From Catellatospora bangladeshensis (lineage in GTDB: Bacteria > Actinomycetota > Actinomycetes > Mycobacteriales > Micromonosporaceae): 64,000 nt of DNA. The notes under the pieces were generated by a model. It was not told the origin of the DNA and made no database searches. It saw nothing but the letters and a program-made list of their open reading frames with translations. Numbering within the stretch: position 1 is the first letter of the stretch; the number at the start of each line of letters is the position of its first letter. This document shows, one piece after another, positions 1 through 64,000 of this stretch. Both the position numbers and the translations under genes were made by a program. The stretch lies in contig NZ_BONF01000025.1 of assembly GCF_016862575.1 (NCBI RefSeq), positions 117,835 to 181,834 on the forward strand, given 5' to 3'.

Positions 1-260
1 AGGCCGAGGTACACCGGGCTGCCGATGTCGCCGCCCATGGTGCCCGGGTCGAGGGTGCGCATCACGCTGTCCCACAGCACGGACGCCCAGCCGCCGCGCT
101 CGCCGGTCTCCTTCGCGGCGAACAGCGCCGACAGTCCCGTCACGACCGTGATCAGGGCCAGCGAGGCCAGCCCCAGCCAGCCGATCAGGGCAGGGGTGCC
201 CCGGTCCATCGTGCCGTCGAACCAGACGCGCACGCGTCGCCGCAGTCCCAGCCGCACCAC
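1..260 (-). CDS. CASTOR/POLLUX-related ion channel-like membrane protein, N-terminal part only
   Basis: This is the first 86 codons of a gene that runs off the left edge. A GTG start at 260 lies 7 nt after GGAGAGG. The visible protein has a basic N-terminus, a phrase MDRGTPALIGWLGLASLALI that begins a membrane segment around residues 20-45, and a later WDSVMRTLDPGTMGGDIG stretch. I recall this pattern from actinobacterial CASTOR/POLLUX-type putative ion channels with C-terminal NAD-binding domains, in which the latter stretch lies near the pore. The regulatory domains are outside the window, so the family call rests on these two motifs. GTG at 257 is an alternative start. Confidence 0.6.
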   Translation of the reverse strand, partial: MVRLGLRRRVRVWFDGTMDRGTPALIGWLGLASLALITVVTGLSALFAAKETGERGGWASVLWDSVMRTLDPGTMGGDIGSPVYLG

Positions 261-986
261 TGAGGTTCCTCTCCACCGCCGCCCGCCACCGGATGACGAC
301 CGGTGGTCCACTTTGCAGAGACATCCTAGGAACCGCGGCCGTCCAACCCGAGCGCGGTGTCCCGCTTTCACGGATGTGAACGCACACATTGGACCAGGGT
401 CGCGACCGAAACATTTTCCGGGGATCAACATGGCCGCGACCAGCAGTCATTACGCTGCGCGCTGCGGCCTGCCGTTGACGGGATCGTATCGACCGTGTTT
501 CATGATGGAACCGAACGATGAGATCGCTAACATGGCGGCCACCGGTCGGCGCCGGCACGCTTTCACCGCAGGACGAGCGGTGCCGGCCGTCCCACCCGGT
601 TCCGGGCGTAACCCTACGACGCCCGCGGACCACCGCACCGGCTTGCCATCGCCCTCATCCTCCCGGAGGAGCCATGCACGACCGACTGCGCGCCGTCCTG
701 CGCGCCGCCAGCCGCCCGACCCCGCACGGCGTCGCCCGCGGCCAGGGCCTGTCCGTCCCAGCCTGATCTCGCCCCGCAGACCGGGGCCGGCCGCCTCCCT
801 ACCGGCCGACCGATCACGCGGTCTCTTCACCATCACCGGTCCGCACGCCGCGCCACCGCGCCGGCCCGCGGCCGATGACCCGTGCCCGCGTCCCGACCAC
901 CCGCACCCCGGAACCCTCGCACCACCCCGCCCTGCCCTGAACCGGACACCCGGGGCAGCGCGGCCTCACCTCGGAGGTACAACACC
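261..986. other. Long intergenic region before the GH43 pair
   Basis: These 726 bases lie between the divergent ion-channel gene and the first glycosidase. I see no convincing long gene; the open frames here are arginine- and proline-rich on both strands, as expected from GC-rich noncoding DNA. A TTGACG box at 475-480 with weak downstream -10 candidates could be a promoter. One short frame with a good ribosome-binding site is listed separately at 674-766. Confidence 0.5.
674..766 (+). CDS. Possible 30-residue leader-type peptide
   Basis: An ATG at 674 follows a strong GGAGGAG ribosome-binding site by 3-4 nt and opens a 30-codon frame ending in TGA at 766. The peptide begins MHDRLRAVLRAASRPTPHGV, is basic and has no recognisable family. 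It lies 220 nt upstream of the GH43 operon. The only evidence is the Shine-Dalgarno match and the position, so it may be a leader peptide or chance. I do not assign a function. Confidence 0.25.
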   Translation: MHDRLRAVLRAASRPTPHGVARGQGLSVPA

Positions 987-2390
987 ATGACCACCAGACG
1001 TGAACTGCTCACCGGCCTGCTCTCGGCCGCCACCGTCGGCGCGGCCGGCGGCCTGACCCTCGCCGCGGCCGGTTCGCCCGCCGCTGCGGCGGGGCCGTTC
1101 GGCGGCTACGTGATGGGCTACTTCACCGAGTCGCCCAACCGCCTGGCCAACAACTACGGCCTGCACCTGGCCGTCAGCACCGACGGGCTCAACTGGACCC
1201 CGCTCAACCAGAACAACCCCGTGGTCACCCCGACCGCGGGCACCGGCGGCCTGCGCGACCCGTTCATCCTGCGCAAGCAGGACGACACCTTCGCCGTCGT
1301 GGCCACCGACCTCAACGGCACCGACTTCACCCAGCCCAACCAGTACATCCACGTCTGGGACTCGGTGGACCTGCGCAGCTTCACCGGCTACCGCCGGGTG
1401 CGGATGCACACCATGAACACCCACACCTGGGCGCCCGAGGCGTTCTGGGACGCCTCCCGCGGCCAGTACGGGATCATCTACTCCGCCCACAACGGCACCC
1501 GCGACGTGTTCATGGTCAACTACACCACCGACTTCGTCACGGTCAGCGCGCCGCAGGTGTTCTTCGACCCCGGCTTCAACGTGCTCGACGCCACCATGCA
1601 CCTGGGCGGCGGCACGAACTACCTGTACTACAAGAACCTGAGCAACGGCCGCCTCTACGGCGCCCGCTCATCCAGCCTCAACCCGGGCAGCTTCAACAGC
1701 GGCACCTACACCGCCGGGGTGGTCAACGGCGGCATCGAGGCGCCGATCGTGGTCAAGGCGTACGACCGCAACGAGTGGTGGCTGTGGGGCGACTCGTTCA
1801 GCCCGGTCAACGGCGAGTTCTACGTCTGGCGCAGCGGGAACGTGAACACCGACAGCTGGTCGGCGCTGACCAAGGCGCAGTACACCCAGCCGCTCAACGC
1901 CAAGCACGCCACCATCGCGCCGATCACGGCCACCGAGCGGACGAACCTGCTCAGCCGCTGGGGCGCCCCCACCTGGAACCGGATCAAGTCGTACAACTAC
2001 CCCGACCACCTGATCCGGCACTCGAGCAACGCCGGGCGCATCGACCCGTACCCGTTCGACCCGTACGCCGACGCGCAGTGGCGGCTGCGGCCGGGCCTGG
2101 CCGACTCCGCCGGGGTGTCGTTCGAGTCGGTCAACTTCCCCGGCCGCTACCTGCGGCACAGCAACTACGTCATCGGCCTGGCGGCCAACGACGGCAGCGC
2201 CCTGTTCGCCGGGGACGCCACGTTCCACCGCACCGCGGGGCTGGCCGACGCCAACTGGACGTCGTGGCGCTCGCACAACTTCCCCACCCGCTACCTGCGC
2301 CACGCCGGCTTCGTGCTGCGCATCGACGTGCTCAGCTCCTCGTCGCCCGCGAGCGACAGGGCCGACGCCACCTTCCAGATCGGCTACTGA
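987..2390 (+). CDS. Secreted GH43-like glycosidase with CBM42 (AbfB) domain
   Basis: This 467-residue protein is probably an exported arabinofuranosidase- or arabinanase-type enzyme acting on plant polysaccharide side chains. The N-terminus has a twin-arginine signal (TTRRELL, then a hydrophobic stretch ending near AAAAG at about residue 36). Residues 40-325 form a five-bladed propeller of the GH43/GH62 clan type. The likely base, pKa modulator and acid are D91 (GLRDPF), D201 (VLDATM) and E251 (GGIEAP). Residues 333-467 match the arabinose-binding AbfB module, with repeated NFPGRYLRH and NFPTRYLRH phrases. The ATG at 987 follows CGGAGG, and a longer in-frame extension upstream has no signal-like features. 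The next gene starts 26 nt downstream and encodes a second GH43 enzyme, so the two are probably co-transcribed. The exact substrate cannot be read from sequence. Confidence 0.85.
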   Translation: MTTRRELLTGLLSAATVGAAGGLTLAAAGSPAAAAGPFGGYVMGYFTESPNRLANNYGLHLAVSTDGLNWTPLNQNNPVVTPTAGTGGLRDPFILRKQDDTFAVVATDLNGTDFTQPNQYIHVWDSVDLRSFTGYRRVRMHTMNTHTWAPEAFWDASRGQYGIIYSAHNGTRDVFMVNYTTDFVTVSAPQVFFDPGFNVLDATMHLGGGTNYLYYKNLSNGRLYGARSSSLNPGSFNSGTYTAGVVNGGIEAPIVVKAYDRNEWWLWGDSFSPVNGEFYVWRSGNVNTDSWSALTKAQYTQPLNAKHATIAPITATERTNLLSRWGAPTWNRIKSYNYPDHLIRHSSNAGRIDPYPFDPYADAQWRLRPGLADSAGVSFESVNFPGRYLRHSNYVIGLAANDGSALFAGDATFHRTAGLADANWTSWRSHNFPTRYLRHAGFVLRIDVLSSSSPASDRADATFQIGY

Positions 2391-2416
2391 GCCCGCCTTC
2401 ACCCCGAGGAGCACAC

Positions 2417-3877
2417 ATGTCCGCACTCCGTACCCGGCTGCGCCGCGCGCTCTCGCTCGCCGCGGCCACGATCCTCGGCTTCTCCCTCGCCGTGGTGATC
2501 AGCCCCGAGCGCGCGCTGGCCGCGCCCGGCCCGTCGTTCACCAACCCGGCCGTCGACGTTCCCAACAGCGCCGACCCGACGCTGACCTACTACAACGGTT
2601 ACTACTACTACGTCGCCACGACCTGGTCCTCCGACGTGGTCATGCGCCGCTCGCAGACCATCTCGGGGCTGCGCGGCGCCGCCGAGCAGGTGGTGGTGCG
2701 CACCGGCGGCAACACCATGTGGGCACCGCACCTCGAAATGATCAACAACCGGTGGTATCTGTACTACTCCGTCGAGCAGTCCGGCGGCGCGCGGCGCACC
2801 CACGTCGCCGAGAGCGCGGGCACCGATCCGCTCGGCCCGTACACCATCCGGGGCATCCTGAACCTGATGCCCAACAACGGCTGGGCCATCGACGCGGCGA
2901 TCCTGAAACTCAACGGCGCGAACTACGTGATGTTCTCGGCGTTCCACCCCAGCGACAACCTTCAGTCGCTGTACATCTCCCCGCTGACCAACCCGTGGAC
3001 GGCGGGTGCGTACGGCACCCGGATCTCCGCTCCGACCCTGTCCTGGGAGACCCAGAACGGCGCGGTAAACGAGGGCGCGTTCGCGCTGCAGCGCAACGGC
3101 CGCACCTTCATCACGTACTCGGCCAGCCACTGCAACGGACCCAACTACAAGATCGGCATGCTGGAGTACACCGGCAGCAACCCGCTGTCGGCGAGCTCGT
3201 GGACGAAGTCCGCCAGCCCGATCTTCCAGCGCAGCGACGCCAACGGCGTCTATGGCCCCGGGCACCACTCCTTCTTCACCTCGCCCGACGGCACCGAGAC
3301 CTGGATCGCGTACCACGCGAACTCGTCGTCCAGCCAGGGCTGCGGCACCACCCGCACCACCCGGGTGCAGAAGATCTCGTGGAACTCCAACGGCACCCCG
3401 AACCTCGGCACGCCGGTGTCGCTGTCCACGGTGCTGCCCGGCCCGTCCGGCGAGCCCAACGCCACCCCCATGGAGATCCGCAACCGGCACAGCAACCTCT
3501 GCCTCGACGACTACAACTTCGTGACGACCCCGGGCGCCGAGGTCCGGCAGTGGACCTGCAGCACTGCCGCGGTCCAGGACTGGTATCTCACCCCGCTCGC
3601 CGACGGCTGGTACCAGATCAGCAACCGGCACAGCGGGCTCTGCCTGGACAACAAGGACTTCGCCACCGCGCCCGGCTCGGTGGTGCAGCAGTGGACCTGC
3701 AACGGCCTGGCCGTGCAGCAGTGGCGCATCACATCCGTGGGCAGCGGCTACTCGACGCTGACCAACCGGCACAGCGGCCTGTGCCTGGACGACTACAACT
3801 GGGGCACCTCCCCCGGCGCCGAGGTGCGCCAGTGGACCTGCCTGAACAACAACGCCCAGCACTGGCGTATCGCCTGA
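2417..3877 (+). CDS. Secreted GH43 family glycosidase with ricin-type beta-trefoil
   Basis: This 486-residue protein has a Sec-type signal peptide (basic start, hydrophobic core, ALAAP near residue 36). A GH43 propeller spans about residues 40-345. Candidate catalytic residues are D53 (SADPTL), D159 (AIDAAI) and E219 (NEGAFA). Residues 350-486 are a ricin-B-like trefoil with three repeats of a RHSGLCLD...QWTC pattern, ending in QDW, QQW and QHW motifs. It probably releases arabinose or xylose residues outside the cell, while the trefoil holds the enzyme on its polymer. The ATG at 2417 follows CGAGGAG. It is the second gene of a two-gene secreted glycosidase unit that ends in a strong hairpin immediately downstream. 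Confidence 0.88.
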   Translation: MSALRTRLRRALSLAAATILGFSLAVVISPERALAAPGPSFTNPAVDVPNSADPTLTYYNGYYYYVATTWSSDVVMRRSQTISGLRGAAEQVVVRTGGNTMWAPHLEMINNRWYLYYSVEQSGGARRTHVAESAGTDPLGPYTIRGILNLMPNNGWAIDAAILKLNGANYVMFSAFHPSDNLQSLYISPLTNPWTAGAYGTRISAPTLSWETQNGAVNEGAFALQRNGRTFITYSASHCNGPNYKIGMLEYTGSNPLSASSWTKSASPIFQRSDANGVYGPGHHSFFTSPDGTETWIAYHANSSSSQGCGTTRTTRVQKISWNSNGTPNLGTPVSLSTVLPGPSGEPNATPMEIRNRHSNLCLDDYNFVTTPGAEVRQWTCSTAAVQDWYLTPLADGWYQISNRHSGLCLDNKDFATAPGSVVQQWTCNGLAVQQWRITSVGSGYSTLTNRHSGLCLDDYNWGTSPGAEVRQWTCLNNNAQHWRIA

Positions 3878-3880
3878 ACC

Positions 3881-3917
3881 GCGGCCGGCCCGCTCCCTAC
3901 CCGGGCGGGCCGGCCGC
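3881..3917 (+). terminator. Strong GC hairpin after the GH43 pair
   Basis: Arms GCGGCCGGCCCG (3881-3892) and CGGGCCGGCCGC (3906-3917) are perfectly complementary over 12 bp with a 13-nt loop. The hairpin begins 3 nt after the GH43 stop codon. There is no U-tract, which is usual for actinomycete terminators. Confidence 0.75.
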
Positions 3918-3966
3918 TCGGCCTTGCCGACCAGTGCGATGCTTCCCCTATCCAATGGGGAGGGTC

Positions 3967-4566
3967 ATGGACGCCTTTGTGCTGCAACTGCCCGCGCTGC
4001 TCGGTGTGCTCATCGGCGCGCTCGCGTCGTATCTGGCCGGGCAGGCCGCCGAACGCAGCCGCTGGCGCCGCCAGCAGTCGGTGCGCTGGGACGAGCACCG
4101 GATCACGACGTACACGCGGTATGCGCATGCGGTGAAGAAGGTCATCGCGGTTTCCGTACGCCTGGCCGCCGAGCGTGGCCTCGCCTCCGACGACTCCGCC
4201 CTCACTCCCGACTACGAGGTGTCCGACCTGGCCGCCGCCGAGGAGGAGCGGACGATCATGTGGGAGGCCGTCCTGATGGTCGGCAGCGAGCGGGTCGTGC
4301 TCGCGGGCAGGCAGTGGCACCAGAGCGTGTTCCAGCTCATGCACCTGGCCTGCGGCCGCCCCAGCGACCTGTCCTGGGCCGACGCGGTCGCCGCGACCGG
4401 GCGGGCCCGCCAGCGCTTCTACGAGGCGGCCCGCGGCGACATCGGCATCGCCCCGGGCAGCGAGCCCGACGCGTACGAGTGGCAGATGAGCAGGTGGATG
4501 CGCGACCGGCCCGCCGAGCCGGCCGACGGCCCGGCTGAGATCGCGCCGCGTCAGAGGCCGGAGTAG
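3967..4566 (+). CDS. Hypothetical protein with one N-terminal membrane helix
   Basis: A 199-residue protein of unknown function. Residues 3-25 form a hydrophobic helix (LQLPALLGVLIGALASYLAG). A charged alpha-helical region follows (AAERSRWRRQQSVRWDEHRI), with a predicted cytoplasmic domain of alternating helices and an acidic, proline-rich C-terminus. Similar single-span proteins of about 180-200 residues are common in actinomycetes and have no known role. ATG 3967 was chosen because GGGGAGGG lies just upstream; an ATG 12 nt earlier has no ribosome-binding site. Its last 16 nt overlap the end of the convergent small gene at 4551-4739. Confidence 0.7.
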   Translation: MDAFVLQLPALLGVLIGALASYLAGQAAERSRWRRQQSVRWDEHRITTYTRYAHAVKKVIAVSVRLAAERGLASDDSALTPDYEVSDLAAAEEERTIMWEAVLMVGSERVVLAGRQWHQSVFQLMHLACGRPSDLSWADAVAATGRARQRFYEAARGDIGIAPGSEPDAYEWQMSRWMRDRPAEPADGPAEIAPRQRPE

Positions 4567-4739
4567 CCCTTCGCGAAGTCGGCGGCCAGGTCACGCTGCT
4601 CGGCGTGGGTCACGGCCGAGCAGGGTGACGGCTGCCCGCACCCGTCGCACAGGCTCTGGCTCTCGGGCATCGCCGTGTCGGCGGGAGACGGCTGCGGCAC
4701 GATGCCGAGCCCGGCTGCGTCGGCTTCGAACTGGTACAT
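4551..4739 (-). CDS. 62-residue Cys-containing small protein
   Basis: A short gene with a good ribosome-binding site (GAGGTGA, 4-6 nt before ATG 4739). The product is acidic at first, then has a compact LCDGCGQPSPC motif with three cysteines at residues 31-41, and an amphipathic C-terminal segment ending in GYSGL. I do not recognise the family. It lies 97 nt downstream of the acyltransferase/aminotransferase fusion on the same strand and could be co-expressed with it. The cysteine knuckle suits a small metal-binding protein. A substrate or precursor peptide for the upstream enzyme is a more speculative alternative. Confidence 0.5.
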   Translation of the reverse strand: MYQFEADAAGLGIVPQPSPADTAMPESQSLCDGCGQPSPCSAVTHAEQRDLAADFAKGYSGL

Positions 4740-4836
4740 CCGATCACCTCGATCGACGTGGTCCGGTCGCTGTCGCGATCGCCTGCCGCACCACTTCCCC
4801 GCCCGGCGCGAAACAAACGCTCCGGCCCTAAACGGG

Positions 4837-6420
4837 CTACGCCGTGGCCTCGGCGACGGCGGCGACCAGGCCGCGCATGGTGGGCCAGGTCCAGCGGCCC
4901 ATGAGGCTGATCTGCAGCCAGTTGCGCCGGCGCAGGTAGCCGCTCTGGTACGCGAGCAGGTACCCGGCTGCCTCCATCCGGGTGCCGACCAGCGCGGCGT
5001 CGAGGTGCGGCGGCAGGGCCACGGTGACGACGCCCGGCGCGGCCTCCCCCATCGGAGCCGTCACGGGCAGGCCGAGCCGGGCCAGGCGGGCATGCAGCCA
5101 CGCCGATGCGCGGCCCAGCTGCGTGTACCGGTCCGGCCAGTCGGTGGCAGACAGCGCCGCGTCCAGCGCCGCGACCAGGTTCGACGACTGGGTGTACGCG
5201 ACCCCGTCGGCCTCGGCGTAGCACCCGAGGTCCAGGTAGCGCGGGATGCGGCCGGGTGCGGAACACGGCTGCTCCCGCAGGAACACCATGGACAGCCCGG
5301 GGTACCCGCCCAGCGCCTTACCGCTGGTGCCGGTGGCCAGGTACGCCCCCGACAGGTCCACCGGAACGGTGCCGATCGAGCTGATCGCGTCGACGCACAG
5401 CCGCACCCGGGCGGCGGCACACAGCCGCGTCAGCCGGGGCAGGTCGAGCAGCTGGCCGGTCGACGTCTCGCAGTGCACGGTCCACAGCCAGCCGCCCGGC
5501 GGCAGCGCCGCGATCGTGCGCTCGATGTCCGGCCACGGCAGCGGCGCGCCCCAGGGCCCGGCCTGCACCGTGTGATCGAGCCCGGCCCTTGCGGCGTGAT
5601 CGGCCAGGCGCGCGCCGAACTCGCCGTACGCCAGCACGGCGCCCGGCGTGCCGAGCAGGCCCAGCTGGGCGGCGACGGCGTCGTTGGCGACCGTGCCGGA
5701 GCCGAGCAGCAGCTGCGCGTGCCGGGCGCCGGCCATATCCGCCAGGCGCCGGTGCACCTCCCGCACCGACCGCAGGTGCTGCTCGGAGCGGTGATAGACC
5801 GGCGGCCGGGCGAACGCGGCGGTGACCTCGGGCGCGACCGTGACCGGGCCGGGCAGCAGGTTGACGGCGGTGCGTGCCGCCGGTGCGGGTGCGGCCGGGG
5901 CGAGCCGCCTGCCGTCCTCGATGGTCAGGTACATCGGCTGGAACTGCGCGCCCGGCGCCCCGGTGAGCGGGCCGAACGGCACGCAGCCCATGCGGCGGTA
6001 CATCGTGAGCGCGCGCGTCGTGCCCGACAGCACCGCGAGGTCGCAGCCCTGCGCGGCGAAGTGCGCGCCGATCAGGCCGAGCAGCCGGGGCAGGATCGCG
6101 CCGCGCCGGTAGCGCGGGTCGACGGCGAGCAGCCTGATCTCGACCGGGGTGCGCCCGTCCGGCAGGTAGTCGTCGAGGCCGGTCAGCTTGCCGTCGAGGG
6201 AGAACGGGCGGGCGCTGCGCCCGGCGACCATCGCCACCAGCTCCGCGCCGTCGAGGCATACCGCATAGGTGTTCTCGGCGTGGAAGCGGTCGACGAGGCG
6301 GCCCTGCGCGTTGGGCGCGTGCTGCGGGATCTCCCCGGCGAACGTGCGGTGGTTCAGCCGGTGGATCGCCTCCTCCTCGGCAGAGGTATCGGCGATCTTG
6401 TATGTCAGAGTGCCCGGCAT
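4837..6420 (-). CDS. Fusion of FeeM/LuxI-like GNAT acyltransferase with class V PLP aminotransferase
   Basis: A 527-residue two-domain enzyme. Residues 1-175 resemble N-acyl amino acid synthase or autoinducer-synthase-type acyltransferases of the GNAT superfamily. The supporting phrases are NHRTFAGEIPQH, LVDRFHAENTYAVC, VEIRLLAVDPRYRRG and ALTMYRRMGC. Residues 185-527 are a fold-type I, class V aminotransferase: the GSGTVANDAV cofactor loop at 241-250, the PLP-ring aspartate D344 in CVDAISSIG, and the Schiff-base lysine K368 in TGTSGKALGG. The combination suggests that an amino group is made or moved by the PLP domain and acylated by the other. Substrates cannot be inferred. A small Cys-containing gene follows. 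The start has no clear Shine-Dalgarno site, but the N-terminal domain begins immediately. Confidence 0.78.
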   Translation of the reverse strand: MPGTLTYKIADTSAEEEAIHRLNHRTFAGEIPQHAPNAQGRLVDRFHAENTYAVCLDGAELVAMVAGRSARPFSLDGKLTGLDDYLPDGRTPVEIRLLAVDPRYRRGAILPRLLGLIGAHFAAQGCDLAVLSGTTRALTMYRRMGCVPFGPLTGAPGAQFQPMYLTIEDGRRLAPAAPAPAARTAVNLLPGPVTVAPEVTAAFARPPVYHRSEQHLRSVREVHRRLADMAGARHAQLLLGSGTVANDAVAAQLGLLGTPGAVLAYGEFGARLADHAARAGLDHTVQAGPWGAPLPWPDIERTIAALPPGGWLWTVHCETSTGQLLDLPRLTRLCAAARVRLCVDAISSIGTVPVDLSGAYLATGTSGKALGGYPGLSMVFLREQPCSAPGRIPRYLDLGCYAEADGVAYTQSSNLVAALDAALSATDWPDRYTQLGRASAWLHARLARLGLPVTAPMGEAAPGVVTVALPPHLDAALVGTRMEAAGYLLAYQSGYLRRRNWLQISLMGRWTWPTMRGLVAAVAEATA

Positions 6421-6499
6421 CCGGGCAGGATACCGCCGCGCCGAGGCGCTCGCCGCCGAATACGAATGAGTGTCGCGAACGGACCTCGGACAGCGCCGT

Positions 6500-7258
6500 C
6501 TACCCGGCAGGAACCAGCTGCTGACCGCCGTCGATGTCGTACGTCGCGCCGGTGAGCGCCGTGTTGGCCATCAGGTGCACGGCCAGCGCGGCGACGTCGG
6601 CGGGCTCGACCACCCGCCGGATGGGCAGCGTGGCCCGCAGCCGCTCGCGGCGTTCGTCGAGCAGGTCGCCGAGCAGCTCCGCCGACAGCGGGGTGTCGAC
6701 GAAGCCCGCGGCGATGAGGTTCACCCGGATCGGCGCGAGTTCGAGCGCCAGGTTCGCCGTCATCGCGGGCAGCGCGGCCGTGCCCATCGCGGCCACCACC
6801 AGGCCCGGTGCCGGGCGGCGCGCACCGGTGCCGCCCATGAACAGCAGCGAGCCGCCGGGGCGTACGGCGCGCGGGGCGCGGCGGGCGACGTCGATCGGCA
6901 GCCACATGTGCTCGTCGAACGAGCGGCGGGCCTGCTCGACGTCCATCCCGGCCAGCGTCCCGTAGTAGGGCCGACCCGCGGTGATCATGATGTGGTCCAC
7001 CGGCCCGGTCAGCCCGGTGAAGAACCCGTCGAGTGCCGCCGGGTCGGTGGCGTCGAAGGCGGTGCTGCTCAGCGCGCCGAGTTCGGCGGCGGCGTGCGCC
7101 AGGCGGTCGGGGTTGCGGCCGGTCAGGATGATCTCGGCGCCCTCGGCGCGGGCCAGGCGGGCCGTTTCGAGCCCGATCCCGGCGCTGCCGCCGAGCACGA
7201 CGACGATCTGCCCGGACAGGGCCGGCTCACGCCGGGCGGCCGGTGGGGTGACGGCCAT
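6500..7258 (-). CDS. SDR-family protein lacking the usual YxxxK active site
   Basis: A 252-residue Rossmann-fold protein of the short-chain dehydrogenase/reductase family. It has a dinucleotide-binding GGSAGIGLE loop near residues 24-32, a basic NPDR position that suggests NADP(H), and a C-terminal GATYDIDGGQQ strand. At the catalytic site, where Tyr-x-x-x-Lys is expected, the sequence reads VAAMGTAALP, so both Tyr and Lys appear to be absent. Related actinobacterial SDRs with the same substitution exist to my recollection, so this is probably a subfamily trait. It may be a binding protein or use different chemistry. It lies upstream of the fusion gene on the same strand, with an 80-nt gap. 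Confidence 0.8.
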   Translation of the reverse strand: MAVTPPAARREPALSGQIVVVLGGSAGIGLETARLARAEGAEIILTGRNPDRLAHAAAELGALSSTAFDATDPAALDGFFTGLTGPVDHIMITAGRPYYGTLAGMDVEQARRSFDEHMWLPIDVARRAPRAVRPGGSLLFMGGTGARRPAPGLVVAAMGTAALPAMTANLALELAPIRVNLIAAGFVDTPLSAELLGDLLDERRERLRATLPIRRVVEPADVAALAVHLMANTALTGATYDIDGGQQLVPAG

Positions 7259-7360
7259 GGTTCCTCCCGTCGCCGGTGCCGGACGTGCTCGTCAGCAGGC
7301 TCCGAAACACGTGCGGAGCTGCTCTTCGAGCGACTCTAGCCGCAGGACCGGCGCACAGCG

Positions 7361-7426
7361 GTTGATCGCGGGTTCGTGTCGAAAGTAAGGTCGGGCCACA
7401 GGTTTCGACACGAACTCGCGATCAAC
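7361..7426. repeat. Intergenic inverted-repeat element, copy A
   Basis: Two 24-nt arms (7361-7384 and 7403-7426) are complementary at 23 of 24 positions around an 18-nt loop. The arms contain TGATCGCG and TCGTGTC. Three similar elements occur at 14349, 30532 and 41917. This copy lies in the gap between the divergent SDR start and the sulfatase 3' end. A long perfect stem could terminate transcription, or mark a REP-like repeat. Confidence 0.8.
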
Positions 7427-7450
7427 GCCGTCCGGCGCGGATCCGGGTGG

Positions 7451-7510
7451 GGCCAGGGGTTAAGAAGGTGCCCTTCCTCTACGCAAAGCGTTAAGAAGGT
7501 GCCCTTCCTT
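7451..7510. repeat. Tandem 31-nt repeat, two units (copy 1)
   Basis: The unit GTTAAGAAGGTGCCCTTCCT occurs at 7459-7478 and 7490-7509, a 31-nt period. It is preceded by GGCCAG, and the units are separated by CTACG and AAGCG-like spacers. The same double unit occurs in the same orientation at 9639-9697. The two copies bracket the sulfatase gene, whose stop codon is 1 nt past this copy. Each unit has a 5-bp GAAGG/CCTTC dyad. Confidence 0.85.
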
Positions 7511-9505
7511 TCAGCGGTGGCGGACGGCGAAGCGCTCGACGGCGAGGGTGCCTCCGTCGAGGCGGACGCCGAAGCCGTAGCGGTACTGGGCGCGTACAGC
7601 GGGGTCGTCCAGCCGGACGTGCCTGCCCACGTCGGCGGTGAACAGGTACTGCCAGGCGCCGCCGGAGGCGATCGCGTACGCGGTGATCTCGTCGCGGTGC
7701 AGCACGCAGGCGAGCCGGGCGTTCGGGCCCGGGTAGGAGATCTTCCCGTCGAGCTGGGTGACCCGGTTGCCGGTCAGCACCCCGCCGATCCGCACGTCCC
7801 AGCCGACCCGCTTGAGCCTGTGGTTGTACCAGGCCAGCACGTAGTTGCCCGCGTCCTTGACGAGCCCGGAGAACAGGGTGTCCTGGTCGGTCGCGGCCGA
7901 GTTCGCGTAGTAGCGCTGGCTCACGATGGCCGCCACGTCGGTATGGGTGACCGCCACGTCCGAGCGCAGCAGCGCGAACGCCGGTGCGCCGCCGGCTGCC
8001 ACGGTCAGCAGGCCGCCGGACGTCTGCACGGTGCCCGCGCGCGCCTCGGGTGCCGGTGCGAGCACGGTGAAGCCGCCCAGCCCGGTGTCGAACTCGCGCT
8101 CGGCCACGAGTGTGGGCAGGTTGGCCGGGGACGGCTCCGGCGGGAGGAAGTCGACGTCGCGCAGGTGCGCGTCGAGCGCGGCCGACAGCTCCGCCGCCTT
8201 GTCCGGCAGGGACGCGGCGAGGTTCGTCGCCTCGGCCTGGTCGGCGACGAGGTCGTACAGCTCGGTGCGGTTGTCGTGCAGGTAGCGCATCATCTTGTAG
8301 CGGCCGCGGCGCACCGAGGCGGTGGGCGCGCCGGGGTTGTGCCAGTGCGGGTACACCCAGAACAGGGTGTCGCGTGACGGGGCTGCCCCGCCGGTGAGCA
8401 GTCCCGCGAAGCTGACGCCGTCCAAGCGCGTGCCCGCCGGTGCGGCGACGCCGGTCGTGCCGAGCACCGTCGGCATGATGTCCACGGTGCTGAACGGCGC
8501 GTCCACGACCCGGCCGCGCGGCCCGGCCGGGTGGTGGGCGATCACCGGCACCCGCACGCCGCCCTCGTACAGCGTCGCCTTGGCGCCGCGCAGCGGCGCG
8601 TTCGTGGTGACGCCGCCGTCGCCGCCGTTGTCCGACAGCAGCAGGATCACCGTGTTGCCGGCGATGCCGAGCCCGTCCAGCGTGGCCCGGATCGCACCGA
8701 CGCCGTCGTCGATGACCTCCAGCATCGCGGCGAGCACCGGGCTGGTGCCCTTGGCGCCGGCGCCGGGCTTGGCCGCGTACTTGTCGACCAGCGCCTGCGG
8801 CGCGGCCAGGGCGGTGTGCGTGGCGTAGTGGGCGAGCTGGAGGTAGAACGGCGTGCCCTGCTGGTGGGCGGCGGTGATGAAGTCGACCGCCTCCAGGTTG
8901 AGCCGGTCGGTGAGGTACTCGTTCGCCTTGCGGGCGGGCAGGTCGGGCAGCATGAAGTACGGGTGGAAGTAGTCGCCGTCGGCGATGTACTTCTGCTCCG
9001 AGGCGATGACGTCGGTGAACCCGTGTGACCAGGGGTTGCCGGGCCGCTCCCGGACCGGGCCGGTGTAGGTCTCGGTCAGGTGCCACTTGCCGATGAGGCC
9101 GGTGCGGTAGCCGGCGTCGCGCAGCGTGGCGGGCAGCGTGCGGAGGCTCGTGGGCAGGAAGTCGTCGCCGGACGGGCCGAGGAACTCGGTGATGCGCACC
9201 CGGGCCGGATACTGCCCGGTCATGATGCTGGCCCGGGTCGGCGAGCAGACGGGCGCGGCCACGTATCCGGCGGTGAACCGGGTGCCGTCGGCGGCGAGCC
9301 GGTCGATGTGCGGGGTCTCGTTGAACGTGTTGCCGTAGCAGCCCAGCTCGCGGCGGGCCAGGTCGTCGATGAGCACGACGATGACGTTCGGTGGCGCGGC
9401 GGCTCCGGCGGCAGCCGGTCCGAGGGCCCAGCCGGTGGCGGCGCCGAGCCCGGCCGCGCCCAGTCCGCGCAGGACGCCCCGGCGGTCGATCAGCTGCTCG
9501 GCCAT
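7511..9505 (-). CDS. Tat-exported type I sulfatase
   Basis: A 664-residue extracellular sulfatase. The N-terminus has a twin-arginine signal (IDRRGVLRGLG) with the mature protein starting near residue 38. The metal-binding VLIDDL motif includes D47 and D48. The signature CSPTR at 87-91 holds Cys87, which formylglycine-generating enzyme would convert to the catalytic formylglycine. PARVR, LPATLRDAGYRTGLIGKWHL and LLSDNGGDGG motifs follow. The last 190 residues form an additional beta-rich domain, resembling a LamG- or concanavalin-like module, not found in minimal sulfatases. It probably desulfates polysaccharides or other sulfate esters. No partner FGE gene is visible here. The gene is bracketed by two copies of a tandem repeat. 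The Shine-Dalgarno site is weak. Confidence 0.9.
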   Translation of the reverse strand: MAEQLIDRRGVLRGLGAAGLGAATGWALGPAAAGAAAPPNVIVVLIDDLARRELGCYGNTFNETPHIDRLAADGTRFTAGYVAAPVCSPTRASIMTGQYPARVRITEFLGPSGDDFLPTSLRTLPATLRDAGYRTGLIGKWHLTETYTGPVRERPGNPWSHGFTDVIASEQKYIADGDYFHPYFMLPDLPARKANEYLTDRLNLEAVDFITAAHQQGTPFYLQLAHYATHTALAAPQALVDKYAAKPGAGAKGTSPVLAAMLEVIDDGVGAIRATLDGLGIAGNTVILLLSDNGGDGGVTTNAPLRGAKATLYEGGVRVPVIAHHPAGPRGRVVDAPFSTVDIMPTVLGTTGVAAPAGTRLDGVSFAGLLTGGAAPSRDTLFWVYPHWHNPGAPTASVRRGRYKMMRYLHDNRTELYDLVADQAEATNLAASLPDKAAELSAALDAHLRDVDFLPPEPSPANLPTLVAEREFDTGLGGFTVLAPAPEARAGTVQTSGGLLTVAAGGAPAFALLRSDVAVTHTDVAAIVSQRYYANSAATDQDTLFSGLVKDAGNYVLAWYNHRLKRVGWDVRIGGVLTGNRVTQLDGKISYPGPNARLACVLHRDEITAYAIASGGAWQYLFTADVGRHVRLDDPAVRAQYRYGFGVRLDGGTLAVERFAVRHR

Positions 9506-9638
9506 GGCGGTGTACCCCGTTTCCGCGGCGGTTCGGCGATGCCGCGGACGCGACGCTACCGCCGCACCATTCGTCCGGCAATGAGCGATGAATAGAAATA
9601 TGTTACCTGTTTATGAACAGCCCCCGGACCCGCGCGCG

Positions 9639-9697
9639 GGCCAGAGGTTAAGAAGGTGCCCTTCCTCTACGGATAGCGTTAAGAAGGTGCCCTTCCT
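9639..9697. repeat. Tandem 31-nt repeat, two units (copy 2)
   Basis: Units at 9647-9666 and 9678-9697 are identical to those at 7459 and 7490 and have the same 31-nt period, orientation and GGCCAG-type left flank. This copy lies in the 269-nt gap between the divergent sulfatase and choice-of-anchor B genes. Confidence 0.85.
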
Positions 9698-9774
9698 TGC
9701 CTGCGGCGGTGCATTGTGCGCTGAAACATTCGCATGTGACGATGTAGCTCCCCCACCGAAGGGAGTCCCCCACC

Positions 9775-11616
9775 ATGCGACGTGTCCTGCGAACAGCCGG
9801 CGTCGTGGCAGGCCTGCTCGCCCTGACCCTGTCCGCCACCGCCTCCTGGGCCCACGATCCGAACTCACCGGAGGGCAAGGAGGAGTTCCGGCGGATCATG
9901 GAGAACTACGAGCCCGCCTGGCGGGCCGCCGACCAGGTGAGCACGCTGGCCGCCACGGCCTGCTCCGGCGGCATGGCGGGCACCTACCCGTGCCGCAACG
10001 TCGACCTGCTCAGCGTGCTGCCGCTGGGCAGCATCGGCGGCGGCAACGGCAACAGCATGTGGGGCTGGACCGACTCGTCCACCGGCAAGGAGTACATCAT
10101 CTTCGGCCGGACCACCGGCGCCTCCTTCGTCGACGTCAGCGTGCCGACGGCGCCGGTCTACCTGGGCAACCTGCCGTCCTACAACGGCACCTCCAGCTCG
10201 TGGCGCGACGTGAAGGTGTACGCCAACCACGCGTTCATCGGCGCGGACAGCATCAGCAGCCACGGCATGCAGGTGTTCGACCTGACCCGGCTGCGCGGGG
10301 TGACCACGCCGCAGACGTTCACCGCCGACGCCCGCTACACCGGGTTCGGCAACTCGCACACCCTGGCGGTCAACGAGCAGACCGGGTTCATCTACGCCGT
10401 GGGCACCAACACGTGCAGCGGCGGCGTGCACATGGTCAACGTGCAGAATCCGAAGTCGCCGGTCAACGCGGGCTGCGTCAGCAACGACGGGTACGTCCAC
10501 GAGAACCAGTGCGTGGTCTACCACGGCCCGGACACCGCCTACAGCGGCCGCGAGATCTGCTTCAACTACAACACCGACACGCTGACCATCGTCGACGTCA
10601 CCAACAAGGCCGCGCCGGTGCAGCTGTCGCGCACCACCTACAGCGGCGTCGGGTACACCCACCAGGGCTGGCTCACCGAGGACCACAGCCGCCTGCTGAT
10701 GGACGACGAGCTGGACTCGGACCTGCCCGGCACGAAGACGTTCATCTGGAACGTGTCGGACCTCAACGCCCCGGTCAACACCGGCGTCTACACCTCGCCG
10801 ACGATCCAGGCCACCGACCACAACCTGTACATCATCGGCGACAAGGCCTACCAGGCCAGCTACCGCGCCGGGCTGCGGATCTTCGACATCAGCGGGATCG
10901 CGCAGAACAACCTGCAGGAGATCGCCTACTTCGACATCTACCCGGCGGCGAACAACACCGGCTTCAACGGCGCGTGGAACGTGTACCCGTTCTTCGCCAG
11001 CGGGACGATCGCCATCAGCGGCATCGAGCAGGGGCTGGTCCTGGTCAAGCACAACCCGGTGGTGGAGCCGCCGACCACCACGGTGTGGAGCGACACGTTC
11101 GAGACCGCCACGGGCTGGACGGTCAACCCGAACGGCACCGACACCGCGACCTCCGGCGTGTGGGAGCGCGGTGACCCGGAGGCGACCACGTCCAGCGGCA
11201 CCAAGCAGGTCGGCACCACCGTCAGCGGCACGAACGACCTCGTCACGGGACGCCTCGCCGGGTCCAGCGCGGGCACGTACGACCTCGACGGCGGCGTCAG
11301 CAGCATCCGCTCCCCCGCGGTGACCCTGCCCGGCAGCGGCGCGCTCAAGGTGTCCCTGTCGTGGTACCTGGCGCACGGCAACAACGCGTCCAGCGCCGAC
11401 TACTTCCGGGTCAGCATCGTGCACAACGGCGGCACCACGCAGCTGTTCCAGCAGACCGCCGGGGCGACCGACCGGGACGGGGCCTGGGCTACCGGCACCT
11501 GGGACATCTCCGCGTACGCGGGGCAGTCGGTGCGCATCCTGATCACGGCGGCCGACGCCTCCGGAGCGAGCCTGGTCGAGGCCGGCGTGGACGATGTCAA
11601 GATTACGCAGCAGTAG
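9775..11616 (+). CDS. Secreted choice-of-anchor B family protein (LVIVD-type propeller)
   Basis: A 613-residue exported protein. Residues 1-26 are a signal peptide (hydrophobic core, cleavage near SWAHD). Residues 55-435 form a beta-propeller of LVIVD-like repeats, with phrases such as ASFVDVSVPTAPVYLGNLP, SHGMQVFDLTRL, LTIVDVTNKAAPV and LRIFDISGI. This matches the choice-of-anchor B family found in surface proteins of several phyla. The C-terminal region (about 440-613) is a jelly-roll-like domain (WSDTFETATGW...VDDVKI), typical of adhesion or carbohydrate-binding modules. No anchor is seen after it, so the protein is probably secreted or held by the sugar-binding domain. Function is unknown. 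The ATG follows GAAGGGAG. The next gene begins 23 nt before its stop, so they are translationally coupled. Confidence 0.82.
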   Translation: MRRVLRTAGVVAGLLALTLSATASWAHDPNSPEGKEEFRRIMENYEPAWRAADQVSTLAATACSGGMAGTYPCRNVDLLSVLPLGSIGGGNGNSMWGWTDSSTGKEYIIFGRTTGASFVDVSVPTAPVYLGNLPSYNGTSSSWRDVKVYANHAFIGADSISSHGMQVFDLTRLRGVTTPQTFTADARYTGFGNSHTLAVNEQTGFIYAVGTNTCSGGVHMVNVQNPKSPVNAGCVSNDGYVHENQCVVYHGPDTAYSGREICFNYNTDTLTIVDVTNKAAPVQLSRTTYSGVGYTHQGWLTEDHSRLLMDDELDSDLPGTKTFIWNVSDLNAPVNTGVYTSPTIQATDHNLYIIGDKAYQASYRAGLRIFDISGIAQNNLQEIAYFDIYPAANNTGFNGAWNVYPFFASGTIAISGIEQGLVLVKHNPVVEPPTTTVWSDTFETATGWTVNPNGTDTATSGVWERGDPEATTSSGTKQVGTTVSGTNDLVTGRLAGSSAGTYDLDGGVSSIRSPAVTLPGSGALKVSLSWYLAHGNNASSADYFRVSIVHNGGTTQLFQQTAGATDRDGAWATGTWDISAYAGQSVRILITAADASGASLVEAGVDDVKITQQ

Positions 11617-12424
11617 TCCCTACCTGGTGCTGGGCGTGGCGTTCCTGGCCACGGTCGCGTACGTGCTGACCGTCCTGCCCGGACGGTCGGTGCCCGTGCC
11701 GACGGCGGCGGCCCCCGTGCCGTCGCCGTCGCCCAGCCTGCACGGCGACGGCCTGTCCGACAGCCACGATGGCTACCTGATCCAGGCCGTAACGCTGCCG
11801 GCCAGGCGCGGGAAGGCGGTGCCGGTCGCGTTCCGCATCCACGGGCCGGACGGCACCCCGCAGACCGAGTACGAGCTGCTGCAGACGAAGCTGCTGCACC
11901 TGTACCTGGTCCGCGACGACATGAGCGGCTACCAGCACCTGCACCCCGAGCTGAGCGGCGACACGTGGACCGCGAAGGTCGACATCACCGACGGCGGCGC
12001 GTACCGGTTCTACGCCGAGTTCGTGCCGAAAGGACGCGACGTCGCGGGGCACCCGACGACGCTGGGGCTGCCGTTCGTCATCCCCGGCGACACGAAGGTC
12101 GCGCCGCTGCCCGGTCCCGCGCCGTCGGCGGTCGCGGGACGGTACGTGGTCAACCGGCTCGACGGCACGGCGCACCTGCGGGTGGGCCGGTCCGGCCTGC
12201 TGAGCTTCGACGTCCCGGGGGTGCGGCTGGAGCCGTATCTCGGGGCGCTGGCGCACATGTCGGCGTTCGAGGTGCGCACGCAGGCGCTCACCCACCTGCA
12301 CCCGGCCGCCGAGGAGCTGACCTTCCACGTGCAGTTCGCCAACCGGGGCGAGTACCGGCTGTTCATGGACTTCCAGGTGGCCGGCAAGCCGCAGCGCGCC
12401 GCGTTCACCGTGTTCGTGACGTGA
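11594..12424 (+). CDS. Membrane-anchored extracytoplasmic protein with HLHP motifs
   Basis: A 276-residue protein with an N-terminal signal anchor (SPYLVLGVAFLATVAYVLTV), a proline/serine-rich linker and two similar beta-rich domains. The first carries LLHLYLVRDDMSGYQHLHPE and the second THLHPAAEELTFHVQF. Histidine-rich HLHP motifs at matching positions suggest metal binding, plausibly copper, though no characterised relative comes to mind. The gene overlaps the end of the choice-of-anchor B gene by 23 nt, which argues for co-expression with that secreted protein. A hairpin lies 7 nt after its stop. Confidence 0.7.
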   Translation: MSRLRSSSPYLVLGVAFLATVAYVLTVLPGRSVPVPTAAAPVPSPSPSLHGDGLSDSHDGYLIQAVTLPARRGKAVPVAFRIHGPDGTPQTEYELLQTKLLHLYLVRDDMSGYQHLHPELSGDTWTAKVDITDGGAYRFYAEFVPKGRDVAGHPTTLGLPFVIPGDTKVAPLPGPAPSAVAGRYVVNRLDGTAHLRVGRSGLLSFDVPGVRLEPYLGALAHMSAFEVRTQALTHLHPAAEELTFHVQFANRGEYRLFMDFQVAGKPQRAAFTVFVT

Positions 12425-12430
12425 CCGCAC

Positions 12431-12474
12431 CGGGCGGGGCGAGCGCGCGGAGTTCCGCCCGGTTGCCCCGCCCG
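12431..12474 (+). terminator. Hairpin after the HLHP protein gene
   Basis: CGGGCGGGGC (12431-12440) pairs with GCCCCGCCCG (12465-12474). The loop contains a second small GCGG/CCGC stem. It begins 7 nt after a stop codon, so a terminator is likely. Confidence 0.55.
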
Positions 12475-12541
12475 CCCCGTCGTGATAGGACGATCACCGT
12501 CCGCCGTTGCCGCGACGACGGCGCGCCAGAAGGAGCACGAC

Positions 12542-13162
12542 ATGACCGCCACCCAGACCGCGACCGGCGAGCCGGCCACGGAACGCCCGCGCGTGGAGCC
12601 GTACTCGGCGATCGTCGTCGCGCTGCTGGTCGCCGGGTTCGACGTGTGGATGCTGGCCACCATCCCGGTGCAGCCGGCCGCGATCCTGGTGGCCGCCTCG
12701 ACGGTGTCGTACGTCGCCTGGCTGGCCACGACGTACCGGCATCCGGTGCGCTCGCGGCGCATCGTCGCGCTGTACCTGTGCTGCGTGGCGTTCCAGCTGG
12801 TGCACATGGCCGAGGAGTACACCGGCGGCTTCCCGCACGAGGTGGTCGAGCTGTTCTCCTCGCCGCGCGGCTGGAGCGAGCGGGACTTCCTGCTCACGTT
12901 CGTGTTCGGGTTCGGTGCGCTGTGGTGCCTGGCCGGGGCGGGCGCGCTGTTCCAGGTGCGGGTGGCCAACTACATGCTGTGGTTCTACGCGCTGGGCGCG
13001 GGCCTGATCAACGCGATCTCGCACTTCGTCTTCCCGGTCCTCAGCGGGTGGGAGTACTTCCCCGGCCTCTACACCGCCACCGGCCACCTGATCCTCAGCG
13101 TCGCGCTGATCGTCCTCCTGGTGCGGGAGTACCGGCAGGTACGCGCCGCCGCCGTCGCTTAG
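12542..13162 (+). CDS. HXXEE domain membrane protein
   Basis: A 206-residue multi-pass membrane protein with about six predicted helices after a 20-residue polar N-terminus. The HXXEE family motif is visible as HMAEE in the third helix region, followed by NAISHFVFPVLSGWEYFPG and a GHLIL segment. Conserved His and Glu residues in these proteins suggest an integral membrane enzyme or metal site, but no activity is established. The ATG follows AGAAGGAG at a good distance. The convergent 83-residue membrane gene ends 7 nt away, with no obvious hairpin between them. Confidence 0.75.
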   Translation: MTATQTATGEPATERPRVEPYSAIVVALLVAGFDVWMLATIPVQPAAILVAASTVSYVAWLATTYRHPVRSRRIVALYLCCVAFQLVHMAEEYTGGFPHEVVELFSSPRGWSERDFLLTFVFGFGALWCLAGAGALFQVRVANYMLWFYALGAGLINAISHFVFPVLSGWEYFPGLYTATGHLILSVALIVLLVREYRQVRAAAVA

Positions 13163-13169
13163 CGCAGGT

Positions 13170-13421
13170 TTACAAACCCGGCATTTCCGGCCCGTAGTGC
13201 CGCCAGACCGCGGTGACCACCGCCCAGTACGGGACGGCCACCAGAGGCGTCGTGATCTCCTTGGGCCAGCCCATCCGCTGCTCCAGCCAGAAGGTGCCGA
13301 GCGCGAGCAGCACGAACAGACCGATCGACACGGTCCGCCACAGCACGCGCCGTCCCCGCTGCTCGGCAGGGTATGCATCGCGGCCGTGCCTTGGCACGTG
13401 CGCGGGAGGTGCGTCGGTCAC
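13170..13421 (-). CDS. 83-residue two-helix membrane protein
   Basis: A small protein with a polar, His/Pro-containing N-terminus (residues 1-28), a first helix (VSIGLFVLLALGTFWLE) and a second hydrophobic segment (PLVAVPYWAVVTAVW), ending in YGPEMPGL. No family is recognised. The clean hydrophobic pattern and the fit between neighbours support a real gene. It is convergent with the HXXEE gene. No function can be proposed. Confidence 0.6.
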   Translation of the reverse strand: MTDAPPAHVPRHGRDAYPAEQRGRRVLWRTVSIGLFVLLALGTFWLEQRMGWPKEITTPLVAVPYWAVVTAVWRHYGPEMPGL

Positions 13422-13586
13422 CTGGTCTCCGAAGGCGCTGTTCCGGGGTCGGACGCCGAGGTTAGCACCGCCCGTCTGCCCAGCTCACAGCCGCGACCTG
13501 GGCAGACATGGCGGGCGCGGCAACCGCGCCCGGCCCGAGCCGCCGGGCAAGATCATCGCGACGGCTCGGGCTCGCGCGTCAGCGGG

Positions 13587-14225
13587 TCAGAGGCCGAGGA
13601 AGGCGGCGATGCCGCGGGCGTGACCCCGGGCGGTCGCCGTGATGAAGTCGGCGCGCTTGAGCAGGTTGGCGTTGGCCAGCGTGTCGATGAACAGGTTCTC
13701 GGTGAGCACGGCGGGCATGTTCGACTCGCGCAGCACGTGCAGGTTGGACTCCTTCTTGCCGCGGTCGGTCACCGAGGCGATCGTGCGCATCTGGCTGAGC
13801 ACGTTGCTGTGCACGGTGCTCTGCAGGCGCTGGGTGGTCGCGCCGACGCCCGGGTAGCGGTAGCTCTCGAAGCCGTTGCCGCCGCCGGCGTTGATGTGGA
13901 TGCTGACGAAGATCGCGGCGCCCCACGCGTTGGCGTCGTCGGTGCGGTAGGCGAGGCTGCGGGTGATGTCGCTGGTCCGTGACATCCGCACGTCGACGGC
14001 CCAGTTGGCCTTGAGGATGTCGCGGGTCTGCAGCGCGATGTTGAGGGTGAGGGTCTTCTCCTGCAGGCCGTTGGCGACCGCACCGGGGTCGGTGCCGCCG
14101 TGTCCGGGGTCCAGGTAGACCTTCGGCGCGGCCGCGAAGGCAGGTCCGGCGGCGAAGGGGGCCGCGGCCACACCCGCGGCCGCGGCCAGCAGCGTGCGGC
14201 GGCGCAGGCCGTTGTTTCCGATCAT
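13587..14225 (-). CDS. Tat-secreted N-acetylmuramoyl-L-alanine amidase (Amidase_3)
   Basis: A 212-residue peptidoglycan hydrolase that cleaves the bond between muramic acid and the peptide stem. The N-terminus has a twin-arginine signal (LRRRTLLAAAAG), with the mature part from about residue 33. Zinc ligands of the Amidase_3 fold are H42 in DPGHGG, E56 in LQEKTL and H110 in VSIHIN; E176 in VLTENLFI is the likely catalytic glutamate. It has no cell-wall-binding repeat, so it consists of the catalytic domain only. It lies just upstream of, and divergent from, the peptide synthetase genes, with 531 nt between. There is no sign that they are functionally linked. Confidence 0.9.
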   Translation of the reverse strand: MIGNNGLRRRTLLAAAAGVAAAPFAAGPAFAAAPKVYLDPGHGGTDPGAVANGLQEKTLTLNIALQTRDILKANWAVDVRMSRTSDITRSLAYRTDDANAWGAAIFVSIHINAGGGNGFESYRYPGVGATTQRLQSTVHSNVLSQMRTIASVTDRGKKESNLHVLRESNMPAVLTENLFIDTLANANLLKRADFITATARGHARGIAAFLGL

Positions 14226-14348
14226 GTGTACACCTCTGGGGGGCGAGGAGGACGGGGACCGGAGGAATCTAGCGCATGTACATTCCTCTATGAAGATGGT
14301 TTACGGAAGTTTTTAGATTGGAGACGTTTTCCTTCACCTTCCTTGAGG

Positions 14349-14415
14349 GATGATCGCCGTCTCGTGTCCCGAAGTGGGGTCGGACCACACCTTCTGACCC
14401 GAGACGGCGATCATC
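14349..14415. repeat. Intergenic inverted-repeat element, copy B
   Basis: Arms at 14349-14374 and 14391-14415 share GATGATCGCCGTCTCG and end in GAAG/CTTC, with a few mismatches and a loop of about 16 nt. It belongs to the same family as the elements at 7361, 30532 and 41917. Confidence 0.75.
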
Positions 14416-14578
14416 CGCGGGGGACGGGGGATGTCGGTGAACGCCATGCGGCCACTATCGGCGTGGCCGAGCGAGTAGTGCATCTGTAGCCGGGCTATAG
14501 CCGCCCGTGGTCCGATGAGGACCGCCCTCGCGGCGTGACACGGAGGCTCGGACACGTTGTGGCACTTCACACATATTG

Positions 14579-14596
14579 TTTAGTACGTTTGTACGA
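14579..14596. promoter_or_regulatory. Candidate TetR-type operator upstream of NRPS operon
   Basis: TTAGTACGTTTGTACGAA is an imperfect 18-bp dyad: the half-sites TTAGTACG and TTCGTACA agree at 6 of 8 positions. It lies 161 nt before the first NRPS start. The length and symmetry suit a TetR-family repressor, but no such gene is in the window. Confidence 0.35.
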
Positions 14597-14756
14597 AGTG
14601 CTCAAGGTCAGCGTCCGGTCGTGGCGGACCGGCCGGAAACGACGATTCCGGTAACGAGCGGCGCGGGGGTACGCTCCCCATCACCAGATGCCCATGCATG
14701 GATGCGGCTGCCTTACCGGGCGGCGGCTTCCGTGTGCCGTGAACAGGGGAGACTGC

Positions 14757-17700
14757 ATGTCGGAGCGCATCCACGTCGCGTTCGAGCAACAGGCCGGGAC
14801 AGCACCGGACCGGGTGGCGGTGATCGCGGGGAGGGTGCGGACGTCATACGGCGACCTCGACGCGCGGGCCGATCGCGTCGCGGCCCGCCTGCGCCGTGCG
14901 GGTGCCGCACCTGGCTCGCTGGTCGGGGTGTGCGTGCCCCGCGACGAGCACCTGCTGCCGGCGCTGCTGGGCGTGCTGAAGAGCGGCGCGGCGTACGTGC
15001 CGCTCGACCCGGCGTACCCGGCCGAGCGGTTGGCCTTCATCGCCGCCGACACGAACATGTCCCTGGTCGTCACGACCCGCGCCACCCGGCACGCCGCCGC
15101 GAGCCTGGCCGCCACCGCGATCGACGTCGACGGCGAGCCGGACGGCGAGGTCGCGGACCGGCCTGCCGACACCGGCAGCCCGGCGGACGCGGCGTACGTC
15201 ATCTACACGTCCGGCTCCACCGGCCGCCCCAAAGGGGTCGTCGTGGAGCACCGGCAGACCATGAACCTGCTGCGCTGGGAGCAGTCGGCGTACCCCGCCG
15301 AGGAGCTGCGCGGCATGCTGGCCACCGCCTCGATCTGCTTCGACCCGTCGATCAGCCAGCTGTTCCTGCCACTGCTCGCGGGCGGCACGGTGATCCTCGC
15401 CGACAACGTGCTGGCGCTGCCGTCGCTGCCCGCCCGCGACGAGGTGACAACCGTGTACGGCGTGCCGTCCGCGCTGGCGGCGCTGCTGCGCGAACCGCTG
15501 CCGGACGGGGTGCGGGCGGTGTTCGCCGGCGGCGAGCCGCTGACCCGGGCGCTGGTCGACCGCATCTACGCCAACCCCGGCGTCCGCCGGGTGCGCAACC
15601 TCTACGGCCCGGCCGAGTGCACCACCACCTGCGCGATCGCCGACGTGGGCCGCGACGAGCCGGGCGAGCCGTCGCTCGGCCACCCGATCGCCGGCGCGGT
15701 GTTCACCGTGCGGGACGCGGCGGGCCGCCCGGTGCCCGACGGCGAGCTGGGCGAGCTGTGGATCGGCGGCCCGGTGGTGGCGCGCGGTTACCTCGGGCGG
15801 GAGTCGGACGCGTTCGCCGCCGAGCCGGACGGCACGCGTGTCTACCGCTCGGGCGACCTGGTCCGCCGTGACGGCGACGTGCTGCGTTTCGCGGGCCGGG
15901 CCGACGACCAGGTCAAGGTCCGCGGTTACCGGGTGGAGCCGGGCGAGGTCGAGGCCGTGCTGGTACGCCATCCCGCGGTGCGCCGGGCCTGCGTGGTCGC
16001 CCGGTCCGACGCGGACGGCGCCGCGTACCTGGTCGGGCACGTCGAGGCGGACGGGCTGGACGAGCGTGCGCTGCGCGGCTGGCTGGCGGAGCGGGTGCCC
16101 GAACACCTGGTGCCGACCCGGTTCCGGGTGACCGGGCGGCTGCCGCTCAATCCGAACGGCAAGATCGACAAGGCGGCGCTGCCGGAGGTGGCCGCCCGCC
16201 GGGACATCGCGGTGCCGTATGTCGCGCCGCGCACCCCCGCCGAGGCGAGGGTCGCCGAGCTGGCCGGTGAGGTGCTCGCCCTGCCGCCGGTCGGCGTGCT
16301 GGACCGCTTCGGCGATCTGGGCGGGCACTCGCTCACCGCCGCCCGGCTGTGCGCGCTGGCCGGGCGCGAGTTCGGCGTCACGGTGCCGCTGGCCGCCTTC
16401 CTCGCCGAACCCACTGCCGCCGCGCTGGCCGCCCTGGTCACCGTGGGCGCGGGTGGCGCCGGAGGCACGGACGGCCAGGCGAACCCTGGTGGCCTGGCAG
16501 GCACGGGCGCGTTCGCAGGGAAGGCCGGGACTTCCGGAACGGCCGGGCCACGGTCCGGCGCGGCCGCGCTCGCACCCGTCGGTACCGCTGAGCACCCGGT
16601 GCGGCGCACCGGCATGAACCGTTACCCGCTCACCCCGACCCAGCGGGAGCTGTGGACGCTGCGGCAGGTCAGCGGTGTGCCGCAGGTGACCACGGTCGCG
16701 TTCCGGGTCCGGCTGACCGGGCCGGTCTCCGCGGACGGGCTGCGCCGGGCGCTGGACGCGCTGGCCGGGCAGCACGAGGTGCTGCGCAGCCGGGTGGTGG
16801 AGCGGGACGGCGAGCCGGTCGCGGTCGTGGGCGGGTACGCCGGCGTCCCGGTCACCGAGCACGACCTGCGCGAGCTGCCCCGGGCGCAGCGCGACCAGCG
16901 CGCCGCCGAGATCGCGGACGAGGCGACCCGGCACGCGTTCGACCTGGCCGCGCCGGTGCCGCTGCTGCGCGCGGACCTGATCCGGCACACCGCCGAGACG
17001 GCTGAGCTGGTGCTGGTCAGCGACCACCTGGCCTGCGACGGGTGGTCGGTAGGCGTGCTGCTCACCGGCCTGGCCGCCGAGCTGGCCGCGCCGGGTTCGG
17101 CCGCCGGGCCCGCGGTGCAGGTCGGCGACCTCGCCCTGCGCGCCGGAGCGCAGGCCGGTCAGGCGGCGGCGCAGTGGGCGCAGGAGCTGGCCGGGGCCTC
17201 CCCGCCGGGCGACCTGTTCACCGGGCAGGGCGGGTTCCGGGGCGGGCGGCTGACCCGCGCCCTGCCGCAGCCGCTGGTCACCGGTCTCGCCGAGCTGGCC
17301 GCGAGCTGCGGCACGAGCCCGTTCACGGCGTACCTCACCGGCCTGGGCCTGCTGCTGACCGGGCTCACCGCCCGTGCGGACGTGCTGGTGGGCGCGGTCG
17401 CGGCCCGGCGTGCCGAGCCGGAGCTGGACCGGGTGGTCGGCCCGCTGGTCGACGTGCTGCCGGTGCGGCTGCGGCTGGACGGCGACGCGAGCCTGCGCGA
17501 CGCGCTGGTCATGGCCGCGGCGACCACGGCCCGCGCGCTGGACCTGCCCCGGCCGTCCACGGAGGACCTGTTCGAGGCGATCGGCACCCAGCCACGCGGC
17601 GCGATGCTCACCCCGGTGGTGCTGTCGGCGCAGCCGTCCGGGATGCCGGTGCGCGCCCTGGCCGGGGCGGTGACGCTGGAGCTGCTGGGCGAGCTGGGCT

Positions 17701-19691
17701 GCGGCGGGGCGCAGAGTCCGCTGACGGTGTACGTCAACGAGACCGTGGACGGCACCGAGCTGCAGTTCGGGTACGACCTCGGCCTGCTCGACGCTGCCGC
17801 CGCGGACGCGTTCGCCGACCGGCTGCTGCTGGTGCTCGGCGGGCTGGCCGGCGACCCGGACCGGCCGCTGTCGCAGCTGCCGCTGGTCGGCGACGCCGAG
17901 CGGGAGCAGCTGCTGCGCCGTGCCGCCGGACCGGCCCTGGACGCACCGCCGACGGTGGTCGACGCGATCGAGCGCCAGGTCGCGGCGCGGCCGGACGAGA
18001 TGGCCGTCGCCGGGGCGGCGGGGCAGCTGACGTTTCGGGAGCTGTGGGACCTGTCGACCGAGGTCGCCGGGGTGCTGCGCGGCGCCGGCACCGGCCGGGG
18101 CGACGTGGTGGGCGTCTGCCTGCCCCGTGACCACCGGCTGCCCTCGACGCTGCTGGGGGTGTGGCGCGCGGGCGCGGCGTACCTGCCGCTGGAGCCGGAG
18201 CTGCCCGCCGAGCGGCTGGCGTGGCTGGCCGCCGACGGCGGCGCGCGGATCGTGCTGTGCCGCAAGTCCACCGCGGAAGCGGCGGCGGCCGTGGCCGGGA
18301 CACGGGCGCTCGACCTGGACACCGCTCCCCCGGCCGAGCAGGTGGAGCTGGAGCCGGTGCTCGGCGCGGACCTGACCTACCTGCTGTACACGTCCGGCTC
18401 GACCGGCACCCCGAAGGGTGTCGCGGTGGCGCAGTCGGGGCTGGCGGCGCTGGCCGCCTCGCTCGGCCGCGAGCCGGGCATCGGCCCCGGCGACCGGATG
18501 CTGGCGGTGGCGACGCTCAGCTTCGACACCTCGTGCGCGGAGATCTGGTCCACCCTGTCGGCGGGCGCGTGCTGCGTGGTCGTCGAGCGTGACGCGGCCG
18601 TGGACGGGCACCGGCTGGCCGAGCGCATCGGCGCGCACAGGATCACGGTGATGAACGTGCCGCCGACGATGCTGCGTACGCTGCTGGCCGCATGCTGGGC
18701 CGGGGCTCCGGGCCTGCGCATCTGGAGCGGCGGCGAGACCCTCGACCCGGCCCTGGCCCGGGACCTGCTCGGCCGGGTCGGCGAGCTGTGGAACGTGTAC
18801 GGCCCCACCGAGGCGACCGTACTGTCGGCGGCGTTCCGGGTGCACGCGGTGGACGAGACCGTCCCGATCGGGCACGCGATGCCCGGCGAGCGGCTCTACG
18901 TGATGGACCCGCTGGGCCGCCTCGCCCCGCCGGGCGCGGCCGGTGAGCTGTGGATCGGCGGCGCGGGACCGGCGCTGGGCTACCACCGCCGCCCGGAGCT
19001 GACCGCGGCCGCGTTCGTGCCGGACCCGTACGTGCCGGGTGGGCGCTGCTACCGCACCGGCGACCTGGTGCGCCTGCGCGCCGACGGCGAGCTGGCGTTC
19101 TGCGGCCGCCGCGACCACCAGCTGAAGATCCGCGGCTACCGGGTGGAGCTGGGCGAGATCGAGTCGGCGCTGCGGGACCATCCGCTGGTCGCGCACGCGG
19201 TCGTGGTCGCGCACGGCCAGGGGGCCGAGGCGCACCTGGTCGGCTACCTGGTGGGCCGGTCGGCGATCACGGGCGAGGAGGCCGCCGCGCACCTGCGCGC
19301 CCGGCTGCCCGAGTATCTGGTGCCGCACCGCTGGGTGGTGCTGGACGCGTTCCCGGTCATGCCCAGCGGAAAGGTGGACCTGGCCGCGTTGCCACGGCCG
19401 GGAGCCGACCGGCCGCACACACCGCCCGGGTCGGTGATGGAGCAGCTCGTCGCGGAGATCTGGGCGCAGACGCTGAGCGCCGAGCGGATCGGCGCGTTGG
19501 ACAGCTTCTTCGGCCTGGGCGGCCACTCGCTGGCCGCAACGCGGGTGGCGGGGCGGCTGCGGGACACGCTCGGCTGTGCCGTGCCGGTGCGCCTGCTGTT
19601 CGACCATCCGGTGCTGTCGGAGTTCGCCCGGCAGCTGGAGAACCTTGTCATCGCCGAGATCGCGGCCGAGTCCGGCCTCCGGGGGAACTGA
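14757..19691 (+). CDS. Nonribosomal peptide synthetase, A-T-C-A-T (initiation and second module)
   Basis: A 1644-residue synthetase. The first adenylation domain (about 1-485) has YTSGSTGRPKG at 150-160, YGPAE at 283-287 and the PNGKIDK lysine loop near 466-472. The first carrier domain has its phosphopantetheine serine at S525 (LGGHSLT). A Gly/Ala-rich linker (565-615) follows. The condensation domain (about 620-1050) has DHLACDG at 756-762, where the second His of HHxxxDG is kept and the first is Asp. A second adenylation domain (about 1080-1530) has YTSGSTGTPKG and YGPTE, and a second carrier domain has S1591. There is no leading condensation domain, so this protein starts the chain. Core A4 of domain 1 (CFDPSISQLF) is unusual, so I do not predict its substrate. 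The ATG at 14757 follows GGGGAGA. The next gene starts 1 nt after the stop. Confidence 0.95.
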   Translation: MSERIHVAFEQQAGTAPDRVAVIAGRVRTSYGDLDARADRVAARLRRAGAAPGSLVGVCVPRDEHLLPALLGVLKSGAAYVPLDPAYPAERLAFIAADTNMSLVVTTRATRHAAASLAATAIDVDGEPDGEVADRPADTGSPADAAYVIYTSGSTGRPKGVVVEHRQTMNLLRWEQSAYPAEELRGMLATASICFDPSISQLFLPLLAGGTVILADNVLALPSLPARDEVTTVYGVPSALAALLREPLPDGVRAVFAGGEPLTRALVDRIYANPGVRRVRNLYGPAECTTTCAIADVGRDEPGEPSLGHPIAGAVFTVRDAAGRPVPDGELGELWIGGPVVARGYLGRESDAFAAEPDGTRVYRSGDLVRRDGDVLRFAGRADDQVKVRGYRVEPGEVEAVLVRHPAVRRACVVARSDADGAAYLVGHVEADGLDERALRGWLAERVPEHLVPTRFRVTGRLPLNPNGKIDKAALPEVAARRDIAVPYVAPRTPAEARVAELAGEVLALPPVGVLDRFGDLGGHSLTAARLCALAGREFGVTVPLAAFLAEPTAAALAALVTVGAGGAGGTDGQANPGGLAGTGAFAGKAGTSGTAGPRSGAAALAPVGTAEHPVRRTGMNRYPLTPTQRELWTLRQVSGVPQVTTVAFRVRLTGPVSADGLRRALDALAGQHEVLRSRVVERDGEPVAVVGGYAGVPVTEHDLRELPRAQRDQRAAEIADEATRHAFDLAAPVPLLRADLIRHTAETAELVLVSDHLACDGWSVGVLLTGLAAELAAPGSAAGPAVQVGDLALRAGAQAGQAAAQWAQELAGASPPGDLFTGQGGFRGGRLTRALPQPLVTGLAELAASCGTSPFTAYLTGLGLLLTGLTARADVLVGAVAARRAEPELDRVVGPLVDVLPVRLRLDGDASLRDALVMAAATTARALDLPRPSTEDLFEAIGTQPRGAMLTPVVLSAQPSGMPVRALAGAVTLELLGELGCGGAQSPLTVYVNETVDGTELQFGYDLGLLDAAAADAFADRLLLVLGGLAGDPDRPLSQLPLVGDAEREQLLRRAAGPALDAPPTVVDAIERQVAARPDEMAVAGAAGQLTFRELWDLSTEVAGVLRGAGTGRGDVVGVCLPRDHRLPSTLLGVWRAGAAYLPLEPELPAERLAWLAADGGARIVLCRKSTAEAAAAVAGTRALDLDTAPPAEQVELEPVLGADLTYLLYTSGSTGTPKGVAVAQSGLAALAASLGREPGIGPGDRMLAVATLSFDTSCAEIWSTLSAGACCVVVERDAAVDGHRLAERIGAHRITVMNVPPTMLRTLLAACWAGAPGLRIWSGGETLDPALARDLLGRVGELWNVYGPTEATVLSAAFRVHAVDETVPIGHAMPGERLYVMDPLGRLAPPGAAGELWIGGAGPALGYHRRPELTAAAFVPDPYVPGGRCYRTGDLVRLRADGELAFCGRRDHQLKIRGYRVELGEIESALRDHPLVAHAVVVAHGQGAEAHLVGYLVGRSAITGEEAAAHLRARLPEYLVPHRWVVLDAFPVMPSGKVDLAALPRPGADRPHTPPGSVMEQLVAEIWAQTLSAERIGALDSFFGLGGHSLAATRVAGRLRDTLGCAVPVRLLFDHPVLSEFARQLENLVIAEIAAESGLRGN

Positions 19692-19692
19692 T

Positions 19693-22600
19693 ATGACCAT
19701 GACCGACGACACCCTGCGCGCCCTGATGGAGAAGCGGGTGGCCGCGGCGCAGGCCGCCGCCCGCACCACGCCCGGCACCACGATCCCGGCCCGCCGCGAT
19801 CCGCATGCCCCGCAGCCGCTGTCGGCGGCGCAGCGGCGGCTGTGGTTCAACAGCCAGTTCGAGCACGACCCGGCTATCTACCACGTGCCGCTGGTGCTGC
19901 GCCTGTCCGGGCCGCTGGACGGCGACGCGCTGCTCGGAGCGTTGCGCGAGGTCGTGCAGCGGCACGAGGTGCTGCGCAGCGTCATCGCGCACCACGGCGA
20001 CGAGCCCGTGGCCGTGGCCGGGCCTGCCGGCCGGGTGAGCCTGACCCGCGCGGAGGTCACCGCCGCCGCGCTGGACGCCGCGATCGCCGCCGAGGTCGCC
20101 CGGCCGTTCCGGCTGGACGCGGAGCCGCCGCTGCGGGCGCTGCTGCTGCGGCTGTCCGAGCAGGAGCACGTGCTGGTGCTGACGGCGCACCACATCGCCA
20201 CCGACGCCTGGTCCCAAGACCTGATCATGGACGAGCTGGCGGCGGGGTATGCCGCCGCGCGCGGGCAGGGTGCTCCCCCGGCTCCGGTGCGGCTGCAGTA
20301 CGCCGACGTAACCGAGTGGGCGCGGGACCGCCCCGGCGGCGATGCAGGGTGGTGGGCCGAACGTCTGGCCGGGCTCGACCCGGTGCTGGCCCTGCCGACG
20401 GACCGGCCCTACCCGCCGGTCGCCGAGTGGCGCGCGGGCTACGTGCCGCTCACGCTGCCGCCGGAGCTGTCCCGGCGGGTGCGGGAGGCCGCCCGCGAGG
20501 CCGGGGCCACCCCGTTCATGGTGCTGCTGGCCGCCTGGCAGGCGCTGCTGGGCCGGCTGTGCCGCACCGCCGACGTGCCGGTCGGCGTACCCGAGTCGGG
20601 GCGGCGGCACCGCGACACCGAGGGCGTCGTCGGCTGCTTCATCAACACCCTGGTCCTGCGCACCGACCTGTCCGGCGACCCGACCGGCCGCGAGCTGCTG
20701 GCCCGGGTGCGCGAGACCACCCTGGACGCGTTCGCCCACGCCGACGTGCCGTTCGAGCACGTGGTGGAGGCCGTCGCGCCGCAGCGCAGCACCGCCACCA
20801 CGCCGCTGTTCCAGTCGATGCTGCTCCTGCTGGACGAGCCGCTGCGCGACCCGGCGCTGCCCGGCGCCGCGGTGACCCGGCTGGACTCGCCGCTGGACAC
20901 CAACAAGTTCGACCTGTGCCTGTCGCTGACCGGCGGCCCGGACGGCTACACCGGCTTCGTCAGCCACCGGGCGGACCTGCTGGACCGGGCCACCGTGACC
21001 CGGTGGGCGCGCTGGTTCACCCGCCTGCTCGACGGCCTGCTGTCCGCCCCGGACCGTCGGGTGTCCGAGCTGGACCTGCTCGACCCGGCCGAGCGGGCCG
21101 AGCTGATCGCCTGGGGCACCGGCCCCGAGCTGCCCGCCGGGACGCCCGCCACCGTGCTGGAGGCGGTGCTGGCGCAGGCGGCGGCCCGGCCCGACGCGGT
21201 CGCGGTGGACGCCCGCGACGGCAAGCTCAGCTACGGCGAGCTGGCCCGTGACTCGGCGGCCGTCGCGGCGGCGCTGCTGGCGCACGGGGTCGGGCGGGGC
21301 ACGCCGGTCGGGCTCTGCCTGCGCCGGCACCGGCACCTGCCCGCCGCGCTGGTGGGGGTGATGCGCGCCGGTGCGGCGTACCTGCCGCTGGAGCCGGACC
21401 AGCCGGTGGCCCGGCTGCGGCACCAGCTCACCGACGCGGGCGCGGGCGTGGTGCTGGCCGCGGCCGACACCTGGGAGCTGGCGCGGGAGCTGGCCGAGGG
21501 CACCGGCGCGGTGCTGCTGGACCTCGCCGACGCGTTGTCGGCCGAGCCCGCCGCGCTGCCCGAGGTCGGCGCTGGCGATCTCGTGTACGTGCTCTACACG
21601 TCCGGTTCGACCGGGCGGCCCAAGGGCGTGGAGCTGACCCACGGCAACCTCGCCGCGTACGTCGCCGCCAACTGCGAGCTGCTCCCGGTCACCCCCGATG
21701 ACGTGATGCTCGGGCTGACCGCGCTGTCGTTCGACGTGGCCGGGCTGGAGCTGTGGGTGGCGCTGACCCGGGGGCTGCGGCTGGCGCTGGTGGAGCGGTG
21801 CGACGCCGTGGACGGTCACCTGGTGGCGCGGCGGATCGCCGAGGCCGGGGTGACGGTGCTGACGGCGACGCCGACGACGTTCCGGATGCTGGTCGCGGCG
21901 GACTGGCGGGCCCCGGACGTGCGGCTGGTCGCCATCGGCGAGGCCGTCGACCCGGGCCTGGCCCGCGAGCTGCTGGCCCGCACCGGCGAGGTGTGGAACG
22001 GCTACGGCCCTACCGAGACCGCGGTGACCTCGACGATGTACCGCGTGACGGCCCCGGTCGGCCCGACCGTGCCGATCGGCACGCCGATGGCCGGGGAACG
22101 GGTGTACGTGATGGACGCGGCCGGCCGCCTGGCCCTGCCGGGCACGGTCGGCGAGCTGTGGATCGGCGGGGCCGGGGTGGCGCGCGGCTACCGGGGGCGG
22201 CCCGATCTGACCGGGGCGGCGTTCACCGCCGATCCGCTGCGCCCGGACGAGCGCTGCTACCGCACCGGTGATCTGGTGCGCTGGCGCGCCGACGGGCTGC
22301 TCGACTTCGTCGGCCGCGACGACGGGCAGGTGAAGGTGCGCGGGCACCGCATCGAGCTGGGCGAGATCGAGGCGCAGCTGCGGGCGGTGCCGGGCGTGGC
22401 GCAGGCGGCCGTGACGGTCACCGCCGCGGGTGGGGACGCGCACCTGGTCGGGTACCTGGTGGCGGGGCCGGGGGCGGCCGTGTCCGCGGCGGAGCTGGAG
22501 ATGCGGCTGCACGCGGTGCTGCCCGATCACATGGTGCCGCGCCGCTGGGCGCTGCTGGACGCGCTGCCGGTCAACGCCTCCGGCAAGCTGGACCGCCGGG

Positions 22601-22887
22601 CGCTGCCCGAACCGCAGCAGGCGGCGCGTGAGCACGTGCCGCCGCGCACCGAGGCCGAGGAGCTGGTGGCCGACGTGTGGGGCGCGGTGCTGCGCCGCGA
22701 CGGCCTGTCGGTGCACGACGACTTCTTCGCCCTGGGCGGGCACTCGCTGGCGGCGACGCTGGTGGCCGGGCGGCTGCGCGAGGCGCTGGACCTGCCGGTG
22801 CCGGTGCGGCTGCTGTTCGAGCAGCCGGTGCTGGCCGGGTTCGCGGCCGCGCTGGAGGCGCTGCTGCTGGCGGAGGTGGTCCGGTGA
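19693..22887 (+). CDS. Nonribosomal peptide synthetase, C-A-T (third module)
   Basis: A 1064-residue single-module synthetase. The condensation domain (about 38-480) carries HHIATDA at 166-172, with Ala in place of the usual final Gly. The adenylation domain (about 495-975) shows LYTSGSTGRPKG, LSFDVAGLELW, YGPTETAV, CYRTGDLVRWR and NASGKLDR. The carrier domain has S1018 in LGGHSLAAT. No epimerase or methyltransferase is inserted. The A4 motif FDVAGLELW belongs to a widespread actinomycete A-domain type whose substrate I cannot name with confidence. The ATG at 19693 follows GGGGGAAC, and an alternative ATG lies 6 nt later. It overlaps the next gene by 4 nt, giving a strictly collinear operon. 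Confidence 0.95.
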   Translation: MTMTDDTLRALMEKRVAAAQAAARTTPGTTIPARRDPHAPQPLSAAQRRLWFNSQFEHDPAIYHVPLVLRLSGPLDGDALLGALREVVQRHEVLRSVIAHHGDEPVAVAGPAGRVSLTRAEVTAAALDAAIAAEVARPFRLDAEPPLRALLLRLSEQEHVLVLTAHHIATDAWSQDLIMDELAAGYAAARGQGAPPAPVRLQYADVTEWARDRPGGDAGWWAERLAGLDPVLALPTDRPYPPVAEWRAGYVPLTLPPELSRRVREAAREAGATPFMVLLAAWQALLGRLCRTADVPVGVPESGRRHRDTEGVVGCFINTLVLRTDLSGDPTGRELLARVRETTLDAFAHADVPFEHVVEAVAPQRSTATTPLFQSMLLLLDEPLRDPALPGAAVTRLDSPLDTNKFDLCLSLTGGPDGYTGFVSHRADLLDRATVTRWARWFTRLLDGLLSAPDRRVSELDLLDPAERAELIAWGTGPELPAGTPATVLEAVLAQAAARPDAVAVDARDGKLSYGELARDSAAVAAALLAHGVGRGTPVGLCLRRHRHLPAALVGVMRAGAAYLPLEPDQPVARLRHQLTDAGAGVVLAAADTWELARELAEGTGAVLLDLADALSAEPAALPEVGAGDLVYVLYTSGSTGRPKGVELTHGNLAAYVAANCELLPVTPDDVMLGLTALSFDVAGLELWVALTRGLRLALVERCDAVDGHLVARRIAEAGVTVLTATPTTFRMLVAADWRAPDVRLVAIGEAVDPGLARELLARTGEVWNGYGPTETAVTSTMYRVTAPVGPTVPIGTPMAGERVYVMDAAGRLALPGTVGELWIGGAGVARGYRGRPDLTGAAFTADPLRPDERCYRTGDLVRWRADGLLDFVGRDDGQVKVRGHRIELGEIEAQLRAVPGVAQAAVTVTAAGGDAHLVGYLVAGPGAAVSAAELEMRLHAVLPDHMVPRRWALLDALPVNASGKLDRRALPEPQQAAREHVPPRTEAEELVADVWGAVLRRDGLSVHDDFFALGGHSLAATLVAGRLREALDLPVPVRLLFEQPVLAGFAAALEALLLAEVVR

Positions 22888-25800
22888 CGGTCACCGACAC
22901 CCAGCGCAGCCTGCTGAAGTCGCGCCTGGCCCAGGCCCGGCGCACGGTCGCGGCCCCGGCGGGCATCCCCGCCGGTGACCCGGACCAGCCCGCGCCGCTG
23001 TCGCGGGCGCAGGCGCGGCTGTGGTTCCTGCACCAGCTGGAGCCGGACAGCCCCGCCTACCACGTGCCCGCGGCGGTGCGGCTGCGCGGCCCGCTGGACA
23101 CCGAGGCGCTGACCGCGGCGGTACGCGAACTCGCCGCCCGGCACCACGTGCTGCGTACGACCTTCGCCGACCACGACGGCGAGCCGCTGGCGGTGCTCGG
23201 CGACGCGGACCGGGTGCCGGTCGCGGTCGTCGACGCCGACCCGGCCCGGCTGACCGAGCTGCTGCTGGCCTGCCGGGACCGGCTGTTCCGGCTGGACCGG
23301 GAGCCGCCGCTGCGGGCCGAGATCTTCCGCCTGGCCCCCGACGAGCATGTGCTGCTGCTGGTCGTGCACCACATCGCCTGCGACGCGTGGTCGCTGGACC
23401 TGATGCTGGGCGAGCTGGGCGAGCTCTACGCCGCCCGGGTCACCGGCGGCCCCGCACCGGCCGCGCCGCCGCTGCAGTACGCCGACTTCGCCCGCTGGCA
23501 GGCGACCCGCCCCGCGCCGGAGTCCGACCTGGACTGGTGGGCCGGGCAGCTGTCCGGTCTGGAGCCGGTGCTGGACCTGCCGGTGGACCGGCCCAGGCCC
23601 GCACTCGCCGACTGGTCGGCCGGGCAGATCCCGGTGGAGCTGCCCGCCGCGCTCGCCGAACGGATCGGCGCGCTGGCCGCGGCGAGTGCGGCGACGCCGT
23701 TCATGGTGCTGCTGGCGGCGTGGCAGGCGACGCTGGCCCGGGTGTGCGGCACCGACGACGTCGCCGTGGGGGTGCCGCACGCGGGCCGCCACCATCCCGG
23801 CGTGGAGCGGATGGTCGGCTGCTTCATCGGCACGCTGGTGCTGCGCGGCGACCTGTCCGGCGACCCGACCGGCCGTGAGCTGCTGATCCGGGTACGCGAG
23901 CGGGCGCTGGACGCGTTCGGGCATGCCGAGACGCCGTTCGAGCGCATCGTGGACCGGCTCCAGCCGGAGCGCAACCTGGCCACCACACCGATCTTCCAGG
24001 TGCTGCTGAACGTGCTGGACACCCCGGCCACGCCGCCGAGCCTGCCCGGCGCGGCCGAGCTGGAGCTGCCGATCCGCACCACCAAGTACGACCTGAACCT
24101 GGCGCTGTCCAGGACGGACGGCGGCTACCGGGGCGGCCTGCTCTACCGCGCCGACCTGTTCGACGAGGTCACCGCCCGGCGGCTGGCCGGCTGGTTCCGC
24201 ACGCTGCTGGACGGGCTGGCCGCCGACCCGGACCGGCCGGTCGGCGAGCTGCCGCTGGAGGCGGACCCGGCGGGCGGCCCGGACGGCCCGGAGGCCGGGT
24301 ACGCCCTGGACCGGCCGCTGCACGAGCTGATCACGCAGCACGCGGTCACCAGCCCGCACGCCGTGGCGGTGGTCGCCGCCGACGGGACGCTGGACTACGC
24401 CGAGCTGGACCGGCGCGCCTCGGTCGTCGCCGGGCGGCTGCTGGCGGCCGGGATGCGGCCGGAGGAGCCGGTCGCGGTGCTCACCGAACGCGGCGTCAGC
24501 CTGCCGGTCGCGATGCTGGGCGTGCTCCGGGCGGGCGGCGTTTACCTGCCCGTGGACCCGGGCTACCCCGACGGGCGGCTGTCGGGCATCCTCGACACGG
24601 CCGGGGTCCGGTTCGTGCTGACCGAGGCCGAGCACGCCGGGCGGGTCCCGGGCCGCGAGGCCCTGGTGGTCGCCGGGCTGACCGGGGAACCCGCCGCGCC
24701 CGTGCCGGTGTCCCCGGACCGGCTCGCCTACCTGATCTTCACGTCGGGCTCGACCGGGCAGCCCAAGGGCGTCACCGTCGAGCACCGGCACATCACCCAC
24801 TACCTGCACGCGGTCCGGGACCGGATCGGGCGGCCGGGCTCGTACGCCCTGGTGTCCACGCACGCCGCCGACCTCGGCCTGACGAACCTGCTCGGCGCGC
24901 TCACCACGGGCGCGACGGCGTACCTGGTGGACCGGGAGACCGCCACCGACCCGGGCGCGTTCGCGGCGTACCTGGCCGCGCACCCGGTCGACGCGGTCAA
25001 GATGGTGCCCAGCCACCTGGAGCTGCTGGCCGCGCACGGCGACCTCGCCGCGCTGCTCCCGCGGCGGCTGCTGGTCCTGGCCGGCGAGCCGGTCCCGTGG
25101 GAGCTGGTGGAGCGGGTCGAGCGGGCCCGGCCGGACCTGGACGTCCAGGTCCACTACGGACCGACGGAGACCACGGTCTCGGTGCTGGGCTGCCGCACCG
25201 CCGACATCCCGGCTGCTCAGCGGCACGGCATCGTGCCTATCGGGCTGCCGTTCGCGAACGTGCGCTGCCGGGTGACCGACCCGGCCGGGCGCGAGGTGCC
25301 CGCCGGGGTGCCCGGCGAGCTGCGCCTGGGCGGGCCGAGCGTGGCGCGCGGCTACCTGGGCCTGGCCGACGGCCGCTTCGACGGCGGCTGGTACCGCTCC
25401 GGCGACCGGGTGCGGGTGAACGCGGCCGGGCTGGTCGAGATCCTGGGCCGGGTCGACGACCAGGTGAAGATCCGCGGCTTCCGGGTGGAGCTCACCGAGG
25501 TCGCCACCGCCCTGCGGGAGGTGGCCGGGGTCGGCGAGGCCGTGGTGCTGCCGGTCGGGCAGGCGCACACCCGGCGGCTGGCCGCCTGGATCACGCCCGA
25601 GAGTGCCGATCCGGTGCTCGTCCGCGCCGCGCTGCGCGACCGGCTGCCCGACTACATGGTCCCGGCCGCGATCACGCCGCTGGCGGCGCTGCCGCTGACC
25701 GCCAACGGCAAGGTGGACCGGGCCGCGCTGCCCGAGCCCGCCCCGCCCGCGGCTGCCAACGGGGTGCCGCCGTCGACCCCGATGGAGCAGCGGGTCGCGG

Positions 25801-28160
25801 CCGCCTGGGCGCAGGTGCTGGAGTGCGGCGAGTTCGGTGTGGACGACGACTTCTTCGCCCTGGGCGGGGACTCGTTCAAGGCCGTACGGGCGGTGCGCGC
25901 CATCGACCCGCAGCTGCGCGTCATCGACCTGTTCACCCGGCCCACCGTGCGTGAGCTGGCGGCGCACCTGGACGGCGGCGCCCGCCCCGGCGGGCTGCTG
26001 CACCGGCTGGCCGGTCCGGCCACGGCCGCGCTGACCGTGGTGTGCGTGCCGTACGGTGGTGGCTCGGCGGCCGCGTACGGTCCCTTCGCGACCGAATTGG
26101 CGCAACGTATGCCGGACACGGCCGTGCTGGCCGTCGAGCTGCCCGGTCACGACCCGGCCCGCCCGGACGAGCCGCAGCTCCCGCTGCCGGAGCTGATCGA
26201 CCGCATCGCCGCCGAACTGCCCGCAGGTCCCGTGCTCGTCTACGGGCACTGCGTCGGCTCGGCCGCGGCCACCGAGCTGGCACTACGGCTGGAGGCGGAC
26301 GGCCGCGAGGTCGCCGGGCTGGTCGTCGGCGGCAGCTTCCCCGCGGCCCGGCTGCCCGGGCGCCTGTCGGCCTGGCTGCACCGGCGCTTCCCGGCGACCT
26401 GGTGGACGTCGGACCGGGCGTACCGGGACTTCCTGCGTTCGCTGGGCGGCCTGGACGACGACGAAGGCCTCGACGCGGACGTGATCCTGCGCGGCCTGCG
26501 CCACGACGTGGACCAGGCGCAGTCCTGGTTCACGCGCGAGCTGACCCGGCCCGACCGGCGGCGGCTGCGGGCCCCGGTGCTGTGCGCCATCGGCGCCCGC
26601 GACCGCTCCACCGAACTCTACGAGGAGCGCTACGCCGAGTGGGGCGCCTTCGCCGACCGGGTCGAGCTGGCCGTGGTGCCCCGCGCGGGCCACTACTTCC
26701 TCAAGCACCAGGCGTCGTGGCTGGCCGAACGGGTCGCCGCCGCGGTCGCGGGCTGGCGCGCGGGCAGCCTGCCGCCGCCGGCCGCGGACTCGGTGACCGG
26801 CGGCGCGGCCCGCCGTGACCTGCGCGAGTTCTACCTGATGGCGGCCGGTCAGTCGATCTCGCTGATCGGGGCGGCGCTCAGCTCGTTCGCGCTGGGCGTG
26901 TGGGCGTATCAGCGAAGCGGCCGGGTGGCCGACTACGCGCTGGTCACCATGCTGGCGCTGCTGCCCGCGATCCTGCTGCTGCCGCTGGGCGGCGCGGTCG
27001 CCGACCGGGTGGACCGGCGGCGCGTCATGCTGGCCTGCAACGGGATGGGCGCGCTGATCATGTCCACGATGGTCGCGCTGCTGGCCGTGGACCGGCTCAG
27101 CATCGCCGGGGTCGGGGTGCTGGTCGGGCTGCTGTCGGCGGTGACCGCGTTCCACCGGCCGGCATACCTGGCGGCGGTGGCGCAGCTGGTGCCCAAGCCG
27201 TATCTGGGTCAGGCCAACGCGCTGGCGAATCTGGGGCCCGGCATCGGCCAGCTGATCGCCCCGCTGGCCGGTGGGGCGCTGATCACGGCGCTGGGCCTGC
27301 CCGGGGTCGTGGTGGTGGACGTGCTGTCGCTGCTGGCCGGGTTCGCCACGCTGCTCGCGGTGCGGCTGCCGGACCGGCTGTTCCGGCGGCAGGAGGAGAC
27401 GTTCACCAGGGCGATCGCGGGCGGCTGGCGCTTCCTGGTCCGGCGGCGGCCGTTCCTGATCATGATCGGGTTCTTCGTGGTGGAGAACTACCTGGCCATG
27501 CTCGCCCTCGCGGTCACCGTGCCCACGGTGTACGCCTTCAGCGACGCCACCGGCGTCAGCGTCGTCACCGCCTGCAGCGGCCTCGGCGCGGGACTCGGCG
27601 CGCTGGCGATGGTGTTGTGGGGCGGCTCGCAGCGCCGCGCCCTCGGCATGGTCGGCTTCGTCTCCGGTGTCGGCCTCGGCGCGCTGCTGGTGGGCCTGCG
27701 CCCGTCGCTGGCGGTGGCGGCCGCAGGCAGCCTCGTCTGGTACGCGTCGCTGACCGTCCTCAACGCCCACTGGCTGGCCCTGATCCAGGTCAAGGTCGGC
27801 CTCGACCTGCAGGGCCGGGTCCTGGCCACCAACCAGATGCTCGCCGTCGCCATGACCCCGCTGGCGTTCCTCACCGCACCGCCACTGGCCGAAGCGGTCC
27901 AGCCACTGCTGATGCCGGGCGGGGCGCTCGCCACGACGGTCGGGCGGGTGGTCGGCGTGGGTGACGGCCGCGGCAACGCCCTCATCCTGATCGCCTGCGG
28001 GCTGGCCCTGGCGATCTGGGGCCTGCTCGGCCTGGCCTACCGGCCGCTGCGCCGGATGGAGGACGACCTGCCCGACGCCGTGACCGGTGCGGAGATCGCC
28101 GACAGCCTCGACGAGGTCCAGGCCGCCGCCGACCGCCTGGCGACCGCGAGCGCCCGCTGA
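22884..28160 (+). CDS. Nonribosomal peptide synthetase C-A-T-TE fused to MFS transporter
   Basis: A 1758-residue terminal synthetase. The condensation domain (38-470) has HHIACDA at 162-168. The adenylation domain (475-960) has FTSGSTGQPKG and YGPTETTV, but its A4 region reads THAADLGLTNLL, without the usual FD. The carrier domain serine is S997 (LGGDSFK). A type I thioesterase (about 1030-1300) has GHCVGS with nucleophile Cys1123 instead of Ser, plus D1240 and H1270. From residue 1314 to about 1735 there is a complete MFS_3-type transporter with about ten to twelve helices, including the GGAVADRVDRRRVM loop. It should release the tetrapeptide and may also export it. The GTG at 22884 overlaps the previous stop as GTGA and follows GGAGGTGG. 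Codon use is continuous across the TE-MFS junction, and I see no frameshift. Confidence 0.93.
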   Translation: MTVTDTQRSLLKSRLAQARRTVAAPAGIPAGDPDQPAPLSRAQARLWFLHQLEPDSPAYHVPAAVRLRGPLDTEALTAAVRELAARHHVLRTTFADHDGEPLAVLGDADRVPVAVVDADPARLTELLLACRDRLFRLDREPPLRAEIFRLAPDEHVLLLVVHHIACDAWSLDLMLGELGELYAARVTGGPAPAAPPLQYADFARWQATRPAPESDLDWWAGQLSGLEPVLDLPVDRPRPALADWSAGQIPVELPAALAERIGALAAASAATPFMVLLAAWQATLARVCGTDDVAVGVPHAGRHHPGVERMVGCFIGTLVLRGDLSGDPTGRELLIRVRERALDAFGHAETPFERIVDRLQPERNLATTPIFQVLLNVLDTPATPPSLPGAAELELPIRTTKYDLNLALSRTDGGYRGGLLYRADLFDEVTARRLAGWFRTLLDGLAADPDRPVGELPLEADPAGGPDGPEAGYALDRPLHELITQHAVTSPHAVAVVAADGTLDYAELDRRASVVAGRLLAAGMRPEEPVAVLTERGVSLPVAMLGVLRAGGVYLPVDPGYPDGRLSGILDTAGVRFVLTEAEHAGRVPGREALVVAGLTGEPAAPVPVSPDRLAYLIFTSGSTGQPKGVTVEHRHITHYLHAVRDRIGRPGSYALVSTHAADLGLTNLLGALTTGATAYLVDRETATDPGAFAAYLAAHPVDAVKMVPSHLELLAAHGDLAALLPRRLLVLAGEPVPWELVERVERARPDLDVQVHYGPTETTVSVLGCRTADIPAAQRHGIVPIGLPFANVRCRVTDPAGREVPAGVPGELRLGGPSVARGYLGLADGRFDGGWYRSGDRVRVNAAGLVEILGRVDDQVKIRGFRVELTEVATALREVAGVGEAVVLPVGQAHTRRLAAWITPESADPVLVRAALRDRLPDYMVPAAITPLAALPLTANGKVDRAALPEPAPPAAANGVPPSTPMEQRVAAAWAQVLECGEFGVDDDFFALGGDSFKAVRAVRAIDPQLRVIDLFTRPTVRELAAHLDGGARPGGLLHRLAGPATAALTVVCVPYGGGSAAAYGPFATELAQRMPDTAVLAVELPGHDPARPDEPQLPLPELIDRIAAELPAGPVLVYGHCVGSAAATELALRLEADGREVAGLVVGGSFPAARLPGRLSAWLHRRFPATWWTSDRAYRDFLRSLGGLDDDEGLDADVILRGLRHDVDQAQSWFTRELTRPDRRRLRAPVLCAIGARDRSTELYEERYAEWGAFADRVELAVVPRAGHYFLKHQASWLAERVAAAVAGWRAGSLPPPAADSVTGGAARRDLREFYLMAAGQSISLIGAALSSFALGVWAYQRSGRVADYALVTMLALLPAILLLPLGGAVADRVDRRRVMLACNGMGALIMSTMVALLAVDRLSIAGVGVLVGLLSAVTAFHRPAYLAAVAQLVPKPYLGQANALANLGPGIGQLIAPLAGGALITALGLPGVVVVDVLSLLAGFATLLAVRLPDRLFRRQEETFTRAIAGGWRFLVRRRPFLIMIGFFVVENYLAMLALAVTVPTVYAFSDATGVSVVTACSGLGAGLGALAMVLWGGSQRRALGMVGFVSGVGLGALLVGLRPSLAVAAAGSLVWYASLTVLNAHWLALIQVKVGLDLQGRVLATNQMLAVAMTPLAFLTAPPLAEAVQPLLMPGGALATTVGRVVGVGDGRGNALILIACGLALAIWGLLGLAYRPLRRMEDDLPDAVTGAEIADSLDEVQAAADRLATASAR

Positions 28161-28193
28161 CCCCACCCCGCCGCCGTCGGGACCGCGGCGCGG

Positions 28194-28228
28194 CCGGGCC
28201 GCCCGGAGAGCACGTCCGGGCGGCCCGG
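28194..28228. terminator. Perfect 14-bp hairpin between convergent genes
   Basis: CCGGGCCGCCCGGA (28194-28207) pairs perfectly with 28215-28228 around the 7-nt loop GAGCACG. It lies between the NRPS operon and the convergent FMN reductase gene, so it probably terminates both. Confidence 0.85.
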
Positions 28229-28234
28229 TGCCGC

Positions 28235-28834
28235 TCACGCCGGGTAGGGGGACGCTTCGCGAGCTGCCCGGAGCGCGCCCGACCACCAGGCGAGCTGGTC
28301 GAGCATGGTCTTGGCGTACCCGGCGGGCTCGTCGGACAGCGGGCGCCCGTCCCGCCAAGCGGTGAAGTAGTTCGGGAAGGCCAGCCCGTCGCGGATGGTG
28401 ACCGCGTGCAGTTCGCTGAACACGTTCTCCAGGTGCAGCACCGCGTGCCGGCCCCCGGCCCCGCCGCCGTAGCTGACGAACGCCACCGGCTTGGCCGCCC
28501 ACTGGGTGAAGTGCCAGTCGATGGCGGCCTTCAGCGCGGCCGGGTAGCTGTGGTTGTACTCCGGGGTCACCACGATGAACCCGTCGGCGGCCTCCAGCGC
28601 CGCGGTCAGGGCGGCCATCCCGGCCGGGCGCGGGTAGTCGGCACCGGCCAGCTTCGGCGGCATCGCGGGTAGCGCCAGCGGCAGCTCCACCTCCGCGAGG
28701 TCGACGACCTCCACCTCGAAGCCGCCGTGTGATCGGGCCTGCTCGGCGACCCATGATGCGACGACGGGCCCGAACCGGCCCTCCCGGACGCTTCCGACGA
28801 TGACGGCCAGCCTGTGCTTGCTCTCGTTTTCCAT
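28235..28834 (-). CDS. NADPH-dependent FMN reductase family protein
   Basis: A 199-residue flavodoxin-fold oxidoreductase. The phosphate-binding loop GSVREGRFGPVV lies at about 14-25, and the flavin-contacting TPEYNHSYPAALKAAIDW motif at about 89-106 is typical of this family. These enzymes reduce FMN, quinones or azo compounds with NAD(P)H in the cytoplasm. The ATG at 28834 was chosen over a longer upstream frame because the family N-terminus (KHRLAVIVGS) follows directly. It is divergent from an XRE regulator 102 nt away, a frequent arrangement in which the regulator controls the reductase. It converges on the NRPS operon. Confidence 0.88.
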   Translation of the reverse strand: MENESKHRLAVIVGSVREGRFGPVVASWVAEQARSHGGFEVEVVDLAEVELPLALPAMPPKLAGADYPRPAGMAALTAALEAADGFIVVTPEYNHSYPAALKAAIDWHFTQWAAKPVAFVSYGGGAGGRHAVLHLENVFSELHAVTIRDGLAFPNYFTAWRDGRPLSDEPAGYAKTMLDQLAWWSGALRAAREASPYPA

Positions 28835-28923
28835 GAGCACCACCCTGCGCGCCCGCCGCGGCCGCAACCAGACCGCGCTCAGGCTGGCCCCAGCAGGGCC
28901 AGGCTGTGCCCGCCGCCCCGCCA

Positions 28924-28936
28924 TAGACTTCCCCGC
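28924..28936 (+). promoter_or_regulatory. -10 box for a probably leaderless regulator mRNA
   Basis: TAGACT at 28924-28929 is followed 7 nt later by the GTG start at 28937. No Shine-Dalgarno site is present. This spacing puts the expected transcription start at or next to the start codon. Confidence 0.45.
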
Positions 28937-29779
28937 GTGGGATCACCGTTGGGAGACTTCGTCCGGGCCAGGCGCGACAGCATCCAGCCGGAGCAGCTCG
29001 GACTGCCCGACCACGGCCGCCGCCGCGCGCCGGGGCTGCGCCGCTCGGACCTGGCCACCCGCGCCGGCATCAGCGTGGAGTACCTGACCCGCATCGAGCA
29101 GGGCCGCGACCGCAACCCGTCGCTGTCCGTGGTCAACGCGATCGCCGACGCGCTCAGCCTCAGCATCGCCGACCGCACCCACCTGCACCACCTCGCGAAA
29201 ATCACCGGCGGCGCGTGTGCGGGGATGCGCCGACCCGCCCCGCCGGACCGGACCGTGCGGCCCGGCGCCCTCGCGGCGCTGCGCCTGCTGGAGCCCGGCA
29301 TCGCCGTCCTCACCAACGGCCTGGGCGACGTGCTCGCCCACACCACCGGCTTCGCCCTGCTCACCGCCGGATCGGGCCTGCTCGACGCGGACGCGCCGAA
29401 CCTCACCCGCTACGTCTTCACCGACCCGCGAGCGCGCTCGTTCTTCCCCGACTGGGACGCCGTCGCCGACGAGCAGGCCTTCGCCCTGTGGACCGGCCCG
29501 TCCCGGGACGCCGTCGAGTGGTTCTCCACCGACCTTGCCCACACCGCCGGACCGGAGTTCACCCGGCGCCTGCACCTGCACACCCCGCCACCCGCCGGAA
29601 CCCTGCGTATCCACCATCCCTCGGGCCACGACCTACGCCTGGACCGCGAGAACCTGGACCTGTCCGCCGACGCCCAGCGCGTCACCCTCTACCTGCCCGC
29701 CGACGAAGCCACCGCCGACACTCTCGCCCGGCTGCAGGCCGACGAACCCCGCACTCCGCATCTGCGCCTCGTCGCCTAG
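28937..29779 (+). CDS. XRE-family transcriptional regulator with MmyB-like sensor domain
   Basis: A 280-residue regulator. An N-terminal helix-turn-helix spans about residues 8-90, including GLRRSDLATRAGISVEYLTR and IEQGRDRNPS. The C-terminal MmyB-type ligand-binding domain contains LEPGIAVLTNGLGDVLAHT, NLTRYVFTDPRAR and a VEWFSTDLAHTAG segment. Members of this class commonly sit divergently next to an oxidoreductase they regulate; here that would be the FMN reductase. The GTG start at 28937 has no ribosome-binding site but a -10 box just upstream, so translation is probably leaderless. The ligand is unknown. Confidence 0.88.
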   Translation: MGSPLGDFVRARRDSIQPEQLGLPDHGRRRAPGLRRSDLATRAGISVEYLTRIEQGRDRNPSLSVVNAIADALSLSIADRTHLHHLAKITGGACAGMRRPAPPDRTVRPGALAALRLLEPGIAVLTNGLGDVLAHTTGFALLTAGSGLLDADAPNLTRYVFTDPRARSFFPDWDAVADEQAFALWTGPSRDAVEWFSTDLAHTAGPEFTRRLHLHTPPPAGTLRIHHPSGHDLRLDRENLDLSADAQRVTLYLPADEATADTLARLQADEPRTPHLRLVA

Positions 29780-29894
29780 TAGGCGGTGTCCCGAAGCCGT
29801 GGTCCGGGTGGCGACTCGTCGGCGGTGAGGTCGGGGCGGGTACGAGACGAGGTGCTACCGTCGCCGTTCACCCGGGAACCTGGAGCGCACCGCC

Positions 29895-30386
29895 ATGAAG
29901 TACACCGTCTCGATCGAGATCGCGCTGCCGCGGGAGCGGGTGGCCCAGCTGCTCGCCGACCCGGCACACCTGCCCATGTGGCTGCGGGGCCTGGTGCTGC
30001 ACGAGCCGCTGAACGGGGCGCACGGACAGGTCGGCACCAGGTCACGGGTCGTGCTCCAGATGGGGCAGCAGAGGATCGAGGCCACCGAGACCATCACCCG
30101 CCGCGAACCGGCCGACCTGCACGGGATCCCGAAGGACAGCGTCGTTCACTTCGAGCGCGAGATCGTCAGCCAGGGCATGTGGAGCGCCGCACGCGAACGG
30201 CTGACCGAGACCGGTCCGGAGACGACGCTCTGGACGAGCGAGAACGAGTACCGGTTCAGCGGCCTGCTCATGCGGCTGGTCGGCCTGCTGATGCCCGGCT
30301 CCTTCCGCAAGCAGTCGCTACAGCACATGCAGGACTTCAAAGCATTCGCCGAACACGGCAAGGACGTCCGCCGAGCGAAGATCTGA
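29895..30386 (+). CDS. SRPBCC family protein
   Basis: A 163-residue START/Bet v 1-like protein (polyketide cyclase/dehydrase and lipid-transport superfamily). It opens with the usual MKYTVSIEIALPRERV strand-helix, then DPAHLPMWLRGLV, and ends with a long C-terminal helix containing KQSLQHMQDFKAFAEHGKDV. These proteins bind hydrophobic ligands in a central cavity. Nothing near it fixes the ligand. The ATG at 29895 follows TGGAGCG. Two hairpin repeats lie after the stop. Confidence 0.82.
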   Translation: MKYTVSIEIALPRERVAQLLADPAHLPMWLRGLVLHEPLNGAHGQVGTRSRVVLQMGQQRIEATETITRREPADLHGIPKDSVVHFEREIVSQGMWSAARERLTETGPETTLWTSENEYRFSGLLMRLVGLLMPGSFRKQSLQHMQDFKAFAEHGKDVRRAKI

Positions 30387-30427
30387 TCCCGCGCCCGCCC
30401 CGCCCCGCCCCGCCACCAAGGCGCGCC

Positions 30428-30494
30428 GATCTTGCGCGAACTGTGGGTGCGACACGCCCACATCGCCCATAAGGGCAACACTTCGCGCAAGATC
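30428..30494. repeat. Compound hairpin repeat (element E)
   Basis: Outer arms GATCTTGCGCGAA (30428-30440) and TTCGCGCAAGATC (30482-30494) pair over 13 bp. Inside are two smaller stems, GTGGG/CCCAC and GCCC/GGGC. It differs in sequence from the A-D elements. It lies between the SRPBCC and PP2C-like genes and could terminate transcription. Confidence 0.7.
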
Positions 30495-30531
30495 GACACG
30501 ATCATGGAGGGCGCAGCTCAGCGGGCGCGGC

Positions 30532-30598
30532 GATGATCGCCGTCTCGTGTCACATCCTGCGGCCCAGCCCCACAATCCGACACGAAACCGCGATCATG
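30532..30598. repeat. Intergenic inverted-repeat element, copy C
   Basis: Arms containing GATGATCGC and TCGTGTC at the left (30532-30552) and CGACACGA and CGATCAT at the right form a family member of the elements at 7361, 14349 and 41917. It sits 69 nt from the 3' end of the PP2C-like gene and only 38 nt from element E. Confidence 0.72.
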
Positions 30599-30666
30599 GC
30601 GCGGGGTGCGGGGACGCGCAGGGTGGGCACCGTGGCGCGGCGGCGCGGGGATCGTGCGGCGGCTGG

Positions 30667-31509
30667 TCAGCGGGGCGCGGGGTCGAAGAGGCAGAGGGCG
30701 ACGGTGGCGTCGTCGTGGCGCTTGTGGCGGGGGCGGGAGTAGCCGTCGGCATCGGCGGTCTCCGCCTGGCGGACCTGGCGGATCAGCTCCACCGGCCCGT
30801 CGGCGGTGAGGACGTCCAGCAGCCCGGCCCAGTCGTAGAGGCCGAACAGGTCGACCGCGCACGAGGCGCCGTCGGTCAGCAGCGCCGCGCGCCGTATGGC
30901 CCGGGGGCCGCGCAGGGGCAGCCGCCCGGTCACCGCCTGTGCCGCCGCGGCGGGATCGGCCGCGGCGACCCAGTAACCGCCGGGCGTGTTGGTGAGCTCC
31001 TGCTTGCGGAGGGCGGCCGTGAGCTGCCGGGCACGGTGCACGGCGGAGCCGACGGACACGTCGCCCGCGAGCGCCTCCCTGCGGATCTGCTCGTACACCC
31101 GGTCGAACCGGTCGTCGACGACCGCGAACGTCTCGGCTCCGACGTCGGCCACGAGCGGGCTGTCACACAGGACCAGGTATTCCAGCTCGGTGCCGGTGTC
31201 GCGGACGAGGCAGGCGGTCGCGGCAGGCGTGCTCGGGTTGGCCAGGTCGCACCCGGGATGCTCGCGGGCGACCCGTTCGATGGCGGTGGCCAGCAGGTCC
31301 GGCAGCGTGGCGGCGAGCGCCGCGTCGGCGGCCTCGCTGAGCCGCGCCACGAGCCGGCGGGTGTACCAGGCCGGGCCGTGCGCGCAGCCGGTGTCCAGGT
31401 CCGGGTGGGCCGAGACGCCGTCGAGCACGCCGACCAGGGCACCGTGGTGGAAGACCTGGTCCTCGTTGGGGCGGCCGGGTGCGGCCTCCGTCGCCGTGAT
31501 GACCCGCAT
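30667..31509 (-). CDS. PP2C-like protein phosphatase
   Basis: A 280-residue PPM-type metal-dependent phosphatase. The metal-binding motifs are visible: NEDQVFHHGALVGVLDGVSA near the N-terminus (NED and LDG aspartates), the central PAATACLV strand, LCDSPLVADV, ALLTDGAS and the C-terminal RHDDATVALC. Such proteins remove phosphate from Ser or Thr and often act in regulatory cascades. No kinase or anti-sigma partner is adjacent. ATG 31509 was preferred because GAGGTGGAG lies just upstream; a GTG three codons earlier is possible. It is divergent from the AHSA1 gene 160 nt away. Confidence 0.8.
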   Translation of the reverse strand: MRVITATEAAPGRPNEDQVFHHGALVGVLDGVSAHPDLDTGCAHGPAWYTRRLVARLSEAADAALAATLPDLLATAIERVAREHPGCDLANPSTPAATACLVRDTGTELEYLVLCDSPLVADVGAETFAVVDDRFDRVYEQIRREALAGDVSVGSAVHRARQLTAALRKQELTNTPGGYWVAAADPAAAAQAVTGRLPLRGPRAIRRAALLTDGASCAVDLFGLYDWAGLLDVLTADGPVELIRQVRQAETADADGYSRPRHKRHDDATVALCLFDPAPR

Positions 31510-31594
31510 CAGCTCCACCTCGCCTGTTCCGTCGCCGCGGACCCACCTTAGCGATCAAGGCCGAACATGCGCGGCGGCGTACCCATCGGGAAAC

Positions 31595-31654
31595 GCAACC
31601 AAAGGTTGCACGTGCCAGGGGACCGCGGTAACGTGATACGCAACCAAAGGTTGC
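31595..31654 (+). promoter_or_regulatory. Promoter with two identical palindromic operators
   Basis: GCAACCAAAGGTTGC occurs at 31595-31609 and again at 31640-31654, centres 45 nt apart, each with 6-bp perfect arms. Between them a -35 box TTGCAC (31606-31611) and a -10 box TAACGT (31629-31634) are separated by exactly 17 nt. The first operator overlaps the -35 box and the second covers the expected start point. This suits repression by the ArsR-type regulator at 32125. Confidence 0.8.
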
Positions 31655-31669
31655 GAAAGGCTGTGCAGC

Positions 31670-32128
31670 ATGGAGTACGGAACCATCGAGCGCGACATCC
31701 ACGTCGACGCCAAGCCCGAAGTGGTCTTCGAGGTCATCAGCCGCCCCGAGCACATGCGCGAGTGGTGGCCCGACGACGCCCGCTACGAGCCCGTCGCGGG
31801 CGCGGAGGGCGAGCTGGTCTGGCACAACGCGGAGACCGGCGAGACGTCGACCGTCGAGTTCGCCGTCGAGGAGGTGGACCCGCCGAAGCGGTTCTCCTTC
31901 CGGTGGTGCTTCGCCGAGCCCGCGCGGCAGGGACCGTCGCTGCTGGTCACGTTCGACCTGGTCCCGGCCGGGGCGGGCACGCTGGTCCGGATGACCGAGT
32001 CCGGCTTCCGCGAGATGGGCTGGGAGATCGCGGTCCTGGAGGAGAACTACCGCGACCACGTCAGCGGGTGGGACCACTACGTCCCGCGCCTGGCCGCCTA
32101 CATAGGCCGGCTGGTCGGCACCCCATGA
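31670..32128 (+). CDS. AHSA1/SRPBCC domain protein
   Basis: A 152-residue SRPBCC protein of the activator-of-Hsp90-ATPase-like type. It has the family opening (IERDIHVDAKPEVVFEVISR), an EHMREWWPDDARYEP stretch, PPKRFSFRWCF and a long C-terminal helix. It is the first gene of a three-gene unit (AHSA1, ArsR, SRPBCC), a widespread arrangement in actinomycetes with unknown ligand. The ATG at 31670 follows GAAAGG. It lies just after a promoter with two palindromic operators, and its stop overlaps the next start as ATGA. Confidence 0.88.
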   Translation: MEYGTIERDIHVDAKPEVVFEVISRPEHMREWWPDDARYEPVAGAEGELVWHNAETGETSTVEFAVEEVDPPKRFSFRWCFAEPARQGPSLLVTFDLVPAGAGTLVRMTESGFREMGWEIAVLEENYRDHVSGWDHYVPRLAAYIGRLVGTP

Positions 32129-32478
32129 GCACCGCGGTCGACGACGAGCTGTGGTCGGCCATCGGCGACCCGATCCGCCGCACGATGATCGACCTGCTGC
32201 TGGCGGGCGGGCCGGGCACGGCCACGTCGCTGAGCGAGCGGCTGCCGGTGACCCGGCAGGCCGTGGCCAAGCACCTGGCGGTGCTGGACCGGGTCGGGCT
32301 GGTGCACGCCACGCCCGCCGGGCGCGAGCGCCACTTCCAGGTGGACGAGGCGCAGCTGGCCCGTGCCGTCGCGCAGCTGTCGGCGGTCGGCGCGAGCTGG
32401 GACGCCCGCCTGCGCCGGATCAAGCGGATCGCCGAGGCGATCCAGCGCAACCTCGATGAGAACACGGGAGGAGATTGA
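32125..32478 (+). CDS. ArsR-family winged-helix regulator
   Basis: A 117-residue DNA-binding repressor. It has the ArsR/SmtB HTH: LWSAIGDPIRRTMIDLLLAG, then the recognition helix region VTRQAVAKHLAVLDRVGLV and the wing GRERHFQV. No metal-binding cysteine motif is visible, so it is more likely of the non-metal, AHSA1-associated type. The ATG overlaps the previous stop (ATGA). Autoregulation through the two GCAACC palindromes upstream of the operon is likely, by inference from position. Confidence 0.9.
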   Translation: MSTAVDDELWSAIGDPIRRTMIDLLLAGGPGTATSLSERLPVTRQAVAKHLAVLDRVGLVHATPAGRERHFQVDEAQLARAVAQLSAVGASWDARLRRIKRIAEAIQRNLDENTGGD

Positions 32479-32479
32479 G

Positions 32480-32923
32480 ATGGTGGACATCCTGCACCAG
32501 GTCGGCGTGACCGCGCCGCTGGACGAGGTGTACCGGGCGGTCAGCACGCCGGAGGGCCTGGCCGGCTGGTGGACGGTCGACACGACCGGCAAGAGCGAGG
32601 TCGGCGAGCAGCTGGCCTTCCGCTTCGGCGAGCTGGGCGGCTTCGACATGGAGGTGCTCGCCCTCGACCCGGCCGGGCACGTGCGGTGGAAGGTCGTCGA
32701 CGGCCCGCCGGAGTGGATCGGCACCGAGGTCGACTGGCGGCTCAAGCAGCGCGGCGCGTACACGAACGTGCTGTTCAAGCATGAGGGCTGGCGGGAGCCG
32801 GTCGAGTTCATGCACCACTGCAGCACCAAGTGGGCGACGTTCCTGCTCAGCCTGAAGGAGCTGGTGGAGACGGGCCGCGGCCGTCCCTCGCCGGACGACG
32901 TGAAGATCGACGACTGGAACTGA
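32480..32923 (+). CDS. SRPBCC domain protein (AHSA1-like)
   Basis: A 147-residue SRPBCC protein, third in the unit. It shows LHQVGVTAPLDEVYRAVSTP, GLAGWWTVDTTGK, PPEWIGTEVDWRL and a C-terminal helix with CSTKWATFLLSLKELV. It probably binds a small hydrophobic ligand, like its paralogue two genes upstream. The ATG at 32480 has an excellent GGAGGAG site and starts 1 nt after the ArsR stop. Confidence 0.88.
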   Translation: MVDILHQVGVTAPLDEVYRAVSTPEGLAGWWTVDTTGKSEVGEQLAFRFGELGGFDMEVLALDPAGHVRWKVVDGPPEWIGTEVDWRLKQRGAYTNVLFKHEGWREPVEFMHHCSTKWATFLLSLKELVETGRGRPSPDDVKIDDWN

Positions 32924-33009
32924 CGGCTCCGCCGGATCGTCCGGCCCGTCGGCACACGGGGAGCGCGCGCTTCACGGAACGCGCGGGTGCCGAGCGGGTC
33001 GGGCGATGT

Positions 33010-33171
33010 TCAGCGGTGCACGATCTGGATGACCTCCTGGCCGAGGTTGACGACCTCGATCTCCTCGACCTGGGGCGAGGTGTCCACGGTCTCGACCAGC
33101 TCCGACGGCTCGACGCGCGCCGGCAGGGTGCGCCACTTGTCGGTGGGGACGCGCTGCTCTGTCGCTTCCAT
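33010..33171 (-). CDS. 53-residue acidic small protein next to flavin reductase
   Basis: A short frame on the reverse strand from ATG 33171 to TGA at 33010. The product starts MEATEQRVPTDKWRTLPARV and continues with a highly acidic beta-like segment rich in Val and Glu (VEEIEVVNLGQEVIQIV), ending in HR. It lies 33 nt downstream of the flavin reductase on the same strand. The ribosome-binding site is modest (TAGGAT). The non-random composition supports a real gene. I do not recognise the family. It could be a small accessory protein or, more speculatively, a peptide precursor. Confidence 0.5.
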   Translation of the reverse strand: MEATEQRVPTDKWRTLPARVEPSELVETVDTSPQVEEIEVVNLGQEVIQIVHR

Positions 33172-33204
33172 GACTGGATCCTACCGACCGCGGCAAGGGT
33201 CCGG

Positions 33205-33708
33205 TCAGTGTGCGAGGCGGGTGTACGCCCCCATGTGGTACAGCAGCGGCTCGCCGGGCCGGTGCTCGGCGCTGACCGGGCGTCCGATCACGACGATGTG
33301 GTCGCCGACGGGGATGCGCTCGACGATCTCGCAGGTCAGCGTGGCGAGGACGCCGTGCAGCAGCGGCACGCCGTAGGGGCCCTGCCGCCAGGTGCGGGTG
33401 TCGGCGAAGCGGTCGGCGCCGCGGGTGGCGAACGTGCGCGCGAGCTGCTCCTGCTCGGCGGCGAGCACGTGCACGGCGACGTGGCGCGCCCGCTCGACGG
33501 CCGGGCCGCTGCTGGCGTCCCGGTCGATGCAGAACGAGACGAGCTGCGGCCGCAGCGACACCGAGGTGAAGGTGGTCGCAGTGAACCCGGCGGGGCCGGG
33601 GGCGGTGACCACCGTGACGCTGGTGGCGTGGTGGCGCAGCGTGCCGAGGTAGTGGTGCAGCTCGATGCCGGTGACGGCGGACGCCGCGGGCTGGGCGGTG
33701 AGCGTCAT
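33205..33708 (-). CDS. Flavin reductase-like domain protein
   Basis: A 167-residue FMN-binding split-barrel protein. Conserved elements are a TVVTAPGPAGFTATTFTSVS segment (the FMN site), LRPQLVSFCIDRDASSGP, an RFADTRTW helix and a C-terminal GDHIVVIGRPVSAEHRPGEPLLY with a terminal YTRLAH. These enzymes supply reduced flavin to two-component monooxygenases. An alkanesulfonate monooxygenase-like gene lies about 4 kb away and would need such a partner, but they are not in one operon. The ATG follows GAGAGG. A palindrome lies upstream. Confidence 0.87.
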   Translation of the reverse strand: MTLTAQPAASAVTGIELHHYLGTLRHHATSVTVVTAPGPAGFTATTFTSVSLRPQLVSFCIDRDASSGPAVERARHVAVHVLAAEQEQLARTFATRGADRFADTRTWRQGPYGVPLLHGVLATLTCEIVERIPVGDHIVVIGRPVSAEHRPGEPLLYHMGAYTRLAH

Positions 33709-33805
33709 GGCGGCGCCTCTCGGGTCGGGGTGGGCGAGGGCGTCGCCGGTGAGGTCGGCCCGGCACTCGTCACCTGACGCTAGCAGCCCGGGTGCGCGCA
33801 GTCAC

Positions 33806-33831
33806 CATATCCTACTGAACTTGTAGGCTAT
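33806..33831 (-). promoter_or_regulatory. Palindromic candidate operator before flavin reductase
   Basis: CCTAC at 33811-33815 and GTAGG at 33823-33827 are separated by TGAACTT and flanked by AT-rich ATAT/TATA bases. The site lies immediately after the ABC exporter stop and 98 nt upstream of the flavin reductase ATG. It could be an operator for a regulator of flavin or sulfur metabolism. Confidence 0.4.
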
Positions 33832-33832
33832 A

Positions 33833-35785
33833 TCACTGGTGGCTGGACCAGGTCGCGAACATGCCCGCGTAGCGGCCCTCCGCGGCCAGCAGCTCGGTGT
33901 GCGATCCGATCTCGACGATGCCGGTCTCGTCGAGCACCACGATCCGGTCCGCGCGCATCGCGGTGGACAGCCGGTGCGCGATCAGCAGCGCGGTCCGCCC
34001 CTCCAGCAGCTGGTCCAGTGCCTGCTCGACCCGCAGCTCCGAGCGCAGGTCCAGGTTGGACGTGGCCTCGTCGAGCACCACGACGCGGGGCCGGGCCAGG
34101 AACGCCCGTGCCAGCGCCAGCAGCTGCCGCTGGCCCGACGACACGGACTGGCCGCGCTCGTGCAGCGGCGCGTCGAGCCCCGCCGGGGTGCGCTCGACCA
34201 GCTCACGCAGCCCCACCGCGTCGACGGCCGCCCAGATCTCCGCGTCGTCGGCGTCCGGCCGGGCGAAGGCGATGTTGTCGCGGATCGACCCGGCGAACAT
34301 GAACGGCTCCTGGGGCACCACCCCGATCTGGCGGCGCAGCGACGTCAGGCTCACCTCCCGCAGGTCGTAGCCGTCGATGAGGACCCGACCGGAGTCCGGG
34401 TCGTGCAGCCGGGTGACGAGCTTGGCCAGCGTCGATTTGCCCGCCCCGGTCGGCCCCACGCACGCGATGGTCTCCCCCGGCTCGATACGCAGGGTGATGT
34501 CGCGCAGCACCGGCCGGGCCGGGTCGTAGCCGAACGTGACGTGCTCGAACGTGATCCCGCCCGCGACCGGCGGCAGGGTGAGCGGATCGGCGCGCTCGGG
34601 CACCGCGGGCGCGAGCGCCAGCAGCCCGCGCAGCTTGCTCACCGCCGCGCGGCTCTGCTGGTAGTTGGTGTAGAGCTGCACCAGCTGCTGCACCGGGGCG
34701 AAGAACGCGTTGAGGTACAGCACGAACGCCGTCAGCACGCCCACGGTCAGCTCCCCGCGCAGCACTATGTGCCCGCCCACCAGCAGCAGCGCGGCCATGC
34801 CGAGCATGCCGATGACCGAGGTGCCCGGCCCGTAGATCGCGCTGATGTGGCCGGTGAAGTCGTTGGCGTCGCGGTAGCGGCCGACGACGGTGCGGTGCTG
34901 GGCGATGTTGCGGTCCTGGCGGTGGTACGCGGTGACCACGCGGACGCCGTGCAGGCTCTCGGCGAGGTCGGTGAACATGGCCGCGATGGTGTCGCGCTGG
35001 CGGGCGTAGCCGACGTCGGAGGCGCGCCGGAACCACAGCGACGCGGCGAACAGCGCGGGCACGACCAGCAGCAGCGTGATCGCGGCCAGCCCGGCGTCGT
35101 AGTGGATCAGCACGGCGGTGACCACGACCATGGTCAGGCCCTGCACCGCGAACTGGGCCAGGCCCTCCTGGAGCAGCTGCTGCAGCGACTCCACGTCCGA
35201 CGACATCCGGGTCATGATGACGCCGGCCTTCTCGTTGGTGTAGTAGTCCATGGACAGCCGCTGCAGGTGGGTGAAGACGCGGACCCGCAGGTCGCGCATG
35301 CCGTCGGCGGCCAGGCGGCCGGTCTGGCGCATGCGCGCGGTGGTGGCCGCCCAGCCCGCGAGCACGGCCGCCACGAACGCCCCCGCCGACCACAGCAGCA
35401 CCGGCAGGTCGCGGGCGACGATGCCGTGGTCGATGCCGACCTGCACCAGGTACGGCCCCGCCTGCAGCAGCAGGGTCTCGGCCAGCACCGTGGCGCACGC
35501 GGCGGCGAACAGCCCGCGGCGGCGGGTGAGCAGCCCGAGCATGCTCAGCTGCGGCTCGCCGCCGGGCCCGTGGCCGAAGCGGTCGGGCGGGGTGCCGTGG
35601 TCGGGTTCGCTGTCCTCCAGCCGCCGTACACCCGCCGCCAGCTCGTCCGGGATGCCCGCGAACGGCAACCCTGTGGCGCCGTCGCGGCGCGCGCCCCGCC
35701 CCGCGCCCACGGCCGACAGCCCGCCCATCGGCCCCGACCCGGGACCGCCGCCCGGCCCGCCGAACCCGCCGCCGAACATGCTCAT
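33833..35785 (-). CDS. ABC exporter half-transporter, canonical Walker B partner
   Basis: A 650-residue half-transporter with a glycine-rich N-terminal tail (about 1-35), six transmembrane helices (about 85-390) and an ATPase domain. Walker A is GPTGAGKST at 444-452, the signature is degenerate (VSSGQRQ, about 548-554), and Walker B VVVLDEATS (about 568-576) keeps the catalytic glutamate. The H-loop is LLIAHRLST. It probably pairs with the product of the upstream gene, which overlaps it by 4 nt (ATGA). The pair should export a drug, lipid or peptide. Confidence 0.9.
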   Translation of the reverse strand: MSMFGGGFGGPGGGPGSGPMGGLSAVGAGRGARRDGATGLPFAGIPDELAAGVRRLEDSEPDHGTPPDRFGHGPGGEPQLSMLGLLTRRRGLFAAACATVLAETLLLQAGPYLVQVGIDHGIVARDLPVLLWSAGAFVAAVLAGWAATTARMRQTGRLAADGMRDLRVRVFTHLQRLSMDYYTNEKAGVIMTRMSSDVESLQQLLQEGLAQFAVQGLTMVVVTAVLIHYDAGLAAITLLLVVPALFAASLWFRRASDVGYARQRDTIAAMFTDLAESLHGVRVVTAYHRQDRNIAQHRTVVGRYRDANDFTGHISAIYGPGTSVIGMLGMAALLLVGGHIVLRGELTVGVLTAFVLYLNAFFAPVQQLVQLYTNYQQSRAAVSKLRGLLALAPAVPERADPLTLPPVAGGITFEHVTFGYDPARPVLRDITLRIEPGETIACVGPTGAGKSTLAKLVTRLHDPDSGRVLIDGYDLREVSLTSLRRQIGVVPQEPFMFAGSIRDNIAFARPDADDAEIWAAVDAVGLRELVERTPAGLDAPLHERGQSVSSGQRQLLALARAFLARPRVVVLDEATSNLDLRSELRVEQALDQLLEGRTALLIAHRLSTAMRADRIVVLDETGIVEIGSHTELLAAEGRYAGMFATWSSHQ

Positions 35786-37596
35786 GCGGCCACCCCCTGG
35801 TCGATGCCACTGTCCACGCGGTCACGGCCGGACTGCATGGTGGCCAGCACCTCGGTGTAGCGGGGCTCGCCGGCCACCAGCTCGGCATGGGCGCCCTGCG
35901 CCGCGACGCGGCCGTCCTCGATCAGCACCACCGTGTCGGCCAGGGCGATCGTGGACAGCCGGTGCGCGACGATGATCGTGGTCCGCCCGTGCAGCAGGCC
36001 GCGCAGGGCGTCGTGGATGCGCTGCTCGACGTGGACGTCCACCGCGCTGGTGGCGTCGTCGAGCACCAGCACCGGCGGGTTGACCAGCAGCGCGCGGGCG
36101 ATCGCGACGCGCTGGCGCTGCCCGCCGGACAGGGTGTAGCCGCGCTCGCCGATGACGGTGTCGTAGCCGTCGGGCAGGGCGCGAACGAATCCGTCGGCCC
36201 CGGCGGCCTCGGCGGCGGCCATCACCTCGGCCAGGCTCGCGTCGGGGCGGCCGAAGGCGATGTTGTCGCGGATGGACACCGAGAACAGGAACGGCTCGTC
36301 TGGCACGATCCCGACCTGGTCGCGCAGCGTGTCCAGGGCGTAGTCGCGCACGTCGCGGCCGTCCAGGCGCACCGCGCCGGCGGTGGCGTCGTAGTAGCGG
36401 GCCAGCAGCTTGGCGACGGTCGACTTGCCGCTGCCGGTGCGGCCCACCACCGCGACCGTGGTGCCCGCGGGGATGCGCAGGTCCAGCCCGCGCAGCGCGA
36501 CGGTGCCGTCGGGGTACGCGAAGTCGACCCCCGCGAACTCGATGTCCCCGCGGATGCCGGTGCGGACCGGGTCGGCGCGTTCGGCGATCTCGCTGCCGGT
36601 GTCGAGCACCTCGTAGATGCGCTGGGCGGAGGCGGCGGCCCGCTGGCCCATCATGATCATCATGCCGAGCATGCGGAACGGCGGCTGGAGCATGAGCACG
36701 TACGAGTTGAACGCGACGATCGCGCCGACGGAGGCGTGCCCCTCGATCGCCATCCAGCCCCCGCACAGCAGCACCATCGCCAGGCCCAGCCGGGGCAGGT
36801 TCTCCAGGGTGGGCGACCATCGGCTGCGGATGAACGCGTCGCGCCGGTAGGCCCAGCGCACCCGGTCGGCCGCCGACGCCAGCGCCGTCACCTGCCGCTG
36901 CTCCCCAGCGAACGCCTTGACGATGCGCACCCCGTTGATCGCTTCATCGACGACCGTGGCGACCTGAGCCAGCCGGGACTGGATCAGCCACGACACCGGG
37001 AAGATGGCCTTGCGCATCCATACGCCCATCAGCGCGATCACCGGCATGGTGGCCATCGCGACCACCGCCAGCAGCGGGTCGATCGACACCATCAGGGCGA
37101 ACGCGAACACCGCGATCAGGCACTGCACCAGGATCGACGGCCCGAACGCCAGGTACATCTGCACTGCCCGGATGTCCGAACTGGACCGCGACATCAGCTC
37201 GCCGGTCTGCACCCGGTCGTAGAAGCCGTACGGCATCCGGATCAGGTGCGCGTACATGATGTTGCGCAGGTCGTACTCGATCTCGTAGGCGGTGCGCAGC
37301 AGGTAGCGCCGGGCCAGGTAGTTGACGAAGCCCTGCGCCACGGCCAGCCCCGCCAGCCACCACACGTACCGGTCCAGCCCGGCGGTCCGGGCGACGAGCG
37401 CGTCGTCGATGCCCAGGCGCAGCACGTTGGGGATCTGCACCTGCACCAGCAGGCCGACCAGCGACAGGGCCAGCGACGTCAGCAGCAGCCCTTTGTGCGC
37501 CAGCACCACCGGCAGCGCGCGCCGCAGCCATGACCTGCTGCTCTGGTCGGGATCGATCGTCGACTTGGGGGCGCGGTAGAGCGGTGGCGCGGACAT
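35782..37596 (-). CDS. ABC exporter half-transporter, degenerate Walker B partner
   Basis: A 604-residue half-transporter with six transmembrane helices (about 15-330) and an ATPase domain. Walker A is GRTGSGKST, the signature is canonical LSGGQRQ, and Walker B reads VLVLDDATS, where Asp replaces the catalytic Glu. With the partner's altered signature this predicts one catalytic and one degenerate ATP site, as in heterodimeric exporters of the BmrCD or TM287/288 type. ATG 37596 was chosen for its GGAG site 4-7 nt upstream; ATG 37644 is weaker. It is divergent from the monooxygenase gene across 222 nt. Confidence 0.9.
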   Translation of the reverse strand: MSAPPLYRAPKSTIDPDQSSRSWLRRALPVVLAHKGLLLTSLALSLVGLLVQVQIPNVLRLGIDDALVARTAGLDRYVWWLAGLAVAQGFVNYLARRYLLRTAYEIEYDLRNIMYAHLIRMPYGFYDRVQTGELMSRSSSDIRAVQMYLAFGPSILVQCLIAVFAFALMVSIDPLLAVVAMATMPVIALMGVWMRKAIFPVSWLIQSRLAQVATVVDEAINGVRIVKAFAGEQRQVTALASAADRVRWAYRRDAFIRSRWSPTLENLPRLGLAMVLLCGGWMAIEGHASVGAIVAFNSYVLMLQPPFRMLGMMIMMGQRAAASAQRIYEVLDTGSEIAERADPVRTGIRGDIEFAGVDFAYPDGTVALRGLDLRIPAGTTVAVVGRTGSGKSTVAKLLARYYDATAGAVRLDGRDVRDYALDTLRDQVGIVPDEPFLFSVSIRDNIAFGRPDASLAEVMAAAEAAGADGFVRALPDGYDTVIGERGYTLSGGQRQRVAIARALLVNPPVLVLDDATSAVDVHVEQRIHDALRGLLHGRTTIIVAHRLSTIALADTVVLIEDGRVAAQGAHAELVAGEPRYTEVLATMQSGRDRVDSGIDQGVAA

Positions 37597-37818
37597 CACA
37601 CTCCAGGGATGAGCGGATGGACGGGCGGACATCCACGATGGCACGCCGCCCGGCCCGCGGTAACCGTAGCGGCTGTTCAGTCACGAAGTAGCCCCCTCGG
37701 CGCACTTTTTCTTTAATTCCCATAGGCTTAATATGAAATAGTCGCTCGATGGATTGTGGCGGGCCGGACGGCCGTGCCAGCATCCGAAGCAGCAACCCCC
37801 AGCAGCGGAGACAGCCCG

Positions 37819-38973
37819 ATGAGCCTGACGTTCCACTGGTTCCTGCCCACCTACGGCGACAGCCGCTTCATCGTCGGCGGCGGCCACGGCGTGCCCACCG
37901 GCGTCGCGGGCGGCGCGCGCCCGGCCACCCTGGCCTACCTCGGCCAGATCGCCCGCACCGCCGAGCAGCTGGGCTTCGTCGGCGCGCTCACCCCCACCGG
38001 CGCGTGGTGCGAGGACGCCTGGCTGTCCACCGCGATGCTCACCGAGGTCACCGAGCGGCTGAAGTTCCTCGTCGCGTTCCGCCCCGGCCTGCTGTCGCCG
38101 ACCCTGGCCGCGCAGATGGCCGCCACCTTCCAGCGCCACTCCGACGGCCGCCTGCTGCTCAACGTCGTGACCGGCGGCGAGGCCCACGAGCAGCGCGCCT
38201 ACGGCGACCACCTGGACAAGGACGCCCGCTACGCCCGCGCCGACGAGTTCCTGCACATCACCCGCTCGCTGTGGCGCGGCGAAACGGTCGACCACTTCGG
38301 CGAGCACCTGCGTGTCGAGGGCGCGTCGCTGCCGCGCGTGCCCGACCCGGTCCCGCCGGTCTACTTCGGCGGGTCGTCAGCGGCCGCCGGGCCGGTCGCC
38401 GCGCGCCACGCCGACGTGTACCTCACCTGGGGCGAGCCGCCCGCGCAGGTCGCGGGCAAGCTCGACTGGATCCGCAAGCTCGCCGCCGACGCGGGCCGCG
38501 AGCTGCGCTTCGGCATCCGGCTGCACGTCATCTCCCGCGATACCACCGAGGAGGCCTGGGCGCAGGCCCGCAAGCTGCTGGAAGGCATCAGCGACGCCGA
38601 CATCGCGGCGGTGCAGGCCGGGCTGGCCCGCAGCGAGTCCGAGGGGCAGAAGCGCATGCTCGCCCTGCACGGCGGCCGGCGGGACAGCCTGGAGATCGCG
38701 CCGAACCTGTGGGCCGGGGTGGGCCTGGTGCGCGGCGGCGCGGGCACCGCGCTGGTCGGCAGCCACACCGAGGTCGCCGACCGCATCGCCGAGTACGCCG
38801 AGCTGGGCATCAGCGAGTTCATCCTGTCCGGGCACCCGCACGTGGAGGAGGCGTACTGGTTCGGCGAGGGTGTGCTGCCGATCCTGCGCGCCCGTGGCCT
38901 GTGGACCCACCCAGCGGGTGATCCGGCGCACGAGAAGCCGGAGATCCCGTTCGCCGCCGCCGGCTCGCGCTAG
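37819..38973 (+). CDS. ssuD: LLM-class FMNH2-dependent alkanesulfonate monooxygenase-like protein
   Basis: A 384-residue luciferase-like TIM-barrel enzyme close to SsuD in length and motifs: FHWFLPTYGDSRF at the start, FVGALTPTGAWCEDAW, FRPGLLSPTLAAQMAATFQ, LLLNVVTGG, a YARADEFL helix and a C-terminal GISEFILSGHPHVEEA. SsuD enzymes cleave alkanesulfonates to aldehyde and sulfite with FMNH2 and oxygen, for sulfur scavenging. No sulfonate ABC transporter is adjacent; the neighbouring exporter is divergent and of another type. Reduced flavin could come from the flavin reductase at 33205. ATG 37819 follows CGGAGAC. The upstream 80 nt are AT-rich and include CATAGGCTTAATAT. Confidence 0.82.
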   Translation: MSLTFHWFLPTYGDSRFIVGGGHGVPTGVAGGARPATLAYLGQIARTAEQLGFVGALTPTGAWCEDAWLSTAMLTEVTERLKFLVAFRPGLLSPTLAAQMAATFQRHSDGRLLLNVVTGGEAHEQRAYGDHLDKDARYARADEFLHITRSLWRGETVDHFGEHLRVEGASLPRVPDPVPPVYFGGSSAAAGPVAARHADVYLTWGEPPAQVAGKLDWIRKLAADAGRELRFGIRLHVISRDTTEEAWAQARKLLEGISDADIAAVQAGLARSESEGQKRMLALHGGRRDSLEIAPNLWAGVGLVRGGAGTALVGSHTEVADRIAEYAELGISEFILSGHPHVEEAYWFGEGVLPILRARGLWTHPAGDPAHEKPEIPFAAAGSR

Positions 38974-38983
38974 GCGACGGCCT

Positions 38984-39736
38984 GTGAACGGATCGGCGAA
39001 CCCCTCGGGCACGGCTACCCACACCTGCCCACCGGTGCCGTCGACGGGCCTGTCCGGCGGGCTGATCCCCCACGCCGTACGGCCCGACCGCTGGTGCTGG
39101 GCGCCTGACCTCGGGTTCCACCACAGGTCGGCCCCGCACCGGCGGGTCCAGCTCAGACCCGCCGCGGGTCTGCTCACGCGCGGGCACACCATCGGCGTCC
39201 GGCGTGCGGTGGCGCTGGGTGCCGGTGGGGCGCCCGCCGATGTGGCCCACGCCTTCAGCGAGCTGGAGGCGTGGGCCGCCTTCACCGACGCCGACGTCTT
39301 CGCCGAGCTCGGCCACGCCCTGTCCGGCCTGCCCGGACCGGACGCCGCCGAGCACGCCGCGCGGGCGGTGGTGCTGCGCGCCCTGGACCGCATCGACGTG
39401 ACGATGCTCCCGACGTCCTGGCAGGGGCCGCTGGCCCTGGCCGCGTCCGGGCAGGGCGCGTCGCCGCAGGAGGCGGCCCGGTTGCGTGCGGTCTGCGACG
39501 CGGCGTACCGCAGGCTCACCCGGTTCGAGACCGGCTGGCCGCCGGCCCGCACCGACCGGCAGGCGTGGTGGGACTACGCCGCCGCGCGGGCCTGCACCGC
39601 ACTGCGCGACGAGGACTGGACCGCCGCGGCCCACGCCGTCACCGACCTCTACGGGCTGACCGGCCCCGCCGAGGAGCAGGCCACCGCCTGGCTGCGGCAG
39701 GTCGCCGCGACCGCGCTCCCCCGCGTGGCGGGCTGA
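38984..39736 (+). CDS. Hypothetical protein
   Basis: A 250-residue frame from GTG 38984. The first 60 residues are proline-, glycine- and histidine-rich. From there the protein is alanine-rich and helical ([63 protein letters not shown]). No domain is recognised, although the repeated aromatic and acidic positions suggest a helical repeat fold. The ribosome-binding site is weak and a later start near 39187 is possible. It ends 1 nt before the convergent membrane gene. Confidence 0.55.
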
Positions 39737-39737
39737 C

Positions 39738-40676
39738 TCAGATCCGGGGCAGGCCCAGCAGCCGGCGCAGCGTGCCCTTCAGCGCCTCCAGCTCCGCGTC
39801 GACCGTGTAGACGTGGTCCTGGTCGAGCGTGACGGCGACCAGGTGCCGGGCGGGCTCGCGGCTGACCTCGTAGTAGTAGATCGCGCCCTGCTCGACGTCG
39901 AGCACTACCCGGACGAGCCGTCCGGTGTGCAGCCTGCCCAGGCGGCCCTCCAGGGAGCGGCGCAGCTCGATCAGCGCGAGCCCCTCCTGCTCGTACAGGC
40001 CGCGCCGCTGGTGCGCGCTCAGCTGGCGCAGCCGGTAGCGGGGCTGCTCGAACACGTCCACGCTGAACACCCGCTGCGGCGCGCCCTGGGGGTCGTCGTC
40101 CGGCGGCTCGTACAGGGCGACGTAGTGCAGCCGCTCCACGGTGAGCGCGTCGCGGCACGCCTCCAGCAGCACCCGGTCGGAGGAGTCGGCCTGGTAGTGG
40201 CCGGGCACCGTCGACACGGCGATCTCCTCGGCCGGCGGGCGGGTCGTGTCCGGGTTCTCGATGACCTCCTGCACGTCCTCGACGCGGAAGTAGAAGCAGC
40301 CGATCGCGAACGTGGTCACGCCGAGCACCAGCGTGATCATGCCGACGACGTCCTGGACGATCTCCTCCTCGAACAGGCGGTGGGCCGCCGCGACGAGGAA
40401 GCCGTGGATGGCGGTGCCCAGCCCGGCCAGGATCAGGAACGCGCCCCGGGCCCGCTGCACGTTGAGCCAGCCGGGCCGGGCCAGGTAGAGGGCGCCCGCG
40501 GTGAGTCCGACCACGACCACCGCCACGCCCGCCCGGCCGAAGTTGAACGGCTCGTCGCCGAGCAGCGCCAGCAGGATCTCGAAGATCAGTGGCAGGGCGA
40601 TGGTGCTGGCCAGGATCCCGGCCATCCGCTGGGACCAGTTCACCCTGGTGGCGGGTGTGGACTCGGCAGCCGACAT
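39738..40676 (-). CDS. Hypothetical membrane protein with soluble C-terminal domain
   Basis: A 312-residue protein with four to five N-terminal helices within about residues 18-130 ([71 protein letters not shown]). A cytoplasmic or external region of 180 residues follows, mixed alpha/beta and arginine- and glutamate-rich. No family was recognised. The acidic loop after the last helix ([20 protein letters not shown]) looks like a linker. It is divergent from the antiporter gene, 162 nt away. Confidence 0.7.
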
Positions 40677-40838
40677 TCGCTTACCTCCGCGGGGGTGGGG
40701 AAGATGGCGCGATCATCGTACGGGCGCATGCGAACACCTTTCAGACCACATTGGACGGCGAACGTGCACGCGGCGGCTAACCTTGCTCCCGGTGTGGGTG
40801 CCGACCTCGGGGCCCGCGTCACCGGATCGGGAAGGAAC

Positions 40839-41921
40839 GTGGAGCTGGTGCGCCGGATCGGCCTGCTGGGACTGTTCGTGCTCGCCGGGCTGGCCGCCGC
40901 GTGGGCCCTCGACGTCGACGTGGCGGCGGTGTCGCACTCCCCCGTCTACCGCCTCGGCGCGTACGCGCTGCTGGCCGTCGGCCTGTACGGCGCGACCTTC
41001 GGCATCGACCTGCGGCAGGCGCAGGCCGACGGGCGGGTCATCGGGCTCGCGGTGACCGTCGGGGTCGTCGTCAAGGCCCTGCTCATCGGCGTGAGCCTCG
41101 CGCTGGCCTGGCAGGATCCGCTGTTCCTGCTGCTCGGCGTGGCGGTGGCGCAGATCGATCCGCTGTCGGTGGCCGCGCTGCTGAACGACACCCGGATGAG
41201 CGAACGCGCCCGGACCGTGCTGGCCGCGTGGTCCTCCTTCGACGATCCGGTCACCGTGCTGCTGGCGATCTACGCCGCCGGGGTGGCCGCGACCGTCTTC
41301 GGGCTCGGCGGCGCCGTGTCCGACGGCAATCCGCTGCTCACCTACGGTGCCGACCTGGCCGGCAACGCCGCGCTGGCCGGTGCCGCCTGGGCGCTGTGGC
41401 GCCTGGCGCGGACGCGGGTATGGCTCCAGTACGTGCTGCTCGCGGTGGTGCTGTGCGTTGCGGTGGCCACGGGCTGGATGCTCGCGGTCGCGATCGCGGG
41501 CCTGTTCGCCCGGCCCGCGGCGCTGGAGCCGTGGATCCCGCGGATCACCCAGACCGCGCTCTACGCCGCCGCGACCGGGCTCGGCGTGCTGCTCGTCGAC
41601 GGGATCGCCCCGGTGCGGGGCGTGACGCTGGGGGTCGCCGCGTTCGCCGCGCAGGCCGTCGCGGCCTGGCTGCTGACCCGCGGCATGCCCCGCGCCGACC
41701 GCTGGCACCTGGCCGCCGCGCAGCAGAACGGCATCACCGCGATCATCCTGGCGCTCACCCTGCAGATCGACTTCGACGGCGTGGTGGCCGTGGTAGCCCC
41801 CGCGATCCTCACCGCCAACCTCCTGCACGCGGCGGTCAACCGCCGCCTCGACCGCCACCTGGCCACTCCCGCGCCAACCCCCACCCCGCCTAGCCCCGAC
41901 CCCGGCCTCACCGGGCGATGA
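40839..41921 (+). CDS. Cation:proton antiporter, NhaP/CPA1-like
   Basis: A 360-residue polytopic protein with about eleven hydrophobic segments. Two diagnostic motifs are present: [20 protein letters not shown] and [18 protein letters not shown], which carry the aspartates used for ion exchange in CPA-type antiporters. It probably exchanges Na+ or K+ for protons across the membrane to control pH or salt. The chain is shorter than classical NhaP proteins (about 400 residues or more) and lacks a large C-terminal domain. GTG 40839 was chosen because GGGAAGGA lies 5-8 nt upstream and the first helix follows. Its stop codon lies inside repeat element D. Confidence 0.75.
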
Positions 41922-41980
41922 TCGCGGACTCGTGTCGGAAGGTGGGGCTGGGCCCAGGTTTGGCATCCGCTGGCGATCAT
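41917..41980. repeat. Intergenic inverted-repeat element, copy D
   Basis: GATGATCGCGGACTCGTGTC on the left and a degenerate TTGGCATCCGC...GCGATCAT on the right form a less perfect member of the element family at 7361, 14349 and 30532. It overlaps the antiporter stop codon (41919-41921), and lies between that gene and the convergent 106-residue gene. Confidence 0.65.
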
Positions 41981-41995
41981 GGGGAAGGTGGTGGG

Positions 41996-42316
41996 TCAGC
42001 GGGGCCAGGGCCAGGTGAGGGCCGCGGCGGGGAAGCGGCTCAGGTACTCGCCGTCCAGTTCGGCCAGGCGCAACGCGAGCATGTCCCGGTCGCGGGGCAT
42101 GCCCGCACGGATGACCAGCTCGCCCAGCGCGTGCGCGTTGGCGAGTTCGCGCCGCAGCGCACCGTCGTCGAGATCCGCGGCCGGCTCACACCGCAAGGTA
42201 GGCCAGCCGATCGCCGCCGCCGCGCGACGGATCGCCACCCAGCACAGCGCCACCGCATCCTCCCGAACGCATCCGCGAACAACGGTGAAGTCCTGGGAAG
42301 TTCCCCGGCCGGGCAC
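41996..42316 (-). CDS. 106-residue hypothetical protein
   Basis: A small gene with GTG 42316, starting 11 nt after the stop of the phytoene-desaturase-like gene on the same strand, so they may be co-transcribed. The product is helical and has three tryptophans and two cysteines (GCVREDAVALCW, IGWPTLRCEP, RRELANAHALGELVIRAG). No domain is recognised. The start and function are uncertain. Confidence 0.5.
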   Translation of the reverse strand: MPGRGTSQDFTVVRGCVREDAVALCWVAIRRAAAAIGWPTLRCEPAADLDDGALRRELANAHALGELVIRAGMPRDRDMLALRLAELDGEYLSRFPAAALTWPWPR

Positions 42317-42327
42317 GGTCCAAACAG

Positions 42328-43938
42328 TCAGCCGGACCGGTGCGGGCCGTAGACCAGGCGGTGTCCGGTGCCGATGACCGTGCGGTAGAGGCCACCGGTG
42401 ACCGGCCGGGCGCGCGCGATCGCGGCCAGCGCCGCGTTGGCCCCCGGCCCGCCGTGCACACCGGGCCCCGGATGCGCCGACGCCCCCGCCAGGTAGAGCC
42501 GGTCGACGACCGTGTCCGAGCGGCCCAGGCCGGGCACGGGGCGCAGCATCAGCTGCTGCGCGATCGCCGCGGTGCCACCGCCCAGCGCACCGCCGACCAT
42601 GTTCGCGTTCTCGTTGGCGAGGTCCGCCGGGCCCTGCACGGACCGGCCGATGACGAGGTCGGCGAAGCCCGGCGCGGCCCCCGCGAGCAGCTGCTCGATG
42701 CGGTGCGCGTAGGCGGCGATCTCAGCGCTGTCCCGGTCGCACCCCGACAGGCGGCGCGGCAGATGCGTGTAGGCCCAGTACGTCTCCGTGCCCGGCGGTG
42801 ACCGCGTCGGGTCCACCCGGCTCATCTGGCCCGTGAGCAGGAACGGCACCTCGGGATCGTCCTCCACGGCCAGCGCCGCCGCCGAGCGGCTCAACCCGGC
42901 CAGGTCACCGCCCAGGTGCACGGTGCCGGCCAGCTCGGCGCCCCCGGCGGCCCACGGCACCGGCTCCCGCAGCGCCCAGTCCACCTTCACGGTGGGCCGG
43001 TCGTAGCGGAACACCTCCAGATCCGCCAGCAGGCGCGGCGGCAGGTATGCGGCGCCGACCAGGTCCCGGTACAGGCTGGGGGCGTCGACATCGGCCAGCA
43101 CCGCCCGCCGCGCCCGCCACGCGCGCCCGTCGTCGGTCAGCACGCCCAGCGCCCGCCCGTGCCCGACCACCACCCGGGTCACCCGCGCGCCGCACACCAG
43201 CTCGCCCCCGCGCGAGCGCAGCCGCCGCGCGAGCGCGTCGGTCAGCGCCTGCGCCCCGCCCTCCGGCGCCGGGAACCCGAACTGCTGGCCCAGCATGGCG
43301 AGCAGCCACCCGTACGCGCCCGAACCGGCCCCGTCGGGCCCGACGTCGGCGTGCATCGCGCAGCCGGTCAGCAGCAGCCTGGCCCCCTCCCCGCGGAACA
43401 GTTCCTGCCCCAGCTCGGTGACCGAGAGCGTCATCAGCCGGCCCAGGCGCAGCAGCCCGGCGGACCCGGCGCGCCGCAGCAGGCCGCCTGCCGCGCGCAC
43501 CGGCGGGAACGGCGTGAACATCGTCTCGATGACGGCGTCGGCGAGCCGCCGCCAGTGGGCGTACGCCACCAGCCACCGCTCGCCGTCACCGGCGGAGAAC
43601 TGCTCCACCGACTCGGCCGTGCGCAGGGGGTCCCGGTGCAGCAGCACGGACCGGCCGTCGGGCAGCACGTGCGCCAGCACCGCCGGGGCGTGCCGCCACA
43701 CCAGGCCGTGCCGCTCCAGCTCCAGCCCGGACAGGATCGGCGAGCACGCGGCGAACGGGTAGAAGGCACTGCACAGGTCGGCACGGAAGCCGGGTGCGGC
43801 GATGTCGGCGCTGCGTACCCCGCCGCCCGGGACGGCCGCCGCCTCCAGCAGCACCACGTCCCAGCCCGCGTCCGCCAGCACATTGGCCGCGACGAGCCCG
43901 TTCGGGCCCGCGCCCACCACTACGGCGTCGGCGTCCAC
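42328..43938 (-). CDS. Phytoene desaturase-like FAD-dependent oxidoreductase
   Basis: A 536-residue flavoprotein of the CrtI/PYROXD2-like group. The N-terminal Rossmann motif VVVGAGPNGLVAANVLADAG (7-26) binds FAD and is followed by LEAAAVPGGG. The C-terminal FAD signature LYLAGASAHPGPGVHGGPG is typical of CrtI-type enzymes. No carotenoid synthesis genes accompany it, so it is more likely one of the many uncharacterised desaturase-like oxidoreductases than a pigment enzyme. ATG 43938 fits the family N-terminus. It may form a two-gene unit with the small gene downstream. Confidence 0.82.
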   Translation of the reverse strand: MDADAVVVGAGPNGLVAANVLADAGWDVVLLEAAAVPGGGVRSADIAAPGFRADLCSAFYPFAACSPILSGLELERHGLVWRHAPAVLAHVLPDGRSVLLHRDPLRTAESVEQFSAGDGERWLVAYAHWRRLADAVIETMFTPFPPVRAAGGLLRRAGSAGLLRLGRLMTLSVTELGQELFRGEGARLLLTGCAMHADVGPDGAGSGAYGWLLAMLGQQFGFPAPEGGAQALTDALARRLRSRGGELVCGARVTRVVVGHGRALGVLTDDGRAWRARRAVLADVDAPSLYRDLVGAAYLPPRLLADLEVFRYDRPTVKVDWALREPVPWAAGGAELAGTVHLGGDLAGLSRSAAALAVEDDPEVPFLLTGQMSRVDPTRSPPGTETYWAYTHLPRRLSGCDRDSAEIAAYAHRIEQLLAGAAPGFADLVIGRSVQGPADLANENANMVGGALGGGTAAIAQQLMLRPVPGLGRSDTVVDRLYLAGASAHPGPGVHGGPGANAALAAIARARPVTGGLYRTVIGTGHRLVYGPHRSG

Positions 43939-44048
43939 CGGTGTTCCGTACCCAGGAACGAGCCCGGGGATGCCTGTCCGTTTGGGGGCGGGTCGCGGAC
44001 GGGTAGTGGTGCGGGATGCAGTGCACGCCTTGGAGGGGGTTGAACATC

Positions 44049-44591
44049 ATGGGACTGTGCAAGCGCATGTTCGTGCTGCTCGCGGCGCTGGCCGTGACGA
44101 TGGTCGGCGGCGCCGGCGCCGCGACGGCCGCGGTGCAGCCGTCGGAACAGGACAACTCGTGGATCGTCGCGGCGCACCAGGCGAACCTGGCGGAGATCGC
44201 CACGGGCAAGATGGCGCAGGACAAAGGCACCTCGGCGGTGGTCAAGGACCTCGGTGAACGGTTCGTGACCGACCACACCAAACTCGACGACTCGCTCAAG
44301 ACGCTGGCAGGCGATCTCAACGTGACGCTGCCGAACGAGCCGAACGCCGAGCAGAAGGCCGTCGCGCAGAAGCTCTCCGACACCGCGGCCGGGGCGGACT
44401 TCGACAAGATGTGGATCCAGCAGCAGCTGGCCGGGCACGCGAAGGTCATGACGGCCACCCAGCAGGAGATCGACAAGGGCGAGGCGGCCCAGGTCAAGCA
44501 GGCGGCCGAGCAGGCGCTGCCGATCATCAAGGCACACCACGAGGCGCTGATGAAGGCCGCGCCGAACTTCGGCGTCCAGCCCAGCCAGTAG
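44049..44591 (+). CDS. Secreted DUF4142 protein
   Basis: A 180-residue protein with a signal peptide (KRMFVLLAALAVTMVGGAGA, cleavage near TAAVQ) and one DUF4142 domain. DUF4142 proteins are ferritin-like helical bundles of unknown role, often exported. Typical phrases are DNSWIVAAHQANLAEIATGK, VKDLGERFVTDHTKLDDSLK, MWIQQQLAGHAKVM and a final HHEALMKA. The ATG at 44049 lies 9 nt after a long G-rich GGAGGGGG site. A strong terminator follows. Confidence 0.88.
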   Translation: MGLCKRMFVLLAALAVTMVGGAGAATAAVQPSEQDNSWIVAAHQANLAEIATGKMAQDKGTSAVVKDLGERFVTDHTKLDDSLKTLAGDLNVTLPNEPNAEQKAVAQKLSDTAAGADFDKMWIQQQLAGHAKVMTATQQEIDKGEAAQVKQAAEQALPIIKAHHEALMKAAPNFGVQPSQ

Positions 44592-44602
44592 CGCGAACGA
44601 TC

Positions 44603-44636
44603 GAAGCTCCCGTCCTGGTCACCAGGCGGGAGCTTC
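44603..44636. terminator. Bidirectional hairpin terminator
   Basis: GAAGCTCCCG (44603-44612) pairs with CGGGAGCTTC (44627-44636), and an inner CCTGG/CCAGG stem closes a 3-nt loop. It lies between the DUF4142 stop and the convergent SDR gene and overlaps the SDR stop codon (44635-44637). Confidence 0.9.
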
Positions 44637-45609
44637 AGCTGTGGGTTCCGGCGCCGTTGAGGTGGTGGCGTACCTTCGCCAGCGCCGCGCTCGGGAGGGT
44701 GGCCAGCGTGGCCGGGGTGAGCCGCCACCCGCCCTCGACCTCACGCGGGACCTCGACGGGCTCGAACAGGTTGCCGTCGGACGGCGGCTCGGGGCGGCCG
44801 AACTGGGCGAGCTGCCCGTACAGCGAGAGCAGGCGCTCGGCCAGCGCCGGAGCCAGCCGCCACTGCCACATCACGGTCGAGGCCGCCCGGCCGACGAAGC
44901 TCTGCCGCCGGGGGTGCTCCAGCAGCCGCACGATCCGGTCGGCCACCTCCTGCGGCGGGCTCAGCGGCCGCGGCGGCAGGACCTGGCGGCCCATCTGGTT
45001 CGCGGCCCACGCGAACAGGGGCGTGTCCAGCGAGCCCGGCAGCACCGTGCACACGGACACCTCGTCCACGCCGTCGGCCCGCAGCTCCTGCCGCAGGCTG
45101 TCGGCCATGCCCTGCACCGCGTGCTTGGCCATGATGTACGCCCCCAGGTAAGGCAGCGACACCTCGGACAGCACCGAGCCGACGACGACCAGCACCCCTC
45201 CCCCGGCGGCGCGCAGCCGCGGCACCGCGGCCCTGGCCCCGTGCAGGTAGCCGAACACGTCCACGTCGATGGTGCGGCGCACCTGGTCCAGCGGCAGGTC
45301 GAGCAGGCGGCCGTACAGGGCCACCCCGGCGTTGTTGATCCAGGCGTCGATGTGGCCGAAGCGCTCCTGGGCGGCCTCGGCCAGCCGCTCCACGGCGTCG
45401 GGGTCGGAGGTGTCGGTCGGCACCTCCAGCACGTCGGCGCCCAGCTGCCGGCACTGCTCGCCGATCTGGGCCAGGCCGCGCGGGCTGCGGGCGGCCAAGA
45501 CGAGTTGCGCACCCCGGCAGGCCAGGGTCAGGGACGTGGCGGCGCCGACCCCGCTGGAGGCGCCGGTGATCACGACGGTGGACTCGATGATCGATCTGGT
45601 CAGCGGCAT
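44635..45609 (-). CDS. SDR family oxidoreductase, long form
   Basis: A 324-residue short-chain dehydrogenase. The cofactor loop is TGASSGVGAA (15-24), the structural motif is NNAG, and the catalytic motif is YIMAK, all intact. The C-terminal extension of about 75 residues (after the PPRPLSPPQEV region) is longer than in the classical 250-residue form and resembles that of actinobacterial SDRs annotated as dehydrogenase/reductase of unknown substrate. The stop codon lies in the terminator shared with the convergent gene. The MFS gene is 50 nt upstream on the same strand. Confidence 0.86.
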   Translation of the reverse strand: MPLTRSIIESTVVITGASSGVGAATSLTLACRGAQLVLAARSPRGLAQIGEQCRQLGADVLEVPTDTSDPDAVERLAEAAQERFGHIDAWINNAGVALYGRLLDLPLDQVRRTIDVDVFGYLHGARAAVPRLRAAGGGVLVVVGSVLSEVSLPYLGAYIMAKHAVQGMADSLRQELRADGVDEVSVCTVLPGSLDTPLFAWAANQMGRQVLPPRPLSPPQEVADRIVRLLEHPRRQSFVGRAASTVMWQWRLAPALAERLLSLYGQLAQFGRPEPPSDGNLFEPVEVPREVEGGWRLTPATLATLPSAALAKVRHHLNGAGTHS

Positions 45610-45659
45610 CCGCTACCAGTACCCGTCCGAGCTGCGGCTACACGGCCGGGGCGGGGTGA

Positions 45660-46937
45660 TCAGGCGGTGGCGGGCACGGGCCGGCCGAGCGTGGCGCGCA
45701 GGGTGAGCCGCAGCTGGCGGCCGCGCAGCGGCAGCCCGGCCCGCCGGGCCATGGCCGCCCCGGCCGCCGCCGAGGCCAGCACGGTGGCCACTCCGGCGAG
45801 CACCAGCGCGGTGCGGGCTCCGGCCTGCTCGGACAGCAGGCCGAGCAGCGGCGCTCCGGCCGCGCCCGCCACGGAGCTGGTCATGGCGAGCGCGGCGAGC
45901 ACCCGCCCGCGCATGTCGGCGCGGGTGTCCAGCTGCACCCGGGTGGCCACGGTGGTGTCGATGAGCACCGCGCCCGCCGCGATGGGCAGCATGGCCAGGG
46001 CGAAGCTCCAGGTGTGCGGGGCGAGGCCGGCCAGCACCTGCAGCACGCTGGTGACCAGGCCCGCGCCGATGAGGGTGCGGTAGCCCAGGGCCGGGCGGCG
46101 GGCGGCGAGGAAGCCGCCGACGACGGTGCCGGCGGCGAAGACGGTGGAGAGCATGGCGTAGCCGCCCGCGCCCGCGTGCAGCGGGCCGTCGCTCATCGCG
46201 GCCATGGTGACCTGGTAGTTGCGGCCGAGGCTGCCCAGCACCAGGGCCAGCCCGAGGGTGATCAGGACCATCGGCTGGCGCAGCAGGTACGCGAGCGCGC
46301 CGCCGCGCGCCTTCGGGGCCGTGTCCACGGCCGGGGCCTGGAGCGGGTGCAGGTCGCGGGGGCGGATGGCGAGCACCGCGAGGACCACGGCGGCGAAGCT
46401 GAGCGCGTTCGCGCCGAACAGCACGGCGGGGCCCGCGGCGGCGACGACCACGCCGCCCAGGCTCATGCCGAGGATCCGGCCGAGCGAGCTGACCAGGGAG
46501 CCCAGGGACAGCGCGTTGCCGAGCGCGGACTGCGGCACGGTGGTGGCGGCGAAGCGGCCCATGACCGGGCCCTCCAGCGCGGCCACCGCGCCGCCGAGCA
46601 CCGAGACGGCGTACACGAGCGCGAGGTCGCCGCCGGACGGGCTCCAGGCGATCAGCGCGAGGGCTGCGGCTAGCCCGGCGTGGGCGAGCTGGGTGGCGAT
46701 GAGCAGCGGCCGCACCGGCAGCCGGTCGGCGAGCATGCCGCCCAGGCCGCCGAGGACCAGCACGGGCAGGGTCTGCAGCATGATCGCGGCGCCCATGCGG
46801 GCGGCCGAGCCGGTCTCCTGCAGGACGTACCAGTTGACGCCGAGCACCTGCATCCAGGTGCCGACGACGGAGACCAGACACGCGCCGGTCCAGACGCGGA
46901 AGCCGCGGTGGCGCAGCGCGGCGAAGGTCGACTGCAC
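45660..46937 (-). CDS. MFS transporter (EntS/MFS_3-like)
   Basis: A 425-residue transporter with about twelve hydrophobic segments. Motif A-like GGLGGMLADRLPVRPLL lies between helices 2 and 3. A repeated gene family resemblance (MFS_3) suggests export of a hydrophobic small molecule or siderophore-like compound, but no such pathway is adjacent. GTG 46937 was taken as the start; the ribosome-binding site (AGAAGGG) is rather far upstream. Two AGTGTGCA direct repeats at 46977 and 46993 lie upstream and could be an operator. Confidence 0.85.
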   Translation of the reverse strand: MQSTFAALRHRGFRVWTGACLVSVVGTWMQVLGVNWYVLQETGSAARMGAAIMLQTLPVLVLGGLGGMLADRLPVRPLLIATQLAHAGLAAALALIAWSPSGGDLALVYAVSVLGGAVAALEGPVMGRFAATTVPQSALGNALSLGSLVSSLGRILGMSLGGVVVAAAGPAVLFGANALSFAAVVLAVLAIRPRDLHPLQAPAVDTAPKARGGALAYLLRQPMVLITLGLALVLGSLGRNYQVTMAAMSDGPLHAGAGGYAMLSTVFAAGTVVGGFLAARRPALGYRTLIGAGLVTSVLQVLAGLAPHTWSFALAMLPIAAGAVLIDTTVATRVQLDTRADMRGRVLAALAMTSSVAGAAGAPLLGLLSEQAGARTALVLAGVATVLASAAAGAAMARRAGLPLRGRQLRLTLRATLGRPVPATA

Positions 46938-47039
46938 AGCTTTGTGCCCTTCTCACCGGGGGTGGGCGGAAGGGCAAGTGTGCAAGTGCGTCAGTGTGCA
47001 CGGGCCCGACAGTGACCCGGTTCACGCCCCGCGGGAGGT

Positions 47040-48155
47040 TTAAACGCGCTGGTCAGGACGTTCGGACGAGTCCCGGTGAGCTGCGCGGCGGGCGCCGGTG
47101 ACCATACGGGCGCCGCGGGCGGCGAACCAGCCGCGCAGCCAGTGGTAGGTGGCCACGGGCGGGATGAGCACGCTGGTGGCGATCATGGTGAGGCGCTCGG
47201 CGGCCTGCGGCGGCCCGGGACGGATACGCGCGAGCGCGAACTCCCCCGTGCCCGCCGCCCAGCCCAGGGTGCTCGCCGCGCAGGTCGCGGCGGCGGCGCG
47301 CCGGATCGCCGGGCGGCGGGTCAGCGCGGTCACCGCCCCGCAGGCCACGGCCAGCACACCGAGTGCGGTGATGGCGGTGTGCCGGGTGCGGCGGCCGCGC
47401 GGCACTTCCAGCAGCTGCCGCCAGCGCGGGCCGTACAGGCGGCGCAGCAGCGCGTCGTCGGCGTTGCCGCGCTGGGTGCGCACGCTGACCCAGCGGTCCT
47501 CGGGGCGCACCGGGTGGCGCACCCGGCGCATCCCGTGGCGCAGCTGCCAGCCCGCGGCGCGGACCCGGAACGCCAGCTCGGCGTCCTCCCGGTAGGCGCG
47601 CGGGAAGCGCTCGTCGAAGCCGCCGGCGGCGGCCAGCGCGTCGCGGCGGTAGGCCATGTCGGCGGTGATCCAGCGGCCGGTCTCCAGGCCGGCGGTGCAG
47701 CGCTCCCAGTCGGTGGGCCGCCGGTCGTGCGGCAGCGGCACCTCGATCCGCCCCAGCACCCCGCCGATCAGGTCAGGTGCGGTCAGGTCGTGCAGCAGCG
47801 CGCGCAGCCAGCCGGGGCGCGGCAGCACGTCGTCGTCGAGGAAGGCCACCCACGGGTGGCGTGCGTTCCGCCAGCCGACGTTGCGGGCGGCGGCCGGGCC
47901 CGCGCCCCTGCCTGCCAGCACGCGGGTGCGCGCCCGCAGCGCCGGGGGCACGGTGACCTCGACCGGCCGGTCCCGCACGATCACCAGCTCGACGGGCGCA
48001 CCGTCGCCGACCTCCCGGGCCAGGATGCGCAGCAGCGCGTCGAGGCTCGGCCGCCCGACGGTCGGGATCACGATGCTGACCCCGCCGCCGGGCGGCGACC
48101 ACGGCAGGCCGCCGCCGCTGACCGGGCGCACCAGGTGCGGATGCACGGTGTTCAC
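47040..48155 (-). CDS. GT2 family glycosyltransferase with C-terminal membrane helices
   Basis: A 371-residue glycosyltransferase. The GT-A fold starts at VSIVIPTVGRP (about 24), with the metal-binding AFLDDDVLPRPGW motif and a nucleotide-sugar region GGFDERFPRAYREDAELAFR. The C-terminus after about residue 250 has weak hydrophobic segments (ITALGVLAVACGAVTAL, MIATSVLIPPVATYHW), suggesting membrane association. GTG 48155 overlaps the carbamoyltransferase stop (GTGA), so the two genes are translationally coupled. With that gene, and divergent from the heptose operon, it probably adds a sugar in the same glycan. Confidence 0.85.
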   Translation of the reverse strand: MNTVHPHLVRPVSGGGLPWSPPGGGVSIVIPTVGRPSLDALLRILAREVGDGAPVELVIVRDRPVEVTVPPALRARTRVLAGRGAGPAAARNVGWRNARHPWVAFLDDDVLPRPGWLRALLHDLTAPDLIGGVLGRIEVPLPHDRRPTDWERCTAGLETGRWITADMAYRRDALAAAGGFDERFPRAYREDAELAFRVRAAGWQLRHGMRRVRHPVRPEDRWVSVRTQRGNADDALLRRLYGPRWRQLLEVPRGRRTRHTAITALGVLAVACGAVTALTRRPAIRRAAAATCAASTLGWAAGTGEFALARIRPGPPQAAERLTMIATSVLIPPVATYHWLRGWFAARGARMVTGARRAAHRDSSERPDQRV

Positions 48156-49810
48156 CCCCCGCCGAACGCCGCGGCGCGGCGCACCGTGTACGGGCCGAGC
48201 ACGAGCAGGGCCACCGGCGCCGCCCCGAACAGCTCCATGGCCTGGCGGGGCGTGTCGACGATGGGCTGCCCGGCGATGTTGAGCGACGTGTTGACCAGCA
48301 CCGGCAGCCCGGTGCGGCGGTCGAACTCGGCCAGCACCGAGGCCATGCGCGGCTCGGCGGCCGGGTCGACCGTCTGCACCCGGGCGGTGCCGTCGACGTG
48401 CACCACGGCCGGGATGCGCTCCCGCCAGCCGTCCCGGACCCGGTGCGTGAACAGCATGTACGGGCTGGGCAGCTGCCCCTCGAAGATCTCCGCGGCGCGT
48501 CCGGCCAGCACCATCGGGGCCACCGGGCGGAAGTGCTCGCGGCCCTTGATGTCGTTGAGCCGGGCGGTGGTGGCCGGGTCGCCCGGGTTGGCCAGCAGCG
48601 AGCGGTGGCCCAGCGCCCGGGGGCCGTACTCGGCGCGCCCGTCGTACCAGGCGACCACGCCGTTGCCCGCCAGCACCTGTGCCACGACGGCGGCCAGGTC
48701 GGCGGGGCGGTCGTAGGGCAGCGCGGCGCGGATCAGCTCCGCCTCCAGCTCGGCGTCGGGGAAGCCCCGGCCGAGGTCCGCGCCGGGCATGGGCTCGGGC
48801 AGCACGTCGGTCTCTGCGCTCAGGTGCAGGGCGGCGCCCAGCGCGGTGCCCGCGTCGCCCGCGGCGGGCTGGACCCATACCCGCTGATAGGGCCCTTGCT
48901 CGGCGAGGCGGGCGTTGGCGACGCAGTTGAGGGCGACGCCGCCCGCCATCGCGAGCCGGGCCGGGCCGCCGGCCGCGTCGTGCAGCCAGGCGGCCAGTTC
49001 CAGGAGGACCTCCTCCAGGCGGCGCTGGACGCTGGCGGCGAGGTCGGCGTGCTCGGGGTCGAGCCGGTCGTCCTCGCCGTGCCGTGGCTTGGCCAGCGCG
49101 GCCCAGTCCACGGCCGCGACCCGGAAGCCGCCGTCGGCCGTGGTCTGCACCAGCTCGCGGAACAGCGGCAGGAAGCGCGGCTGGCCGTAGGAGGCCAGGG
49201 CCATCACCTTGTACTCGTCGCTGGAGCGCAGGAAGCCCAGGTGGGCGGTCAGGTCCTCGTAGAGCAGGCCGAGCGAGTGGGGCAGCCGCTGCCCGGCCAG
49301 CACCTCCAGCCGCCCATGCCGGTAGCGCCCGGCCAGGTGGCTGGCGGCCTCGCCGCGCCCGTCGAGGACCAGCACGGCGATGTCCTCGTCCGGCGGGTAC
49401 GGCGCGGCCAGCGCGGCCGAGGCGGCATGCGCGACGTGGTGGGGCACGAACCGGACGGCGGCCGGGTCGAGGCCCGGCAGCGCCTCGGCGAGGAACGCCG
49501 GGGCGCGGCGGGCGTAGTCCTGGCGCAGCCAGTCCCAGGGGTCGTCCAGGCCCAGCTCGTCCGCGGGCGCGCACCGGCCCGGGTCGAAGGAGTAGCCGAC
49601 CGCGTCCAGCTCGTCCGCGCCGATGCCCGCCTCGTCGAGGCACCAGCGGGCCGACAGCACCGGCAGCTCCCAGGCGGAGAACGGCACCGGCCGCTTTCCG
49701 TGCTTGCGGCGGCTGAAGCGCTCCTCCTCGGCGGCCGCGACGGTCGTCCCGTCCACCACCAGGGCCGCCGCCGGGTCGTGGAACACCGCGTTGATCCCGA
49801 GCACCTTCAT
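48152..49810 (-). CDS. NodU/CmcH-family O-carbamoyltransferase
   Basis: A 552-residue enzyme that transfers a carbamoyl group from carbamoyl phosphate to a hydroxyl, often of a sugar. The N-terminal Carbam_trans_N domain shows LGINAVFHDPAAALV, ERFSRRKHGKRPVPF, HHVAHAASAAL and LDGRGEAAS. The C-terminal part has AMAGGVALNCVANARL, GDAGTALGAAL, EYGPRALGHRSLLANP and VNTSLNIAGQPI. ATG 49810 starts directly at the family N-terminus; a longer upstream frame has no match. Its placement with GT2 and the heptose genes suggests carbamoylation of a sugar, perhaps heptose. The direct partner is inferred from position. Confidence 0.92.
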   Translation of the reverse strand: MKVLGINAVFHDPAAALVVDGTTVAAAEEERFSRRKHGKRPVPFSAWELPVLSARWCLDEAGIGADELDAVGYSFDPGRCAPADELGLDDPWDWLRQDYARRAPAFLAEALPGLDPAAVRFVPHHVAHAASAALAAPYPPDEDIAVLVLDGRGEAASHLAGRYRHGRLEVLAGQRLPHSLGLLYEDLTAHLGFLRSSDEYKVMALASYGQPRFLPLFRELVQTTADGGFRVAAVDWAALAKPRHGEDDRLDPEHADLAASVQRRLEEVLLELAAWLHDAAGGPARLAMAGGVALNCVANARLAEQGPYQRVWVQPAAGDAGTALGAALHLSAETDVLPEPMPGADLGRGFPDAELEAELIRAALPYDRPADLAAVVAQVLAGNGVVAWYDGRAEYGPRALGHRSLLANPGDPATTARLNDIKGREHFRPVAPMVLAGRAAEIFEGQLPSPYMLFTHRVRDGWRERIPAVVHVDGTARVQTVDPAAEPRMASVLAEFDRRTGLPVLVNTSLNIAGQPIVDTPRQAMELFGAAPVALLVLGPYTVRRAAAFGGG

Positions 49811-49861
49811 GAGGCCACCCGTTCCCCGGCAGAAGTCCGGCCAATCCGACTTCTTACGCGA

Positions 49862-49878
49862 ATCTCCTGCCAGGAGAT
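49862..49878. promoter_or_regulatory. Palindrome in the divergent promoter of the heptose locus
   Basis: ATCTCCTGCCAGGAGAT has perfect 7-bp arms around GCC. Further CTCC...GGAG dyads follow at about 49883-49918. It lies between the divergent carbamoyltransferase and heptose operons, where an operator controlling both would sit. Confidence 0.5.
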
Positions 49879-49941
49879 CTTTCTCCTCGTCGGAGTGCGG
49901 CAATCTCCAGCGAGGAGTTTCCGGCCTTTCCGGCGCACCAC

Positions 49942-51564
49942 GTGATCTTCGCGTTTGGGAAGATCCGGACAGGGTACGGCCACCGGGTGCTCGACACAGT
50001 TGACGACAGCAGCGTGACCAGGGTCTTCGACGCGGTCCTCTGCGACCGGGACGACACCCTGATCCGCGACGTGCCGCGCATCAGCGACCCCGGCCTGGTC
50101 GTGCCGATGCCGGGCGCACGGCGGGCGCTGGACCGGCTGCGCGCCGCGGGCCTGCGCATCGGCGTCGTGTCGAACCAGGCGGCGATCGGCGACGGATACA
50201 CCACCCGGGCACAGGCCGACGCCGTCGACGCCCGCGTCGAGCAGCTGCTCGGGCCGTTCGGCAGCTGGCAGCTGTGCTGCCACACCCGCGACGGCGGCTG
50301 CGGCTGCCGCAAGCCCGCACCGGGACTGATCCAGGCAGCCGCCCGTGAGCTGGGGGTGCTTCCCCACCGCTGTGTCGTGATCGGAGACGTGGGCACCGAC
50401 ATGGCCGCCGCTGCCGCCGCGGGCGCGACCGGCCTGCTCGTGCCCACCGCCCGGACCAGGGCCGAGGAGATCAGCGCCGCCGCGTACCGCGCGGGCGACC
50501 TCACGGCCGCGGCGGACTGGATCCTGGCCCGCCAGGAGGTTCTGCGGCCCGGTCCGGCCGGGCCGGGTGGTCACGTGCTGGCCGTGCGCACCGATTCGGC
50601 CGGTGACGTGCTGCTGATGGGACCTGCGATCCGCGCCCTGGCGTCCCGCGCCCGCGAGCTGACCCTGCTGACCGGCCCGCTGGGCGAGGCCGCGGGGCGG
50701 CTGCTGCCGGGCGTGACCCGCGTGCTCACCTGGCGTACGCCGTGGATCGAGCGCGATCCGGCGCCGGTCCTGCCGTCCGAGGTGGACGCTCTGGTCAGGA
50801 CCGTGCGCGAGCTGCGTGCCGACGAGGCCGTGGTGTTCACCTCGTTCCACCAGTCGCCGCTGCCGATGGCGCTGCTGCTGCGGCTGGCCGGGGTCGGGCG
50901 GATCAGCGCGATCAGCGAGGACTACCCCGGCGCGCTGCTCGACGTGCGCCACCACGTGCCCGACGACCTGCCGGAGGCCCAGCGCGCACTGTCGCTGGCG
51001 GCCGCGGCGGGACACCTCCTGCCTGACGGCGACGACGGCCGGTTGCGTACGAACCTTCCAGCTGCGGATACACGCGGCCAGCTCGTCGTCGTCCACCCCG
51101 GTGCCAACGCGGGCGCGCGCGGCATCCCGCGCAAACGGGCGGTGGGGATCGTGCGGGCGCTGGCGCAGGCCGGATACGACGTCGCCGTCACCGGCGGGCC
51201 GGGCGAGGCCGAGCTGACCGCCGAGGTCGCCGGGGACGTCGCGGCGGACCTCGGCGGGCAGACCGACTGGGCCGCGCTCGGCCGGCTGCTGGCGCGCTCG
51301 GCGTGCCTGGTCGTCGGCAACACCGGACCGGCCCACCTGGCCGCCGCCGTCGGCACGCCGGTGGTCAGCCTGTACGCGCCCACGGTGCCGTTCGCGCGCT
51401 GGGGCCCGTACGCCGTGCCGCACGTGCGCCTCGGCGACCCCGACGCGCCCTGCCGCGACAGCCGCGCGGTCACCTGCACCCTGCCCGGCCATCCCTGCCT
51501 CGGCGCGATCGACCCGGGTGAGGTCGCCGCCGCCGTCGCACGTCTCATCGGGAGCGCGTCATGA
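49942..51564 (+). CDS. GmhB-like HAD phosphatase fused to GT9 heptosyltransferase
   Basis: A 540-residue fusion if read from GTG 49942; GTGs at 49987 and 50014 are alternative starts, and no site has a clear ribosome-binding site. Residues 30-190 are a histidinol-phosphatase/GmhB-type HAD domain: nucleophile D35 in LCDRDDTL, SNQAAIGDGY, and a zinc motif C112-x-H114 with C120-x-C122 before RKP, as in D,D-heptose 1,7-bisphosphate phosphatase. Residues from about 205 are a GT9 ADP-heptose transferase-like domain (AVRTDSAGDVLLMGPAIRAL, VHPGANAGARGIPRKRAVGI, VVGNTGPAHLAAAVGTPVVS). It should dephosphorylate heptose bisphosphate and transfer heptose. It is the first of six tightly packed genes. Confidence 0.88.
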   Translation: MIFAFGKIRTGYGHRVLDTVDDSSVTRVFDAVLCDRDDTLIRDVPRISDPGLVVPMPGARRALDRLRAAGLRIGVVSNQAAIGDGYTTRAQADAVDARVEQLLGPFGSWQLCCHTRDGGCGCRKPAPGLIQAAARELGVLPHRCVVIGDVGTDMAAAAAAGATGLLVPTARTRAEEISAAAYRAGDLTAAADWILARQEVLRPGPAGPGGHVLAVRTDSAGDVLLMGPAIRALASRARELTLLTGPLGEAAGRLLPGVTRVLTWRTPWIERDPAPVLPSEVDALVRTVRELRADEAVVFTSFHQSPLPMALLLRLAGVGRISAISEDYPGALLDVRHHVPDDLPEAQRALSLAAAAGHLLPDGDDGRLRTNLPAADTRGQLVVVHPGANAGARGIPRKRAVGIVRALAQAGYDVAVTGGPGEAELTAEVAGDVAADLGGQTDWAALGRLLARSACLVVGNTGPAHLAAAVGTPVVSLYAPTVPFARWGPYAVPHVRLGDPDAPCRDSRAVTCTLPGHPCLGAIDPGEVAAAVARLIGSAS

Positions 51565-52544
51565 GAATCCTGCTGTGGCATGTGCACGCCGCCTGGACCA
51601 CCGCGTTCCTGCAGGGACCGCACACCTACCTGGTGCCGGTCACCGCCGAGCGCGGCCCGTACGGGCGGGGCCGCGCCCAGACCTACGACTGGCCGGCCTC
51701 CTGTGTGGAGCTGACCCCGGCCGAGCTGGCCGGCGCCGACGTGGACCTGGTGGTGCTCCAGCGGCCCGAGGAGTGGGCGCTTGCCGCGCGCTGGCTGCGC
51801 CGCATCCCCGGCCGCGACGTGCCCGTGGTGTACGTCGAGCACAACACCCCGCGCCGCGACGTGCCCGACAGCCCGCATCCGATGGCCGACCGCGACGACG
51901 TGACCCTGGTGCACGTCAGCCACTTCAACGACCTGTTCTGGAACGCGGGCGGCACCCGCACGGTCGTGATCGAGCACGGCATCTGCCCGCCCGCGGCCGA
52001 GTACACCGGTGAGCTGGACCGGGTCGGCGTGGCGATCAACGAGCCGCTGCGGCGCTGGCGCGTCACCGGCACCGACCTGCTGCCCCGGTTCTGCGAGGTG
52101 GCCGGGCTGGACGTGTTCGGCATCGGCGCCGGGCGGCTGCGCGGCCTGCTGCCGCCCGGCACCGGGCTGTACGACGATCCCCCGCAGCACGAGCTGCACC
52201 GGCAGCTGGCCCGCCGTCGCGTCTACCTGCACCCGATGCGGTGGACGTCGCTGGGCCTGAGCCTGCTGGAGGCCATGATGATCGGCATCCCGGTGGTCGC
52301 GCTGGCCACCACGGAGGCCGTGGAAGCCGTGCCGCCGCAGTCCGGCGTGCTGTCCACCCGAGTGGACACGCTGGTCGAGGCGGTGCGCTGGCTGATCAAG
52401 GATCCCGAGACCGCCACCGAGGTCGGCTCGCGGGGCCAGGCAGCGGTCCGCGCCCGCTACGGGCTCGACCGGTTCCTCGCCGCCTGGGAGCGGCTGTTCA
52501 AGGAGGTGGCGCCATGTATGTCGACTCCATCGACGGCAAGGTGA
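51561..52544 (+). CDS. GT4-like glycosyltransferase
   Basis: A 327-residue glycosyltransferase of GT-B fold. Supporting elements are a nucleotide-sugar-like C-terminal half with YLHPMRWTSLGLSLLEAMMI and GIPVVALATTEAVEAVP, plus an N-terminal half with VVYVEHNTPRRDVPD and VSHFNDLFWNAGG. It retains the EAM(M) glutamate region typical of GT4-type enzymes. It probably adds a hexose or heptose to the product of the neighbouring operon. The ATG overlaps the previous stop (ATGA), and its 3' end overlaps the gmhA start by 31 nt. Confidence 0.82.
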   Translation: MRILLWHVHAAWTTAFLQGPHTYLVPVTAERGPYGRGRAQTYDWPASCVELTPAELAGADVDLVVLQRPEEWALAARWLRRIPGRDVPVVYVEHNTPRRDVPDSPHPMADRDDVTLVHVSHFNDLFWNAGGTRTVVIEHGICPPAAEYTGELDRVGVAINEPLRRWRVTGTDLLPRFCEVAGLDVFGIGAGRLRGLLPPGTGLYDDPPQHELHRQLARRRVYLHPMRWTSLGLSLLEAMMIGIPVVALATTEAVEAVPPQSGVLSTRVDTLVEAVRWLIKDPETATEVGSRGQAAVRARYGLDRFLAAWERLFKEVAPCMSTPSTAR

Positions 52545-53155
52545 TCCGCAGTCACCTGCGCCGGCTGCAGCAGACCGCGAGCGCGTTCGAGCCGGAGGCG
52601 GGCAAACTCGCCCGGTGGGGGCTGGTGCTGGCCCGTACCCTGATCGGCGGCGGGCGGCTGCTGATCGCCGGGAACGGCGGCTCCGCCGCCCAGGCGCAGC
52701 ATCTGGCCGCCGAGTTCGTCGGCAAGCTGCGCGAGGACCGCATCCCGCTCTCGGCGATCGCGCTGACCGCCGACACCTGCGGGGTCACCGCGATCGCCAA
52801 CGACTACGGATACGGCCACGTGTTCGCCCGGCAGGTGCGGGCGCACGGGCAGCCGGGCGACGTGCTGCTGCTCATCTCGACCAGCGGCCGCAGCCCGAAC
52901 CTGCTGGAGGCCGCCGACACCGGCCGGGCGCTGGGCATGCGCACCTGGGCGTTCTCCGGCGACCGGCCCAACCCGCTGGCCGAGCGGTGCGCCGAGGCGC
53001 TGGCCGTACCCAGCAACGACACCCAGATCGTGCAGGAGCTGCACCTGGCCGCCGCCCACCTGCTGTGCGAGTACGTCGACGCCGCGCTGCCCCGCGCGCA
53101 CGGCGCGCCGCCGTCCCCGGTCGAGCTGCGGGTCATGGCGGGAGCCCCGCGATGA
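52514..53155 (+). CDS. gmhA: GmhA-like sedoheptulose-7-phosphate isomerase
   Basis: A 213-residue SIS-domain enzyme that converts sedoheptulose-7-phosphate to heptose-7-phosphate, the first step to NDP-heptose. Diagnostic stretches are LLIAGNGGSAAQAQHLAAEF (phosphate-binding Ser and His), LTADTCGVTAIANDYGYGHV, LLISTSGRSPN and TQIVQELHLAAAHLLCEYV near the C-terminus. ATG 52514 has an excellent AAGGAGG site. It overlaps the preceding transferase by 31 nt and the hldE start by 4 nt, so all are co-translated. Its co-location with hldE and gmhB-type genes makes the assignment firm. Confidence 0.92.
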   Translation: MYVDSIDGKVIRSHLRRLQQTASAFEPEAGKLARWGLVLARTLIGGGRLLIAGNGGSAAQAQHLAAEFVGKLREDRIPLSAIALTADTCGVTAIANDYGYGHVFARQVRAHGQPGDVLLLISTSGRSPNLLEAADTGRALGMRTWAFSGDRPNPLAERCAEALAVPSNDTQIVQELHLAAAHLLCEYVDAALPRAHGAPPSPVELRVMAGAPR

Positions 53156-54606
53156 CCCCGCAGCTGCTGGTGGTGGGCGACTCGCTGCTCGACCTCGACG
53201 TGGCGGGCAGCGTGGACCGGATCAGCCCGGACGCGCCGGTGCCCGTGTTCGAGGAGGGTGACGCGACGGCCCGGCCCGGCGGCGCCGCCCTGGCCGCGAC
53301 GCTGCTGGCACTGCACGGGCACCGGGTGCGGCTGCTGACCGCCATCGGCGCCGACGAGGCCGGGCAGCGCCTGCGCGGCCTGCTCAACGAACACGGCGTG
53401 GAGGTGCTGGCGCTGCCGTACCGGGGACACACGCCGGAGAAGATCCGGCTGCTCAGCGGGCGGCAGGTGGTGCTGCGGCTGGACCGCTCGGCGGTCACCG
53501 AGCCGGTCGGTGAACCGGCGGAGACCGCGCTGGTGGCGCTGGCCCAGGCCGACGGTGTACTCGTCGCCGACTACGGGCGCGGGGTCACCAGCGTCAACGA
53601 GCTGCGCCGGGTGCTGGCCACGGTCGCGGGCAGCCGGCCGGTGGTGTGGGACCCGCACCCGCGCAGCTGCGGACCGGTGCATGGGATGCGCCTGATCACC
53701 CCGAACGAGCACGAGCTGCCCGCCGACGACGACGGGACGGCCCCGTACGCAGACCGGCTCGGCGCGCTGGCCCGCCGTGCCGCGACCGCGCGGCTGCTCT
53801 GGCGGGCCGGCGGCGTCGCGCTGACCCTGGGCGCACAGGGGGCGCTGCTGGCCGACGGCAGCCCGGTGCCGCTGGTCGTCGCCCCGCCGCTGGTCGGCGA
53901 GGGCGACACCTGCGGCGCCGGGGACCGGTTCGCGGGCGCGGCCACCGCCGCCCTGGCCGAGGGTGCGCTGGCGTCCGAGGCGGTGCAGCTCGCCGTCACG
54001 GCGGCGGCAAGGTTCGTGGCGTGCGGCGGCGCGTCGCACTACCGCCAGGACAGCCCGGCAACGCCCGCGCCCGGCGCGTTCGGGCTGGCGGCCGCCCGCG
54101 AGGTGGTCGCCCGGACCCGCGCCGCGGGCGGGCGGGTGGTCGCCACCGGCGGCTGCTTCGACCTGCTGCACGCCGGGCACGTCGCCACCCTGCGCGCCGC
54201 CCGCGAGCTGGGCGACTGCCTGGTGGTCTGCGTCAACTCCGACCGCAGCGTACGCGGGCTCAAGGGCGCGGGCCGGCCGCTGGTGGGCCAGGACGACCGC
54301 GCGCAGACGCTGGCCGCGCTCGGCTGCGTCGACGCGGTGGTGGTGTTCGACGACGCGACGCCGCTCGGCGTCCTGGAGCACCTGCGCCCGGACGTGTGGG
54401 TCAAGGGCGGCGACTACAACCTGCAGGAGCCCGGCGCGGCCCGGCCCTCCGGCGGCGTGATGCCGGAGGCCGACCGGGTCCGGGACTGGGGCGGGCAGTG
54501 CGTGCTGGTGCCGTACGTCGCCGGGCACTCCACCACCGCCCTGATCCACAGCGCCCGGCGCACGGCACCCGCCGCGCCGGAGGAGGCACGAAGGAGCACG
54601 CCATGA
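53152..54606 (+). CDS. hldE: HldE-like bifunctional heptose-7-phosphate kinase / heptose-1-phosphate adenylyltransferase
   Basis: A 484-residue bifunctional enzyme. Residues 1-310 form a PfkB/ribokinase-type kinase: VVGDSLLDLDVAG, GGAALAATLLALHGHRVRLL, and the anion-hole signature EGDTCGAGDRFAGAA with catalytic Asp. Residues 330-484 are a cytidylyltransferase-like nucleotidyltransferase with GGCFDLLHAGHVATL (HxGH), NSDRSVRGLKG and KGGDYNL. It would phosphorylate heptose-7-phosphate at C1 and then join heptose-1-phosphate to AMP, giving an ADP-heptose. The domain order and size are as in Gram-negative HldE. The ATG overlaps the gmhA stop. Confidence 0.92.
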   Translation: MTPQLLVVGDSLLDLDVAGSVDRISPDAPVPVFEEGDATARPGGAALAATLLALHGHRVRLLTAIGADEAGQRLRGLLNEHGVEVLALPYRGHTPEKIRLLSGRQVVLRLDRSAVTEPVGEPAETALVALAQADGVLVADYGRGVTSVNELRRVLATVAGSRPVVWDPHPRSCGPVHGMRLITPNEHELPADDDGTAPYADRLGALARRAATARLLWRAGGVALTLGAQGALLADGSPVPLVVAPPLVGEGDTCGAGDRFAGAATAALAEGALASEAVQLAVTAAARFVACGGASHYRQDSPATPAPGAFGLAAAREVVARTRAAGGRVVATGGCFDLLHAGHVATLRAARELGDCLVVCVNSDRSVRGLKGAGRPLVGQDDRAQTLAALGCVDAVVVFDDATPLGVLEHLRPDVWVKGGDYNLQEPGAARPSGGVMPEADRVRDWGGQCVLVPYVAGHSTTALIHSARRTAPAAPEEARRSTP

Positions 54607-55286
54607 ACGTCAACCCGGGACGGGTGCTGGTCAGCGGCGGGGCGAGCGGCCTGGGCGCCGCGGTGGTGCGGGCCGTCGCCGACGCGGGCGGCAAGCCCTA
54701 CACCGTGGACCGGCAGCCGGTCGACGGCGACGGCGTGGTCGCCGACGTGGCAGACACCACGGCGGTGACCGCGGCCGTCACCGAGCTGGCGCAGCGGACC
54801 GGCGGGTTCGACGCGGTGGTCACCGCGGCGGGCTGGGACCGGCCCGGCCGCCTGGCCGACGTGCCCGCCGACGAGTGGGACCGGGTGGTGCGGATCGACC
54901 TGCTCGGCACCGCGGCGGTGGTCCGCGCCGTGCTGCCGCACCTGCCGGTGACCGGCGGGCACGTCGTCACCATCGCCTCGACGCTGGGCCTGCGCGCGCT
55001 GTCGGACGCCACGGCGTACTGCGCCGCCAAGTTCGGCGTGGTCGGATTCACCCGGGCGCTGGCCGTGGAGCTGGCCGGGCAGGTGGACGTGACCCTGCTG
55101 ATCCCCGGCGGGATGCGCACCGCGTTCTTCGACGGGCGCACCGAGCAGTACAGGCCCGGCGCCGACGCCGCGCTCAACGACCCGGCGTACGTGGCGAACG
55201 CGGTCCTGTTCGCGCTGAGCCAGCCGCCCGGCTGCGCGGTCCGGGAGCTGATCGTGTGCCCGGACCGGGAGCCGTCCTACCCGTGA
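54603..55286 (+). CDS. SDR family oxidoreductase in heptose operon
   Basis: A 227-residue classical short-chain dehydrogenase. The cofactor loop is VSGGASGLGAAV (near 10-21), and the catalytic site is intact (ATAYCAAKFGVVGF, i.e. YxxxK). This is the classical, not the extended, SDR type. It is therefore not an obvious counterpart of the HldD 6-epimerase, an extended SDR. It may reduce or oxidise the heptose or an NDP-sugar. The ATG overlaps the hldE stop, and the stop overlaps the GT9 start, so it belongs to the operon. Confidence 0.85.
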   Translation: MNVNPGRVLVSGGASGLGAAVVRAVADAGGKPYTVDRQPVDGDGVVADVADTTAVTAAVTELAQRTGGFDAVVTAAGWDRPGRLADVPADEWDRVVRIDLLGTAAVVRAVLPHLPVTGGHVVTIASTLGLRALSDATAYCAAKFGVVGFTRALAVELAGQVDVTLLIPGGMRTAFFDGRTEQYRPGADAALNDPAYVANAVLFALSQPPGCAVRELIVCPDREPSYP

Positions 55287-56248
55287 CCGGCCCACCGGCG
55301 GACGTCCTGGTGCTGCGCGCGCTGGGCATCGGGGACCTGGCGACGGGCGTCCCGGCGCTGCGCGGCCTGCGAGTGGCGTACCCGGCGGCGCGGATCACCC
55401 TCGCCGCCCCGGCCTGGCTCGCACCGCTGGTGGAACTCATCGGTGCCGTCGACCGGCTCGACCCGGTCGACGGCCTGCACTCGGGACCGCGCCGGGGCCG
55501 GTACGACCTCGCGGTCAACCTGCACGGCCGGGGGCCGCAGTCACACCGCGTGCTGGCCCCGCTCGGCGCGCCGCTGTGGGCGTTCCGCAATCCCGACGCG
55601 GGCTGCCCGACCGGCCCCGAGTGGCGGCCCGACGAGCACGAGACGGCCCGCTGGTGCCGCCTGCTCGCCTGGTACGGCGCGCCGGCCGATCCGGGTGACC
55701 TGGCGCTGTCCACCCCGCCTTCGGTGCCTGCCGAGGCCGGGGCGACGCTGGTGCATCCCGGCGCCAAGGCCCCGGCCCGGCGCTGGCCGCCGGAGCGGTT
55801 CGCCGCCGTGGCCCGCGCCCTGTCTGACGCCGGGCACCGGATCCTGATCACCGGATCCGGCGGTGACGTGGCGCTGGCCCGGCACGTGGCCGACCTTGCC
55901 GGTCTGCCCGGTTCGCGGGCGGTGGCCGGGCGCACCGGCGTCGGCGAGCTGGCCGGGCTCGTCGCGCACGCGCGGCTGGTGGTGTGCGGCGACACGGGCA
56001 TCGGCCACCTGGCCACCGCGTACGGGACCCCGTCGGTGGTCCTGTTCGCCGAGCTGGGCCCGCACCTGTGGGGACCACCACCCGCTCACCCATGGCATCG
56101 GGCCCTGTGGCGTGCAGACCTGGCCCACGAACGACAAGCCGGCGACGCGCCGCATCCGGCGCTGGCCGCATTGACCGCCGCAGAGGTCGTCGCGGCGGCT
56201 CAGCAGGCCATCGGCGCCAGGAGCCCCGCCTCGCACCGGATGCTGTAA
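55283..56248 (+). CDS. GT9-family heptosyltransferase-like protein
   Basis: A 321-residue ADP-heptose:glycan transferase homologue. The GT9 features are VLRALGIGDLATGVPALRGL at the start, VNLHGRGPQSHRVLAPLG, VHPGAKAPARRWPPERFAAV, VAGRTGVGELAGLVAHARLV and the nucleotide-binding CGDTGIGHLATAYGTPSVV. In Gram-negatives these enzymes add heptose to lipid A core; here the acceptor is unknown. The GTG overlaps the preceding stop. This is the last gene of the operon. A palindromic promoter overlaps its stop codon. Confidence 0.9.
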   Translation: MTGPPADVLVLRALGIGDLATGVPALRGLRVAYPAARITLAAPAWLAPLVELIGAVDRLDPVDGLHSGPRRGRYDLAVNLHGRGPQSHRVLAPLGAPLWAFRNPDAGCPTGPEWRPDEHETARWCRLLAWYGAPADPGDLALSTPPSVPAEAGATLVHPGAKAPARRWPPERFAAVARALSDAGHRILITGSGGDVALARHVADLAGLPGSRAVAGRTGVGELAGLVAHARLVVCGDTGIGHLATAYGTPSVVLFAELGPHLWGPPPAHPWHRALWRADLAHERQAGDAPHPALAALTAAEVVAAAQQAIGARSPASHRML

Positions 56249-56261
56249 CCACGGTTACACT
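56244..56261 (+). promoter_or_regulatory. Palindromic operator/promoter for the chromate operon
   Basis: TGTAACCACGGTTACA at 56244-56259 has perfect 7-bp arms. A -10-like TACACT at 56256-56261 overlaps it and lies 6 nt before the GTG start at 56268. The dyad overlaps the stop codon of the preceding gene. It would let a chromate-responsive repressor block transcription. Confidence 0.6.
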
Positions 56262-56267
56262 GCAGCG

Positions 56268-56765
56268 GTGAGCGCTGGTCCGGCCGGAACGTGGGTGCTG
56301 CTGGCCTACCGCATCCCCCGTGAGCCGTCGCGACCGCGGATCGCGGTGTGGCGCAAGCTCGAAGCCCTGGGCGTGGCCCGGCTCGGCGACGGACTGGTCG
56401 CGCTGCCCGCCGACGCCCGCACCCGCGAGCACCTCGACTGGATCGCCGACGAGGTCACCGACGCCGGCGGCACCGCCACCATCTGGGTGGCCACCCCGGG
56501 CAGCCTCACCCAGGAACGCTCCCTCGCCGCAGCGATGCGTGAGGCACGTGCTGCCGAATACGAGCAGATCACCGCCGAGGCTCACGCTGCCGCCTCGAGC
56601 GACGACACCGAACGCCGGCGAGTGCTGCGCCGACTGCGCGCCGAACTGCGCCGCATCGGCCGCCGCGACTACTTCCCGCCGCCCCAGCGGCGGGCCGCCC
56701 ACACGGCCGTGCAGGCACTGGCCGAACCGCAGACCAGCGACCTTCCCGCGGAGCAGCGCGCATGA
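56268..56765 (+). CDS. chrB: ChrB N-terminal domain protein
   Basis: A 165-residue protein matching the N-terminal half of chromate-resistance regulator ChrB: WVLLAYRIPREPSRPRIAVWRKLEALG, LVALPADARTREHLDWIADEV, ATIWVATPGSLTQERSL and a charged helical tail. In most relatives this is one protein with the C-terminal part; here the two halves are separate genes overlapping by 4 nt. Full-length ChrB senses chromate and represses the operon. The GTG at 56268 lies 6 nt after a -10 box, suggesting a leaderless mRNA. Confidence 0.87.
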   Translation: MSAGPAGTWVLLAYRIPREPSRPRIAVWRKLEALGVARLGDGLVALPADARTREHLDWIADEVTDAGGTATIWVATPGSLTQERSLAAAMREARAAEYEQITAEAHAAASSDDTERRRVLRRLRAELRRIGRRDYFPPPQRRAAHTAVQALAEPQTSDLPAEQRA

Positions 56766-57196
56766 GCACCTGGGCCACCCGAGCCGGGATCCACATCGAC
56801 CGGGCCGCATGCGCCTGGCTGATCCGCCGCGCCGTCGACCCGTACGCGATGTTCGTGTTTGTCGCCGATCCCGCCGACGTGCCCGACGGTGCGACCCCGT
56901 TCGACATGCGCGGGGTGGACCTGGGCCACCACGGTGACGACTGCTCGTTCGAGACGATCCTGCGCCGTTACGAGGTCACCGACCCGGTGCTGTGGAAGAT
57001 CGCTGAGATCGTGCACGAGGCCGACCTCGACGACGAACGCTTCGACGCCCCCGAAGCCCCGGGCCTGGACGCGGTCCTGCGCGGACTGTCGATGATCGCC
57101 GACGACGAGCAGATCCTCACGATCACCCGGCCGATGTTCGACGGCCTGTACGAGTACTACCGACGCGGCCTGCTGCTGGACCGCACCCCCGCCTGA
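56762..57196 (+). CDS. ChrB C-terminal domain protein (chromate resistance)
   Basis: A 144-residue protein equal to the C-terminal half of ChrB. It carries WATRAGIHIDRAACAWLIRR, FVFVADPADVPDGATPFDMR, DLGHHGDDCSFETILRRYEV and a DPVLWKIAEIVHEADL stretch. The His-His-x-x-Asp-Cys motif is a plausible metal- or chromate-sensing site. The ATG overlaps the stop of the N-terminal half. Splitting chrB into two genes is not a frameshift here: the second frame has its own start and Shine-Dalgarno-like GGAGCAG. Confidence 0.87.
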   Translation: MSTWATRAGIHIDRAACAWLIRRAVDPYAMFVFVADPADVPDGATPFDMRGVDLGHHGDDCSFETILRRYEVTDPVLWKIAEIVHEADLDDERFDAPEAPGLDAVLRGLSMIADDEQILTITRPMFDGLYEYYRRGLLLDRTPA

Positions 57197-57228
57197 ACCA
57201 TGGACGAACCACACTGCGGAGCGTCACG

Positions 57229-58629
57229 ATGACCACCACTCACAGGGCCGGCAGCACCGAGACGGGACAGCCGGCGGCCGGCGACGTCGTCCCGCTGCGC
57301 CACGCGGTCAAGGCGTGGTTCCTGATCTCGTTGCAGACGTTCGGCGGCCCGGCCGGGCAGATCGCCGTCATGCAGCGCCACCTCGTCGACGAGCGGCGCT
57401 GGATCGGCCAGAGGCGCTTCCTGCACGCCCTCAACTACTGCATGCTGCTGCCCGGCCCCGAAGCCCAGCAGCTGGCCATCTACGTCGGGTGGCTGCTCAA
57501 CGGCGTCCGCGGCGGCCTCATCGCCGGCACCCTGTTCGTTCTGCCCGGCCTCGTCGCGCTGCTGGCCCTGTCCGGGCTGTACGTCGCCTACGGCGACACC
57601 ACTGCCGTCACCGCCGTCTTCACCGGACTCGCCCCCGCGATCGTCGCCGTCGTCGCCCAGGCCGTATGGCGCGTCGGCACCCGCTCACTGCACAACACCG
57701 CACTGGTCGGACTGGCGGTGGCCGCGTTCGCGGCGCTGGCGCTGTTCGCAGTGCCGTTCCCGCTCGTCATCGCCGCCGCGGCACTGGCCGGGTGGACCCT
57801 GCACCGGGTGCGCCCTCAGCTGGTCGCGACCGGCAGCGGCCGGCACGGCAACGGCGAGGACGGCCCGCCGCCGCTGATCCCCGACGACGCCCTGCACCAC
57901 GACCGTCCGTCCACCGGGCGCGCGATCGCCATCCTGACAGCCGGGCTGGCCGCCTGGTTCCTGCCCATCGCGGCCGTCGCGGCCACCACCGGCACCGGCA
58001 GCGTGTTCACCCAGCAGGGCCTGTTCTTCTCCGGCGCCGCCGTCGTCACCTTCGGCGGCGCCTACGCCGTCCTGTCCTACGTCGCCCAGCAGGCCGTCGA
58101 ACGCTACGCCTGGCTGTCCGCAGGCGACATGGTCCGCGGCCTGGCCCTGGCCGAATCCACCCCCGGCCCGCTGATCATGGTCGTGCAGTTCGTCGCGTTC
58201 CTCGGCGCCTACCACCACCCCGGCAGCCTCGACCCCTGGACTGCAGGCATCATCGCCTCGCTGCTGACCACCTGGGTCACGTTCGTGCCGTGCTTCCTGT
58301 TCATCCTGCTCGGCGCCCCCTACGTCGAGAAGCTGCGCGCCAACCACAGCCTGTCCGCGGCACTGACCGGGATCACCGCAGCGGTCGTCGGCGTCATCGC
58401 CAACCTCGGGCTCTACTTCGCCTTTCACACCCTGTTCGCCGGCACCCGCACCGTCACCACCGGGCCGCTGAACATGCTGCTGCCGGATCCGTCCAGTCTG
58501 CGCCCGGCCGCAGCGGTCATCGCAGCGGCAGCCGCCGTGATGATCTTCTGGGCGAAGTGGTCCGTGCTGCGGGTGCTCGCCATCTGCACCCTGCTGGGCA
58601 TCGGCGCCGGGCTGCTCAGCCTGATCTGA
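57229..58629 (+). CDS. chrA: ChrA chromate efflux transporter
   Basis: A 466-residue long-chain CHR-family transporter. It has two homologous halves. The first has LQTFGGPAGQIAVMQRHLVD, RFLHALNYCMLLPGPEAQQL and GGLIAGTLFVLPG; the second has FGGAYAVLSYVAQQAVE, GLALAESTPGPLIMVVQFV and a TWVTFVPCFLFILLGAPYVE segment. ChrA proteins move chromate out of the cell. The ATG at 57229 follows GCGGAGCG. It starts 32 nt after the chrB half-gene and completes a three-gene chromate-resistance unit followed by a hairpin. Confidence 0.93.
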   Translation: MTTTHRAGSTETGQPAAGDVVPLRHAVKAWFLISLQTFGGPAGQIAVMQRHLVDERRWIGQRRFLHALNYCMLLPGPEAQQLAIYVGWLLNGVRGGLIAGTLFVLPGLVALLALSGLYVAYGDTTAVTAVFTGLAPAIVAVVAQAVWRVGTRSLHNTALVGLAVAAFAALALFAVPFPLVIAAAALAGWTLHRVRPQLVATGSGRHGNGEDGPPPLIPDDALHHDRPSTGRAIAILTAGLAAWFLPIAAVAATTGTGSVFTQQGLFFSGAAVVTFGGAYAVLSYVAQQAVERYAWLSAGDMVRGLALAESTPGPLIMVVQFVAFLGAYHHPGSLDPWTAGIIASLLTTWVTFVPCFLFILLGAPYVEKLRANHSLSAALTGITAAVVGVIANLGLYFAFHTLFAGTRTVTTGPLNMLLPDPSSLRPAAAVIAAAAAVMIFWAKWSVLRVLAICTLLGIGAGLLSLI

Positions 58630-58630
58630 G

Positions 58631-58675
58631 CAGCCCCGCCGCGCGGTCCGGCGACGAGCCGGTGACGGCGGGCTG
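58631..58675 (+). terminator. Hairpin after chrA
   Basis: CAGCCCCGCCG (58631-58641) pairs imperfectly with CGGCGGGCTG (58666-58675). The loop contains a CCGG...CCGG inner stem. It starts 1 nt after the chrA stop codon. Confidence 0.5.
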
Positions 58676-58758
58676 TGGGCGCCACCTACGAGGACCACAC
58701 CTGGCATTCGTCGGCGGGGTGAGGTCCGGTGCGGGTCGTGCTCCCACCGGCCCGGCGG

Positions 58759-59096
58759 CTAATGCGTGGTGTCGGAGCGGCGGTCGGCGAACCAGTTCTT
58801 GGCGAAGGTGTTCAGGGCCTGCAGGTCGAACTGCGGGCAGACCAGGGTGTCGCAGCGGTTGACGGCCTTGAACGCCTCCGTCAGGCCCTGCTCGGCGCCG
58901 GTCGCCGAGGACGTGCCCGAAGTCCTTCCACGGCGCATCCTGCGCGGGGTTGAAGAAGTCACCACGAGGGTGACCACCGTCGGCCGGGTAGGTCTCTTCA
59001 TGGGCCGGCAGCAGATCGGTGAACGCGTGCGCCACCGCCCAGCAGCCCGAACGACACCGCGGACAGGGCGAGGCTCGCCCGGGGCCGGGTCAGCAT
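58759..59096 (-). pseudogene. Frameshifted remnant of a small secreted protein gene
   Basis: Three overlapping reading frames together give one plausible protein of about 110 residues. Frame 1 from ATG 59096 reads a signal peptide (MLTRPRASLALSAVSFGLLG). Frame 2 continues from about 59034 with VAHAFTDLLPAHEETYPADG, then GDFFNPAQDAPWKDFGHVLG. Frame 3 ends with EAFKAVNRCDTLVCPQFDLQ and NTFAKNWFADRRSD, and stops at 58759. Two single-base shifts break the gene, near 59034 and near 58900. No family is recognised, although the two Cys and the signal peptide suit an exported protein. Sequencing error is an alternative explanation. An AGGAGG site lies about 13 nt before the ATG. Confidence 0.5.
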
Positions 59097-59258
59097 GGCC
59101 ACTGTCTCGCCTCCTGCCGCGTGTCACAGACATCTCGCGGTAGTGGTCGTGGATCGGCGAGCCCTGGTTCCCGAGACTTTCGTTTCGATGACCCGGCAGC
59201 CCGGCCGGTGCCCGCAACCGCCCGGCGGACGCTGCGGGCACCGGCTCCGTCCGGTCGC

Positions 59259-59993
59259 TCAGGCGACGTCCCGGCGGGTGGTGAACCTGATCGCGGCGGC
59301 CGCGAACAGCACCGCGTATCCGGCCAGCAGCGCGGCGGCGCCCCACTGCGGCAGCCCGTCGGCGATCGAGGCGGGAAGCCTGCCGACGGCGGTACCGGCC
59401 GAGAACGGCAGGTACCGGGTGACGTCGCGGCCCACGAGCTGCCCGACGACGCCTTCGACCAGCGTCAGCCAGGCCAGCGACCCGGCCACCGCGACGGCGA
59501 GGTTGCGCACCAGCGCCCCGATGCCGACACCGATCGCGGCGAACGCCGCGTTCCACACCGCACCGCCTGCCGCGGTGCGCCACAGCTCGGCATCCGACCA
59601 GGGCATGCTGTGCCCGGCCGCGGTCAGCCACACGTAGGTCACGGCGAGCGACACCGCCGCGCCCGCGGCGCCGAGCCCGAACCCGGCCAGGGTGGTGAGG
59701 GTCAGCTTCGCCGCCACGACCCGGCCGCGGCGGGGGCTGCCGAGGTAGGTGTCGGTGATCGTCTTATGCCGGTACTCCCCCGCGACCGCCACGATCCCTA
59801 GCACCAGCGCGATCAGCGAGGTCAGGCCGACGTGCGCGACGGCGCCGATCGCGGTCGCGGCCTGGTCGAGGGGCATGTTGGACAGCGGCCCGGCAGCGCC
59901 CGCGGTGATCAGGACGAGCTGGATCACCAGCAGGATGACGAACCCGCGGGTGGTGCGCAGCTTGAGCCATTCGTTTCCGATGAGCTTGAGCAC
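59259..59993 (-). CDS. ABC-2 type transporter permease
   Basis: A 244-residue membrane permease with six helices. The start MLKLIGNEWLKLRTTRGFVI, an early EYRHKTITDTYLGSPRRGRV loop and TYVWLTAAGHSM are typical of ABC-2 permeases associated with drug or bacteriocin-resistance ATPases. It lies 13 nt downstream of the ATPase gene on the same strand, so the two form one exporter, probably of a peptide, lipid or antibiotic. Expression is plausibly controlled by the divergent two-component system at 60919. Confidence 0.87.
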   Translation of the reverse strand: MLKLIGNEWLKLRTTRGFVILLVIQLVLITAGAAGPLSNMPLDQAATAIGAVAHVGLTSLIALVLGIVAVAGEYRHKTITDTYLGSPRRGRVVAAKLTLTTLAGFGLGAAGAAVSLAVTYVWLTAAGHSMPWSDAELWRTAAGGAVWNAAFAAIGVGIGALVRNLAVAVAGSLAWLTLVEGVVGQLVGRDVTRYLPFSAGTAVGRLPASIADGLPQWGAAALLAGYAVLFAAAAIRFTTRRDVA

Positions 59994-60006
59994 GGTGGTG
60001 GTCTCC

Positions 60007-60741
60007 TCAGCGCGTCGCGGCGGTCGGGTCGTGCCGGTCGGTGGTCAGGCGCAGGAACGCGTCCTCCAGGGAGCCCGCGTGCTCGCGCAGCCGGTCCACC
60101 GGCCCGTCGAAGGTGAGCCGCCCACCGGCCAGGATGACCACGTGGTCGGCGGTCTGGGCGACCTCGGACAGGACGTGACTGGACACGATCACCGTGCGGC
60201 CGGAAGCGGCCCGGCCGCGCAGCAGTTCCCGCAGCCACGCCATGCCTGCCGGGTCCAGTCCGTTGGCGGGCTCGTCGAGCACGAGCACCTGCGGGTCGCC
60301 CAGCAGCGCGGCCGCCAGGCCGAGCCGCTGGCGCATCCCGAGCGAGTACCCGCCGACCGTGCGCCCGGCGGCCTCGGACAGGCCGACCTCGTCGAGGACC
60401 TCCTCGACCCGTGCAGTAGGCAGGCCGGCGGAGTGGGCGGCAATGCGCAGGTGGTCGCGGCCCCGGCGGCCCGGGTGGAAGCCGGTGGCCTCCAGCACCG
60501 CGCCGACCGTGCGGCGCGGATCCGGCAGCTCGGCGTACGGGCGGCCGCAGATCAGCGCCTGCCCTGCGGTCGGGCGGATCAGTCCGAGCATCATGCGCAA
60601 CGTCGTGGTCTTCCCCGCGCCGTTCGGGCCGAGGAAACCGGTCACCTGGCCGGCAGGCACGTCGAAGCTCAGCTCCCGCACCGCCTGCACCGGGCCGAAG
60701 TGTTTACTCAGCCCGCGGACCGAGATGTCGATGGATGTCAC
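60007..60741 (-). CDS. ABC transporter ATP-binding protein
   Basis: A 244-residue ATPase. Walker A is GPNGAGKTTT, the signature is YSLGMRQRLGLA, and Walker B is VLVLDEPANGLD, all canonical. H-loop VSSHVLSE is present. GTG 60741 has an AAAGG site, and an upstream ATG at 60783 gives a proline-rich extension without homology. Such DrrA/BcrA-like ATPases work with the adjacent ABC-2 permease. The gene pair is divergent from a sensor kinase/response regulator pair 177 nt away. Confidence 0.9.
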   Translation of the reverse strand: MTSIDISVRGLSKHFGPVQAVRELSFDVPAGQVTGFLGPNGAGKTTTLRMMLGLIRPTAGQALICGRPYAELPDPRRTVGAVLEATGFHPGRRGRDHLRIAAHSAGLPTARVEEVLDEVGLSEAAGRTVGGYSLGMRQRLGLAAALLGDPQVLVLDEPANGLDPAGMAWLRELLRGRAASGRTVIVSSHVLSEVAQTADHVVILAGGRLTFDGPVDRLREHAGSLEDAFLRLTTDRHDPTAATR

Positions 60742-60906
60742 GGAAGACCTTTCGTCGACGGCCGGGCACACCCGTCCCGGCAACAGGCCTCACCATCCCC
60801 GCCGGCACCCGGCCGCGTCGTCGCCCGGCCGCGCCATCTTCGGCGTACCACGGATGCGGTACGCCACCTACCACCGCCAGGCGACGCGACCCGCGGCCCC
60901 GGGTTC

Positions 60907-60918
60907 TAACCTGGTGCG
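60907..60918 (+). promoter_or_regulatory. -10 box for leaderless sensor kinase mRNA
   Basis: TAACCT at 60907-60912 is followed 6 nt later by the ATG at 60919, with no ribosome-binding site. The arrangement matches those before 28937 and 56268. Confidence 0.45.
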
Positions 60919-62115
60919 ATGACCGTGCTGGAACGGCTGCGCGCCGCCGCCGCACGCCGCCCGCACGCCGACATCGCGATCGCCGCCGTGATCTACACGG
61001 TCACGCTCGTCACCACGGCCGCCGGACCGGCCGGCGCCCCCATCGACGCCCACGGCCTCACCCTGGCCACCCTCGCCTGCGGCGCACTCGCCGCGCGCAC
61101 CTGGCAGCCGTTCACGGTCCTGCTGATCTCGACCGTCGCGGCCGAGGCGTACCTGCTGCACTACCACGACCACCGCGGGCAGATGATCCTCGCCGCGCCG
61201 CTGATCGCGCTGTACACCGTCGCCGAGACCTCCCGCCGTCAGCGCGCCTTATTCGTGGGCGGCCTGGTCATGGCCGTGTTCGCCGGCGTCCACCTGCTGG
61301 CCAGGCCCGGAACCTGGCTCGGCGCCGAGAACCTCGCCCTCGGCGCGCTCGGCGCCCTGGCCGTCGCCGCCGGCACCGCCTCCCGCCACCGGCAGGCCTG
61401 GCTCGCCGAAGCCCGGGCCGCCGCCGCCCACGCCCAGGCCGACCGCGAAGCCGAAGCCGCCCGCCGCGTCACCGAGGAACGGCTGCGCATCGCCCGCGAG
61501 CTGCACGACGTCCTCGGCCACCATCTGGCCCTCATCCACGTCCAAGCCGGCGTCGCCGCCCACGTCCTGCAGACCGACACCCGACCGCACGACGGTCAGG
61601 CACGCAACGCCGTGTCACACATCGCCACCGCCAGCAGGACCGCCCTGGCCGACCTCGCCGACACCGTCGGCCTGCTACGCCAACCCGGCGAGCAGTTCCC
61701 GCCTGTGCAGCCCGCAGGCGGCCTGGCCGGGATCGGCGACCTGGTACAGGGCTTCGCACGGCTGGGCCTGGCGATCACCGAGCACACCGACGGACAGCCC
61801 CGGCCGGTCCCCGCCGCAACCGACCTGACCGCCTACCGGGTCGTTCAGGAATCACTGACCAACGTCAGCAAACACGCCGGCCCGGTCCCCGTCACCCTGC
61901 GCTGGACCTACCAGCCGCAGGCGCTGCAGGTCACCGTCGACAACAGCCCCGGCCGGCCGAACCGGCAGAGCACCGACGCGAGCCAGAGCCACGGGCTGAC
62001 CGGCATGCGCGAACGCGTCACCGCCCTCGGCGGCATCCTCACCGCGGGCCCGCTACCGGACGGCGGCTACCGCGTCTGCGCCACCCTGCCCCTGACCGCC
62101 GGAGCAGCCACATGA
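60919..62115 (+). CDS. Sensor histidine kinase (HisKA_3 type)
   Basis: A 398-residue kinase. Five to six hydrophobic segments occupy about residues 18-160. A dimerisation and phosphoacceptor helix follows, with H196 in ELHDVLGHH. The C-terminal ATPase domain has the N-box region AYRVVQESLTNVSKHAG and the G-box HGLTGMRERVTALGG. This NarL-type kinase should phosphorylate the response regulator whose start overlaps its stop (ATGA). It is divergent from an ABC-2 exporter that it may control; the signal is unknown. A TAACCT box 6 nt before the ATG suggests leaderless translation. Confidence 0.92.
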   Translation: MTVLERLRAAAARRPHADIAIAAVIYTVTLVTTAAGPAGAPIDAHGLTLATLACGALAARTWQPFTVLLISTVAAEAYLLHYHDHRGQMILAAPLIALYTVAETSRRQRALFVGGLVMAVFAGVHLLARPGTWLGAENLALGALGALAVAAGTASRHRQAWLAEARAAAAHAQADREAEAARRVTEERLRIARELHDVLGHHLALIHVQAGVAAHVLQTDTRPHDGQARNAVSHIATASRTALADLADTVGLLRQPGEQFPPVQPAGGLAGIGDLVQGFARLGLAITEHTDGQPRPVPAATDLTAYRVVQESLTNVSKHAGPVPVTLRWTYQPQALQVTVDNSPGRPNRQSTDASQSHGLTGMRERVTALGGILTAGPLPDGGYRVCATLPLTAGAAT

Positions 62116-62798
62116 CGATCACGGTCCTGCTCGCCGACGACCAGCCCCTCGTACGAGCCGGGTTCGCGTACTTCATCGACACCGCACCCGACATGGCCCT
62201 GGTCGGTCAGGCCACCGACGGCGCCGAAGCCGTCGCACTGGCCAGCGCCACCACACCAGACGTCGTGGTCATGGACATCCGCATGCCGGGCCTCGACGGC
62301 CTGGCCGCCACCGCCCACATCAGCGCCGACCCCGCTCTGGCCGGCACACGCGTGCTCATCCTGACCACGTTCGAACTCGACGAGTACGTCTTCACCGCGC
62401 TGCGCGCCGGCGCCGCGGGCTTCCTCGGCAAGAGCACCGAACCCGCCGACCTGCTGCAAGCCATCCGCACCGTCCACCGCGGCGAATCGCTGCTGTCCCC
62501 GGCCGCGGTCAAGGCGCTCATCGGCCGTTTCCTCGCCCAGCCGCAGCACAACAGACCAGCGGCCGTCGACCGGCTCACCGCGCTCACCGCGCTCACCGAA
62601 CGCGAACGCGAAGTCGTGGCCCTGGTCGCCTCCGGCATGAACAACGACGAGATCGCCGCCCACCTCGTCCTAAGCCCGCACACCGCCAAGACCCACGTCA
62701 ACCGGGCCATGACCAAACTCGGCGCCCGCGACCGCGCCCAGCTGGTCATCACCGCCTACGAAACCGGCCTGGCGTCGGCGCCCCAGCAGCCCCACTGA
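62112..62798 (+). CDS. LuxR/NarL-family response regulator
   Basis: A 228-residue regulator. The receiver domain (1-120) has the acidic pocket ADD at 8-10, phosphoacceptor D55 in VVMDIRMPG and a conserved lysine in LGKSTEPADL. A linker leads to a C-terminal LuxR-type HTH (about 160-222): LTEREREVVALVASGMNNDE, SPHTAKTHVNRAMTKLG. It is the partner of the overlapping sensor kinase gene and probably activates the neighbouring ABC-2 exporter. Confidence 0.93.
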   Translation: MTITVLLADDQPLVRAGFAYFIDTAPDMALVGQATDGAEAVALASATTPDVVVMDIRMPGLDGLAATAHISADPALAGTRVLILTTFELDEYVFTALRAGAAGFLGKSTEPADLLQAIRTVHRGESLLSPAAVKALIGRFLAQPQHNRPAAVDRLTALTALTEREREVVALVASGMNNDEIAAHLVLSPHTAKTHVNRAMTKLGARDRAQLVITAYETGLASAPQQPH

Positions 62799-63003
62799 CG
62801 GTCGGACACCGGCCTTGTCCTGCGGCATGACCTCGGCGGCGTCGGTGTCGATGTCGGCTTCACCCGCCGGCACCTCCCAGCCGACGTGGCAGCGCAACTG
62901 CCGGCTACGTGCGAGCGCCATGGGGCCGCCCAGGCAGCCGAGCCGAATGCCGATTCCGATGCCGGGGTATGGACCTCACGGTACACAGAGAAGGAGACAC
63001 ACC
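62799..63003. other. Intergenic region before the copper-binding protein gene
   Basis: The 205-nt gap contains a reverse-strand open stretch (QLRCHVGWEVPAGEADIDTD) that looks like coding sequence but has no clear homologue. It could be the remnant of a small gene. A good AAGGAG site precedes the next gene. Confidence 0.3.
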
Positions 63004-63411
63004 ATGACGAACGTGACCATGCCCATGCTCGAGACCTACCCCGCGGAGATCAACCTCGACCGCAGGCAGCTGGCCTCAGCCATCGACACGCTCATCGCCT
63101 GCAGCGAAGCCTGCACCGCATGCGCTGACGCCTGCCTGAGCGAGCCGATGATCGCCGAACTGGCCAAGTGCATCCGCACCAACCTCGACTGCGCCGACAT
63201 CTGCTCGGCGACCGCCCGGGTGCTGTCGCGGCACACCGGCTACGACGCCAACATCAGCCGCACCATGCTGCAGGCCTGCATCATGGCCTGCCGCGCCTGC
63301 GCCGAGGAGTGCGAGCGTCACGCCGACATGCACGAGCACTGCCGCATCTGCGCCCAGGCCTGCCGTGACTGCGAGAACGCGTGTCAGCAACTGCTGTCGG
63401 CGATGAAATAG
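63004..63411 (+). CDS. Four-helix bundle copper-binding protein (DUF326/Csp-like)
   Basis: A 135-residue Cys-rich helical protein. Cysteines occur in helical CxxxC and CxxC spacings: CSEACTACADACL, CIRTNLDCADICSATA, CIMACRACAEECERHADMHE, then CRICAQACRDCENACQQ, about 17 in all, with histidines. Copper storage proteins of the Csp type line their bundle with such cysteines and bind many Cu(I) ions. There is no signal peptide, so it is probably cytosolic. The ATG at 63004 follows AAGGAG. No copper regulator or ATPase is adjacent. Its nearest upstream neighbours are the response regulator and the ABC exporter. Confidence 0.92.
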   Translation: MTNVTMPMLETYPAEINLDRRQLASAIDTLIACSEACTACADACLSEPMIAELAKCIRTNLDCADICSATARVLSRHTGYDANISRTMLQACIMACRACAEECERHADMHEHCRICAQACRDCENACQQLLSAMK

Positions 63412-63523
63412 GGCTGAGACGGCGCAGTTGCCGCCAACGCGAGGTTTGATGCCTGGGCGCCGAACCCCGGCGCCCAGGCTTCCTGATCCGCACGCTGACC
63501 GAACCTCAGTCACCGGAGGCACC

Positions 63524-63651
63524 ATGAACAGCCACGCACCGCCGGCGTTCACTTCCGCAACGAGATCATCTCTGGGCCCGGCGGCCTCCAGACCGTGTTC
63601 GACGACCCCGCCGGAAACGCCGTCGAACTGTTCCAGCCAGCCCAGTCCTGA
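63524..63651 (+). pseudogene. Internally deleted VOC/glyoxalase family gene
   Basis: An ATG at 63524 with a good GGAGGCACC site starts MNSHAPPAF, as expected for the beginning of a VOC-family dioxygenase/glyoxalase. The sequence then jumps, out of frame, to a recognisable C-terminus: GVHFRNEIISGPGGLQ, then DDPAGNAVELFQPAQS, ending at 63651. A typical gene of this kind would be about 120-130 codons long, so about 80 codons are missing. The junction lies near 63540-63550, where GCGTTCAC could have been the recombination site. The remnant looks like a small deletion pseudogene. Confidence 0.6.
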
Positions 63652-64000
63652 GCCCACCGGCCTACGCCGCCCTACGTAAACACGGCACGCGTGATCGGTT
63701 ACTTCGGCACCCCCCGGTGCCGATATCCAGCCCCACCTGACGGGCATCCGCCATCGAACGCCGGATGGCAGCTGCGCCGGTGTCGGCGCGTGCTCCGTCG
63801 GGCTACGCGCGCGCAGGCGGCACTGGGAGCAGATCGGAGACCGGAAAGCCGCTCCGGGGTACGCGGCACGGTGTGCGCAGAACCGCACCTCGTACACCCA
63901 TTTGACCGCTGTCCGCGCGGCTGCGGAAACGATGATCGCCCCGAACACCATCCGAGCTGCCTCCGGTGAACGGACGCAACACCCGCCGTCAGCACCACCG
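63652..64000. other. No gene recognised at the right end
   Basis: These 349 bases hold overlapping open frames on both strands, but none has a recognisable family, a good ribosome-binding site or coding-like amino-acid composition. The most protein-like is a reverse-strand frame ending near 63951, with IIVSAAARTAVKWVYEVRF, but I cannot support it. Confidence 0.4.

What the first reader, a model, noticed from the sequence alone, without database searches (positions are those of the whole stretch)
26823..28160. Exporter fused to the last NRPS protein
The third synthetase continues past its thioesterase into a full MFS transporter (from about residue 1314) without a stop codon. No separate exporter gene lies in the operon. 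A peptide released at the thioesterase would be next to its exporter. Some actinomycetes carry annotated NRPS/MFS fusions, to my recollection, but this type is uncommon. The fusion could couple release and export, or self-resistance.
Basis: partly seen in the sequence, partly recalled or inferred. Interest (0 to 1): 0.72.

Follow-up and report, generated by a model that had tools for sequence, protein, structure and literature searches.

The report
Peptide ring-closer welded to its exporter
The last protein of a small bacterial peptide assembly line continues without a stop into a membrane protein of the pump type with 12 predicted helices, and its release domain is of the rare cysteine type whose two studied relatives close strained four-membered rings, so the enzyme would likely make a reactive peptide and hand it straight to its own exporter.

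Summary
The fusion is real: GTG 22884 to stop 28160, 1758 aa, C-A-T-TE-MFS, open through the junction and repeated in many actinobacteria; NCBI already names such proteins "non-ribosomal peptide synthetase/MFS transporter". It is neither rare nor a frameshift. Its nucleophile is Cys, with the displaced catalytic Asp of the obafluorin (ObiF1, beta-lactone) and sulfazecin (SulM, beta-lactam) thioesterases, and ObiF1 is its closest solved relative. Cys holds in 52 of 53 fusion loci and in 111 of 120 listed homologues. The module before these thioesterases reads Asp, Ser, Thr, Cys or Dab by its code in 42 of 44 readable fusions, against 0 of 28 Ser-thioesterase synthetases from related genomes. 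All five side chains could attack the activated carbonyl. The operons are 1-3 genes with almost no shared neighbours. Most likely reading: a self-contained "close a reactive ring and eject it" unit. Shown: architecture, Cys triad, residue bias. Inferred: ring chemistry, transport, hand-off. The window's own last residue reads Asp, so its exact ring is the open point.

The parts
14688..19691 (+). First synthetase, A-T-C-A-T, 1667 aa
19693..22887 (+). Second synthetase, C-A-T, 1064 aa; starts one base after the stop of the first
22884..28160 (+). Third synthetase, C-A-T-TE-MFS, 1758 aa; its GTG overlaps the stop of the second gene
22992..24254 (+). Condensation domain
   Evidence: Pfam PF00668
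24336..25712 (+). Adenylation domain; nine-letter code DLTKVAHVS, Asp-like
25788..25970 (+). Carrier (T) domain
   Evidence: Pfam PF00550
25986..26753 (+). Cys-type thioesterase, ObiF1-like
26250..26252 (+). Nucleophile Cys1123 in GHCVGS (ObiF1 Cys1146)
26601..26603 (+). Catalytic Asp at position II (ObiF1 Asp1254)
26691..26693 (+). Catalytic His (ObiF1 His1284)
26754..26822 (+). Linker between thioesterase and first membrane helix
26823..28037 (+). MFS domain, 12 predicted membrane helices; GGAVADR (MFS motif A, recalled name) at 26988
28038..28157 (+). Tail after the last membrane helix, holding two nearly invariant residues (P696, D697 of the alignment's first row)

Best explanation
The third synthetase is one continuous C-A-T-TE-MFS protein whose cysteine-type thioesterase is predicted to release the peptide by closing the last residue's side chain onto the activated carbonyl, and whose fused MFS domain, with 12 predicted helices, would likely pump that product out. 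Three closely packed genes with four adenylation domains would make a tetrapeptide. The chain would pass from the last carrier domain to Cys1123 of the thioesterase as a thioester. In ObiF1 the beta-hydroxyl then attacks that thioester to give a beta-lactone, and in SulM a beta-sulfamate gives a beta-lactam. In this family the last residue, by A-domain code, is Ser, Thr, Cys, Dab or (here) Asp, so the same step would give a beta-lactone, beta-thiolactone or gamma-lactam. For Asp it would be a cyclic anhydride, or a beta-lactone if the Asp is hydroxylated in trans. Such products are reactive, and a pump tethered about 25 residues away would remove them from the cell as they form. Shown: architecture, triad, residue bias, small operons without conserved neighbours. 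Inferred: ring closure, transport, direct hand-off.
Against: The window's own code reads Asp, which has no beta-hydroxyl. No Pfam hydroxylase was seen among the ten genes annotated around the operon; a flavin reductase (33205-33708) and a luciferase-like monooxygenase (37756-38973) lie 5-11 kb downstream but recur only in the near-identical G007. 9 of 120 homologues have Ser as nucleophile with Asp-like codes; PMC6668435 reports mainly hydrolysis for the ObiF1 Cys-to-Ser variant. [quoted passage not shown] Two fused genes have unassigned codes (DMPQVGLVW, DTEDIGTVI), and a DMPQV code also precedes one Ser-type control (L196). Two unfused Cys thioesterases (L134, L136) follow an unassigned code. 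ObiF1 Arg1190, important there, aligns with Thr here by my count in a gapped stretch. The residue classes were chosen after seeing the data, and the genes are related. I know of no product, transport assay or ring for any member.
Confidence: 0.45

Rival explanations
1. The Cys thioesterase simply hydrolyses or macrocyclises the tetrapeptide, and the MFS exports an ordinary linear or cyclic product; the fusion is a convenience that keeps synthetase and pump together.
For: The window's last residue reads Asp, which needs no strained ring; a tetrapeptide could cyclise head to tail; nine homologues have a Ser nucleophile; no product is known.
Against: A Cys nucleophile with displaced Asp is described for the two ring-closers ObiF1 and SulM among NRPS thioesterases; the bias of last residues to Asp, Ser, Thr, Cys and Dab is not expected for hydrolysis or head-to-tail closure.
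Confidence: 0.3
2. The thioesterase works like EntF: it joins several copies of the unit through the side chain of the last residue into an oligolactone or similar, for example a siderophore, which the MFS exports.
For: A side-chain nucleophile is needed here too; one unfused relative (L133) has the code DVWHFSLVD; the last module matches the NCBIfam EntF model, though far below its cut-off (306 against 2400 bits); MFS_3 is the Pfam family in which I recall the enterobactin exporter EntS.
Against: EntF uses Ser and has its Asp on the earlier strand; Asp, the commonest code here, cannot form such an ester; no siderophore uptake gene was seen among the annotated neighbours.
Confidence: 0.1
3. 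The MFS part is mainly a membrane anchor or a self-resistance pump for product that comes back in, and does not receive the peptide from the thioesterase.
For: Covalent linkage alone does not show hand-off; no transport data exist.
Against: The pump is conserved about as well as the enzyme domains, keeps 12 helices and the GGAVADR motif; in G033 the same kind of thioesterase has a separate MFS gene beside it, which an anchor would not explain.
Confidence: 0.14
4. The fusion is a sequencing or assembly error joining two genes.
For: The window's genome is a draft of 115 contigs.
Against: The same open fusion occurs in the single-contig G007 genome and in all 120 listed homologues; codon pattern is continuous.
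Confidence: 0.01

Closest known systems
ObiF1, obafluorin synthetase (PDB 6n8e; PMC6668435, passages read)
   Different: Its described structure ends in an MbtH-like domain, not an MFS; its last residue is a beta-hydroxy aromatic amino acid, here the code reads Asp
SulM, sulfazecin synthetase TE (8w2c, 8w2d; PMC11298585, passages and section 10 read)
   Different: SulM has a Gln-Cys-Asn motif and acts on N-sulfonated Dap; here the motif is His-Cys-Val; no MFS is mentioned in the passages I read
Proteins named 'non-ribosomal peptide synthetase/MFS transporter' by NCBI
   Same: Same architecture, 54-100% identity over TE-MFS in the 120 listed homologues
   Different: The name records the fusion only; no study of function turned up in my searches
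Verticillium polyketide synthases tabulated as KS-AT-ACP-ACP-TE-MFS (PMC9495618, passages read)
   Same: An MFS domain tabulated after a terminal thioesterase
   Different: Fungal polyketide synthases, from gene prediction
Epsilon-poly-L-lysine synthetase Pls (recalled; search listing only)
   Same: An NRPS with membrane helices in one chain
   Different: Recalled as lacking an MFS exporter and a Cys thioesterase

Membership tests
ObiF1/SulM-type ring-closing Cys thioesterase | Cys nucleophile in a GxCxG elbow | tested here: met
   GHCVG at 26244-26258
ObiF1/SulM-type ring-closing Cys thioesterase | Catalytic Asp at position II and no Asp at position I | tested here: met
   Aligned with ObiF1 Asp1254 and Gly1173. 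Also usual in type II thioesterases, so not diagnostic alone
ObiF1/SulM-type ring-closing Cys thioesterase | ObiF1 as nearest solved relative by sequence and fold | tested here: met
ObiF1/SulM-type ring-closing Cys thioesterase | Last residue carries a beta nucleophile (OH or NH) | tested here: inconclusive
   Window code reads Asp; 22 of 44 readable relatives read Ser, Thr, Cys or Dab
ObiF1/SulM-type ring-closing Cys thioesterase | Forms a four-membered ring | not testable with these tools
   needs biochemistry
SulM-like beta-lactam thioesterase | Gln-Cys-Asn motif; sulfotransferase in the cluster | tested here: not met
   Motif is His-Cys-Val; no sulfotransferase domain among the annotated neighbours
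MFS exporter | MFS profile match and 12 membrane helices | tested here: met
H+ antiporter subfamily TIGR00900 | Curated score cut-off | tested here: not met
   147 bits against 319.6
MFS exporter | Transports the peptide | not testable with these tools
   needs a deletion or transport assay
NRPS termination module | C, A, T and TE domains in order | tested here: met

The most novel reading that the evidence does not exclude
This is one of a large, unrecognised class of actinobacterial assembly lines that carry a 'warhead and eject' unit: a Cys thioesterase closes the last side chain of a di- to tetrapeptide into a reactive ring (beta-lactone from Ser or Thr, beta-thiolactone from Cys, lactam from Dab, and for Asp a cyclic anhydride or a beta-lactone of hydroxy-Asp) and passes it directly into a covalently attached pump, so that a product too reactive to keep in the cell is never free in the cytosol. 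With export built in, one to three genes suffice and the cassette moves freely between genomes.
Probability: 0.3. Interest if true: 0.88.

Novelty: new variant of a known kind. Interest (0 to 1): 0.67.

Why it matters
Strained-ring peptides such as beta-lactones and beta-lactams are valuable and hard to find from sequence. If the pattern holds, a simple rule (Cys thioesterase fused to an MFS, plus the terminal A-domain code) would point to hundreds of unexplored small operons and predict the ring each makes. It would also be a direct case of an assembly line that releases product into its own exporter, testable by cutting one protein in two.

Tried and rejected
Frameshift or assembly error at the junction: rejected. 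Rare oddity: rejected. Ordinary Ser thioesterase: rejected. Sequence relatives of the MFS part among solved chains: none at E 1e-3; only the fold comparison gave relatives. Conserved tailoring, resistance or regulatory neighbours: no family other than the synthetases recurs in three or more of 23 loci (mostly the 10 kb downstream), and in nine relatives the only flanking family shared with the window beyond the near-identical G007 is a short-chain dehydrogenase, 16 kb away on the window side. My first motif search missed part of the distant fusions, because the elbow there is mostly GHCG[VPAI]G with one more residue. Literature: searches gave no study of NRPS-MFS fusions in the held open library; subscription journals are mostly not covered. 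The azaserine and kasichelin papers, checked in passages, list separate MFS genes; the obafluorin paper PMC5490192 returned no passage for my terms. Substrates of the window's first three modules (codes DPSYFGLTT, DTANWGVVL, DVLTVIGVT) could not be assigned.

Rows dropped. Controls: of 44 canonical thioesterase matches, 37 were examined (34 fetched, three already held) and seven with short open frames were not fetched; four more came (fetched). Of these 41, eleven had no recognised A domain just upstream, one (L209, motif FSWCGGSG, also Cys) had an unreadable code, one (L183) is a Cys type with a Thr code, leaving 28 Ser types. Fusions: G040b was unreadable; broken copies in G038, G091 and G004 were left out; G015 is cut by a contig end. 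G000 and G007, and L162 and L178, are the same genes in near-identical genomes. Internal modules of the same lines can also read Asp or Asn (L024, L127). In the six-genome survey (46 loci) thirteen loci gave no hit or no readable motif, and L068 and L102 re-read a neighbouring gene.

Full report
What is there. The operon has three genes on the + strand: A-T-C-A-T (14688-19691), C-A-T (19693-22887) and C-A-T-TE-MFS (22884-28160). The second begins one base after the stop of the first, and the start codon of the third overlaps the stop of the second, so translation is probably coupled. The third protein has 1758 residues and no stop or change of codon pattern across the TE-MFS junction. The genes on both sides run on the other strand, an amidase at 13587-14225 and an FMN reductase at 28235-28924, and no separate exporter lies in the operon.

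How common it is. A search with the TE-MFS part found 558 proteins at E 1e-3, of which the best 120 are listed; all 120 contain both domains, and those with a named host come from actinobacteria (Catellatospora, Dactylosporangium, Nonomuraea, Streptosporangium, Kitasatospora, Streptomyces and others). NCBI already calls many of them non-ribosomal peptide synthetase/MFS transporter. In 101 genomes (the window's own and 100 relatives), by my reading of the table, 28 have an intact fusion.

Conservation of the Cys. In 53 loci with the fusion (at least two pairs are the same gene from two collections), 52 have Cys, and all have Asp at position II, His, and Gly or Ala at position I; the exception is L053, GHGAG, with a stop in its match. 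Among the 120 listed proteins 111 have Cys and nine Ser. In six genomes 46 Pfam thioesterase loci were examined. All five that are fused to an MFS have Cys; two of these (L106, L107) were missed by the first pattern and read later. Of the 41 others, 26 rows read Ser (two of them re-reading a neighbour), one free-standing protein reads GHCFG (L084), one is unclear (L063), and 13 gave no hit or no motif.

The last residue. I read nine adenylation code positions by alignment to the window's last A domain. The window reads DLTKVAHVS. PMC12283262 gives DLTKVGHVGK for Asp and Asn, DVWHLSLVDK for Ser, DFWNIGMVHK in its Thr section, and DLYNLSLIWK and DLYNMSLIWK in its Cys section (passages); the Dab code is from recall. 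Of 45 fusion genes collected from the order, 44 are readable: 20 Asp or Asn, 16 Ser, two Thr, two Cys, two Dab and two unassigned. All 23 loci of the named genome collection, found by a search for close relatives, read Asp or Asn. In the homologue list 119 of 120 read Asp-like codes, and one truncated protein is unreadable. Of 28 synthetases with Ser thioesterases from related genomes, none reads any of these five; codes seen more than once are DILQLGLVW (Gly, three times), DALFLGLVV and DAYWWGGTF (twice each). Fisher p is 6e-18; after collapsing both sets it is 2e-12 at 70% identity (23 of 25 against 0 of 26) and 2e-6 at 60% (7 of 8 against 0 of 25). The classes were defined after looking, and related genes are not independent, but the thioesterase tree needs at least eight changes of the label, unassigned codes included. 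One canonical-type thioesterase that also has Cys (L183, GWCYGG) again follows a Thr module.

Covariation inside the thioesterase. In the second large clade the elbow is mostly GHCGxG. The form GHCGPG is found in ten of the twelve Asp rows there and in none of the 20 rows that read Ser, Thr or Cys; these Asp rows are one subclade with moderate support, so this is supportive rather than independent.

The exporter. TE and MFS distances are congruent over 47 sequences (Mantel r 0.96; the best of 1000 permutations is 0.20), and mean identity is 50% for both. Between the window and six relatives dN/dS of the MFS is 0.03 to 0.48, in most pairs between the thioesterase (0.08-0.36) and the C and A domains (0.14-0.76); I would not lean on the most distant pairs. 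Of 28 ObiF-type thioesterase genes at E 1e-20 in 61 genomes, 24 continue in frame into the MFS, one is broken, one is cut by a contig end, and two are unfused (G033, G066). The unfused G033 gene, with a Ser code, is followed 56 bases later by a separate MFS gene, only 26% identical to the window's, which looks like an unfused state of the same pair.

Self-contained cassettes. In nine relatives the operon is one to three NRPS genes (one of them, G068, cut by a contig end). The flanking genes are not shared with the window except in the near-identical G007, apart from one distant dehydrogenase. No neighbour family recurs in three or more of 23 further loci. G016 is a single gene of about 2460 aa, A-T-C-A-T-TE-MFS. 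The fusion therefore also guarantees that synthetase and exporter travel together.

Mechanism. The best account is release by side-chain attack on a Cys thioester followed by export through the attached pump. Shown here: the architecture, the triad, the bias of last residues, and conservation of the pump. Inferred: the ring, the transport and the hand-off. The weak point is the window's own Asp code. An unmodified Asp would give a cyclic anhydride; a hydroxylated one a beta-lactone (PMC12283262 notes that such codes can also serve beta-hydroxy-Asp and -Asn). No hydroxylase domain was seen among the ten genes around the operon; a flavin reductase and a luciferase-like monooxygenase lie 5-11 kb downstream, with no sign that they belong to it. 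Hydrolysis or macrocyclisation remains a serious rival. In the nine homologues with Ser, hydrolysis is the likelier outcome, by analogy with the ObiF1 Cys-to-Ser variant.

Verdict. The fusion itself is a named, widespread architecture; its link to ObiF1-like ring-closing chemistry and to nucleophilic last residues was not found in print in my searches and is directly testable.

Noticed in passing
L183 (G080:C74:115600-119200): A canonical-type NRPS thioesterase, not fused to an MFS, has a Cys nucleophile (GWCYGG) behind a Thr module: a candidate beta-lactone producer of separate origin.
   Followed up: partly
L133:811-7390 (G033:C20): Cys-thioesterase synthetase with a Ser code, followed 56 bases later by a separate MFS gene, possibly the unfused arrangement of the same pair.
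   Followed up: partly
window 28038-28157: The tail after the last membrane helix (RPLRRMEDDLPDA) is conserved in the fusion family; its role is unknown and it could dock on the thioesterase.
   Followed up: no
window 4837-6420 (-): A protein with an N-terminal FeeM/GNAT-like domain and a weak (below cut-off) class V aminotransferase match, an unusual combination.
   Followed up: no
window 33833-37644 (-): Two adjacent ABC half-transporters, followed by a luciferase-like monooxygenase on the other strand and a flavin reductase on the far side.
   Followed up: no
window 44635-52544: Carbamoyltransferase, a glycosyltransferase, an HAD/heptosyltransferase fusion and a separate MFS_3: looks like a second biosynthetic or sugar island.
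   Followed up: no
P0097, P0100, P0103, P0104, P0105, P0106, P0117 and two others of P0001-P0120: Fusions in which the thioesterase Cys is Ser while the terminal code stays Asp-like (DFTKxAHMV).
   Followed up: partly
P0134, P0135, P0139, P0150, P0156: TE-MFS proteins listed without C, A and T domains (673-781 aa); some may be fragments, others free-standing release-and-export units.
   Followed up: no
L134 and L136 (G066, G052): Unfused Cys thioesterases behind a DIWQSTADD module; the code resembles DVWQMIGDDK, reported in PMC12283262 for a beta-hydroxylated Dab (passage).
   Followed up: no
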